A stretch of DNA of 64,000 bases, from NCBI GenBank assembly GCA_963402885.1, contig OY727098.1:22864717-22928716 (forward strand), given 5' to 3'. Positions 1 to 64,000 of this stretch are shown in pieces. The first letter of the stretch is position 1. Each line of letters opens with the position of its first letter. The stretch comes from Antedon bifida. Taxonomy: Eukaryota > Echinodermata > Crinoidea > Comatulida > Antedonidae. The translations under genes and the position numbers were made by a program. The notes beneath the pieces were generated by a model. It saw nothing but the letters and a program-made list of their open reading frames with translations. It was not told the origin of the DNA and did not search any database.

Positions 1-474
1 ACATTTCACATCTTTTTTTTATTTAATTTTTTTTTCAACCTGTTTTCGATCTCGTAAATTTTATGTTTGGCGCCCTCAATTTTAAAAGAAATTGAATTTA
101 TATTTCATCGCAGGTGTACGAAACGGTTTGCCGTGCGTTGTTATGCAATGATTGTGCAGGTGTAGTGGGAAAGATGGTATTGTTGTCATTCGCGGTTGTG
201 ACTGCCTTGTGTGATAAGTTCTTTGGTGAAGTTTAGCTGGCGGTTTGCATACGTTGTCACGCATCGGTGAGCTGGCTTACCGAAGAGAGTCGATTGAGGC
301 CGAAACGAACCGATGGAGGAACTATCGTATGGAAAAAAAATCGCTCCCCCGCATTTCAAATTAAAAGATTAGCGCCCTCTATGTTTTGGTAAATTTCCGC
401 GACATCGAGCTTGTCCAATCCAATCGTTGCACCAAACGAAGTTCAGAATGCGCGGGAAGTGTGTATCACACTAC

Positions 475-907
475 TTACCACGGTTGAAAAACTGGGTATC
501 TCGGACTGGGCATGCTCAAACCCTATAAAACGTCTGGGAGAAGAGAGTCTATGAGATGTATGCAGACAGTTAGTCTGGCTGTCAACGTAGGCATAATATG
601 GTCAAATCCTTCCTCTACGGTGTGTAGGCCTATAGATGAATAATATAGTTTGATTGGAATGTTGGGGTAGTGTTTACTACGGCTGAAAAAAAAGAGTATT
701 TGGAAACTTGGACTGGGCATGCTCAAACCCCAAAGAACGTCTGGCAGAAGAGAGTCTATGCCGACGTGACAAGTAGTCTGGCTGTCAACATAGGCATAAT
801 ATAATGGTCCTTCCTCTATGGTATTATAGTTTTGGCGAATGGTATCAGGGAATCTTGGCCCTGATGTGTATAGATGAAAAATTGTTTGATGGAATGTTGT
901 GGTATGT
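475..907. repeat. Diverged tandem duplication, about 200-bp unit
   Basis: Two adjacent copies (about 475-670 and 672-907) share ordered landmarks: ACGGYTGAAAAA, GGACTGGGCATGCTCAAACCC, AACGTCTGG, AGAAGAGAGTCTATG, TAGTCTGGCTGTCAAC, TAGGCATAATAT, CCTTCCTCTA, TAGATGAA and GGAATGTTG. The second copy has an extra insertion before its TAGATGAA block. No coding potential is apparent. Confidence 0.8.
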
Positions 908-2472
908 GGGTCACTACAACATTAGGAGTAACGCCCCTACCCCGGTAGTTTAAGTAGGCCACAGACTTTGTTCTGAAATAAAAGTTGATTGTTTGATTGC
1001 GGCTTTAATTGATTGCGGCTTTAATTGATTGATGAGCTACAACTGGATCCAATCATAATATTGTATATATCCTCAATCAAAGCAGTTTGGTTTTTAATAC
1101 TGAATATTTCTTAAATTATTAAATAGAATATCAATTTTTAAAAAAAAGCATCATTTAATGACGAAAGAACAATAATTAAACTGTTACATCAAAAAATTGA
1201 GCGGCGTTTTTTGTAAGTAATATTTCTTGTTTATATTTTCCTTAGTGAAAAATACAATTCATTTTGTTGCGTTCGGTGTGGATTGATGATTCCTTCCGGT
1301 TCAATAGGAACAACTAAATGAAACACAAATTAATACAGGTTTCAGATGTCTCCAAAGAGGTGTACATTTATTCAACTCATGCACTTTGGATTCTCTCAAC
1401 ATTCTCCAGCCTAGCAACTGCATGGCCTACATATGTTTCTATATACTGTATTACTACACATTTTAAAACACTTTTCTTTCTTTTAATAGAAATCATTTTG
1501 AATCTTATTCAGACAAATTTGATTGAAATATTATTAAAATTATATAGTCAGATTCCCATCACCATCATTTTGCTGCCGTTGTGTCACATTTATTCTGATT
1601 CTGAATCCTTGACTAATAATTTTGTTTAAATTTTATGTTTTTCTGCTTATGCATCGATCCAGATCATGGAAAATGCACAAATAAAGCTTAAATGGGTTGA
1701 GGAAAGGGTTTAATGCCATATTCAGAAGCAAGATGTGTCTATTTCATCCCCAAAATAAAAGAACTAAATATACCCTTAAAGAAACAAATACAAGTTCATA
1801 CGTATAGATTAGCATTTAGTTTAATAGTATATACCATGTTATAGCAAATACCATACACATCGTCCAATAGTAAATATTGATTACATAGTTCAATTGCAAA
1901 CACATATGCAGTATACAGGCCAGTATAGAATTCAAACAGTACTGGTAAGTTTAACAGTGATATTGATTATTAGTAACAGTAGCATGGAACATTGGCAACT
2001 TATAATGGTAGGCCGCCGCCTATACAGCCCTAATAAGAGCCTGTCAATTATTACTTGCGTAGCCACAACAGACACGTAACTGTCCAATACTCTTGTTATA
2101 TTCTTGGTTAGCAGAAAAGCCAATCAGATGCTATTAACAGTTTATAATATTCAATTGTTTTGAAACACAAAATAATCATGACCACAATTTCTAGTGTGTT
2201 CTATACAGCTTTTAATATAGATGCTCAATTGACACTGTCAGTACATTTAATTATTTTTTAAGTACTTAATTATAATAGTAGTGATGACAAGGTTCCTTTT
2301 GCTTCTTTTAGTTTTTACATTCCATGTTCTTTTAAGAGTATCAAGAATGACCATGGAAATTACTGTTATATTATTATTTTGTTTTAAACAAATAACTTAG
2401 GCTAAACTGGCATCACATGAGAATATATTACATAATGTAGTTTGAGGGGGAATGGCCTTAATTGACAAAAGA

Positions 2473-2610
2473 TTCAATTCAATTCAATTCAAAATTCTTT
2501 AATCATCCCACACGGGGCAATTCAAAAAAAAAGGTCTGGATTAAAATGATCTTACAAAATATACAAAATATCACAATACACAGTACAAAATAGAAAAAAA
2601 AAAAAAAAAA
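2473..2610. repeat. (ATTCA)n run plus A-rich tail, retroposon-like
   Basis: A pentamer run of ATTCA at about 2473-2493 is followed by TTTAATCATCCCACACGGGG, further A-runs, and an 18-base poly(A) near 2596. The arrangement resembles the tail of a retroposed element, but no body or target duplication could be defined. Confidence 0.4.
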
Positions 2611-3898
2611 GAGTCAAGGTTCAAGAATTTAAGATAACCATGGTACAGAGGATGATACTGAAAACTAAAGAGGATGTCAGATCAAAGATGCCTCAATGGC
2701 ATAATAATATATTTTTTGTAATACTGTAACTTTTCCCAGAGTCAAACTAATCTACACCAGAAGTGTCCAATATATATCGCTTTCTTACCTGAATACTGCT
2801 CACACACAAATAAGTAACTTGTAAAGGTGTTACTAGCATAATTTCATTCAATAAGTACATACCATGATATAGCTTAATATACAGTAAGTAGCATACCCAA
2901 GAAAATATAGAAAAGATTTTCATCACAGAGCCATCAAAATTAATTTAATCAGTTATTTGTTTATTTTTTCCCAAGATATGCTACTGTTCTATGGCGGCAA
3001 AATAACCTTGTTTATTATTGTTTATTAAGTACCCTTACAAATAATATACAGATATATATTACAAAGGAAAATAAATAAATAATATCATTTATTACTAATA
3101 ACTGCAATATTTTTTTTCAATAAATTCAAACTTAAGTTTAACTTTATACATTTTGTAAAAAATTAAAATATATATACATGTACAGTTTGTCAAACTTGTT
3201 TGCAGTTGGCAGTACAGATATTATATATATGTTTTTATATATACATGGTATAATATTCATTCTAATACTCATGACATACTGTCACAGAATAATGCTGTTA
3301 GTAATCTAATACAAATTCTATTTTGACAGCTCATATCATATAAGAATTTCGTACTTATAGTTAGAATACAAATTTGGTCTGGTACTAATTTATGCACTCG
3401 CAATTAAAAGCAGACATTTTGAATATTAATGAATATTTCAATGATTGATGGGTGAAAACTGACAATAATTATGATGAATTAGTTAATTATGCAGATACAT
3501 ATCACCTTTTATCCTGATGAATAAACCATGATGATATTACCTGCCAAGATTGTATAAATTATGCTCTCTTGCATTCATTTCTTTTTTCATTATTCTGTGC
3601 TACCTTTTAATTCATGGTATTACCATGAAAGTTATATCTATTCTGTTACCGATGTTAAATAATTCTTGTATTTTCTGAATTTCAAATTTGATAAATGTAT
3701 ATATACCTAGAATTGGTATCATTTGAACTGAGAAACAAAAACTCTACGTTTACCTTTAAAAAACTCTGAAAACTTAATAATGTCTGCAGGAGACTCTTAA
3801 AACATCTGTAGTTTAGTAAATTTAAACATAATATGGATTTCCAGACGTTTTTATTTTGATCCTCTAAATTACATACCTGCGGCCACCTCACAGACAAT

Positions 3899-4004
3899 TC
3901 CACTATCTTGGAGGGGCGTTTTCAGAGTTTTTTTTATTTTTCAAGATGAAAAGGCCTATTTCGGTTTATCTAGGTAAGCTAGACACGAAATAGACCACAA
4001 TATT
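3899..4004. repeat. Dispersed repeat family R1, copy 1
   Basis: It shares CGGTTTATCTAGGTAAGCTA and CACGAAATAGACCACAAT with copy 3 at 25478-25627. It ends about 115 bases downstream (gene direction) of the TIKI stop codon. Confidence 0.5.
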
Positions 4005-4119
4005 CAATATAATGCTTTAAAGAGCTATTTATGATAAGATATTTTACTATATATTCTCTTAAATACTATATTTTTGGTCAGTTCCTCATCAGCAAATATG
4101 GTAAGCCAATTTTTTCTCA

Positions 4120-7100
4120 TCACAATACGTATGAATGCAGTAATAATATTACAAATAGAAGGGACAGTATAAAGTTGTTAGGCATACAGTTGGCCGATCC
4201 ACCCGTGTTGGGTACGTAAGTGACATATATGTTGCTATATGCAACTTGCGGACTTGCTACTGTTGTTATAATTGAGTCTTGCTCATTTGGAACTGGTATT
4301 ACTTCTTTTGATGGCGTCGGAGAACTGGAAGAAAATCGTAAATATAATTTAAATTATCATATACACATTCAACATAAAATTATTATTTTACTGTTTATGG
4401 TATCAGATAAAATATGATGATTGGAAAAGTTTCAAAAATTAAATTAATCAAATCTATATATAGTTTTCATATGAATTTTTATATGATATCGATATACTGC
4501 TGTAACCCCAATCTAAGCGCATTGAACAAAGCGTACATATGTAATCAAATGGTAATTTCTCTATAATTTAAGCAATATTTATTTTCAAAAGCTAATTAAA
4601 GTCAATCAAAGTTCGCATCACATATAGAGCTATCTCTCACGTTTTCTACGAATGAAGCTAGCAGGGTGCAATTTTCGAATCAGATTTTTAATAACGGTAG
4701 ACAGACACGAATCCCAGCCCATCTGATCAACACCTCTCATCCTATGGGGCGGAAGTGGTGTAGTTGTTGATTTAAAGCCACCGATAGTTCTTAATTCAAT
4801 CAAGGAGTTGTCTTTATGGAGGTCAATTAATATATAGAGCTTAAATAAACAAGATGACGGCGATTGGTACACGCGTAGGGCCTTCTTAATTATGAATGAT
4901 GTTTTTCTTTCAGTTCACAACTGATTTGTACTTGAGGAGCGTGCAATGTCACTGTATTCATCATTCTCTTAATGCTACTGGCATCCTACTATACTATACA
5001 AATAATGAATGAGTTGAAAGATTGACTCTTCTAATCAAAAACAGAATAATTATATGAATTAATACCAAAATATTCTATTTTTTCATACATTTAAATTAAA
5101 TAGAATTAACACAGTTTTGTATGACTTTCATAAGAAGATCATAAGAATGACATATGTAAGTATTAAAGCCACTCCAAAAATTTAAAAAAATTATCCTACA
5201 TCCAGAGTAAACCTATAGAACAGAAGTAAGTTTTTTCTCACAAAATACCCTTACACTTACAGCAGGGCACATACCAACCATACTGTGCGTCTTGTACACC
5301 TTAAGGCATATCATACTACTACTGCCTAATTTGTTTGCATATTACTGTATAACTAACACCTTTCTAAGAGTATGTAGAATATGTTGAAGAATAGGAAAGA
5401 TGAAGAAACTACACAGCGATTATAAACGTACCCACTTCTATTTATTCTGTTAAATATTAATGTATTGTACTAGTCCATTAAACTCTAGGCCCTTTCTTTA
5501 ACTGAATAATGGTGCTAAACCTGGCAACACCTGAATAAGATGTTGGCAAACATGATTAAAGGGTTGTAGGTGTATGAATTCATTCAATTTAAGAACTTGT
5601 TTTAATGGTCAATATCAATGGTAATATAACACTACAGTACCAACTACTGTACTCTCCAATTCCCAAATATCTAATGGCAAAAAAACTGTTAAAAAACATT
5701 GTGCTAAGATTGTTGTCGCGGTTCGATTTTGTCCGCTATATTAGAATCTATTTTTAAAAAAGGTTTAGATTCTTTATAGTTATATAGCTTTCCTAATTCA
5801 AGGATTTTTATTTTATTTTTTGAAGTTTCAATTTCAAACAATAAATTCAGACTTACAGTATAAAATACTGTATAGTGCTTTCCTATTATTCAAGGATTGT
5901 TAGCACAATTTTAATGTTTCAATTTCAAACAATAAATTAGACTTATGTACCCAAATACAGTAGTTGAAATATATACTTAAATTCCTAACTCAGGCACGAT
6001 AATCTCCATTGCCAATATATATGAGAGTCATTTGAAACTATCAATTCCACTTGCCTATTACTTAACTGTCTAATATTTCTTAGTGGTCTATTGAAACAGC
6101 TACATAATTGTTTAGTATCATACTTATAGTGTTTACTTACTGATAAGTACAGACTTAAGAAGTTTTGATTTCATATAAGTATATTATAAAGGTTTACTAA
6201 TGCATATTAGTGATAGAAACGTAAGTGAATACATAGGTAAAAGATACTTAAAAGAGTAAACAGTGACTTGGGTATCTAACAGAAGACTTTGTTGGTTCAT
6301 TTTTAAGAAGTTTTGATTTCATAAAGTATATTATAAAGTTTACTAAAGTATACTAGTGATAGAATTATAAGTAAATACAATAAGATACTTAAGAGTAAAC
6401 AATGACTTTGGTATCTAACTGAAGACTTTGTTGGTTCATTTTTAAGTAGAAAACTACAGCAAAGAGATCAACAATGATTGGATAGAAGTGTGATCATTTC
6501 CCACATAAACAATAAAAACAAAATCATTTTTTTTTTCTGGTAAATCTTTTTTGCTGTACTGTATTCAATTAATTTGAGAAATAAATATTTGTTTGTATCA
6601 GTATATATTATGTTTTCAGAAGTTTTCTGGGTTTCTAAAGCTTTGTTTCCACTTGGGTAATGCAAAGCAATGCAAGGACGAAGGGCGTAAGTTAGTTGAA
6701 CAGTAGCAAACGACAGTTCAGTTGATCCATCGCATTGTGATAGGTCAAATTATGTGTGGCGCGCTTATGTCCTTGCAATACATTCAAGTGGTAACTACTC
6801 TAGCTCAATGTTCGATATGTAATGTGCCAGAGAAAACTGGTATACTGCCCTCTATCATATAACTTTATGTTTACACTTTAGAGGCAATGCCACATAATGT
6901 TTGCTCATTACAGGAAAAAAGACAATAAAACTTGGCAATCTCAAGTATAAACTTACGTTTCTTTTGGTAAATGAATCCATAATTCATTGAAGTTGTTTAC
7001 TTTTGGTTGTGGTGTTGTCTTTTCCTTGGGTCGACCGTTATTAAAATGTTTCCTTCTTATTCGTCTTTTGTTTGTTCCGTGTCTTCTGGTGGAGCTGTCA

Positions 7101-10100
7101 TCCTTTGGCTTTCTCCTTCTGAAACATTACGAGATTTATAAATTAATTTTGATAACAGTTATAACAAACTTGTTTTATCAATTTAACTTATGAAAATATC
7201 TATCACTTTTTTCAAATTTGCTTTTAAAACAAATTTTAGAAACAGAAAAAATGCACTATGCTTTCCATACAAGAGCGAATATCTGTGATTTTTTACATGC
7301 GTATAAGCTGTTGCTTTCGATTCACAAACAATTTCGCCTAGTGGCTTGTGGTAGATTTAGACATCTACTAGGCCTTTACTTTAAATTAAGTATTCTACAG
7401 CTGCTTGTAACAAATTGAAACTCATTTAAATAAAGCAATTACAAATAACGTAGCCAGATAGAAACAATTCAACAAGACCAAATCCAAACCAATTATACGT
7501 AATTTTGAAATACCATAATTTGATCTATAGTCCACGATTACGTCTAATTCATAGTTCATTGTGAAATTCCATATAAATTAACCAATTATAAAGATATAAT
7601 TTGACCAGATCATTATCATTGCATATAGAAAGAGGAATTATGATGAATATAGGTCTATCGACCTATCAGCAGATAAAAATCTAACTACCAATGTTCGTAT
7701 AACAACTTAATAAGTCAAATTAGACAGGGCGGATCAGCTCAAAGGCAAATTCTTTAGTTAAATTCTGTTGATTTGCATGCTAATATACGCCCTATAGGTT
7801 CATGTACTTCTCGTATGGTTTGTACATTACATAAAATTAAAGTTATTTACAATCATATGGATCCTATTTGACATCTTACTTTGAAAATAGAAAACATGTT
7901 AATTATTTTTTTCATACTGTATATCTAATACATCTGTTTATTACTGAACCATAACTATCACACATTTGATATTCACGTTTCGTTGATAATTATGGAAAAG
8001 TACTGATGTTGATTGAATTAATATATTAATGTTTGAAATTGTATATGCCTAGAAAATAACTGGAGATCCTAAAGTAATTATAAAAAAAGTAAAGGGTCTG
8101 TCAATGGGCACCATCTAGTTTGTGATTCAGGAGCCAATCCAGGATTTTCGAATGGGGAGCGCCAAATGATTTATTTGGTTATTACACTGAAAGGGCAGTT
8201 TTAATTTTGAATATTTTTTGCAAACAGGACAGTAAAAAGTCCACTCCCACTCAAACAGCGTGAGCATTCTTAGGAAAAGATAGAGGACAAAGTTTCGGGT
8301 TAGTACTAACTGTAATATAGTGGTTGATAAAAATAATTATGATGAATATGACATGAGTGATGATACAGTAATGAACAATGACAATTTATTTTTATTTTTC
8401 CACCTACTTTGATTTATTTTCTAGAAATATTATAGTTGATAAGAAATTCTTTAATTCTCATTTAAAATTAGGATATTGACAAATCAAAAAAGATAATATT
8501 AGTAAATGTTATGCAGCAGTCTGTATATGATACACAAACATAACCGATTATTGAACTATCCAATACACTGTCATCTGCCTGTGTCATCTTTCACAGTTAC
8601 ACAAGGCCATTACAGAATAAGCCAACTAGAACACGACGCAATAAACTAAACTGAATTAATGAAGACGATCAACATTATTGACTTGAAACACATGAATGAA
8701 TACCGACGACGACGTCTTGAATTGCTACAGCGGCCGGCCGGATCAAGTTCATTTGTATGTTGTGCAGTGATTGGCATAATGCACTAGTGGCTTAAGGAAT
8801 CTAGACCATGGCACACAGCCAACCTACATACGTATGGCCAGCTATGTTGTATGCTGCTCTATTGCCCTAGAGTAATTCAGTCTGTAACAAACATTGATTA
8901 TATATTGCATTGCTTTGTACATCACAGAATAGACTAATATTCTTCTAAAGGAGACTCATCTTTTAAAGTCATTATTTTGTAAATGTATCACCCTCACTTC
9001 AAAGAGAAACTGACTGTTGATTTTGTTAGCCCAACTGCTTCAAAATCTCAAAAACATTTGTCTTTACAGCATATTTAAAATAAATGATTGTATACCTATA
9101 TATACCTATACCTATATGAATACATGAGGACAGATTCTGAATTTGTTTTTTTGAACTCATACACTTAGATATAATAATAATAATAATATTTATTTCCACA
9201 AATAATAAAGCGAAATACAGAGTAGCATAATACTGTAAATATACAACTGATAATGAACATAAATAATATAATGCAAGAAAAGTATAATATATAATGATAT
9301 TATGTAATGTAGATGAATACACTATGTACTTACAGTAGTACCTAACGTATACATACACCTATTGCTACAAACAAGTCCACCCAAGAAGTCAGAAATTCAG
9401 ACACTTGGCAGCAGGATGAAATAGTATGATGGATTTCATACTGTTATAACAGGTGTATAACAACCAGGTGATATAGTGTGTACCTGTAAACCAAGTGAAT
9501 TTATCTATCTAATAATGTTAACAAGAATAAGAACTCATTACTAAACTCACTGGGTTACTCAATTATAAAGAGACGATGGTTTCATTAGTGACATTGTCAA
9601 CATTGCTGTCAAACAAGACCACACACATCTAAAACATTTACAACATGACAAGATACAGTACTAGACCCATCCTTAAAATCCTTGCTTGAAGAATGTAAGT
9701 AAGATAAGAATTTAGTAAGAGACTGATGCTAAAAATCTAAAATCTACCAACCATACAAGAATGGACAGTGTGGCAATGCAAGTTCAGTGTTGATTTCTAC
9801 TGTATCTAGTAGTACTGTATGCGTTCATGATGTGTTCACATGACAGGCATTCAGACTCCAGTGTAATTTTTATGATAAAGTATTAGTAATTATATATTTT
9901 TGATACTATATGACGCAATTTATAGTATGAAATACAGAAAGAATAATAGACCTACATTAAGGATATCAAAATATATTTTTCACCAGCCAAGTATGCAGAA
10001 GTCAATATTTGCATTATTAAAATTAAATTATTTTATAGTCATCATCATGTCTTCCTTTATGGTTACTTTAATGTTTACTTAAGCATGTTTGTTAAACCAT

Positions 10101-13100
10101 TGAAAGATAACAAATAGTGTACAGTACTGTATAGGACTACTTTTGTTAGTAGGAAAATATGACCACATAACCACATCTAGACTAGTGGAATGTTGGCCAT
10201 TGATGTATTAGGGTCTTTGATGCATGGAACATTGATTATTACCACTGTCTCATCTCTACAAACACACCTTTAAAGATTACTATACATTAAGACCTATTTA
10301 TTACCAGACCACCCTAGAAATAAATAAATAATTCCTTGTAATATCAAAATCTGAAAATACTCTGTCAGGAAACTTTATAAACATTTATTTCATGATTAAC
10401 TCATCTGTTTAGATCTAGTTCAAAGTCTCTGCTTGCTCTTTTTATCTATTGTTAACTATTTGTTACAGCACTTGTGTCTTCTTTTCCTTCAACTGTTATT
10501 TTTAATAAGGCAGCTTTATAAAAGCACCTCTTTTTAACCTGTATTTTTCTTTATATTCTGGAAGTTTCATTGCTAAAAGCAAGTTTAATTCTTTCTACAT
10601 ATCAGTATTTGTTATATATAAAATTACCTTTGAATGACTTCATCAGCAGGCACATGTTCAACTGTATAACCCTCAGATTTTAGTAGATCAATAACTGTGT
10701 GATTTCCAAGGAAATGACCTGCAAGAAAATAATATTAAAATATAATCTGGTTAAAAGAATGCAATGTTACAGTCAGTCTCCCTAAATTATAACAATTACA
10801 ATGCAAAATATAGGACATTAGTTTAAGTTTAGCACTTCGATTTACAAATGTTAAAAAAATTATGCATACAGGTTTCTATATTAAATCAGAAATGTTGTTA
10901 TTATAGTGCCACTTTATGGATAAACAGGCTTTTCATCTCTGAGGGAACAACAACACCTTTCCCTTTTAGGAGGAACACCACTTCAACCTCCAAAACAGTG
11001 GTATCACCCAGGTAAATTGGTTTGCTAAATGTCATCGATAAAAAGGTATATTACTACACTATTTACTATTCTGTCAAGAAACCATTTACACGTAAGGATA
11101 AATGATGAGTTGTTAATGCATGATGAATAAACCTACAGTAGTTAGGCACAGCAATAACAGTTTTTTTTATGCAATATGCATAATAGAGTGCTGATGTAAA
11201 TTCCAGATTTATTAAATTATAAAATATGGGAAAGATTAGTTAACACACATGTCACTGTATTTATATGTTTTAAGTGTTATCTTTAATATAGAAAATTGTA
11301 ATCTATTAATTAGGAAATATATGTATATAATAATCCTGTCAGATGCAGAAAAAAGCAACCATTTGTCTTTGCACAATTTCAATAGAGGGTTAAATTTGTA
11401 TTTTTTGTAAAGAAAGGTTGTGTTTTAAAATATGAAATAAATTCTCAATGTTTTGTACAACCGTCTTCTGGAGTTTACTTATTTTCTTTTGCTAACACAT
11501 GGTGTACTGTAACCACAAACGTAACTTTTGAATGAAGGTTCTTATATGTGTTGGTACTGTAGTAGTCATCAGAAAAAGAATAAAACAATTCATCAACACT
11601 TACTGGTTAGATAAAATGAATATTTTTCAGAATCATCAAAATATTCATTAAATAAACCATTTTTTTTTATTTTCTCAAAACATAACTTTACTAGTGTTTA
11701 TTCACCATGCAAACCTTTAAACAATATTGCATGTATATCATCTGATTATCATTTTTCTTGACAATTTCATAAATGACAAGAACAGAATTATGAAAATTCA
11801 CAAATAATTTGACAAGCGAAGTTTAAAAGATCATGACAATAATTTGTTAGGAAGATGTGCGTGTTGATTTTTATCTTTTCGAAATATACTGATCGATACA
11901 AGTTTCCTTACATGTCACAAAAAGCCATCAATTTTAAGCAATATAGGTAAGGTTGTCACATAATCTTCACTCTTCATTTCCGTTTGATAGAGTATATCTG
12001 TCCAACATAATCTTCCTATACTAGAATAGTGATACATCAGTATAGTATGTAGGCTGTAAGTGTCAGTTGAAATAGACTCGGTTTTATATCAGGAAAGGTA
12101 TAACATTATAAAATCTACCTTAATTTTTTTTTTTTGGACTGACGACATAAAAATATTTATGTGTTTAAATTACCGAACAATATAACTTACATATCACTTA
12201 CTGTGTCTAGATTTCAACTTCAGAGAGAAAAACGCTAAATCAAACCTAAGTTTTTTCCTCTGCCAATCAATATAATAAATGGCTAAATTTGCAAAGTTTA
12301 TGTGTCATAACTTTTTTAATTGAAGAAGACCTGTTATTACTTCTGTGTAGCCATACAACCATTGAGATGCTAACTCCAATGTACAACTGTACCAATTACA
12401 TTGACAACTGTACTGTAATTTAATTTGATTGATTACTGTTTAGCAATTTAATTTCATCTGTTTATTTAGGTTAATTGACACACATTTTAAACTGCTGTCA
12501 TTGTACGATATTATTATGACATTATGGTATAAGGTTATTAAAACTTAAAATTACATTTATATCTTCAGGTACAGTATTTTAAATGTTACCTTCATTTGAG
12601 TTTTTAATAGTTTTGCTAATTCATTTATTTTTCCAATCTAATCTTATCCGGAAATTGTCAAAATACCATAACTCCAGGATGCCGGGATTTGTGTACTGTT
12701 AATATCCAAAGCTGCACTTTCCCTTAGTCTATTGTTACACACTGGTCAATCCTGGTCAACAGGCTTTTCCTGCCTGGAGTGGGTACGTGTTCCATGTCAA
12801 TTACACTGTCTCAAAAAATATTTACTTATGAAGGTAGTTAGTCTTTTAAGTACGGTCAATTATAACCATGGTAACAATTCTATAAGTTATGCCGAGTCAA
12901 TAATTGTTCACAAATCTGTAAAGAGATTAAAAGAGTAACACAAACATGAGATGTTTCAATTCTGTCACGTTCCCCCTAATCATTTCCGTTCTATTGGAAA
13001 TCCGAAACAAGGCCACTCTACAAAAAAAGAAAACCCTGTAGAAATATGATAGTGGAATCCATTGGGAAATGGTGTTAATCTAATATTGAAATAATCAAGA

Positions 13101-16100
13101 CACAGTTCCAATCTAAATTTAATTTAACTGGATGTTTTCCTCTTGATTGATTAACTATATTGGTATAAAGCAAAATAAAGTGTTAGACTGTTGGATGATA
13201 TTCATTAACAGATATTTTTCAAATATATCCAGAGCCTCAAAATACTCAGGCGTATTATATGTAACCTCAACGTTAATGTCGGAAGCAATTTTTGCATTAT
13301 CTACATTAAATGATTCACTAAAAATAGGCTAAATAGCTTTTATCTGATTTAATGGTGACCACAAACAACAGCAATTTAACCAACAACTACAGCTTAATGG
13401 CTCAATTTTGCGGTCAAGCCATTTCATATGAAAAATCTGTAGACCTTTGATTTGATAAATAACAATGAGCCTATAAAATATCATTGTATGTAAAAGGTAT
13501 ACTGTGCATGAATTTCGACCATCAGGCTTCATAAATCTGATGAGTACATTTTAAAAAACATGATAGTATGAATCCCAGCATACTACTAAAGTTTATCGAT
13601 AAAATGTAGTCGTAAAATATAAGCGGGCAGATTGCCTAACATGAAGAATTACCACTGTTTGTTGCACAGATAATATCGTACAGACTTGTTATCACAAAAT
13701 ACATAAATTAAATTTAACAAGCAAAGCTTACGATGAGATAAAAACCAGACCGTTTAGAAGAGACCTGATTATGAACAAGTAAAGTTTTTCCAATCGGATT
13801 CTGCACATGCTCACATTGAACAGGCCAGAGCATAAGCCGGAAATGTACAACTTGTCTGAAATGATCAAAATGTCTATCTAATGTTTTTTTTTAAACTACA
13901 ATTGAGTCTGTTCAGTGATAGATCCTAATAAGGTCTTAAACATAAATTAAAATTTTAAATTAAAATTAAGGTTAGGCAATATATATATTATTTTAAACTG
14001 CTCCAACACACAAAGTGTACATCTACAGATACAGGGTACAAGCAGTCTTTGAGTCAGGCTTCCTCCTAGAAGACTTAGCATTACATTTCGTTGTTGATTA
14101 TTCACTAATTTATTGATCTATTATTCTTTATCATTCTAAAGTTGAAATAGTCAATGTTGAGGGAACTGAAAGCAGTCAATAACACAACATATTCATCATC
14201 ATTCCTTCACTTTACAAGTTGGGCTGCCAAAAACTACTGGGATCATTCTTTAATGTCACTCTCAATATTTTTTGTATTGAATATAAACATTAGAAACAGC
14301 TGACTGATGAAAAGCATCCTTCATTTAAAAGTACTTCATTAGATTGCCTAATAATTACAGTACCCACATGTTTATGCAATCATATTGTTGCCGAGTGTAT
14401 TTTGATTATAGAGCAAATAGAACTACTGGATGTACTTGTCGGTTTTCCTTTGAAACCAGCTAAGAGCAAGACTAAATAGATAATTGAAAAATAGTGCCGA
14501 TAACGCCTGTATAAACAATACACTTGTGGACATGAAGAGCTGTGCCCCGTTGAACTCAGACTGAGAACACCTTTACCCTATTTCATATCATCTACCTAAT
14601 TCATCACATCATCTGGTAGGCATAAAGCTATACCTGTATTTCTTTGCTTTTATTCAATTAATAGAAAAAGTCTACGCAAATGAACACAACTCGGTATATC
14701 CAGGCCATTGAATTAGTGATGATGATGTCGCCAATGATAATGATTAAAGACATACAGTAGATCAATATGAATGACGTTTGATAAAATAATTACTTTGTTG
14801 AGGTGATTTTATAACGATATAATAATTGTTAATAGTCAGGATGATTACAATGATTAAGGTTTAATGATGTTCTGAATACATGAAGAAAATAGACGTTAAC
14901 TGGTCTGCATTGGGCAGACCAAACTTCTCCTTGCAGTGCTTGTTGAAAATCGTAATGAGTACTACTAACTACTACTAAATTTGAGTAGCTACAGTACTGT
15001 AGATCTCCTCCTCATACCAGGCAAATGTTATTTCCAAACAAAATCCCTTAAAGGGGCATTCCACAGTATTTTTTTGTTACGGACGGGACATTTTTGAGAA
15101 TATAACTAGACATATCTTAGAAATAAAAAAGAATACAAGATTCAAAGTAGAATAAATGTATACATATATGGCCAATGTTTATTATGAAAGTCAAAAAAAG
15201 AAAAAAGACTGTACAAAAAAAATTTTATTATGAAAATTGTATGCGTCGCGGATGGGACGGCAAATGGACATGACTTTTGAGAAGGTTAACGTATTGTAAT
15301 ATTTCTCCTCATTTAAAAGAGATTTTAAAATTTGTTTTGTATTATTATGTTGCCAGATAGTTGTTTTAGATAACTGAATGTTAATTATAAAAATTGAACT
15401 GAAAATTTATTAATAAATATGATTTATATGTCGTTACGGACGGGACATTTCTAACGTCGCGGACAGGACAACTTTGTCCACGTTAAAAAATTGTATAATT
15501 TTGCTATTAAAAAAATTTAAAAATAAGTTTTTTACATCAATGTAATCTTTTATTTACAAATCAAAATATAATTCAACCTTTGAAACACTGTTTAAAAGTT
15601 TATGTCAAGTGAAAATATTAAAATTAATAAATATGAAATATTATTTATAAAAAATATAAAAAAAGCAATATTGTAAAATGTTATCAAAATATTTATTTAC
15701 ACTAATATAAAAGTTATGCTTGGCATATTAAACAAGACTTCAAGATATTAACACATTTAAGGAGAATCTTTAAAAATTGGCGTTGGCGTTTGATGTCTGA
15801 ATTTGTTAGTGGATCCAAGTTGCATCTGAAATTTCCTTCTATCCTTGCTTGGATTTAATAACTGTAGGCCTACTTCTATTAAAATTCAATCTTAATTATT
15901 TAGTATCTGATTTATTTATAAAAGGTTCTTGGTTGCAAATTCACCAAAGAATGAAATCTACAAAGCGATGACCGCACCCAATACTCCCATTCATACTGGT
16001 CATGTTGTTTTGGATTTAGGTATTGTTCTTTTGTGGATTGTTATTTTAAATACAGACCACAATGTTTTGTGATTAATAAACAGTTAACACCTTTGTACAG

Positions 16101-19100
16101 TACTTTTCAGCCTACAGTACAAAAACACTTTTTAATTCTTACAATATTGTCATCACATCCATAAAAAAAATGTCCCATCCGTAACATTCAATCAATTTTG
16201 ATGGTAATGTTTTTTTAATAAAATTAATTAAATCTATTACAATTTAATATCCTTAGGAGTTGAAAATTAAGATTTAAAATTAGGAATTAAATAACAATTT
16301 TAAAGCCATTACTTCAATAAACACAAGTGAGGAAAAACCCCCAATCGAAATGTCTCAGAAGTAACAATTATGAATTTTGAAACGCAAGTATGAAATTAAT
16401 AAACAATTTTAATAAAATACTTTATTATGAATAATTGGAGCTTACTTTAAAAAAAAGTAACTGCAGTATATTTATGGGCAAAAATGTTAACAAGATGCAT
16501 AGTTTTATTATGAAATAAAAAGGATTTAAATGATATGTGCCGTCCTTAACAAAAATGTCTGTCCCGTGCCTACGAAAAATGTCATCCATATATTTTTGAA
16601 TATGATATTTTCACCAAAAGTTTCGAAATATTTGTTTATAATGTATTGCATATAGTTTTAAAAGGAGAAAACAAAATATTAAATTGTGGTATCAATACTT
16701 TTAACTGAAATGTAAAAAACACCATAAAACTACTATTAAAATTTTGCGGATGGGACAATTATGAATTTTGAAATGTACATATGAAATTTAATAAACAAAA
16801 TATGTGTTATAAAATGCTTGAATATGTACAATAGGGACATAGAGTAACTATATCTGGCAAAAAAATATTTAAAAGATGCATGGTTTGTGAAATAATTAGG
16901 ATTTAAATGAAAAGTCCCGTCCGTAACAAAAATGTCCCGTCCGTAACAATATATTTTTGAAATATGATATTTTCATCAAAATCTAAAATTGTCAAAAAAT
17001 TTGTTCATAATATAATGAGATATAGTCCTCAGGAGGAGAAAATGAAATATCAAGATTTTTGCATCATTACTTTTAAAATAAATGTAAAAAAACCGCCTAA
17101 AACGTCGCGGACGGGACATTTATGAATTTAAAATGGATGTATGAAATTAATAAACAACAAAATTTAAATTAAATACTTGATTATGTATTATTGAGACATA
17201 AATTAACTATATCTGTTGAAAAAACAATATTAAGATGCATAGTTTATGAAATAAATAGGATTAAAAATGTCCCGTCCGTAACGCCAAATATGACTTTTTC
17301 ATATTTAATATTCAATAACTTAAAAAATCAATATCAGAAAAATAAAAAAAATGTTATTTAATAAACTTCAACATGTCTACTTTGAGAAATGGCCAAAAGT
17401 TACATCAAAATCAGTAAATGAAATTTTTAAACCCATGGACCAAATACTGTGGAATGCCCCTAAAATGTCCCTCCCACACTATTACTAATTCTATAATACA
17501 TTATTTTTTTCTAACCTAAATTCAATTGATCTATTCCTGTGCCGCCAGTAATTTGATAAAAATATAACACTGTTAATGGACTAATTTCAGCGATTGTTTG
17601 CATTAGCAAGCCATTCATCCTAACAAATTGATAATTTATCATTGCATCAATCAAACATGTACAATGATTTAAAGAGAAGATTTCAATAGTACAAATAAAT
17701 ATAGATATGCCAAGGTCGTGGAAGGGCACTAGTAGATAGGCCAGTTGTAACATGGGTGAAGTAATTGTAGTGGGAAGAACCGAACAAAAGTATTGTGAAA
17801 CAGGGGGTTAATTGAGAGTTGAGTTGGAAGGGGGAGTGGGATGTGAATTTTATGAAAAGTAGATTTTGTGTGTTACTGTAAAGCACACCATTTTAATGTA
17901 AACTTTTTTTAAAAGGCCTTTACCCTAATGCGATGTAGGTAAACTTTTATCACACAATAAAACAAAAATTACTGAAATAGTAGAAGAAATAAAATACCGT
18001 TCATATGATTCTTTTTGTTCAGAATTTACAAGCTGCAACATTCAGTTAAATAATTTATGGTAGTCTTTTAAGAAAAAAACTGTATATTTTATGAATAAGG
18101 AGGTTGGGTTAAAAATAAAATATGATAGAAGCATAGGTAAAAGCATTACAGGAGTCAGGATAATAAAAAATATTCACTGGACAGACATAATATCAGACTG
18201 TTGATTTGTGGTAGGGATAATGAAATAGTAGGTCTAATAGTACTAGAGGTAAAATAATTATAAGGCTACTAAAAAATGATTTGCTGACAGATATACACCA
18301 GACTGTATATTGATTTGGTCTAATGTATAATATAACAGAATGGTTTAATAATGTATTAATGTATATACAGGTAGTAGAAAATTATGGGGACACCTTCAGG
18401 AACCCACAAAGTGTCCCCTGAATAGAGGTTAGCAATGCGTTAAAAAATATTATAACATGGGTTCAAGGATGTAGCCAATCAGACACGCTGAAATGGTCAC
18501 GTGTGCATTCTTTACCTCTTCACTCTATCATTTCTCCTTGTTGTGTCCCCTGAATTAGAGTGAATTCTGAATAGGGAGGTCCCAATGGAGATGTTTCTAC
18601 TGTATAATTAGAAAGTTATAAAAGGATGGGCCCAACATTGTATAGCCTTTCTACTACCATACTGCCGACCGGGGATCAAATCCATCTCTGGACAGTACAT
18701 CTACTCATGAACAATACTGTAACATTCTGACAAGAAACAATTAATCGACAATTTAAAGATTGATTGAAGATTAAAATAAAATAAAAATATGAATGACAGT
18801 AAGGAGTACTAAGAACAGTTGTTATAATACTCAAAGTGAAGAAGACAGGATGTGTCAGAGATATTTTTACTAGATATACAGTATTAAGAATTTCAAGTGG
18901 AAAAAATCAGTCTTTTCATGGACTTTAAGTCTTCTTAAGTAAGATTTGGGCTTAGCAATGCCGTTTAAGTGCACTTGGCCATCCACAAACCTACTTAATA
19001 TTAAGATGCAATTTCCACTACAACCAAGGTTGATGACTATTCTTAATATGGTTGTGATTTAGAAGTAGTAATGGATTCAATTTGGGGAGTAAAGGTGTTT

Positions 19101-22100
19101 TTAAAAAAAATACATATACAGTATTGCAAGGTATCATAAACATAGAGCAACCGTTTGATAAAATAACCTTTCAATGTAGTGTACTGTAACATTGACAAAA
19201 TATATTAGTAAATTGCTTATCTTTACTGTAGATATAATACTTTTCATAAAACAATAATGTATAAATCAAAAATAAAGAGTAAAGAAAATTCACCTGATTT
19301 ACCATCTATGGTAAATCAGGTGAACAACAGGGTAGTGTGCATTAGTTGAGGGTGTCCACGGGTGTTGTGTTTGGTGGATCAGGCAGGTTGTTAAATTTTG
19401 TAGTAATTATTCTCTAAATATCCTGTCAACAACCTGTATCTTTTGGTAATAAATTGTCAAATCAGGTGCTAAATCTATAAACAAAAATACTCATATCTTA
19501 ATCACCAAGAATAGAAATTAAGGCCATGTAACAGGTTTGTGGTGTGCTGACAGTTATTGCATCGTTAAAACAGCAGTAATCGATAAAACTGTTTAATGTA
19601 ATTGCTGCAGGACTTGACACTGTAGTACTCTAACCGCTGTTAAATGTATAATTGTAGTAGGTCTGCCTATGGAAAGATCAATTAGCTCCAAATGTTTTCC
19701 TATTCGGAAAACAATGTCTTCTAAATTTAAATATAGTTTAATCACTGTATGTTTACTGTATATCAGTATTTAGTTATATATATTTCATATTTTATTACTT
19801 TTACTACTTTTACGCTGTAGATATTTGTTGAAAGAAATGACCAAAAATGTGATGTAATTGTAAGACAACATTGTTTGTAAACCAAAAAATTGTTAAACAA
19901 TCTTTGTTTGAGAACCTTTGATACATCTTTCATATTGCTTAGCAAAAGTCTTGATTTTACGCCCTGGTGTACAGAATGTATACTTCAGTTTTACTGTACT
20001 GTTGGCAAAAAGGAGTACTAGTCCGATGCTACAGTACTTATTGTGTCGTTATAATGCTAATGGTAAATATTATCAAAATGGCAATTTATGACAATTACTC
20101 AGCAATTTTGATGATCTCATACATATAATTTGTTGTTTGTACATTTGGTTGTAATTTAAGCAGAAAACTATCAACTTATTTCCACATAATTAACACATAT
20201 GCTTCTCATGTTTTGGGTGGAGTACAATTCTTTTTCAATGGCTGTCGTACATATTAATTCTAAGTGAAAAAATAGAAAAACATGACTTGAATATGGTTGT
20301 GTTGTGACGATAATAAAAGAGAGATTAAATATCTTCATTATATACAATAACATCAACATATGAATATGTTAAATCCAAAGTTTAAAATAAATTATGTTTG
20401 AAAAAATGGTGTTGGATTTCCACCCACGAATTGGCTGCTAGAACTGGCTGAATGGTTGGCATCAATGAAAGTGTTGCTCAAATTACTATGTTTACAATAA
20501 AAATTTAATAATTTGTAAATAACGTATTTGTGTTTAATAAAGCAAATCAAATTTCATAGAGAGATGAAATATGAGATTGAGTTTGATGTTATTGTGATGT
20601 GTAAATTGGACAGGAAAACATGTGCACTGAAAAGTAACAAATTAATAATTTACCAGGAGACATGGACAATTTCAGTGAATATGAAATAATAGTAAACTGA
20701 ATAAAATGACGATGATGGTACATTGGCATTCCGCGCCCCTGTGAGGGCATGGTTGGTGGATGAGCCCATTATTGCAGGAGAATACTAAAGGAATATTTTT
20801 GTATCACAGCTCTCAGGAGAGTGCAAGCTATTATCATTTATAAATAGTAATTTTTTAGTAATAAAATACAATACAGGTTTGTTACTCAAAATCACAAAAT
20901 CTATTATGTACACAAACAACAAAGTACAGAAATGCCATTGTTATAAGATTGATATTTAGTCAACCAAATAGACAATATAATATTTAGATGTATTTATTTT
21001 AATAACAGTTTCCAATTGGAATAAAAGCAATCATACTATATAAATAATAAAGAATAATAATTTTCAAGGTGTTTATAGATGATATTATTTTCATCAATAA
21101 CAAAGGTCACATTCCAATTCAATATGATCATTTCATCTTCAATAAGTAGATAAATACTCATTATTTATATTTGAAATATTCTCTATAGATTCGGCATTGA
21201 AAAATTCCTGACCATTTATCTTCAGAGTGTACTCTAGCATTTGTATTTTGATTGCGACGATTGAAGCAAAAAATTGAAGGTGAAATTAATGAGTTTAAAG
21301 CGGCTAGCTGCCATAAAAGGCTACATCATCATTAATATTTATCCATCAACTACAGTATGGAGTAGTAGTAATATTTATTCTTAGATATTGCTTCTTAATG
21401 GTCTGTGGTTATATTTTATGTGCATGTTAAAGTGATATTATGTATATAAAGTGCTATGTAAAATTACCTCCTTTAAAGTTAGTTATATGCTGTTGTGTGT
21501 TTTAGAGCAATATTGGTAAAGAATTATGAAGTTTAGTCAAGTGTCAAATTGGAAGAATAAGCTTTAAAAATGGCCAATGGATTTACTCATTGCCCTGGAA
21601 GAATGCTCCACAAAGCATCCTAATTCTCACTCAATTCGGATATAAATAAATAATAACGGTTTAGTGTAAAGTTAATGAAGCATTCGGTATTGCCTTTATA
21701 AAGTACCGTTCTTCATTCATTGACCGAAGAATGTCGAGTTTGTAGCCACCTTTCGTAAAGAAAACCATGTTATGATGTGTAACAGGTGAATGATAGATCA
21801 TCAACTTGTTTCTGCATCAGTACGATTTAAAGTGTGACACATATTGAAATAACTATTTTGTTATTATCTGTTATTTCTCCAACTATGGCATCTCTTCTAA
21901 CACATAAACAATAATAAACCATTTTGTTTTATTTACTATACTTTTAGTATAGGTGTAAAGTAAAGAATATAAAGACCTACAGTACTGTCTGTCAATATAC
22001 ACAGTTGGAAATGGGTACAGTAACATGTTGGACCCTACCCTAACACTGTTTGAAGACTAAACTGACCCTTTAATCAAACTATCGTACTCAACTACAGTAC

Positions 22101-25100
22101 ATTTATACAGTAGTCACTCTTATTATTTACAGGTTTTACCAATTCTATCAGACAGTGTATTTGATGCCTTCATGATTTAAACTGGAATGAATTGATTAAC
22201 TGTATTAAATAAAAGAACATAAAGATAATCCAAATTACTTAGATTCACCAGCAGTATTATGTAGTAATAGTGGACACATTCTGTTAATCTATTTTGGAGA
22301 GTATTCCAAGGATGTCTTTGACAAAAGCCACCAGTTATCCTTATTCAACCAGATAACACTTCATTGATAAGCTTTCTCTTGAACAACAATACAAAATATG
22401 TCATGGCAGTTTACATGGATTTGTTGAATAAGCATCAAAGTGTTGCCGACATAAATTTTAGATTCAAGACCATTAGTTTGTGATTTGTAACAACAAAAGT
22501 CTCGGACATCAAACATGTTCCGTTTGTCAACTAAAAAGCAATGTTAAAATATTTCAAAAGTAAATCATTTGATTTTGACACTACAGCTAGTCATTGCACA
22601 ATATGGCTTTTTATTCAAATGAGTGTAAAAAAACTGATTGTAATGTACAATCAAAACTACCACATGTACAGTACAGTAAAATCTAGAGGGTTTTAATTTC
22701 ATTGTTACTTAATATTATATATCGGCCTAGCTGTACAGTAATTTCATTTTTCTTTTTTGACAACCGATGAAAAAATAAACCAATCTACAAGGTCTATTGT
22801 ACATTGCAAAACTTTAAGTACTGTATTTAAACATTACCATTTCATTGCAGGAGGCCTGCAGTACTATATTAAACCTATAGCACAGTTGTTTTATAGTAAA
22901 GACATAAAATCTAATCTAATAAAAGAATATAAATGGTTATTAATATTGCACCAATGAGATGAGAAAACGTTTTATAGGAAAAACAATTCAATTTTATATG
23001 GAGCAACTATGAAAGTGTGAACATTTAACTTCTTACTGTACTATGAATAGAACATAATCTGATCTATGGTAATGGTTATTAACATTGAGCCAATGACATT
23101 AAAGGTTACTACTTAATATGAATGTTTAAGGTGGTTTTGTACTGTGTGTTCGAACCTTCCTTTATTAATACCTGTACTGAGATATGTCATTACACTTTTA
23201 GTGGAAGTAGAGAAATCATAAATGCCAACTTGTTGTTGACAGCTGTAGGCAACAAATCACCTTTTTTAATTCACCTAATCTGTTCAAATTGGTAAAGATT
23301 TATTTGACAACTAAAAAGTAACTCTATTAAAAGACCACTTGAAAGGAATTTACTTTTATTTTCGATTCAGAGTTAAACTTTGTTCTTATGCATGCTTTAG
23401 CTGATCCGAATCATATCCTAGTTAAGCTCTGTCTACACTATCAAACTAGTTTGACAACAACAGTTTGATATGCCCAAATATGGTAGTGATGTGCCAAAAT
23501 ATGGTAGTGATATGCTCAAATATGGTAGTGATATGACATCATCATGTCCATATATGGGCACATCACATTTTGTTTGTCACATAATGTTTGATGGTGTAGA
23601 CAGAGTGAATGCAGAACAAGCTAATACCAGAATGTAACTCCCGATAGAGCAAAATTCCTGCATGCCCTGATAGACAGCATTTTATCTCCAAGAGAGAACA
23701 TACTGTAGATAGAGAAACATAGCTTTAATACACTAAAGAACTGAAAGACCATTGGAATGGAGTATGTCCTTTTAGATGCATGCAACAGAAATTTAGCTTC
23801 AATATCAATCAACCATATTTCACTAAACCAAAAGGGTTTAGAAAACTATAAATTGCTAATAAAGTGGAAATATGAATATATCTATTTTTACTAAAAATGT
23901 AGTACAGTACTTTTAGTAGTATCGCAATAATTTAGTAGTATCACAATAAACTAACTAACTATATCATGTTATAAATCAGAAAGCTAAACATAGAAAATAT
24001 GACAGATAAGTAGACAACTTAAGTACCTATGAGATGTAATGTTCTAAATTCTTACAAGTTGTTACAATCTAAAGCTTTACTACTGTAGCTAATGGATTTA
24101 AATAACGTATCCCATGGCGCCGTAACCAGAAAGGGATCTGTTGTTGATATACATAGCTTTGGCAATAAATAAAATTGACTGCCTCAGGTGTCTTGTGTAT
24201 GAAATATGATGTAAAAATATTATAGTATTGTAAACAACAACAAATCAAGAATAATAGAAATGTTCCTGTGAAATTAAAGGTTCCTACAGTAAATCAATGT
24301 ACAAGATTTTTGGAACTGATCAGGAAAGATAACAAGAATAGAATATTATACTGTAGTATTGTAAATGAATTAAATGTAACGAATAAATCTACAGTACATT
24401 TGAATAACCGGAATATTTTAAATATCTGAATGTGCTTTGAACACAGGGTTTATATTTCAAATTTTAAATTGAGTCTAAAGCTGGCATATTTTCAGCACAA
24501 AATCATTATGATGGTGAATACATCAAATTCTAGCAGGATACCTGTGGTTTGATTTTGATCAACCAGCCACTCTGATTGGGCTGCATGCTATCCTGCAGTT
24601 TAATGTGACCAATCAAAAGAATCGCTTCATAAGAATTCTGCATGATGTCTTGTATCTTGATCTGACCAATCAGATATACTGTAGGTAGTGGATACCTGGG
24701 GGTACAGCATCACAGTATGTTGTTTTTACACACCGAACCATATCCAATATGGTTCCAATAAATGACTCAGACACTATTGACTTCCTGAACAGCGTTTCAA
24801 TCTGAATGTCATGTCACGTCCGACTGTGAACGCCAGACACTTTCACATTTTGCAAACGCAAAATTGTCTCGCAAGCTTTTTAACATGAATATCGAAAATT
24901 AAATTTCAAATAAAACATTACGAAAATCATTAAACTAAAGGTACTGTATGGATGAGGATATGCAAATAGATCCCATAGATTCCTAACATTAATATCATTT
25001 AATGTACTTAAAAAAAATCATGCTTGTTTATTAGTGTCAAACTTTCAATACTTTAAAATGATATTCAATACGACTAGACAGTATAATAACTGAATGGAAT

Positions 25101-28100
25101 CAAAAATGTTCTGGATGTTCTTATTTACTGAGAGAAAATTATTAATTTCCAAGATAATGGTTAGTTTGTTTATATGTAGCTTTTAATGTTATAAATGTAT
25201 CATTTTTATTTTAAATAAATCCAAACATTCTATCTACTACTGTATCAAACTTTATGTGATGCGCTCATATACTGTATGGACATGATGATGATGTCATATC
25301 ACTACCATATTTGGGCACATCTCATTTGTTTGATAGTGTAGACAGAGCTTTAGACAAATTCAAAATACCAAACATATCATACAGTAGTATGATAGTACAG
25401 TAGTATTATTATTTGTAGGAATGTTAAAAGATGTAAATATTTCTTTATAGTTTTAACTGGATAAAAGACAATACCTCAATACCACATGAGGGCATGGTTG
25501 CGGACTAGTCCATTATGGTACAGGGGAGTTATAGGAACTTTTTACTTTCGTATCTAAGCCCTCCCCCTGGAGAGCATGGGCTATCGGTTTATCCAGATAA
25601 GCTACAGTAGGCACGAAATAGTCTACGATGTTTATTAGTATGCTTATCTTACCTGCACCAAAAGCAAAGAAGAAGCTTTTCTTGGGATATTCATCAAGCA
25701 ACTCTTTCACTCGCATCGCCATCCGACGATTCCTTTTAATGATCAACTCTTCTTTAAAATATTCATCAATCTCATTTGCTGTGTTATATTCAACGGACGA
25801 GAGTGTTGTGTTCAGCACACTTGCCAACTGAGCTGTATCACGGTTGAAAATTACCGAATCTAAATCTCCGCAATTATAATGTCTAATAAGGTCTTCTGTT
25901 GTATATGACATGTGGCTATCCCCAGATCGTAAACTTTCATGCTGGAAGAGTGTTTGGTTTAGAGCAAATAACACCTGAAAGAAATAGTCAATTTTATTAA
26001 CTATTACTACAGTTATATCTACACAACGATAACACATAACATTTTATTTGGAAACAAATAATGATGACAGTGCCATAAGTGTGCAATATGAACTCATCTG
26101 TTTATTAATATCAAAGTTGATATTAAAGTCAGAGGGCATTGATCAAGCTGGTCAAGTACTTTGACCAGTAGAAAGTGACCTTGAATCTGTAGTAGTTGCC
26201 CTTTAGGGGGTCAAGCATTGCCAATGTCAAGGTACTATTAAGTTCAAATTATACAGTAGTAGACAGGTGAGGAACATAATGAGTAAATAATTAAAGATGG
26301 TAGTAAATTGTGCAGAACTATGGTAGGACTCTTACAATTCTTCTTGGATGGAGAGAAATAGGCATACAGTATATACATATATATATATATATACTGTAGG
26401 TACTATTAGACACCAAATAGACACTATTATGTACAGGTAGTACAACAAGTAGTAATTTAATTCCGTTTTTTTGCTTTATACAAAGAAATATCAAAACTTA
26501 AAAGATCGCCACTAATGATGTAAACATTGTACATGATATTGAAAGTTTTAAAATATTTTTAAATCTGTACATTAAAATGTTTCTCTTAATATCAAACATT
26601 ATTGCCAGCTGTGATACAATCTTGACATCTTACCCCCTACCTATAATACAATAATGAAAAGTAAACAACTTTTCCAAGTGCTAAACTAAATTAGGTTAGG
26701 TACAGATGAAAGTACAAATACTGTATGAAGGACATGAATCAATAATAATAGTCTATAGGCCCTATCTCAATTTAGTCTAAACTGTAGGCCCTATCTCAAT
26801 AATAGTCTATAGGCCCTATCTCAATAATAGTCTATAGACCCTATCTCAATATAAATGTAATGCTAATTTACTGTTAACATAATAGGAAGCAACCATACAC
26901 TGTAAACTAAATTTTGTATGTTGATTATTAAGTTATGTAATTGATTTTCAGACACCTAAAATACCAGATCAATATTGCATTGACTGTGAGCTAAATGACT
27001 AATTAACGATGAACACTCTTTAAATGGCCCTAATTGATTACTTTATTGGCTGCTAATAACAATGTCCAATTATGAAATACTTATATCCAATGATGCACAT
27101 TAGCACATCATTGAGGAACATAATGAAATCTTATCATAACAGAACCTGTCTTAAAAATTCTTTGATCTTTTAAGTTTTACCTACCTTGCTAATTATAATC
27201 CATTAGTACAGTATGGAAGCACATTATGTGGATTAAAGGCCTACATGGAAGTACTGTATGAGGACCTTGAAGAAGGATAAAACTAACCTTGTGTTTCCAC
27301 TGCAAAAAATGATGTATTTTAATACACTGTATATCAGGTTAGACACAGAAATACAGTACCCCATGATTGTATTTGGCAGGTTACAGGGGTATATTGTAGT
27401 TTATTACTAAACAAAACTCAATTGTAGTCTCATTACTGTATCACGTGTTCTGCAAGAATTTTATCTTTCTGTATTACAACTTTTGTCATTCACAAAATGT
27501 TTTTCATTTTGATGATTAACATTTCTTTGAAATTTTAGTTTGTGGTTGAAATTTAGGCATCTGACCATTACTTGCATAAAATAATCAAATTTAAATCAGT
27601 TAGAAATTAATTTTGGTGTCTAAAAACGATGGCGTTTCCTGACGGTCAACTGGGAAGGAAATGAAATAGCGATATGGGACATTCCCAATAGGCATGCATT
27701 ATTATGAAGACACCATGAGCCAATTAAGGTAGCCATGGTTGCTACGACCATCAAACTCACCGCTGTAACACACAACCACCGACAGCCCTGCAGGAGTTTC
27801 AAATTAGTGATGTCTTCACAACTAACGTACCAAAAACTCAACGAATCGAATCCCCAGAATAACAAGTGGAATTAGTTTGAAAAACATAGGATTTGGTTCA
27901 ACCTACTTACAGAGTACATGTACCCATGTTGCTGTTTCACATGTTCTAACGTGCTTACATAAACAATATTAATACAAATCAACACAGATGGTCAGACATT
28001 TCCGCTTTTAATATCTGTAGGGCTTCCCTTCTAATGCATCTGTCAAAACACTTTTGAAGGACTCGTTAATAAATCTGGGGCAAGATTCAGTCAAAATATC

Positions 28101-31100
28101 TTTATTTTTTGGTATTTTGATATTATTCTGATCTTTTGCGGTCATATTGAAGCTTGTTAAATGTCAAGGTTGGATGTTCTTGCCTTAAATCTGATATTAA
28201 TTTGGACTTTTAAAAGAAAAATTTTAAGCAATCATGCCACTATGCCTTTTAAATTAAAGAAGCACAGCATCAGCTTAGCAGGGAAAATTACAAATAAACA
28301 ACTAGAGTACAGTTAGTACCATACAGTATAATGTACTGTATAGACTACAGTACAGTACAGTATGTCTTGTTAAAATTATATTCAATTCAGTACACATAAT
28401 TCAACTTCTTCAACTACTGTATACAGTGGAGTGCTGTACTTACTTAAAAAAAAATAGTACAGCTTAAAATACAGTACAGTTTAAGTACGTAAAAATTGTA
28501 AAATCTCTAAGGTATTCTGTATTCAACAAAAATTAATTTTCTTTTTTTTTAACAGTTACAGTATTACTGTATACTGGACAATTCAGTAAAAATTTAAAAA
28601 AATTAATACAGCATTACGCCTACTAGAGTACTAAAAGGATCAAGAATTTATGCTATCAACCTATATACAGTAATTTAATTTTAGAATACGTGATTAATAC
28701 CAGGATAGAATAGGGACTTACTAATAAAGCATAATCAACAGGGGATCAACTTGTTTACAGCATTCACTTCCACCCTAATACTTTGATTTACCTAATTAAT
28801 TATTCCATTAACTAAATAAATTTGGGCATACTTTAAATGCTGCTGTTATAGATTATGAAACGCAGTTTCAACATTCCTGGACATGCAAAGCAGAACACGC
28901 TTGGAGGCCAGAACATTCCAAACCAAAATTAAATACTTTTCGTTGAAACTGTGGACGTTGCTTAGCTTGCAGCGCTATCGGATGATACAACATCAATGAA
29001 TAAATGTTTCGTCACATCGTATTTGCTCAAATTTCTGCACACTGTATATTATATACAACTTTCTATTGAACATGCCATAATTTCAAAACATGTTTAAAAA
29101 ATGAATATACTCTATTTAGTATATCCACTCTACTGTAGTAAGAATATAAAATTGTATGAAAAACATGTATTGATAGCAGAATTAGGAATAAACTGAAAGT
29201 TTGATAAACTTTAATTTTTATCGAACATTGATGTACAGTAGAATCAATTAAATCAATTAATTAAAAAAAAGGTTTATGGTTCAATCACTGAGTTACTGTA
29301 CTGTACTGTATTAAAGATGTATTGTCCCCCTCAAAATTTATTTATTTTGTCATTTTATAAAGAGAAAACATAATTTTTTTGGGTGTTTTTCCTATGGGAG
29401 TGATTACTTTATTAAAACTACAAAATAACCTATTCAAAATTTAAATTCAATTTAATTAATCTTAATTTTTGACATTTTTGGGGGACAATACATCTTTAAA
29501 CTAATAAGAAGACCATCAAATCCAGTACTTCTAGACATGGTGTGATCTTAGTAAGTTCCATTCCCATGTTGTTGACAAGACCGATCAGCTGTAAAAATAC
29601 CTATTATTAGGGGGGCTTAATAGTCTTGAATGGGGTAAACACTAGGTATTCATTAGTAAATGTTTAGTCAATAGGATCAGGTTGGGATCCAATGTTACTG
29701 ACCTAAATGGATAAAAACACAGGTGTTTAGTTATATATCCACATAATACTATAAAGTACAGTATCATTGTTTACATTACATTCTAGACATTGAGTAGTAT
29801 ACTTCAGTTTATTACTTAAAATTAAATGTTCGCAACAATTTGGCCAATAATTTAAGATATTAAATCATACAATTCTATTAAAAATTAATAATTTTAGGTT
29901 TAAATTTTTCCCTATTAATGTAGTAAAACAGTACACTGTAGAATGACAATAGAGACTTCCTAATAACAAAACATCTATAAACAATTACATTTAAATGAGG
30001 AGCTCTATTGTTATTTTGCATTAAATGAACTGGCAGAGAAAAAGCTGTAAAAGAATTGTTAAACAACTCCCTGGTTCTATCATACTGTAGAAATTAAATA
30101 GGTCGATTGGACCATGGTTATATTATAATACCAATAAATATAGAGTAAAAAATATAGAAAATTAATTTGTTGAAAAAGTTATAATTTTAATACTAATAAA
30201 GGATCCATTTAAGTAAACCTTTACTTTCTTTATTAGGTTAAAAAAGAAAAAAAAATATTTTTTTTTTATTACATAAGTTTCCTTACCTGCGAAAAATTTA
30301 GTCCATTTAATGGTACACATTGTTCCTCTACTTTTTCGACTGCGCCTGTCCCTTTATTTGATCTATTAGCTTCTTGCGCTAAATATAAGTCCAACACTGG
30401 TATCCCCTTTGCCTTCACATCGGCTTCCGTCAACGAATTCACTAATAACATCACCCACACTGGCCGCTTTCTTTCCCAATTACCCGCAATGGCGTTAAAC
30501 AGATAATCAGCATATAAACCTTTTCCCTTCTGATCTTGCGTCATCCAAGACGGCATCATGAGTCTTACATATTCTAAATGACTTTTTAAGCGTAGGTACA
30601 TACTTTCAGGGAGTACATCTCGTAGATTCTCTCCCTGAGGTAACATTTGACAGTACGTTAGTTCTGATATTGTTTTAGGGTCCGTTAAGTCTAACTCAAA
30701 GAATATATTTTTACTATTTTGAAATGCACGTTTTGTGTTACTTGGTATGTAGTCCCAAACACGTGTATAGGGAACGTGAATTGTCCCAAAGAAATAAGCA
30801 GGAGGGCCTGGTTCTCGTCGAACACGCCATAGGAAAGAGTTCGTTTTACTCTGAAATATAATAAAAATATCAGTTAACTAGTATCTGTTAATAAAATACA
30901 AAATGGTATTGATTTTTCTGCTAGTACTAGAGATTCTGAATATTCTTAACATTAACATTCAAATATCAACAACTTAAATCTTTTTTTTTTCGTCTGGATT
31001 TGAGTTAAATGTTTTCTAAAATGTTGTATCCATCAGGTTTTCACACCCCTTTCAGTTCCAAAATGCCTCAATAGCTCTAAGATAATGGTTGTGTTCTATG

Positions 31101-31415
31101 TAAATTAATGGTTGGTTGAAAACAACAAAAGGCCAGAATTCGGTATAAGTAGCTTAGTAAAATCTTAAACAGAAGACAACCCTCTAACCAGCCAGGGTAT
31201 GCTTAATGACGACACAGCTGCTATGGTAGTCAACAACTCTGCAAATATTATATAAAAAAAACGTAAAAACTATGATTGCAAGGGGTCCTTACCGATTCGT
31301 CTTCGTTTGAACACCTCATTCCTTTTCTTAATTTGCTTATTGAATAAGTCTCTGCTAAAGGGATAAGACACATATAAATCACCATAAATATTCTTGGAAA
31401 TTGGTGCCAGTTCAT
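4120..31415 (-). CDS. TRABD2: TIKI-family metalloprotease (TRABD2), 6 coding exons
   Basis: Predicted 488-residue membrane metalloprotease. TIKI proteins act at the cell surface and in the secretory path, trimming the Wnt N-terminus and so inactivating it. Coding exons in gene order: 31415-31293, 30850-30287, 25974-25653, 10718-10628, 7118-6957, 4324-4120. Phases close at every junction (0, 0, 1, 2, 2). Residues 1-26 ([10 protein letters not shown], then a hydrophobic run) look like a signal peptide. Residues 63-66 are GTIH and 335-338 are GAGH (the second split between exons 3 and 4), matching the two GX2H metal-site motifs of the TraB/TIKI fold. Between them come [28 protein letters not shown] and [14 protein letters not shown], all hallmark TIKI blocks. 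A basic, disordered stretch (residues about 368-400) leads to FNELW and a C-terminal hydrophobic tail. Length fits vertebrate TIKI1/2 (about 505-517). Start: first ATG upstream of the signal peptide. Intron 3 is 14.9 kb. Orthology to TIKI1 versus TIKI2 cannot be told. Confidence 0.93.
5740..5950. repeat. Tandem duplication, about 110-bp unit
   Basis: Both halves contain CTTTCCTA, TTCAAGGATT, and TTTCAATTTCAAACAATAAAT followed by AGACTTA. The copies are diverged by small indels. Confidence 0.65.
6158..6447. repeat. Tandem duplication, about 145-bp unit, two copies
   Basis: Copies at about 6158-6306 and 6307-6447 both run from AGTTTTGATTTCATA through AGTATATTATAAAG, TTTACTAA, AGTGATAGAA, AGATACTTAA, GAGTAAACA, TATCTAAC and GAAGACTTTGTTGGTTCATT. 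Similarity is high, so the event is recent relative to other repeats here. Non-coding. Confidence 0.85.
7119..10627. other. TIKI intron 4 (3.5 kb)
   Basis: AT-rich, with an (ATA)n run near 9170-9190 and TATACCTA microsatellite near 9092-9118. The segment near 8130-8170 (AGCCAATCCAGGATTTTCG) resembles terminal sequence of common marine-invertebrate miniature transposons. No further exon is seen. Confidence 0.6.
15053..17460. mobile_element. 2.4-kb TIR element with dispersed GGACGGGACAT motifs
   Basis: The ends are a 19-bp inverted repeat: GGGGCATTCCACAGTATTT at 15053 and its complement ending at 17460. Both sides are flanked by TAAA (15049-15052 and 17461-17464), consistent with a 4-bp target duplication. 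Inside, a GC-rich word GTYRCGGACGGGACAT recurs at least eleven times in an AT-rich background. Plus-strand copies lie near 15075, 15245, 15432, 15457, 16742 and 17102. Minus-strand copies lie near 16170, 16541-16570, 16912, 16930 and 17266. The right half repeats a unit of about 360-375 bp (16365, 16740, 17101), with TATGAAATTAATAAACAA and AAGATGCATRGTTT landmarks. No transposase reading frame exists, so it is a non-autonomous element. The superfamily is undetermined. Confidence 0.8.
18370..18604. repeat. Possible miniature inverted-repeat element
   Basis: The outer ends contain GTAGTAGAAA and TTTCTACTGTA in inverse orientation. Internally the phrase GTGTCCCCTGAATTAGAG or a variant occurs twice (near 18411 and 18543). 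A related phrase (GAGTGTCCCATGAATAGG) occurs near 48706. Boundaries are soft. Confidence 0.35.
19289..19324. repeat. Perfect 16-bp hairpin with 4-base loop
   Basis: TTCACCTGATTTACCA, loop TCTA, then the exact complement. It sits in TIKI intron 3, outside any recognisable transposon end. Confidence 0.9.
20731..20835. repeat. Dispersed repeat family R1, copy 2
   Basis: It shares GAGGGCATGGTTG, CCCATTAT and AGGAGARTR blocks in order with the copy at 25478-25627. It is diverged. Confidence 0.5.
23425..23606. mobile_element. TTA-flanked palindromic MITE (family M1), copy A
   Basis: The left end is AGCTCTGTCTACACTATCAA and the right end is its complement, degraded at the last bases. The element is flanked on the left by TTA. 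Internally AATATGGTAGTGATATG is repeated three times, giving a short tandem core. Same family as 25232, 43672, 47818, 49785 and 57107. Confidence 0.8.
25232..25350. mobile_element. M1 palindromic MITE, copy B (left end degraded)
   Basis: The right end (GATAGTGTAGACAGAGCT followed by TTA) is intact. The left end is eroded. It carries ATGTCATATCACTACCATAT, the complement of the copy A core. Confidence 0.65.
25478..25627. repeat. Dispersed repeat family R1, copy 3 (longest)
   Basis: It begins ATGAGGGCATGGTTG and ends CGGTTTATCCAGATAAGCTA then CACGAAATAGTCTACGAT. It matches copy 2 over its first half and copy 1 over its last half, so it links the two. It lies about 25 bases downstream (gene direction) of the TIKI exon 3 donor site at 25652. 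Confidence 0.6.
26740..26855. repeat. Tandem repeat, about 31-bp unit, four copies
   Basis: The unit is approximately TAGGCCCTATCTCAATAATA plus GTCTA. The fourth copy reads TAGACCCTATCTCAATA. The first spacing is slightly longer. Confidence 0.85.
29311..29499. mobile_element. TTAA-flanked MITE (189 bp)
   Basis: TTAA at 29311-29314 is followed by AGATGTATTGTCCCCC. The complement of this 16-mer ends at 29495 and is followed by TTAA (29496-29499). Perfect 16-bp ends with TTAA on both sides fit a TTAA-targeting DNA transposon superfamily such as piggyBac or Kolobok. No coding capacity. A degraded relative (ATGCATTGTCCCC) lies near 53526. Confidence 0.85.
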
Positions 31416-34400
31416 GTTAAAGTTACTATTTCTGAGAACACACACGGTGTACCAATACAAACTATATTTTTGCTAGGACCCTCAGAGCAGCCGACAGCGA
31501 GTACCCTGTGTTGTTGCAGTGGCAGCGAAACGAGTTGACAGGCCTGCCGTGTGTCTGAGTTATACATCCCTTCTCTGCACAACACGAAATATCCAGCCGA
31601 ATTGGGTATATATTTAAATGTGCTAACTTCGCCATTCGAAAATACATTGATCTTTTGAATCTATTTCCATGACTTCAACATTTTATATCCAGTGTATATT
31701 CCAAAGATGCATTAGTAAACTATCTTCTGTTCCGAACGACAGAAAGTATCTATAACTTGATCAACAATGCTATTCGCGTGTAGTGTCTTTTGCTAATGTA
31801 AGTACATGCTCAGTGTGTACCGCTTCAATATCCTCGTTCATTGATTGGCTATTTCATGCTTGGCTGACCTCGAAGGATGGCGCTGAAGTCTCAGGTCTCC
31901 GAGGTCCTCCTCTTTTTTTGTAATGACGTAATCGTTAGGCTCAGTTAATAAACCATAACTTCGTAAACTTTTCTACCATTAAACAACGTGCATATCCAAA
32001 TCACATAAATAATTAATTTTCATTCGCAGGCTCTCTTTCAAAGCACTAGTTAGAAACACCTGATATATTTCCGTGGGTGTAGAGGGAAGATTAAAATGAT
32101 TATTATATTATTGCCGTAATTCTGAATCAATCTACGGATTCAAGGTTTTAAAACACACACACCACATGCGGAATATTTCAACTTGATATTTCTCTCTAAT
32201 TGATTCACTTATATCGGTAAAAGTTCTATTATTTTAATCACATTTGCATTTGACATAATCCTAGGCATAATATGTTATAATTACTTAAAACCAAACATTA
32301 CTTCAATCAATGTTCCAGAATTAAACAGCTTCTATAACATATTCTGATGATGAATGATGGATAGATAATTATTTACATATTTAGTAATACATTTTTTAAA
32401 CAATGCATCAATGCCTAGGCTTACCAAATGTCAAATAATTCTGAAGAGGGCGATCAATACGCCGACGATAGTACATATAAGACTACAGTATTATTATAAC
32501 TTCCGTAATGAAAGATTTCATCTTCTAATTTTGTCACTATTAGGCCTATTTGAACACATTTTATCTGAAGAATGAATACTCTAATTACTGTATACACATA
32601 TTCGGTATAAGGCGTGGCCTTTAGATTATCGATGAAATAAAGTTCAACGATAGTGTAAATAAGTCCAACATTTTTTTTTCTTCGAAAAAGGCTCTTTCTA
32701 CATCTCAGAACCATTTGTTACGATTTTAAAGGGATTGAGATGAATTGCTATATCGATTTTTGACAAGTTGTATGTTGAGCCTTTTTGGCATTCATTTTGA
32801 TCAATCACTCAATGAATTAGTTGTTTGTTCATTTCACAATAAATTATAGTTTTGAGTCTCATAAATACGTCCGAATTTGGCTAATAACGTCAAATGTACA
32901 AGTGTGCGGTAAAGATCTTAGCTCCTCTGTCGGAACGACGTTTGCTCAATCGGAACCTTGAATTTTAAAACCATTTAATAGTTGTTAATATTTTACTGTA
33001 GATTGATTCATTAAATGAGGCTAATTCGGCTAATTCGATAAAAGCACGTACGAGAAATGCCGACCGTTCATATAGCAGTAATATGTTCAAAGAATTTATC
33101 AATTTAACGCTTGTCCAAAGATGTATCCAATACGTTTTCTACTCGTATTCCTAGAAAACAAGACAAGTGTCAACTCTGGCAGATTAACGGCGTTGATTAT
33201 AATTCTACGAATTATATTCTATATTAAAACGCATGGGAATATATTACAATAATTGCCGGCCGTAAGTCAACATTAATCAAATTTAAAAAGCGCAATTCTA
33301 AGATTGGATAGACAGCTTGGGAACAGCACAGAGAACTTTGTCTCAATTATTCATTTACCACCACCATACTTAAGCTAATATCAAAATCGTATATCCATAC
33401 GTCTTTTCCGGACAAATTACGCCACAACAAGGAGGGTTGGACGCAAATAATTACGTTTCGGTAGGCCTACGTGGTCAGTCACCGTCAGCTTGAAAGAAGC
33501 TGGCGCAGCTAAAGTGCTACTCAGAGTTTATTAACAATTCAACTATAGGCCTATTTTGTGTCGACTGTCATGTAGTTTAACTTGATTTAACGAATTACTT
33601 TAACGGACAACATTATTATTTTTTTTAGTTTACATGTTTACATCACATATTGTAATTTGCATTTCCTTACAATGAATCTATAACTATGTAGTATATATCC
33701 ATGTCATAAATTATCATTTCACATCGACTTTTCTAATATTATTATACCAGTTTATAGCGCCACAAGTATATAATACTTAATAGTAATAATACGTAGGCCT
33801 ATACACGCATATTTTGTAAGGGCGGTTCAGCCATTTACTTCAGGGAATGTCAGGGACTATTTAGAACACAGTAGTTCAAATTGTTGAAGTGGGTGTATTT
33901 TGTCAAACTCTATTAATGTAATGTATTTATTAAATTACATTGAACTTTGAAGGCGCCGCGCTCTTTGAAATGGGAGGGGCGCTTAGTGGTTTGATATCTT
34001 CATTGGCGCCTATGAGGCGCTTATTCAAACGGATGGGTCTTTTTGCCGGGTACCGGTAGCTCTCTGTTACACTTGTACTTCAATACTTAGCCGGAACATT
34101 TCTTTTTATTGTTTCTTAAATTAATTATGCAAGGGTAGGGTTAATTTAGGCGTATGATAAATAAATACAAACAAAAAGCAGTACATTAGACATATTATGT
34201 TTACCACCTGAGAACGATTGGGTTATGGATCGGTTTTGGCATCTGATCATGATAGGCCTAGGCCTACTTGTTATTGCCGCTAAAATTAAAAACGTACTAC
34301 ACCATCAACCACTCTATGCGGTCTTTGACGATCTTGAAAACGGAAATATGCCGAAGTAACAACGTCCCCATCACCTCTCCCTTCCAAATCCTATCCTAGG

Positions 34401-36301
34401 CGATTGTATTATCGACTTTCCACTTATCAACCTAAAAGTACATTTTTAGTCAAATTACCCACAATCGACTTGTTCGGGAAGTGTAATAATGATAGAAAAG
34501 AGGTTATGATCATGATAGTGGAATAACGAAATGATCATTTCAATTTGTAGGCCTATTAACTAAAACGAAAATAATTTAGGGATGAGTTACCACGGCGATA
34601 AAACCAAAATTAAATCAAAACTAAGTAAAAATGAAAATAGAGTTACGTTTCTATGGTGACATGCAATATTAAATTCAAACCTTTCGATTTAATAAGGACA
34701 GTTCAATTAATTTTATTTTTAGAAGCGTTTTAAATCAACGATGATATTCAGAACTAAATTAGCATGTTAGTAGAACACAATTGTTGGCGATCTTTTTGCC
34801 ATGTCATGAAATCATCTTTCAATTTTTCAGCCGTCACATATGTCCCTTTTGTAAACCTATCATGCCCTTGAGCCACCGTGAGTCAAGTGATTTTGAATTA
34901 TTTTCAAACCTAAAAATCAGTATTTTAAACCACAAATCGAACTCACGACTCACAGTTTAGCAAACCAGTGTACCTGTATGATGTACTGGACTCGGAATGG
35001 AAGAATAGAAACCTTATTCAGAGGGCGCCCCTATTAATAGGGAGACACTTTCCAGTGAAACGAATAAGGAGCTAGACAGTCATATATATAGCCAATATTA
35101 AGGATATTTTTTGGGCCCACTCAAGATACAATATAACATGATTTGGGTATAAAATTGTCACAGCTGGTTTACGAAAGCCCAAATGCCAAGCCATCTTGGT
35201 TTTCCAAAGTATTATTATGCATTACTACTTTAAGACATTCGTTTTATATTTGCTTTCCTTGCAATGGGATGCCAGTCATGTATATAAAAAAAACACAAAT
35301 TAACCAAAGTAATGTACAGTATAAAAATTTATTGAAATCATTATCGAGTATACTTCTTATTAAGTAAAATTTTGAATTTCTTAAATAATTATTGTCAAAT
35401 ACGAGCTTAAAATGAATTGTTATGGAGGGTTTTCTTTAAATAAAAATGTTATTTTTGAATTTCCAAAAAAAAATTTACTACAGGAAATTTAAAATAAAAA
35501 TAGAACCACATCATTTTGTTCTCTCCTAATGACTGAATTGTATTGATCTATCTTTAGTTTATCTAAAAAGAATTGGAGGAATGATGTTTTGATTGAGTTT
35601 TTAGCAATAAATTAAGTCTTTAGTGCAAATACTCAATTCTCCAATGTACAACTCGGATATTAAGTTATGTTTTAGAACCAAGCAAGGATATTATCATAGC
35701 AGTATATGAAATGTTCTACAAAATCATCATACATGTTGTACAGATCATGGAACAATTTCACTCTTCCCTATGCAGACAATACAGTACTATATTAGTATAG
35801 TAGTAGATTTATCAGACTTTAGACTGTATCTGTTAGTTTTCAGAATGTTAACAAGCATCATCATTTTAATATTCCACATTCTCAGTTAAATATTCATTTA
35901 CTTTTTGATCAATAATATTTAATATTTCTTTTAAAATAATTCTGGTTATCATCAACAAAGTTTTTTTTGTTATAAAATGATTAAAATTGATCACAAAATC
36001 AACATAGCTTTCTTAAAAACAATACAATATTCTTCAATATCCTTTCTGCAATGCAATTTCAATATCAGTGTATTTCTATACACAATTTTAAAAGTAAAAT
36101 TGGTTCAGTAACCAAATATATATGGAGGAGAGTTCAATGCAACAGTTTGTATTCTCTGTAAAGATTCTGTCATCATGGTCATTCTCATACTTCACTTTTC
36201 TGTAGAGTAACCCTTTTAAAATACTGTAAATGGCAGAGGTTTACCACCAGTAAAAACAGTATTTACATTTGTTAATGTTTTATGCTTTGTTCATACATCT
36301 A
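31416..36301. other. TIKI upstream region and LSM4 downstream spacer
   Basis: No exon is recognised. The part nearest 31416-31900 should contain the TIKI 5' UTR and promoter: it is less AT-rich and includes GAGGTCCTCC and GGATGGCGCTGAAG words. The 33950-34070 segment has a cluster of GGCGCC/GGCGCT sequences. The part from about 36301 down to 35330 is the probable LSM4 3' UTR, with a minus-strand AATAAA at 35328-35333 as one possible poly(A) signal. Confidence 0.45.
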
Positions 36302-39300
36302 TCATCTCCTTGGTCCACCTCCACCACCACCACCTCTGTTTGGGCCACCACCTCTTCCTCCACCACGACCACCTCTGCCACCACCGCGACCTCCAAAAGC
36401 TCCTAAAAAGAAAAGTTAATTAATTAGATAAATCATGAATTCCACCGAACTTACGAGTTAGAATAACTATAGTGAGGCATTTAATGAATAGGCAAACTGC
36501 CTTAAAATGTGACATGTTTTGAGAAACTATTCTCATCATCAGAACAGAAAACAATGCCTAGAGTACTTATATACCAATAGGACAGGTTGTATGTAAATAA
36601 GAAACATGTCACATTTTAAGGCTGTTTGCTTATTCATTAAATGCCTCACTATAGTTATTTTAACTCAAAAGTTAATTAAAAATGTAAGATGGTCATTCAA
36701 ATAAATGCTGTATCTAAGTTTGGGCATGTACCTCCATAAATGCAGTAATAACACAGAATTTATGATTCAAATCTATTTTCAAATGATTTAATATTTTTGG
36801 AAGCAAAATTGAGAGTATTGTCATTACTATCAATGAACACACATCTGAAGTCAGGATTTCTACAAGGGGATTCCTTCCCCCCCCCCCCCAAAGGGGTGTG
36901 CGAGTGTAACCATGGCAATATAGATTGTTTTAGGCATACCAAACATTTGAATCCCTATGGCTTGGCGTGGGATACTAAAGCAATGTTAGACAAAACTAAA
37001 AGATTTAGCAAATCATATAGGGCATTGACCCTATGAGGTCATCAAAAGTCAAAACTCCAAGGCAAGTTGCCTTTCATCTTAAAAAACAATATTTGAACAG
37101 GTAATGAAGAAAGAAATTCAATTATTATATAAATGTTTGTGGTAAACCACAAGAAAGGTGTTGATGTTGTGAATATAGATTTCTGAAAAAAGTACAAATA
37201 ATAATTCTCATCCTTTAGGAGTTTCTTGTCGCAAAAGACTTGAACAGGAAATAAAAAACATAAGTAAAGAACAATACAGAACTGCTAAGTTGATTGACTT
37301 ATAGTTAATAACATTACGTTTAACAATTATTTAACGGATAAAATGAATACTGTTTAACTATAGCAAATCTGTATAATTTTTTTTAAACGCCAAGGTATTT
37401 GTTAAAGCAGAGGTACAGAGACGTTCATGCGGCTATTATGGTTTTGTTCAATGTCGGTTACTTTTTAGGTCTTCCCTATTTCTCTACATGTCTCCTTTAC
37501 CTTAATCATTAACACAAACGGTGTAGATGTAATTTATGTATAAATATAATAATATACATATAATATGTAATGAATATCAGGTGGTGCTCAGATAAACAAC
37601 CACAAAACTACAATGTTGATATGCCTTTTAGTACTTTTAAAAGTTGTGTACAAGTTTAATTTTCATCGTCACCAAGAAAGCCTAGTTACTACTTTATCAA
37701 TGTGATTACTCAGCATGCTTGACTAATATCATAGTCATATAAATGACAATGTTACAGTTATACAGCTCACGATGAGTGACTACAAATACAATCAAATTGC
37801 AGACAGGATAGAAGATAATTGTCGATTTCCCTCATACCGCCTTTTAAATTGCTTCATGTGATGAGTTCTAATCTTCAGCAGATGTAGAAATTGTTTTTTT
37901 TTATGATACAGAATTACATCAAGTGAAAGTATTCAAGCAATATTTAATTCCTTAATTTTGGCTCAATGCAGCCTTAATATCCTTTAATTCACTGGAACGA
38001 GACAGTGATTAAACTTTTACCATATCAGTAGTTTATCAACATTTTTGGACTACTGTGCATGCATATCACTATATGTGTAGATACTCCTATATCATGCTTT
38101 TAGAAAATCACTTTCTTAACAAGGATATATACATGGCTGCAGTCGCGTGCTCCAATTTGAGTTAGTGTTTACCGACCGACTGACCAACCAACCGACATAG
38201 TGACCTATAGAGTCGCGTTTGCACGCGACTACAAATGCTGTGTACAAGGATACAATATTTGGGCTGGGTGGAGTAGGAGAGATGACCAGTCTAAATTTGA
38301 TCTAATCTCTGTATACCTGTTACTGTACTAGTACTGTATTAATGTAATATCGACAGAATAAAAGACAAAACAGAGGTTTTATTAACATAAAACTGTCATT
38401 AAATGTGTTCACGACTAGTGACAGAAATACCTTCCCACCCGATCACAACCAGATTATATTCGATAAAAGTTTTGCCAAAGGACAAAACCTCCGATAGATC
38501 ACAATTTAACTCTAAAAGAAGAAGAGTGTGTAAACATAGATATTTCTATTTTTCTGTATTTAGTAGCGTAAATCATAATGTCTGTTCTTATAGTAGTTCA
38601 ATATATCAGTACCATACTGTAAAGGTAAAGAGCCAAGAAATAGGTTATAATAATTTTCTTTTACCCATATATATGTCAACTACAGTAATTACGACAGAAA
38701 TAGACTCTGAATGTAGTTTAGTATTCTACACTAATTGAAGGTAATTAAACATTAACCATAAATTGGTCAATTTATTAGCGCTTTTCAATATTTATTCTTC
38801 TGTCTGGTGTGTAGGAGACATGTTGTGTCTCCTTTCAACAATACATAACATAATTGACTAAGAATCAAGAACTCGCTGTTACATTAACACTGTGTACCCG
38901 ATTTTCAAGAGCCATTGACTTGCAATTAGTATGCTATTTCTATTGGAACAAGTGCTTTCATTTAGTATAGAGTAATTCAAACTCCCTTGACAAATTTACT
39001 TCAATGGGGTATTATGGAAGTCAGTCTATGGGAAGTGGTCTTTGGAGAGTATCTAACTATCTTGCCCCTGGCTAGTACTTTATACAAGAATGACATAGAT
39101 ACACCCACTGGTACAGAGGTATTTCCACTAAATAACACCCACACTGGCAAGTTACTTAGGTAACATACAAATATTGATGCTTTATACTTGCAATGCATTT
39201 GTCGAGTGTATCCTTTGTATATTTGTAGGCACGATAAGTTCCACAATTATGTACCAACAGACTATGCCTACTTATTTTTCAGGAAAATTATTTTTTATAT

Positions 39301-42300
39301 TGGTGATGCTTATAGAATTCTAGAGTTATCTGTATCTTCAATATGGGTTAAAATATTAAGCGATTGCTCTCTGAATTCTGCAAAGTATTTCGCTCAGTTT
39401 CTGAGAGCTTAATTAAGTTGTAGAGTAGGATATACATTTGCATTTCTTTATTTGAATTCATATAAAAATTACTTGCCGGGGTGGATTCAGGGACTAGGGA
39501 AATGTGCACTCCTCCACAGCTAAAATTCATACAGTATCTACTTTAAACATTATTGATATTATATGTTTTAGCGCTCTCTTGTTAAAAAAATCCTGGATCC
39601 CCTCCTGTACTGTACTTCAATCAACCATATTTTGACCAATAGAAACAGAATCACTGCAGTGAATACGGAGTAGTAGTAGTAGTAGTACAAAAATATTGTC
39701 TTGACAGCAAATTTAATGACATTCTCACTCCTGAGGACAATCAAAGCATATTGATCGAAACGTCGAGAAACTCAACAGTTCTTTTCAGAACTAATATATG
39801 TGGTGTACCGCAAACTTTATATCAACATTTGATTTTGTCATGCAAACCTTCAAACAATACATTTAAGTTCTGTCATGTTGTTGGTAGAAATGAGTGGAAT
39901 ACTTGCTAGCATAAAGCCTACATTAAGTAGCGTAGCAAAAATAGCTTTTTTGTAGTGATATCTTTCATCAATCACAATTCTAATTCTAAGAATCATTTGG
40001 AAGTAGGTAATGCCATTTAGCCTGAGTAGCATACTTAATACTATCTGTCAATTTTATTTCTTTGAAAAATCTGTTAAGATACGATAAAGAAGGTGAAGAA
40101 GAGTTTGATTTTCTAATCCAGATACTGTAGTAAAGAATATTTATTTAAATTTTAAGTTCATTAAAATTGAAGACTGGAGAGGACAATTCTCACTTTTACT
40201 GTACTTGTGCGGTTTATAATTTGCAATAATAATAATTTATGAATTTAACTAGTTTTTGTATTTCAGTAAAAGAAACCATTTATTTTTCAATTAAATATTT
40301 AGTTTATAATAATCCAGCATCTTGGTATTTTGTTTCTATTCAAATTTAATTAATATTTTGTCCATATCATTGGGTTAACATCTACACTTTTATTCTTTTA
40401 TTTATTACATTTATAAATCTAAATTTTCTGAGTGAGTAGTATATGATAGTAAACCCTGATTAGAATTATATTCTTTAATACATACCAATGCCTTCATTTA
40501 TAACACAAGATTAGGTACACTTTTGGCCTACCTCACGCTTAGAATATCATCAAATACTTCAAGAGGGCTTGCTTCACAGTTTGCTCCTTGGTGGGAGACA
40601 TGCAGGAGGCATAGAATACTTTATTTCCTAGGGCTTGCCTCACAGATTGTACCATAGTAGGAGACATCTAGGAGGGGCAATACTAGCATAACTGCCATTC
40701 TTTTTGATTAGTGTATTTCCATACAGGTTAAAGGCTAAATCTCTAAAGAGAGTACTCAACATTGCTACAGCATTTTAAAAAAGTTTTATGTTTTGTTACA
40801 AAAGAAAACATACTCGACCGTTCAAATGTCTACAAAATGTGTCACTAAATACTCTGAAGACGTACGTACAATTTGATTTAACTTTATCAATTATAGATTA
40901 ACTATTGAAGTGGTTTATAAATAGCTAAAGTCTATAAATACAAAATATATGATACATGTTGAAATGAGAAGCAAAAACATCTATGGCTCCTGAACTGATA
41001 TAGTTACAATACAAGGAATATTAAGAATTAATTACAGCAATCATGTACAAAAGGAATGCGGTAATTAATATGTTAGTATCTAGACTGGGTTCATGATGGT
41101 ATTTCTTTAACTTTCTTGAAATTGCTCCATCTTCCAAGTTGCTTTCTGAACCCTGAATGACATCAAAGTGTCTGACCGCTGTACAGGATATATCATTAAC
41201 TCGTTGCGGTGTCCTTTATTGTCAACAAGTAACTCGATATCTTTGATGTACACCGTACAGCCAAGCTCAGTGCAACATAGGGTGTGTGTGAAGAAAGCGT
41301 GCCAAGGAGACGACATATACCTTGGCAACACACTTATAAATGTCAATAATTAAAACAAACGTTAAGTGAGTGTGTGTCTACGAAACTTTAATTTCCGGGA
41401 ACGTACCTAGATACTGTAACTCGGTCATTAATCATTTCTTAACTAGTTTTAATGACATTTTATTTGCAACAGCCAATCGAAAAGCAGAAAATAGTGCTTT
41501 TTTCTTATATGTTTTACAAGCTACATTACTACATAATAGAGATTTTGAATGCTACTACAATTTAACACAATAACATTAAATTAAGTTTTTAAACAATTAG
41601 TTAAAATAGTTTGTATCTAGTACTGTAAATGGTGTTCAAATATGCAAGGATTGACAAATAAATATTTGTAATAAAAACATGTTTATCAAGAAACCTAGAA
41701 TGTATCATTTTAGCATTTTTGTGGTTGTACAATACTGTAGCAAAAACTATTAAAGTTCAAGAATTTGGGTTGGAGATTATTTGATACAGATGCTGTTAAA
41801 TGGTCAAGACAGGTGTTCAGTGATTATTATATCACCAGATAATACCTGCTGCTGTTGCTCAGGTGTTTGAATTCTTGCTGATCATTACTCAACATTTTTT
41901 TTAAATATAGTAAAATTGTGACCCACTAGCTTGTGGGACAATACTTTTTAGAATGAATACAGATATGATATTATATTAATATGTCTACAAGGCAAATTGT
42001 GATTGTGGATTTGAACATATTATAATTTATAAAAACTGTGACAATATGCATTGTTGTTGTTGTTCTGTCTATAATTCACCTGAGAGTTGATCTGATGATT
42101 TTACTTTGCCTCTTATATCTTGTAATATGTATGTATTGTAACTACAATTACATCCTAAAACATCAATTATTATTTGCTTTTTCTCTGTTGCTAATGTAAA
42201 ATCTCAATTGTTATGTAATAGTTATCTAGACTTAATTAATTCATATGTTTTCGTTAATAACATTTAAAAGTCATAGACTTCATGAGGTATTTCTTACTTT

Positions 42301-45300
42301 ACAGTACTTTTCTCATGAATTCATATTTTAGTTTAATATATACTGACAACATATTGCTTGTAAATAAATACTAAAAATAAAATCACAGAACACAAAAGTT
42401 TAAGGTCATTAACCTTAAAAATGTGTCTCCAAAATGAAACTTGATCAGTATATAAGATGAAAGTCATTACCCAGCATTCATCTCACCTGGTCAATACTTG
42501 GACCAATACAACTCTTCTTTTATTACCAGAGTTCTGCCAATTTCAATTGGTGACAATAAGTCTCAATGAAAACTGGTAGAGAGAGTACTGAACTGAGGTT
42601 TATTTCATGTGCACCAATTTCAATTGGTGACAATCAGTCTCAATGAAAACTGGTAGAAAGGGTACCATAGAGGTTTAGCCTATTTCATGTGTACCGACAG
42701 TGTAATGAAGTAGTGAGATTTTGATCCCTTGGGTGCCACCAACTGACTGCTGCAAATGTCTGATCTTTGAGCTTGTACTCAACTTTTAAGAAGTGAGTGG
42801 GTTCGGATACCAACATCTACAAAGCCATTTACAATCAGGGTCACTGGTCTACTAAATGTAATTAAAATAATTATCAGGGGTATCTATAGCCATTTAAACA
42901 TTTCATTGTTATTCTACTTTATAGCAGTGCATTGACATTTATTTTCCTAAAGTTGAATTTTTTACAGCCATGTATCTTGAATGATGCCGAAGAAATAAAT
43001 AATAATAGTTTATTCTTTAATCGCAACTTAAATAGGCTCTAAATGTACTGAAATGAAATACCAGTAATGATTGATCTGTATTATTAGCGGAGTTTACAAA
43101 TAAATAAAAGTTAATTGATCATTTAAAGTTGTAATGAATGACTTTTAAAAGTATCGCTAGTAAATGAAACTAAAGCAGCAAGTCACAAACAATAAAAGGC
43201 CACATCTTAGAATAGAGAAAAAGAAAACTAGGCTTCGAATTCTGTAACAAATCTGTAGTCTTATCATTAAAATTGATGGTTTCTTAATAGATACATATTA
43301 AATCTATTAAAAGGATGATATATTGAAGGCAAAAGCAACCTGCCTATAGGCTAAAAGAGTACCGACACACATACTCACACATTATCAATCATTTAACAAC
43401 TAGCAAAGATTTATCTTCATTATTCCTATTGTTGGAAGATACATTAATGCTGTAATGCTGTATCACAGTCCTCAAGGTCAGATAATCATGATCAGTACAT
43501 GCTTATTTAATTATTGTGTGATTAAATCGCAATTACTATTAAAGGTTAATGTAATCATGGAGGTATAAAGATAATGAATTAATTCCTCCATGATGCTGTA
43601 ACATTAATTCAAGGAATTTTGGTGTGATACATGCCCATGCAGATGTAAGCAAAGAGCACAATCATCTCTTAAGCTCTGTCTACACTATCAAACTAGTTTG
43701 ACAAAAAAGGGTGATGTGCCCAAATATGGTAGTGATATTCCCAAATATGGTAGTGATATGACATCATCATGTCCATATATGGGCACATCACATTTTTTTG
43801 TCACATAGAGTTTGATAGTGTAGACAGAGCTTTAAATTGCTAGACATTTTTAATAAAAAATGATATGGGTGTGGTAAGCCTAGCCTGACTTGGTATTATA
43901 TCATATGGTACAACAGTAATTTTAAGAGTGTATGGTCATTACTATTTTCAATCAACATACAAAAACACATAAAAAAAACTATGTAAAGACATTTAAAAAA
44001 CATAAAAATACTGTTTTCATTGTTTTATTTTTGCTGATTCAATAAACCATTAGTGTCATATTTTTATAAGTGAAAACAAGTGTTTTTCTGGTTATTTACT
44101 GTTGGCAATTTCATACTTCCGCAACAGAGACAGCAAAGTTGCAACAACAAGTTAAAAGGTCACATTAAACTAAATTGATATAGTATAGTACTTTGGCAAA
44201 AATCTCTGGGTGAGAATGGGTTTAATTTTTCAGTCACCAAGCTCTACCAGGTGAAGATAAATTATGGTATGAATGTATAGTATGTCTATTCATTTTTAAT
44301 TGTCAAATATTATTAAAATTTCAAATGCAGGTTCCTTTACAGAGTTCCAGTGGGACCAATACAGCTTGTGGTTTGATTTTTTCTGGTTGTCTGGTCTGGT
44401 TTTGATTATTTAAAAGTTGCTTGTTTTAAACCATATTTAATGTGATTATTATTATTTTAACTTAATAATTTAAAACTGCTTTAAATACTTTATAATCTTG
44501 TAAACATCATTTACTTAATGAGTGGTGATAATTGTTATAATAAGCATACTTGGTATATATGTTTTGCAATGTTTTAGAATACAGGAGGGAGGTATCATTT
44601 AATTATTTACAGATTGAAAAATAACATGTATTATTTAACATAGACATACATAGATTCTCGTTATTTTATTTGCCGATTGTTGGTCACCTGATACAAAATA
44701 AGTACACTATTTTATGCTCGCGTCATTATATTTAATGTGCCGGACAAAAAAGTTTTATTATTTCTACAGAAAATGTTTAAAATGCTCCTCATTTTAAGTG
44801 TTTCAAACAAAATATAACGATCAATGAATAAATTTGAAAACAGGTCAGTTGAATATGGAACGGAAATGCTTTTTTACATTAATAAAAAAAAACTCCCCCA
44901 AAAAACACAGATATATCTGTTAAGTGGTTTGTTTTCATCACATTTCAAAAACCAATACATGTACTTAATATTGTAAATAAACTACAGAGGGCTCACTTCC
45001 AATTAAACAAACAGTCACAACTGCTCACTAAGAAAGATTTAATTGAAACTGAAATATTTATATACTGTTATTCATACTGTTTAGTTTTTTTTACAGAAAA
45101 CAATGAGTTCATACATAAATGACATTTGCTTTGTACATCAGAAGACAGCAATAAATAATGATGTGTAGACTTACCCCTTCCAGGTCCTCCCCTTCCTCTG
45201 CCTCTTCCACCACCTCCACGACCTCTGCCCTTTGAAATTACTTCTTCTTTCACCATGTCAATAACTTCATCAGGAATTCTTAAGTACTTTATTGTACTTC

Positions 45301-46148
45301 CACGTATATAACATTCTGGCATCCGCCAAAAACGATCGCCATCCTACAAAGAAAAAGTTTTAAGCTGTAATCTCTCTGTGAAACGGAAGAGATTTAACAA
45401 ATGCAGAAATTAAAATAAAAAGGATTTTGTGCACAAATTTTAAAGAGAATTAAAGTGCTATTATATATATGTTAATATAACACGTACCCTTGATGTACAA
45501 ATCACTTCCCTTAAATTGATGTTCATCCAATTATCACAGGCCACAAGATGTCCGTTATAAGTCTCTCCATTTTTCAGTTCAACAAGCTAAATAACAAAAT
45601 TGCATAGTATACAGTAGATTTTTTGTTTATTTTTTGCTCCTACATTTATAAATATTAAATAATGCAAATAATATTATTTACCTAAACTTAACAAAATTTG
45701 AAATTGCACAAGAATACCTTTTTCTTTATTTTGGCTTTTATTTATTACCTTGTGAAATTTCAAAATTATGCATAAAATAACATTAAATACAGGGCTTCCT
45801 CTTATGCCTAGCTAGGCCTCCTACATTTTGTGTTCAAATTGCGCAATAGGCCTAGCTAGATAGATAAAGGCGATTCGGTACATTTTTGGTGGGATGATTC
45901 GTCCCACTTTTGGTCCGAAACGTCTTGCTACCGATAGGCTAGATAGAATAGAGCCTGCCAGGGCCAGGCCAGCAAGGAGGCGGCCTACCCTTCCCGGGCC
46001 CAGCAAGTATCACTTACCATAGGATGATTCTGTGCAGTTCTGAGTAGTGACAAAGGAAGCTGCAAACAAAAACAAAAAATGTTTTTATTATTTGAAGTTA
46101 ACATTACAAAGACTACAACAATTTTATTATTTTTAAGGAACTTACCAT
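36302..46148 (-). CDS. LSM4: LSM4, U6 snRNA-associated Sm-like protein
   Basis: Predicted 137 residues (human LSM4: 139). LSM4 is a ring subunit of LSm2-8, which binds the U6 snRNA 3' end in the nucleus, and of LSm1-7, which promotes mRNA decapping in cytoplasmic P-bodies. Exons in gene order: 46148-46146 (the ATG alone), 46059-46018, 45586-45488, 45343-45175, 36402-36302. Phases close. Residues 2-76 form the Sm fold: [48 protein letters not shown], then [20 protein letters not shown], all diagnostic of LSM4. From residue 85 on, the tail is almost only Gly and Arg (RGG type), ending GGGPRR; such tails are arginine-methylated and help P-body targeting. Intron 4 is 8.8 kb and separates the two halves of the RG tail. 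The gene is divergent from OGFOD1. Confidence 0.96.
36455..36666. mobile_element. 212-bp element with about 65-bp inverted arms
   Basis: The left arm starts GAGTTAGAATAACTATAGTG at 36455. The right arm is its near-exact complement, ending TAACTC at 36666, with only a few mismatches over about 65 bp. The centre contains a minus-strand CTGATGATG followed by a GAGAA/TTCTC hairpin. The element is 52 bases upstream of the LSM4 exon 5 acceptor in gene direction. No reading frame. Confidence 0.85.
38136..38235. repeat. Short inverted-repeat element with ACCGACC tetramer tract
   Basis: TGCAGTCGCGTGC near 38139 and GCACGCGACTACA near 38221 form the inverted ends. Between them lie ACCGACCGACTGACCAACC and CATAGTGACCTATAGAGTCGCG. 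A similar layout recurs in many marine invertebrate genomes, from general knowledge; I cannot name the family here. Confidence 0.55.
40555..40690. repeat. Tandem duplication, about 68-bp unit
   Basis: GGGCTTGCTTCACAGTTTG and GGGCTTGCCTCACAGATTG are each followed by a GGGAGACAT or AGGAGACAT block and then AGGAGG. Two diverged copies. Confidence 0.7.
42537..42690. repeat. Tandem duplication, about 76-bp unit
   Basis: CCAATTTCAATTGGTGACAA, then TCTCAATGAAAACTGGTAGA and a shared GAGGTTTA...CCTATTTCATGTG block, occurs twice. The unit itself contains a short palindrome, CCAATTTCAATTGG. Confidence 0.85.
43672..43831. mobile_element. M1 palindromic MITE, copy C (most complete)
   Basis: AGCTCTGTCTACACTATCAA at the left, exact complement at the right, TTA on both sides (43669-43671 is TTA; 43832-43834 is TTA). 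The core has two AATATGGTAGTGATAT units. The 3-bp TTA flanks resemble the TWA target duplications of PIF/Harbinger elements, which is an inference. Confidence 0.85.
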
Positions 46149-46531
46149 GTTGTTTTATTCCCCGCAAAAAAAACCGATCGAACAACGATCTTTTAACGAT
46201 AATGCTGCCCTCTCACGTTTTTACAACCCAACACAAACAATTGTTTTTAATCAATTTATTATGATAAGACCTACCTTGAGTTAAATTTAAAATAATTTAT
46301 CTTAGCAACGAAAATGTACTTATAAATATTATTTTAAGTTATTCATTAGTAAAAGTACTTCAATAAGAATATAAAATATTATTAAAAATCTTCAAATAAT
46401 AGGCAATGTCAAAGGGTAGACATGTGCTCTTGTTTACTTTTTTTAGATAAGTGTCACAATCACAATTTTGTTTATCTGCAACACCAAATTTCATGATTTA
46501 AATGTACTCCTTGTTATTATTGTAGGCAGAA
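46149..46531. promoter_or_regulatory. Shared LSM4/OGFOD1 bidirectional promoter region
   Basis: LSM4 (minus) and OGFOD1 (plus) start codons face away from each other with 383 bases between. Both 5' UTRs and both promoters must lie here unless a distant non-coding first exon exists. A TTATTGTAG just before the OGFOD1 start (46514-46525) could be a 3' splice site, so an upstream non-coding OGFOD1 exon is possible. No TATA box is convincing, as expected for housekeeping genes. Confidence 0.7.
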
Positions 46532-49500
46532 ATGAATTCCAAACGTGGAGAAGTGCATCTTAGTAAAAAAGATGAATTCACCACATCAAAACACAAGTCA
46601 AAAAAGAAATTTAAATCAAGCAAAATTAATTCCAGGGTTAATCAGATTTATTTTGAGAAAGAATTGATGCAAAAATTCAATTCTTCTTTCAATGAACGTA
46701 AAGGTTTTCTTCATGGTAGGTCTATTTTTAAAAAGGGTGGTATGAAGAGATTGTCTTCACTCTGCCAAATGGAGTGTTATTATAATGATGATGTAATATC
46801 TTTATTAATTTGCATATTTTTGGGTTTATTTTGTAGATGAAACTGACGCCCAGATTCACAGTGATCCATTTACTTGTTGCGTTTTGCCCAATTTTATTGA
46901 AAACCATGAATTTACTGAAGATCTTCAGGATGAGCTTCTCAATCTTGATTTTTTAGAGAAGTCTAACGACCTCTATAAATTCCATCAGGTACAGAACAGG
47001 ATATTTATGTACAATTTACAAATGACAATGTATGCAATGTTTACATTTACTATACTTTTTTTTTGACCTCAAAATGTGTGTGTGTTCGACTGTTCTTACT
47101 TTATTGACAAAGTATTGGACCTTTGTGACTTTACTAACTGTTTCATAGCTTTAACAATAATTGTGTTTTTTTAACATTTCTTTTATTATTAAGTGCTGCG
47201 GCTATGCTACTGTAGGCTTTGAAAACTCAAAACAATAAAAGAACAATCAAAAAGCAATCACAAATTACTAAATAAAAAACAAAATGATTTAAAAATATTA
47301 TTAGGGTCAGTACAATGTAGCTTTGCATTATTTTTTAATTACCTTTCAGAGCCAAGCCTTACAAAACCTTTCCAACCCGAACATAACAGCATTGAAGTAA
47401 GTTTGATAATAAAAAAAAAAGAAAATTCATTTCTTTACATTTTCAGACTAGAAATGAATCTTAAAAATGAAATATCTCATGCAGAAGTGTTTACAAAGGC
47501 AAAGTAACACTAAACTAATCAAATGTCAGGATAATGATATGGAGCTTGTGGGCTAGAGTTTTTTGTTCTTTCATCCTAGTAGGGCAAACATCTGACAAAT
47601 TACTTAGCTCCCTGACTCAAAGATATTACCATACATTACTTTTATTACAATAGTTTTAGGAAAAAAAAAAACAAATATCCCTATTTATTTATAGGAATCT
47701 TTTGTACCAAGATTTCACCAAATGGCTGACGTCGGTAACCAATATCAGTTTTACAGAAACTGTTGACATGACATGTGCCAAATATGAATATACTGGTAAG
47801 CAAGATTATCATTGTTAAGCTCTGTCTACACTATCAAACTAGTTTGACAAAATAAGTTTGATGTGCCCAAATGATGCTTGGCTACCACTCCAATGGTCCT
47901 TATTTTGCAATTACACATTCATATTTAATATAGATCAAGATTCTAAATACTTTATTGTCTATAACCAGAACTGTATTTTCCCTTTTATTACACCACAGAT
48001 ACTCTACTTTGTCATGACGATGAACTTGAAGGAAGGAGAATAGCATTCATATATTATTTGGTACCACCATGGAATGAGGAAGATGGTGGCTCCTTGGATT
48101 TGTTTGATGTTGATGGTATGGAATTCTACCGTCAAAAGTATATTAATCAATAGAATACAGTTAGGTGCATTCTATTCTACATTTATTTTTAAAAAGTATT
48201 GTTATTATATACTTATCTAAGCATCACTAAAAAATACATTTTCTATAGTTCACATACAGATTGAAACCTTACATTTGTTCACTTTAAAAATTACCTTTGA
48301 TCTTTGTTTGATATGCCTCCTTCTAAACTAATTCCTCCCTGGTTTACCCATGGATGACCAGGGTTGATTTTCTGCAGTTCTCAAATATACAACCATGGAA
48401 GAATTACTGATTCATCCCTGATACAACTGTGTTTACATTTCATTTATAAGAAGAAGTGTTCATTCATGCAATGGATGACCAGAATATATTTTCTTCATTC
48501 TGTATTTTCAACTTATTTTGTATAATTGATATATTATAGATGTTGGACAACCTAGTACTATTGCCAGGTCACTGTTTCCAAAATTCAATAACCTTGTTTT
48601 CTTCGAAGTTAATCCAGTTTCGTTCCATCAGGTATGTAGGGATTGCAGAGAGCCATTCAGGATTTGTCATTATACAGTTTAGGACCCAAAAAGAGTCCCT
48701 TTAATAGGAGTGTCCCATGAATAGGTGTTGTCTGTAGAATTAAATCATGTATTGACTCATGTTCATTTCTTGGTGTCCCAAATTGTATTTACAAGCATTG
48801 TTTATTTTTATCTTAAGAATTTGAATTATCAAATGTTACTACAGTATATAGTGATAGAATTTAATCTTTATTTCAGGTAGCAGAAGTTTTATCAAAGAAT
48901 AAGTGCCGTCTATCAGTAAGTGGGTGGTTCCATGGGGAGACATTAGCAAGACCACCACCATTTGTGGAACCAAGAAAGATTCGTACATTTCATCAAGAAG
49001 TTAAGGTACACAATACAGCATATTCCAGAGACACACCTATTAAGGAAACATTTTATTGTTAAACAAATTGGGTGCAATGTATTTTAACACTTCATCCAAC
49101 CCCATATGTCCCGAAGATGTCCGCTTAACAAAGAGTATAATGTACTATAATTTTGCCTGGATAATTTGATGTATACCAGTGGCAGATCCAAGATTTTGAA
49201 ACAAAAGTGGAGTAGGGGAAGGGCCCTGATGATGTCTTATCTTCATTATAATTTTCAAAGTTTAGGGGAGGCTGGGCCTGCTGCCCATATTGAATCTGCC
49301 TATGCATACAGTCCATACTCAATTTCATTAGCAAATGGCCATTGTTACAAACAACAATTCTTATATCATAATTATTATACAAATCATAAGTGTGGAACAT
49401 TTTTTTTCTACAGGAAGAAATGTTTTATGATTGGATTAATCCATTGTATTTGGATTTGGAAAATCAAACCGAAATCATGGATCGTTTTCAGGATGATTCT

Positions 49501-51614
49501 GAAATTCAACTTGAAGGATTTTTGGCAGTAAGTACATTAAATACATTAGAATAATGATCAATCTTCAATTAAATTTACATAATAAATAATTTATTTTCAA
49601 ATTGGATTTATAGAAAGATAAATATCAATCTCTTTGTGAAGCACTTTCTAATCAAAAAGTAAAATGGAAAAGAATTGGCCCTGCAAACAAACGGTAAGTC
49701 ATTTGAGTTTACTGTACCATAGTCACAAGATTGGTACACTCCAAACAGATTCCTCACCTTTTTATGACCATGTACCAATCTTTAAGCTCTGTCTTCACTA
49801 TCAAACTTTATGTGTCCCTTTATACGGACATTTGGGCATATCACTACCATATTTAGGCACATCTCACTTTTTTGTCAAACTAGTTTGATAGTGTGGACAG
49901 AGATTTAGATAAATATAGCTTCATTTGTGTTCCCAGCCAATATGAGATTGCCGAACAAGAGAGTCTGCCTCCTGTAGTCCAAGAATGTCTTTCTGTTATG
50001 AAGTCTGAAATGATGTTTTTATTACTTTCCAACTTCACTGCATTGAAGCTTCATGCTCTTGCACCTGATCAAGATAGCAGTGACGATGAAGAAGATCTTA
50101 AAGAAGACAAGCAAGATCCAGATGATGATACAGATGATGATACAGATGCTGACGAACCAGAACACAAGGAAATAAAGGCTATTGAGGAGCCAAGTAGTAG
50201 TAATGGTGGTAGTAACGAAACAAGCCAAACATGTAATAAGCTTGGTAAAAGTCAAAGTTCAATGAAAACTCAAGGAGAAGCATCTGACAATAAGATAAAA
50301 GACAAGACTCCAAGTTGCCATGGTGATGTTAGACGATGGCAACATGGTGATTATACATTACTTCATGACACTGATACAGAAGGATCGGAATTTGCGCTAG
50401 ACGCTGTTTTGTATTTCAACTGTAAAGGTATTTATAGAACAGTTTTTATATTAATGTTGATGTATTTTATTCAGATTCAGTTAACATTTTGGTCAATCTA
50501 GATCTTCCCGATTGTTTGAATAATTCAAACGTTAAACACATTGGGTGGATTGCAATAAAGGTCTTAAGCCTAGGTCTTTATATTGCAATCCGCCCCTGGT
50601 TTCCACATCTATTTAAATCTACCTATAGTATATAGTATATAGTATAAGGTGGGTTTTGTAGATTGGGACCCACAGTGATATGAGTGGATGTTGGCAATGA
50701 TATATAAAAGTTAATGATTATTTTTAATTTCACAGATTGGGATAATGAATATGGTGGCTTTACATCATACCTTGCTAAAGGTGAAGACGAAGAGGTAAAT
50801 GTTTTATTATATTTTAATTGTACTTCACTTTCAGAGAATTACATAAAGTAATGGCTCTAAGAATCTACAAGGGCTATGATTTTATAGTTTTGTTTACGAC
50901 TCCTTAAGCACACACATTGACTAGTGTGTCATTGGATAGCTCATTGCTACAACACATATTTCATCTATTGGACACTCTCATAGTACAAGATTTGATAATG
51001 ATTATAATTTAGTGTTACCTCAAGCTCGTATTTCTTTAGGGAAGTTTAGGATTAGTTTTGATGAAAATTTATGGAATAACATTTCAGTTGAAATTCGTAG
51101 TATTATTTATCGGAAATCGTTTATAAATCAAGTTAAAAAAAGTTTATTTGATGAATATATTGAATAATGTACGTTTTAGGTTTTTTCTTTTCAATTCCAC
51201 CTGTATTTAAAAAAAATTATATTTGTAAAGGAGGTTAAACTCGATTAGAGAAATCTACTTTTTTAACCTCCCATTGCCATGCTGTAATTGGTTTTAAAAT
51301 ATATATTTACATTTTTTTTTTGTGGCAATAAAAGTTGAATATATATATTAGACAGTCGTACAGTAGTTCTATGTACTTGTAGGGATTAACACACAAAAAT
51401 AAGATTTGTAGATGCTTTCCATAATAATATTCATTATTTATATGTTTTCTTTTCAATATAGTTGTTGAGTGTCACACCAAAAGAAAACTGCCTAAGTTTG
51501 GTTTATCGTGATAAAGATACCTTACGTTTTGTCAAGCATATTAATCATAAAGTAACTGAAGTGGCAGATGGTGCTACCAGCTTTCATGACATTGCATTTG
51601 TTTACTATGAATAA
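46532..51614 (+). CDS. OGFOD1: OGFOD1, prolyl 3-hydroxylase (Tpa1 family)
   Basis: Predicted 572 residues (human: 542). OGFOD1 is an Fe(II)/2-oxoglutarate oxygenase that 3-hydroxylates a proline of ribosomal protein uS12 (RPS23) and tunes translation. Exons: 46532-46715, 46837-46988, 47350-47396, 47695-47795, 47999-48115, 48540-48631, 48877-49005, 49414-49527, 49614-49693, 49937-50427, 50736-50794, 51462-51614; all phases close. Residues 1-55 are a basic, lysine-rich leader. The catalytic domain runs to about residue 260: H167 and D169 ([10 protein letters not shown]), distal H230 (SFHQ), and 2-oxoglutarate-binding R242 ([10 protein letters not shown]), aligning with human H155, D157, H218 and R230. 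The C-terminal non-catalytic domain contains [27 protein letters not shown] and FVKHINH. It is interrupted by an acidic Asp/Glu/Thr linker (about residues 382-415). Copies of MITE family M1 lie in introns 4 and 9, and a LINE fragment lies in intron 11. Confidence 0.96.
47818..47874. mobile_element. M1 MITE, truncated copy D
   Basis: Only the left half (AGCTCTGTCTACACTATCAA through GATGTGCCCAAAT) remains. It starts 22 bases after the OGFOD1 exon 4 donor. Confidence 0.75.
49178..49305. repeat. Possible miniature transposon remnant
   Basis: CAGTGGCAGATCCAAGATTT at the left and AATCTGCCTATG near 49290 form weak inverted ends of the CAGTGGCGGATCC type common in marine invertebrates. It is heavily diverged. 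It lies in OGFOD1 intron 7. Confidence 0.35.
49785..49904. mobile_element. M1 palindromic MITE, copy E
   Basis: AGCTCTGTCTTCACTATCAA at the left and CTAGTTTGATAGTGTGGACA near the right, with TTTA flanks. The right end is 32 bases upstream of the OGFOD1 exon 10 acceptor. Confidence 0.8.
50970..51350 (+). mobile_element. 3' end of a non-LTR retrotransposon (LINE fragment)
   Basis: Frame from about 50973 to the TAA at 51165-51167 reads [20 protein letters not shown], then [16 protein letters not shown] and a [15 protein letters not shown] end. This pattern (TR..NY....P..R, W..I...IR, F...KK.L) is the extreme C-terminus of CR1/L2/Jockey-type reverse transcriptase ORFs. It is followed by a 3' UTR ending in AATAAAAGTTGAA and an AT repeat. 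It is a 5'-truncated dead copy in OGFOD1 intron 11, same strand as the gene. Confidence 0.8.
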
Positions 51615-53821
51615 GGTTTAATGGAGTGTTTTAATTCTGCTGGTTGTATTCTGGGTAATACAGTGATAGTCACTGCGGCTTAGCGGATCCTCTGTTCACA
51701 TTTTGGCTCAGTCTCAAGATTTTTTAGATGACCTAATCCTGATAAGAGACTCGGCTGTTTTAGAACGCATGGGTGTCCCACCCTGTAATTAGCGAATTGT
51801 GTATTTTTATTGTGCATTACAATATTATTTACACAAATCACCTATTTTTTGTATATCCCAAAATATCTGATTTGACAATACACTAATATACTTAATATGA
51901 TAAAATGTAAGACTGAGTAATGTTACTATTATATCAGCATTTTTATTAAAATTTCTATATATTATACTGTACATAATTTGTGTTAATCTTTTTAAAAAAT
52001 ATATAATTTAATGAGGCATTATTTGAACACAGCGACTATTAATGCATTATTTTATATATACAATGAAAAATACAAGATTTCTGTAAAGAAATAAAATATT
52101 AAGAATCTCATTGAGAGATAATAATTAGTTTGTTTATAAAGCAATTATTAATAAATTACAATTTTTGATTAAGTAGTGGAAAACAATTCAAAAGCACCAT
52201 ATAATTAAAACTGCCACACAATGTATAAAGTCAACTCTAATGAAATGTACTCTAATGTTCTTTAAAATAAGAATGTTCTTGTGGACGCAAATTCATAAAA
52301 TGTTTCAGGCCCATATTTCAAAACCTGGATCCTTAAAGACCATGGGCCAGAAAAAGGGTATCTAGATTTGGAATTACTGTTTGCCTTTCTTGTATACATA
52401 TGTATTAAAAGTAAAATAACAATTGAAATCAGGTAACATGGTAAAAAGTAAACATTTTTAATGTTAGTATGTTATTGTTAGTAAAAGTTAAATATATTTT
52501 AGTATACAAATAATATATTGAATCTTAAATAAAAATCTACTTTTGTAAATAACTACATTGATATAATTATATAACAAATTTATGCAAAAACAAATGACAT
52601 GTAAAAACAAAAAAACTAAAATTATAAATCAAACTAATAGTATAGTACATGCAAATAATATTTTTTAATAACCTACAAAATAATTTTTTTAAAGCTAAAT
52701 ATGATATAAAATATTGAAAAATTATTATACTTAAGTAAATAATGAGTATATAAAAATTATAAAATTTATTAAAGGTTATTGGACGACCTTAAAAATATTA
52801 CATTGATAATACTTAAACCAATATTTATTAATATAGCACACATAATAAACAAACAAAATCAAATATACCGGTAAAAAAGATCTTAATATATATATATAAA
52901 AAAAACATAAATCCAAAGGCAAAATACTGAAAAAATGACAATGCTGTGGGTATCAGTGTCTGGATCTCAATGGAGATACAAAAAAAAGCGCGAAAAGCTA
53001 AATCCAAACGATAAAGTAAAACAGCCAGAAAAGTTAGCAGAGCTTTCGGGTAACACTAGCCCTTCATCAGTGCAAGATATAAAAAAAAACATAATATATA
53101 ATAATCTAATAAATAATAATATATAATACATAAACACAATTTTTCAAAAAGAATAATTGTTCAATAGCGATATGTTTGCATTGATTTTGTTTTAAATCTT
53201 AGTTTTTAAAAAAGTACAAATAATCAAATCTTGTTGTATTTGAACATTTCAAATCCAATCATTTCTTTCACTGCATATGAATTCATTATCAGCATTTTAA
53301 AATCCTAAATACTTTGCATAAATTTAGTTCTTTAAAACAAATTAAAGAACATTGAACTTATTTAAATAAAATGTATTGCTCTACTTAGATCTAATTTCTT
53401 ACCATGTATATAAAAATTGATATTGGACCATTGGTAAAGCAGCAAATTAATACTATTTGGTAATTGGTTCCCAAACACAACATTTTTATGGAATGATCCT
53501 ATAATAGTACATATTTTGTTAAATATGCATTGTCCCCAAAAACGTAAATCAAACTTAAAACTTTGGCCATTTTGTAGTTTTAATAAAGTTTAAAATTACT
53601 TAATGATTCGCTATTAAAGAAACAGTCAAATTTAACCAGTAACCCATTCACAATGGGCTTACGTTTGACTATTTTTGCATTTAAATTTAAATCCAGTTTT
53701 ATCAGATACATTTTTTTTTTTCAAAATCCAATTATTTGGCCATTACAAACAATATTTAAAAATTATTTTTTCAGGGCAATACAATATATCATTAATATAC
53801 TGTATAATCATGTTTATAGTT
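51615..53821. other. Convergent 3' region between OGFOD1 and the ZIP gene
   Basis: AT-rich spacer carrying both 3' UTRs. An AATAAA at 52090-52095 is the first canonical signal after the OGFOD1 stop. A hammerhead-like hairpin lies on the minus strand at 53044-53070, and a degraded TTAA-MITE relative near 53520. No coding exon is seen. Confidence 0.5.
52090..52095 (+). other. Candidate OGFOD1 poly(A) signal
   Basis: First AATAAA on the plus strand after the stop, about 475 bases downstream. This would give a 3' UTR of about 0.5 kb. Not confirmed by transcript data. Confidence 0.4.
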
Positions 53822-54901
53822 TCACCCAACTGCTTCAAACACAGCAAGAAAGGCAAACCCAATAACGGTAAACAACACCTTCCAAAGGCCATCTCGTTCA
53901 TTTTCAAATTCATGGTTTAATATTTCAAAAAATGTAACATAGATAAAAATGCCTGCAGCAAAAGCCTGGAGGATGGCTGAAGACACCTGCGCTACGATTC
54001 CTTGAGCCGAACTCACTCCAACTCCAAGCATTATTCCAAACGGTATCATCACAGAGAATATTACTCCGTATAAAATAAAAGTTTTTTTAGTAGCATGCGA
54101 TTTCAACAAACTAGCACCTAGAGCGAATGCTGCTAACGACTCATGAGCTATCATAGCAATGAGAAGATACCAGACCATTCTGGCTTCATTTTGTAACCCA
54201 AGAGCCATTCCTTCAAAAACGGAGTGTATTGATAAAGCAAATAAAAGAACTAAAGATCGTAGGCTGTTTATTTGACCACCACCACCTAGATGACTATGTC
54301 CACTATGATCATGGTCGTGATGATTCCGTGAGCTGCCATTTTGAAGCATTGTCAATCTATCGGTTTCAGTACTAAATAGTTCATCTTCGCTTGAATGTTC
54401 TAGTCCACTACTTTCATTTAAAGGCGTTTCCTTTTTCATCATTTCGATGTCATTCGTTGCCGATTTTTTCTTCATTGTACATGCCGTCACACATTTTTCA
54501 AAAATCAGAATTAGAAAGAAACCAATTATAACTAGCAATTCACAAACAGGATAATCATGATTAATGTGTCTTTCTTTAATAATTTGTTGTACTTGTGTCT
54601 GTGCAGCTGGAAATAAGCCTAGGAAACAGGTTGCAAGGAATACACCACCAGCCAAGCAGTTACAGAAACTTAGAATTCTACCTTTGGTACTTTGTTGAAC
54701 GGGTCCAGATCTGGTTCTGCTCTTGGATCGGAAAAGGAGTATTGGAGATAAGGCACCTAGAAGTGTGGAAGCAAAAACCAGTCCCATTGATACAACTTTT
54801 AACGTCATCAAATCTGCCATGTTTGGTGTGGTGGTATTTACAATCGGCTGGAAGATCTGGGAAGTAGAAGAATGCTGAGCTGTTGTGTAAGAGGACGACA
54901 T
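53822..54901 (-). CDS. SLC39A1/SLC39A3: ZIP-II zinc transporter, SLC39A1/A3-like, intronless CDS
   Basis: Predicted 359 residues in one exon, starting at MSSSYTTAQH (ATG 54901). ZIP proteins import zinc into the cytosol from outside or from vesicles. The layout is that of the eight-helix ZIP-II subfamily: TM1 near residues 33-57, TM2 with CLAGGVFLATCFLGLFP (about 82-98), TM3 (about 120-136), a long cytosolic loop with the metal-binding HHDHDHSGHSH cluster at 194-204, TM4 with HSVFEGMALG (H226, E230), TM5 with HESLAAFALG (H253, E254), and TM6-8 ending FLAVFEAVG. The TM4/TM5 histidines and acids are the binuclear zinc site. Vertebrate ZIP1 usually has HK rather than HE in TM5. Assignment to A1 versus A3 is not possible by eye. 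The CDS is uninterrupted; a 5' UTR intron cannot be excluded. Confidence 0.92.
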   Translation of the reverse strand: MSSSYTTAQHSSTSQIFQPIVNTTTPNMADLMTLKVVSMGLVFASTLLGALSPILLFRSKSRTRSGPVQQSTKGRILSFCNCLAGGVFLATCFLGLFPAAQTQVQQIIKERHINHDYPVCELLVIIGFFLILIFEKCVTACTMKKKSATNDIEMMKKETPLNESSGLEHSSEDELFSTETDRLTMLQNGSSRNHHDHDHSGHSHLGGGGQINSLRSLVLLFALSIHSVFEGMALGLQNEARMVWYLLIAMIAHESLAAFALGASLLKSHATKKTFILYGVIFSVMIPFGIMLGVGVSSAQGIVAQVSSAILQAFAAGIFIYVTFFEILNHEFENERDGLWKVLFTVIGFAFLAVFEAVG

Positions 54902-55229
54902 CACCAATTTTGTCTTCTGACTGTTGTTTATTGAAGCTTCTTTTTAAATGATCATACTTGTAAGCTGTTATTCAAATCTATGAATGCCAATAAAAAAAAA
55001 TTAGAAAATAGCTAATATAATATTGTTTGTGTGGAAGATAGTAATATTTATGTTTGTGTATAAACCTAGCCAACGCGATATTACAGGATTTTTTATTAAT
55101 ACTGTAGTAGTGTATTATGAAATACAACATTTCAAATTGCACAAATAAATACTTCTGTACAATTTGTTCAATTTCAAATTGAAGAGCTAAATTAAAATTG
55201 TAATTTTAAAAAAGCCTACTACCTCAGCA

Positions 55230-55470
55230 ACATCGATTCGATCCTAGGCTAGGCCCTTATCTTATGTCTATGAGGCTAGCTGCGCCTATAACCCGCTTAT
55301 TATTACTAGCTAGGCCTCTAGGCTACAGACCTCCTAGCTTGGCCTACTTTAACTAGCCCTACCTACTACTAGGCTATAATACACACACAGTGCCTACTAG
55401 CCTACTGCACTCTACCTAGGCCTACTGCCTCGACGCTCGTATACCTCTATCTAGCCTATTTTATAGGTCT
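55230..55470. repeat. TAGGC/GCCTA-dense low-complexity patch
   Basis: More than a dozen overlapping CTAGGC, AGGCCT and GCCTACT words in 240 bases. A smaller similar patch lies at 45805-46005 in LSM4 intron 2. It may be an accumulation of a short genome-wide word rather than a transposon. Confidence 0.55.
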
Positions 55471-56059
55471 GGTTAACATAATTCATACACCTAACGTGTT
55501 CACCTTATGCAATCAACAAATATCTTGACCTGTATATATGAAATTTATTATTAAAAATAATGGAGTTGACGTAGCAGCAGCCTCCACGAAACCACTTTGA
55601 CGAAACCAAAACAAGTAATCTAACTAGCATAGCGCCCTCAGTTTTGGCAGGACCACCACAGCGCGCGTAGCAATCAAAGATTTGAGGTATAATAATTATT
55701 AATAATAAATTTATTGACAAACACTTTTGGATCAGTGGCAACACACTCAATAGTGGTGCCGTCAATTTATAAATTTTGATAAATTAATAAATTTAGAAAA
55801 GGTCCACTTGTTTAGGCCTGACATTTACAACCCTCTCTTTCAAAATGAAAGAAAAACAATATTCATTATTTTCCATTCAAAAAAAAAAATTTCCGTAGAG
55901 GTTCGAAATCTACTAGAGCTGAGAGCACTCAAACCTGAGCATTACCCGTTACGTCACAAAGCAGTACATGGCTGAACAGCTGATAATAGTCTATTTATAC
56001 ATATTACGTAATTCATCATTACATCATAAATATCATATTAACCTTGTTAAAACCAAAAT

Positions 56060-56220
56060 GATCAGTTAGCTCAGTCGCCTCAGCGTCGTGTTGACAACAT
56101 GTATGTCGTGGGTTCGATTCCCACGCTGGTCGGTGGAATAGAGTTAAAGGTATGCGACCAACTGTGTTTGGGGTTCACAGAACTATACGTCCCTCTTTCC
56201 ACCACACATCATGATCAGAT
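56060..56220 (+). repeat. tRNA-derived SINE with GAC-anticodon-like head
   Basis: Bases 56060-56131 fold as a 72-nt tRNA cloverleaf. The acceptor (GATCAGT with GCTGGTC) has all seven pairs, two of them G-T. The T arm is a perfect GTGGG/CCCAC with loop TTCGATT. The anticodon loop is TTGACAA. Box A (TAGCTCAGTCG) and box B (GGTTCGATTCC) are good. Against a working tRNA: a GAC (Val) anticodon is not used in animals, positions 13-22 and 27-43 mismatch, and the D loop lacks GG. The 90-base tail has an imperfect GGTGGAATAGAG/CCTCTTTCCACC stem. ATGATCAG occurs at both ends (56059 and 56211). Confidence 0.65.
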
Positions 56221-56480
56221 TTAGTGACTTTATTTCAATTTTATATCACTGTGCTCCACTGGGGCCATATTGGGTCCACTTGAGCACAGCACATTAACAT
56301 ACGAAACGATATTAAAATTGAGTGACTTTAATTCTATTTTATATCACTGTGCTCCACTGACGCCAAATTGGGTTCACTTGAGCACAGTGTATTAACGTAC
56401 GAAACGATATTAAAGTAGTGACTTATTTCTATTTTATATCACTGTGCTCCACTGGCGCCAAATTGGGTCCACTTGAGCAG
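56220..56480. repeat. Tandem repeat, about 95-bp unit, 2.7 copies
   Basis: Each unit runs GTGACTTT..., ATTTTATATCACTGTGCTCC, ACTGRCGCCAAATTGGGTYC, ACTTGAGCAC, ATTAAC, TACGAAACGATATTAAA. Units begin near 56222, 56321 and 56417; the third is cut off after ACTTGAGCAG. Inside the unit, GTGCTC and GAGCAC form a possible stem. Confidence 0.9.
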
Positions 56481-57106
56481 TTACCGTAGTACTATTTCGT
56501 ATACAAAAAATACTAGATTATCAAGAAATTATTCTTTACTTTGTGATAACAACAATGAATTTAATTTTATAAAAACTTCACTGTGCTTTAACAAGAATAT
56601 GTGTTTATAGGTTTATGTGGTCTTAATGTATAATGTTAGATTATTATTTTTTATATTAAATAATGTTTTTGAACACATTTGTGGCCGCCATCTTTTTGGT
56701 TCCCCTCCTTGTTTGGAATCACTTTTCAGTCTGGAGTACGCCCTCTAGCCTTCGGCTAATTACAACTCTCTGGTAGCGATACCCTTCACTGATAAAAACA
56801 TTGGGAGAACATTCGTGTGGTGACGATATAGAGGGTGCTTTATAAAGAAACCTTAACACAGTAGTTTTACCATGGTTATACAAAAGTACGATACTATTTT
56901 GGAGGCGTGTTTAGAATTTTATATATCAGCCAACTAAGAAAATGATACTATATAGGCCTAGTACAGACTTGTAATGTCCCAAAAATGTATTGTTAACTAC
57001 GGTAATAATATACTCAATATTATATTATAATTATTATATTAGAATAAATTATTATTAGAACTTGGGAGGAGAATCTTGAGGGGAGATCGTGACTTTAAAT
57101 TTTTTT

Positions 57107-57136
57107 GTCACATAAAGTTTGATAGTGTATACAGGG
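57107..57136. mobile_element. M1 MITE, terminal fragment F
   Basis: Only TTTGTCACATAAAGTTTGAT and AGTGTATACAGGGC remain of the right end. Confidence 0.5.
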
Positions 57137-58082
57137 CAGAAATAAATCATGACTTTATTCGTCGTTTGTTTGTGCTGTTTTAGTCAATTTTTTATATGAA
57201 TAGCATTAATAAATAGGTCTCACTACCAAATGTAGATATTTGTGTAATGAAGTACGTGAGCTTCAGATGGCAATTACGTTTACCTTGCTCACTTTAAAGA
57301 ATAAGAGGAAAATTATTTTTGAATTAAGTAGCATTGTGCGCTTATTGAAGGCAATATTGGACAAAGGGCACACATCAAGAACTTTAAACTGCACGGCGCG
57401 TCGTAGTGTTTCTGTTGTTGCGGATTTTGATGATTATTTAGTGACGTATCCAGAGCGTCCATTAATAAGTTTGATCAGGGAAGAGTGGTGATGTATGATG
57501 CGTGGAAATAATGACTATGCCTAATTAGTAATAACTGAAATCAGTTTGCCATTAAAATAACAGTAGGAATAATGGGTCATTGTTTATACATTACATAGAT
57601 TAGTACAATATACACTATATACATCCTTTTTTGTCGTTCTCTTGGTTAATAGCTATTATCACCCATACTATCCCCGCATGCCTCAAATGTATATAAGTTA
57701 ATGTAAAATAGTGACAATCTCTATCCATGCCTCGATAGGACTACACCAGGCACTTAAATAAATTTAACACACTGCATTAAAATCAAGTTAACTTTTGTAA
57801 CACACTATGACCTTCCTACGAAATCATTCATCTTTGTTGCATTTTCAAACCATTCATTCAATAATAATGAGTAAAGATTTCATTTCTTTTTAAAAATTGA
57901 GCCATCGAAATCCTAACAATTCAACATTTCATTTGAAAATGTGTCTTATCAATGTGAAATTATTGCTATTTAAACATTATTCTCCAATTTGATAATATGA
58001 TTAGTACTACTAATTACTTATTAGTATTACTAGTAATATTGATTAGTCTAATTATTAGATCAGATTTTAAAGTTATCTATAC

Positions 58083-58088
58083 TTTATT
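58083..58088 (-). other. Poly(A) signal of the Ig/FN3 gene
   Basis: AATAAA on the minus strand four bases beyond the predicted TAG stop (58094-58092). It gives an unusually short 3' UTR if used. Confidence 0.45.
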
Positions 58089-58091
58089 TAA

Positions 58092-61000
58092 CTATGTTCC
58101 AAATGTTAATGTAAAGGAAAGTAAGCAGAAAGTAAATAGGAGTTGAGACATTGATCGCACATTGGCACGCGATGAAGGTAGAGCTGAAGCCATGTTTCCA
58201 ACTTGAGGACAGATTCTTTTTTCTACAGAAACAAAGATTGAGAAAATTAATTTATTATTATACATTATAGACAGTCGGTAATATAGTCACATGAGGTGTA
58301 TTGTGTATTAGTTCTACATGCATAGAATATGTTTGTTCGTTTCCACTGCGACATCACCGACCTTGTGCTTCCACATTGTGTATATTATTGATTAGACCAG
58401 GGAAGTACTATTGCACTATTAATTGTTACTGGGTTGTTTATAAATATATAAACATATAAAATGACCCCATTGGAAATAAGTTCCACATCGGGACTTTCAT
58501 GGGCTATCCTGCATCTCTGTATTTGTCTTTTTAAATGTAAATTGTATAATATGTATATATATCTTGTTTCATAAACTGTGTATGTTTATAATGCGATGCT
58601 AATAAATAAATCAAAATCAAATCAGACACTACCTGGTGTTAGCGATGTCTCTTTTGAAGTTTCTTCTACCAATAACTCTACAAGATAAGTAATAAATGAT
58701 CACAATACAACTTTTTGACAATGGTATATTATTATTCCCGACACTAGGAAATTCAGAATATATGTGAATGGTGGTCTCTATTATTTGATATTTATTATAT
58801 CGTTTAGGATGATCAAGCAGCCTGGATGTTCACCAACAAGTTGACATTTCTGTTAATAAAAAAAATACTATTTCGATACATGGCCAATTTACTCGATGAT
58901 AAATTATTCCAATATCACACGATTGAATACCAATTGGCCTATTTTCAAAAAGTGGCCTCTACACGTGAACTTAGCCTACCTGTCGTTATGAAATATATCG
59001 GAGTTGATTCGTCACTCTCTCCAAAATCGTTGGTAGAAGTAACAGTAGCTTTATAGCTCCAATCAGGGTGAAGATTCTCAATGTAATATTCGTAAACAGA
59101 TGATTTCGTAGGAATAGCATCTTTACTTATATATTTTATGACTTGTTGACCTTCCTTTTATAAACAATTGAAATAATATACACTGTTATTTATGTTATAT
59201 ACGTTTTAAAAGCACAAGCATAATTAGGCATATTCAAACAATATATTTCAATGATTGAATGTGTATTTATACTTTTACTTGAAGTTGAACATGTTGTATC
59301 TTTCAGTTGGAAATTACCAGTAGGCCTAAACACCAAAACACGACAATTCATTAATATCTAATACAAACTTACCCCTGTTTGCCAAACATATTGATATTTG
59401 ATAATGAATCCATTTATTGGAATAATATTTCGATGACTTTCTTCCACCCTTTTCGACGCTTTCCATCGCAACAAGTAACGAGTAGGCCACGAACTGATGA
59501 CAGAGGAAACTATTGTAGGCGTCGTTGGCGTTCCTTATTACAATGAATGCAAAAGAAAAAATGTTAGCAAATAGAACTGATTTGATAATATTGTCTTCAG
59601 AAATCATTTATCTTCAACGTGTAAAAGTATAGTACAAGATGAGAAATGCAAGGAAGCGAATCTGTTCTTCCTCATTCAGAAAGTATTGATTAAAATAAAA
59701 TTGGAACACAATGTTAATATTAAATGCTGCATTGTTCCTGTTTCATTGTTTCAATCTGTGACCACTGGATAATTACAATAGTCAACCGTCATCCAAATAG
59801 AAGAGGACTTATTACAAACAATAACAGCCTTTCTTAAACTAAAGTTTTCTTAAGCATCCTAGAGATGACCCGACGTTCCTTTACACTTACCGGTTAGCAC
59901 AATGTTCGCATCTGTATACCCAACATCATTGGTTACCCTGCATGTGAAGTTTCCATAATGCTTTGCTTCTATTTTGGATATACACAGCCTAAAAAGGATC
60001 CAATACAATATATTTACATTTACATAGAAGACTTCTATACTCAGTCCAAATAGCACACATTCAATTGTCAATTTTGCATAAGTTTATGCAATGTTGAGTT
60101 AGAAGATTCAACATGGCGAACAATGCATTTCTTTTCCTGCGTACAAAACGTAAAGAGGAAATAGAATATTCTGTGTCGAACAGAGGCTTTCTGATGTTCC
60201 CTCTATAAAGCAAAAGCTTGCCTGTGATGTAGGCCTATTGTAGTTGTATCTGTTTTGATTTTCTGAATTTTAGTTCCAAAATTGTGCACCTCCCCAATGC
60301 CCAACTAGCCTCTGTAGTCTGACGATATTTTGTATTAATTGTGTAAAGCACAGCGGAGCTTATAGAATCTAGGATGTGCATGTACGTCTTCTTTTGAGAC
60401 GCCAGTGGATTTAGAGTTGTGTACTAGATGTGATTACCTTGTTCGCTTATCGTCACCAGTTATCGAAATACCTGGTTGACGATTTGAAAGCACCGTTGTG
60501 TTCTGAAACCATGTAACTGCATCAGGTACGGGAAAAGCGTCGATACAACAGGCCATGCAAACATATCTCCCAATACCACTACGATAGAGCTGTCGGCTAG
60601 GTTTTATTCGCGGCTTATCTGTGGCAGTAACAATACTAGTTTAGTTTATCTAATTCATTATTTCATCTATACGGTTTTAATGAATATTACGAAGGTTTCT
60701 ACAATGAGTGTGATATTCTTAAAATTGTTATTGAAACCAGGCCATACTAATACTAATACATTATTGCCACCAATATAGAGTACAAATACATCCCTAATTA
60801 GAATACAAATGATAAATACCGGTACTACTAGACAAATATAGATGTCCACATAATCTAGAAGAGTAGTTATTCGAGACACTTAACACGTACATTTGATTAT
60901 AAGTTTGACAATCTGCCTGTCACCTTCGGCGTCGTTTAGGTGGTTAGCTGCTGTACATACATAATCACCCGTGTCCTCTACTTTTACGTTCCAAATTCGT

Positions 61001-61748
61001 GCTACACCTTGACCACAGTCTTTGAATCGTGTATCATTGAGTTCTTTTTGTAGGTTTGTCCGATGCCAAGTGACTGTCGGTGATGGCTTACCGTCTGCTA
61101 TACAGAACAACACTACGTCTCTTGACTCTTTGAAATACCTAGCGTTTGGATCCTTTGAACCAAGAGTGCGAGTATTCATCGGTTCAATTTGAATAATTTT
61201 TCCAGGAGCTGAAAATACAAGAGCAGTTTCAAACTCGTTTTATATTAAAACTTTGCTATTGTTGAATACTATGCTAAGAAATACTTATCATCCACCATCA
61301 CACTATACAGCTGATATCATGTCTAGCGACAATAAGCAGCTTGCACTATCGCGTTTTCTGACAGCAAACTTCATCCCATTGGATATTCTTTACCTCTTTT
61401 ACCATGGATTAATGAATGAATATTCATTAATCCATGGGTTACTAACTCAATTTCGTAATTAACCGGGACTTTCTGGTTATTACTAAAACACTAATTGTAA
61501 TTGTTTTTTCTGATTATGTCAGTATACACTTAAATAATATTTGTTATGGTATATATTGCTAGGAAACGTCTTACCTAAAACATCAACGGTAATCGTGCTT
61601 CTCTGTCGCTGGTCAATATAACATGTATAGTTTCCAGCATCCTGTACCGTAATAGATCGTAGAATCAAATTGTTAACACCATTTGCAATGTCATATTCCA
61701 AGTGAATGTCTCGCTGTGTTGATATTAGCTCATTATCAAACGTCAGCA
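58092..61748 (-). CDS. Ig/FN3 adhesion protein, Klingon/Wrapper-like, 5' partial
   Basis: About 427 residues are visible in eight exons, gene order: 61748-61575, 61208-60891, 60618-60438, 59988-59891, 59533-59373, 59154-58980, 58677-58633, 58222-58092; phases close throughout. Exon 1 seen here is the second half of Ig1 (NLILRSITVQDAGNYTCYI). Exon 2 is a full Ig2 (VVLFCIADGKPSPTVTW, then VEDTGDYVCTAANH). Exons 3-4 make Ig3 (RYVCMACC, VTWFQN, KHYGNFTCRVTNDVG). Exons 5-6 make one fibronectin type III domain (SSWPTRYLLRWKAS, NLHPDWSYKATVTSTNDFGE). The last exon ends ASALPSSRANVRSMSQ then LLFTFCLLSFTLTFGT and stop, a good GPI-attachment signal. Three Ig plus one FN3 plus GPI is the layout of Drosophila Klingon and Wrapper; lachesin-like or NCAM-like names are equally possible. 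The signal peptide and first half of Ig1 were not found. The two final exons rest on phase and tail character only. Confidence 0.75.
61402..61437. repeat. Perfect 16-bp hairpin with 4-base loop
   Basis: CCATGGATTAATGAAT, loop GAAT, then the exact complement. It lies in an intron of the Ig/FN3 gene, between Ig1 and Ig2. Confidence 0.9.
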
Positions 61749-61780
61749 CTAGAATATTATACAGATATTGACTGCTTAGA

Positions 61781-61925
61781 GGTTAAATATAAGATTTGAC
61801 ATCCCCGAGGGAATGATATTATGTTCGAGGGAATATATATTTCCCGAAGCGCCAGCTGAGGGAAATATATATTCCCCGAGAACATAATATCATTCCCAAG
61901 GGGATGTCAAATCTTATATTTAACC
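61781..61925. mobile_element. 145-bp foldback element (about 65-bp arms)
   Basis: The left arm starts GGTTAAATATAAGATTTGAC and the right arm is its complement, ending TTAACC at 61925. The loop is GAAGCGCCAGCTGA. Only small differences separate the arms (for example CGAGG versus CTTGG). It lies 32 bases upstream of the Ig1 exon acceptor in gene direction. Confidence 0.9.
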
Positions 61926-62386
61926 GATATAAAAGGCAATATCTGTTATATTATATAGCCAAGAACAAGTCTGCTGGTGAAGCTAGGCTAGGCCTCCTAT
62001 TCTATAGTATTTGTATTGTATGTAAACAAGCCTCCTGCCTAGACACCTTACCTTGCGAAGAATAATATACAGATAATTACTAATTAATGATTCCTTGGCA
62101 ATAAAATATTCACTTAGGCCTAGGTCGTTTAAATTAACAGAAGAATTTCCATCAATAAGCCTATTAATAATAATATTATAATCAGGTAGGCCGAATAAAC
62201 AATTCATCGTCTTCTCTTCGAGAAGCCGAATCACCGGATGTTCAGCGCGTACTAGTTACTAGGTTACTACCGTGAGTATTGACCAATCACAAACGGTGTT
62301 TCATCACATTTAGGGAGGACTAATAACAAATGAGGGCGCTATGTATGCATAGTTTAAATAGTTTAGATGAATAATTTCTTGAAGCA

Positions 62387-62600
62387 ACTTCCGTGGCGCA
62401 ACGGCGGAAGCGTTGTCTTGCGATGGAGTGACAATTCCCACCCGAGTTCAAATCCAGTAGATGACTTTTGTTTATTTATCGGCGACTGTGTACACAGTCA
62501 ATATCATCGAACTCGAGAATGTATAGGATTAATGACAGGGGACACGATAATTACGCGAAAATTACTCAGTCAATATCATCGTTCTCGAGGATATATACGA
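62387..62600 (+). repeat. tRNA-derived element, degraded
   Basis: Box A-like TGGCGCAACGG (62394) and box B-like AGTTCAAATCC (62445) are spaced as in a tRNA, but the T arm and acceptor do not pair, so this is a SINE head rather than a tRNA gene. Downstream, CAGTCAATATCATCG plus a CTCGAG block occurs twice (near 62497 and 62568). Confidence 0.55.
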
Positions 62601-62894
62601 TTTACGATCCTCGAAGCGACAGTCATGTGACGCAGTTTCAACCAATCACGTTCACGTATTTACATAGGCTATGTAATATAATAAGATAATGCATTGAGTT
62701 TCTACTGATTAATCTCTAGCTACCTTATAGTCCAAGAGCATTAGGGTTTGACCCGGAAATTTCTGGTAACAAGCTAATTTTTTCAGGAAAGGTCGAGAAC
62801 TATGATTGGAACATCATACTAAAAGTCCTGAAAAATCCTCCTTGTGCTCTCCGAGAAATCCAAGATGGCGTCAAAAATGGCTGCCATTTTAAAT

Positions 62895-63310
62895 TGGTCT
62901 ATAACTTTGTAACCGCTTGTCGTAGAGTATCGATTTTGGTGTCAAATAGTTCACAATATATACATTCCTATTTGCTCTAACAGAAAATGTTGTCAAAAAA
63001 TGGCCGCTACTACAGTTTCTGGCAGTTTGACCTTTGACCTGGTCTTATCATATCTCGGTAATGGCTTGTCATAGAGAATTCAGATTAGGCCCAAATTGTT
63101 CAGAACATGCATATTTTTATTTGGTGTAATGAAATGTTTTATCCCAAAATGACCGAAAGTGAGGTTATTGACCTCTTATTGACCTATTCATATATCTTTA
63201 CCGTATCTCAAGAAATATTTGTCGTAGAGCATTACTTTTGGTGTCATATTGTTTGGAACATATACATTTCTATTTAGTCTAATACAACAGTTTGCCCTCA
63301 AATGCTTGGA
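62895..63310. repeat. Diverged tandem repeat, about 165-bp unit, three copies
   Basis: Units share this order: TAACTTTGTAACCGCTTGTC or TATCTCGGTAATGGCTTGTC or TATCTCAAGAAATATTTGTC; then RTAGAG; then a TTTGGTGTCA-like block; then GTTYRGAACATRYAYATT; then CTATTTRGTSTAAT. The first copies are followed by AAATGGCCGC and by TGACCTTTGACC, words common in marine invertebrate repeats. No reading frame is conserved between units. Confidence 0.8.
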
Positions 63311-64000
63311 AGTAAGTTAATTTATTGAAAACTTAAAAAATCAAAGAGCTACATAGGCAGAGGATATGAATACTGTAGAAAAAATCTAAATCAAAGTTTT
63401 AACTCTGCCTTAAAACATGTTTTGGGCATAGCACATCATCAGGTAAAGTTACAAAAAGAAAATATCAAGTCAATAACTTACAAAGAATAACTGTCATTGG
63501 CTAATCAAAGTTGGTTAAGTAAACAAAAAAATGGGTTATTCCGCAACATTTTATTGGGTAGTTGAAGAGGTGTTTTGTTATTTTTAACAATAACCTTGAG
63601 GGTAAATTTTACTGTAATAAGGGTATGAACTATACAAGAAAAAACCAAAATAATCATTTATTTAACTTCGATAGAACAAAGAATATCATGGGACACGTTA
63701 ATTGAAATTCTCATACTAGTTATGGTTGAAAAGTTATTGCTACAAAATGTCACCTATATGTAGATGTCATAGAATACATTTTAAATGCGTTATTCGTCTG
63801 TAACTCGCATTACAGTACATACGCGAATTAGTGCTTTTGTTGAAATCACGTCGTTATTTTTATTATTTATTATAGAAATTATGATAATTATTTTTGTTCA
63901 GAAAAGTAGAAATTTTATGTAATTTAGGAAATTTATAGACTTTATGATATTGTGAGTGTGAGAATGAAATGTTCAGGTCATATACATTTCGCATGGAAAT

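Follow-up and report, generated by a model that had tools for sequence, protein, structure and literature searches.

Family-specific words at shared distances from the ends of a clan of DNA transposons in the crinoid Antedon bifida

Subterminal repeats are already known in several groups of transposons; the number of sites needed, the reason for their spacing and the divergence of recognition between sisters are open in the field. In the CACTA transposons (En/Spm, soybean Tgm), TNPA binds subterminal repeats whose words are family-specific (PMC2613891). The portion of that account used here describes 12-20 bp words that lie close to each of the two ends in either orientation, and defective copies moved in trans, likenesses to the clan of crinoid transposons studied here, for which mobilization in trans is a prediction (PMC2613891). 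The same portion describes CACTA ends and a 3-bp duplication, unlike those of the clan, and 4 repeats in 159 bp or 24 in 732 bp with stem-loops, whereas the clan has single or paired words at steps of about 180 bp and at shared offsets (PMC2613891). CACTA/EnSpm elements are defined by a CACTA/CACTG terminus and a 2-3 bp target site duplication (TSD); the ends found here were GGGGCATTCC and the TSD was 4 bp. P elements, as far as the cited text describes them, resemble the clan in that the binding site lies at a set distance from the inverted repeat, specific to each end, and in having a subterminal repeat, but differ in their 8-bp duplications (4-bp TSDs in the clan), 31-bp ends and a single 10-bp binding site per end, and a zebrafish relative has 400-bp spacers (PMC7776569).

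Sola2 elements resemble the clan in that their inverted ends are short (12-13 or 21 bp) and their duplications are 4 bp long and AT-rich, and their transposase of 888 aa is comparable in size to the clan's frames of 664-862 aa; subterminal words, present in the clan, are absent from the part of the Sola2 description cited here (PMC3627910). Among non-autonomous elements, the Tetris foldback, like the element studied here, has internal tandem repeats (~220 bp in Tetris), which according to the cited passages lie within long inverted arms, whereas our element has 19-bp ends and tandem units on one side (PMC4079207). The coral CMITE is likewise non-autonomous and has an unusually conserved interior, but it is piggyBac-related and no dispersed word figures in the cited portion of its description (PMC2872659). 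Among the matches listed, judged by title and the opening of the abstract, we recognised no paper on the element or its layout.

The window, i.e., the whole 64,000-nucleotide stretch of the A. bifida genome analysed here, contained a mobile element of 2408 bp (15053-17460), flanked by TAAA on each side and bounded by 19-bp inverted ends that match perfectly, as a sequence-only reading had described it. The inverted end, GGGGCATTCCACAGTATTT, was present in two identical copies, one per strand (Table 1), and these were its only matches at up to 3 mismatches in the 64 kb, against 0.01 expected. Identity of the arms ended after 20 bp, which departs from a foldback structure, and the length exceeds that of a strict MITE (usually <500 bp). 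The element had a GC content of 0.26, an observed/expected CpG ratio of 0.40 in its spacer (0.59 in the window) and no open frame of 90 aa; its sequence had no RNA family match at E values up to 1. Parts of a TIKI gene, all on the minus strand, bracket it: two TraB exons on one side and an exon-like reading of the next part on the other. It thus lies in a TIKI intron, as had been proposed, a placement based on flanking exons rather than on splice sites.

The interior of the element carries a 16-bp word. At up to 3 mismatches there were 11 matches in the 64 kb, five of them exact, on both strands and all inside the element, where 0.25 were expected and none of 100 shuffles reached 11; the earlier description of a word scattered in both orientations through AT-rich DNA therefore holds. 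Two forms, T (GTTACGGACGGGACAT, GTTACGG..) and C (GTCGCGGACGGGACAT, GTCGCGG..), mostly alternate with a step of ~163-208 bp. The right half consists, as had also been noted, of three tandem units of ~365 bp, with 230/352, 233/351 and 273/345 identical columns in the pairwise alignments. Identity between units was about equal in words (32/47, 36/47 and 38/48) and spacer (197/305, 196/304 and 236/298). The left-half spacers aligned with the right half no better than chance (the score was reached by 22/100 and 79/100 shuffles), although the words of the two halves match. In viral and prokaryotic contigs the word occurred at 2, 10 and 2 loci with one word per locus, which was taken as chance, and a 17-mer of end 1 had no matches in viral contigs. 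We considered the CENP-B box as an identity for the word and rejected it by its spacing. The TAGGCCTA words of the host suggest that it may be an echinoderm or hemichordate.

Table 1 Features of the element and of the flanking TIKI gene, in window positions; distances from an end are to the word start
Feature	Position	Strand	Basis
Exon-like reading, next TIKI part, other side of intron (approximate)	10640..10716	-	translated reading
Left target duplication TAAA, same as right copy	15049..15052		read directly
Left inverted end (end 1), 19 bp	15053..15071	+	inverted-repeat match
T word, exact, offset 23 from end 1	15076..15091	+	word search
C word, 3 mismatches, offset 192 from end 1	15245..15260	+	word search
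T word, exact, offset 380 from end 1	15433..15448	+	word search
C word, 2 mismatches, offset 403 from end 1; doublet with 15433	15456..15471	+	word search
Tandem unit 1	16164..16549	+	unit alignment
T word, 1 mismatch	16170..16185	-	word search
Decayed C-word place in unit 1	16350..16367	+	alignment to other units
T word, 2 mismatches	16535..16550	-	word search
Tandem unit 2	16549..16926	+	unit alignment
C word, 3 mismatches, 702 from end 2	16743..16758	+	word search
T word, 1 mismatch, 533 from end 2	16912..16927	-	word search
Tandem unit 3	16926..17282	+	unit alignment
T word, exact, 513 from end 2; doublet with 16912	16932..16947	-	word search
C word, exact, 341 from end 2	17104..17119	+	word search
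T word, exact, 178 from end 2	17267..17282	-	word search
Right inverted end (end 2), 19 bp	17442..17460	-	inverted-repeat match and genome-wide recurrence
Right target duplication TAAA	17461..17464		read directly
Frame with TIKI/TraB exon, one side of intron	25513..26043	-	TraB assignment
Second TraB exon of TIKI gene	30269..30877	(-)	TraB assignment

A search of the host genome (315.6 Mb in 27 contigs) placed the element in a multi-copy family, here called A. The exact T word occurred 401 times (reversed control, 0) and a 24-base end 2, at up to 2 mismatches, 129 times (control, 0); among the matches listed, 94 of 100 end-2 24-mers were exact. Thirteen copies chosen via their words, a set that leaves out the copy L041, were 97-99% identical, and older copies at ~80-93% identity were also present. 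In 12 further copies chosen via the right end both ends were found in 10. Exact 4-bp duplications flanked 20 of the 25 A copies with both ends and comprised 17 different tetramers, including TTAA, TATA, GGCC, CGAA, TGCA and GGGA. TTAA, the target of piggyBac and Kolobok, accounted for 1 of the 20, and duplications such as GGCC, CGAA and TGCA depart from the 3-bp TWA of PIF/Harbinger. Because of its copy number, the 97-99% identity and the exact 4-bp duplications, family A is recently mobile and non-autonomous, which bears out the non-autonomous status first proposed for the element in the window. Two copies with perfect TSDs lacked words of end 1: L041 those at 192, 380 and 403, and L036 the one at 192; the loss may predate or postdate their insertion.

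The sequence-only reading had further supposed that the words outlive the decay of their surroundings, so that an alignment of copies would show them more conserved than spacer; this part of it did not stand for inserted copies, for which the result is one that the reading itself had named as refuting. In the unbiased comparison, of 12 A copies chosen by the right end and blind to the word, word CpG sites were off consensus at 21/573 bases and spacer CpG at 6/355 (Fisher 0.11), and other word sites at 22/1409 versus 290/24023 for spacer (Fisher 0.26). Inserted words mutate no slower than spacer. An earlier comparison of 13 copies gave 34/2264 differences in words and 295/28090 in spacer; it and a 21-locus comparison are biased by the choice of copies with exact words. 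In four older loci of this biased 21-locus sample, C-word CpG sites differed at 11/61 and spacer CpG at 21/71, and other C-word sites at 13/115 versus 204/1189 for spacer G/C and 418/4288 for spacer A/T, a difference that is slight at most. In single copies, then, the words persist no longer than the DNA around them, and selection, if there is any, must operate on the still-moving lineage.

In the search for an autonomous relative, which had also been suggested, open transposase frames were found in two sister families, B and F, and no transposase of A's own was found among the A copies examined. Two candidates were rejected. The copy L023 (6485 bp) looked like an autonomous A, but comparison with two other copies showed that an independent element of 4040 bp, here called family B, had inserted into an A element and supplied the coding part; it has ends of its own and a duplication, ATCA. 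The degenerate transposase next to the copy L030 lies beyond the A ends and is a relic resembling B. The B frame, of 700 aa (702 aa as read in L023), was intact in three nearly identical copies, and its protein had 55 matches in the host genome, among them three almost complete identities and several open frames that were 29-34% identical. Exact 4-bp TSDs were present in 5/5 copies of B, 1/1 of G, 1/1 of C and 2/2 of D, and in 0/2 copies of F. The clan is read as one of cut-and-paste DNA transposons with 4-bp target duplications.

The transposase had only sub-cut-off matches in Pfam and NCBIfam, one weak match in a PDB search (E 0.022) and no relatives in viral contigs. An alignment of four families showed D350, D429 and D470 to be invariant, among other invariant residues, together with six invariant cysteines; we infer that the three aspartates are the catalytic residues of a DDD-type transposase. 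The 4-bp TSD and short inverted ends of the element are those of Sola, whose transposases the clan protein may resemble in general look; Sola is a candidate superfamily.

Other families carry other words. In a position-blind search, with the coding stretch masked at approximate coordinates and 15 shuffles per family, the best words were GGACGGGACA in A (11 occurrences; shuffles reach 6), ACGGAATTAC in B (8; shuffles reach 5), ACGGARATGA in D (11; shuffles reach 6) and TCACTCGCAT in F (8; shuffles reach 4). No word was significant in this search for C (3 occurrences; shuffles reach 5) or E (6; shuffles reach 6). Family G, found in locus L061, has the word GTAACTAATTGAYA, and its best 9-mer count was 10 against 8 or fewer in 15 shuffles. 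Because the G word contains no CpG, this dinucleotide is not essential, and its presence in the word of A is incidental.

The positions of these words were compared as offsets, measured from the tip to the word start, with at most 2 mismatches allowed (3 in A). At end 1 the offsets were 23/192/380/403 in A, 13/192/388/402 in B, 13/192/389/404 in F and 13/194/392/406 in G; at end 2 they were 359/524 in B, 359/524/540/571 in F, 358/524/545 in G and 178/341/513/533 in A. Those of G were measured once the ruler of B and F was known, and they fit it. The steps amount to ~179, 196 and 14 bp at one end and to 359 and 165 bp at the other. Under random placement, none of 20000 draws reached the end-1 agreement in five of the six family pairs (A-G, P=0.00025), and the end-2 agreement had P values of 0.0001-0.00045 for the pairs of B, F and G; end 2 of A fits poorly (0.04-0.14 for pairs with A). 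All these values are naive in that they treat the families as independent, which they are not fully, because of a B-G similarity in one interval and a weak B-F excess. No word was found at up to 2 mismatches in the interiors of B and F. The words of D have a different layout, and a second F copy (L066) had 13/191/388 at end 1, without the fourth word, and 323/456/504 at end 2, which counts against the ruler unless there were deletions in that end.

Taken together, these data make it probable that A is a young non-autonomous member of the clan and that its 16-bp word is a family-specific transposase site set on a nearly fixed ruler. The sequence-only reading had offered a transposase or a host factor as what binds the word, and the former is the best reading, given the words of the sister families and their offsets; the sites are predicted ones. 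The word would be the docking site of the clan's DDD-type transposase, that of B docking at GTGACGGAATTACA, with sites at 13-23, 192-194, 380-392 and 402-406 bp from the tip of end 1 and at about 341-359 and 513-547 bp at end 2, to which A's own end 2 conforms poorly. Several transposase subunits would load on each end, so that the ends pair in one defined complex. Each family would have one word, which would change as a set between families while the offsets stay. A itself would be moved in trans by a transposase of the clan, and the three units of 365 bp in its right half look as if an end-2 module (T-minus and C-plus words) had been amplified by duplication. Binding of the word, selection on the spacing and mobilization in trans are thus what we infer from comparisons of sequence. 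Counting against the account are the different layout of D, the lack of a significant word in C and E, the missing exact TSD in F, the two A copies that have perfect TSDs without all of their end-1 words, and the decay of words after insertion. We would go further only tentatively, to the idea that the ends form a bp-precise, nucleosome-scale scaffold for a multi-subunit synaptic complex, whose site sets are rewritten together with the transposase so that sisters would be mutually deaf within one geometry.

A rather unlikely alternative, and the strongest of those considered, accepts that the words bind transposase and takes the shared offsets for a relic of common descent with few net indels and with unselected spacing. 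Homology between the tips of B and F is clear, B-G spacer similarity was 0.47 in one interval (0/500 shuffles), and B-F spacers, at 0.35-0.39 versus 0.31-0.35 when shuffled, were at or slightly above background, with a weak excess in some intervals that was reached by 7/200 and 6/200 shuffles. F and G, however, have spacers at background similarity and agree to 0-3 bp in their end-1 offsets. Between B and F, moreover, the word intervals agree to 0-2 bp and other intervals differ by 60-150 bp: the end-1 doublet lies 410 bp from the stop codon in B and 260 bp from it in F, and the distance between start codon and 524 word is 574 bp in B and 634 bp in F. Offsets 192 and 403 are kept in A too.

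It is less likely still that the words are host-factor or regulatory sites (promoter, silencer or nucleosome placement of the transposase gene) without a part in end recognition. A step of ~180 bp is the size of a nucleosome and such sites need not be perfect, but the words differ between families of one genome, which fits an element-coded protein better, and non-coding A, G and short B elements retain them at both ends. That they are functionless by-products of tandem duplication or satellite growth in a decaying element is very improbable: the right-half units are indeed tandem duplicates with word conservation equal to that of spacer, and inserted words decay like spacer, but the left-half words have unrelated spacers, and B, F and G show the same layout with words of their own.

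A single genome thus contains four families whose different words share an end-1 ruler, and open transposase frames occur in two of them. With the words read as transposase sites, the clan would be a natural experiment in which binding specificity and geometry evolve apart, and its families are candidate parts for mutually independent gene-transfer tools.

The window also holds tandem arrays and a second dispersed repeat family, separate from element A, the 2408-bp non-autonomous transposon. The copies of this second family have stretches in common and lie in both orientations, a feature in which the family resembles a foldback-like element; two of them contain the 21-bp minisatellite TGATATGCCCAAATATGGTAG. 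Over the whole window, the words TAGGCCTA and GTACTGTA were about 30-fold and 16-fold above expectation, respectively.

Repeat features located in the window
Feature	Window position	Description
Tandem array	6155-6449	~139-bp units, 86-94% alike
Tandem array	56219-56479	~98-bp units, 86-94% alike
Second dispersed family	23414-23605, 25246-25359, 43661-43837, 47807-47872, 49830-49914, 57099-57137	Copies

Elsewhere in the host genome, loci L068 and L069 were a near-identical pair of elements 5.46 kb long, each with a reading frame of 862 aa and ends of 25 bp; their target duplications were ATAA and TCTT. The pair has a word of its own, GTGACGGARATGAC, which is laid out differently. At locus L063, a minus-strand open frame of 925 aa adjoining the B element (the 4040-bp sister of family A) on contig C12 perhaps belongs to another mobile element.

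Among the host-genome matches listed, T words (one of the two forms of the 16-bp word of family A) were numerous on contig C7 at ~12.3-17.9 Mb, frequently as doublets with 20-bp spacing; one strand predominated, the arrangement differed from the usual four-word pattern, and variant ends beginning CGGG lay close by. At loci L039 and L040, similarity to element A was limited to part of the element. The cluster may represent a subfamily confined to this region, or else one segment that has spread within the contig.
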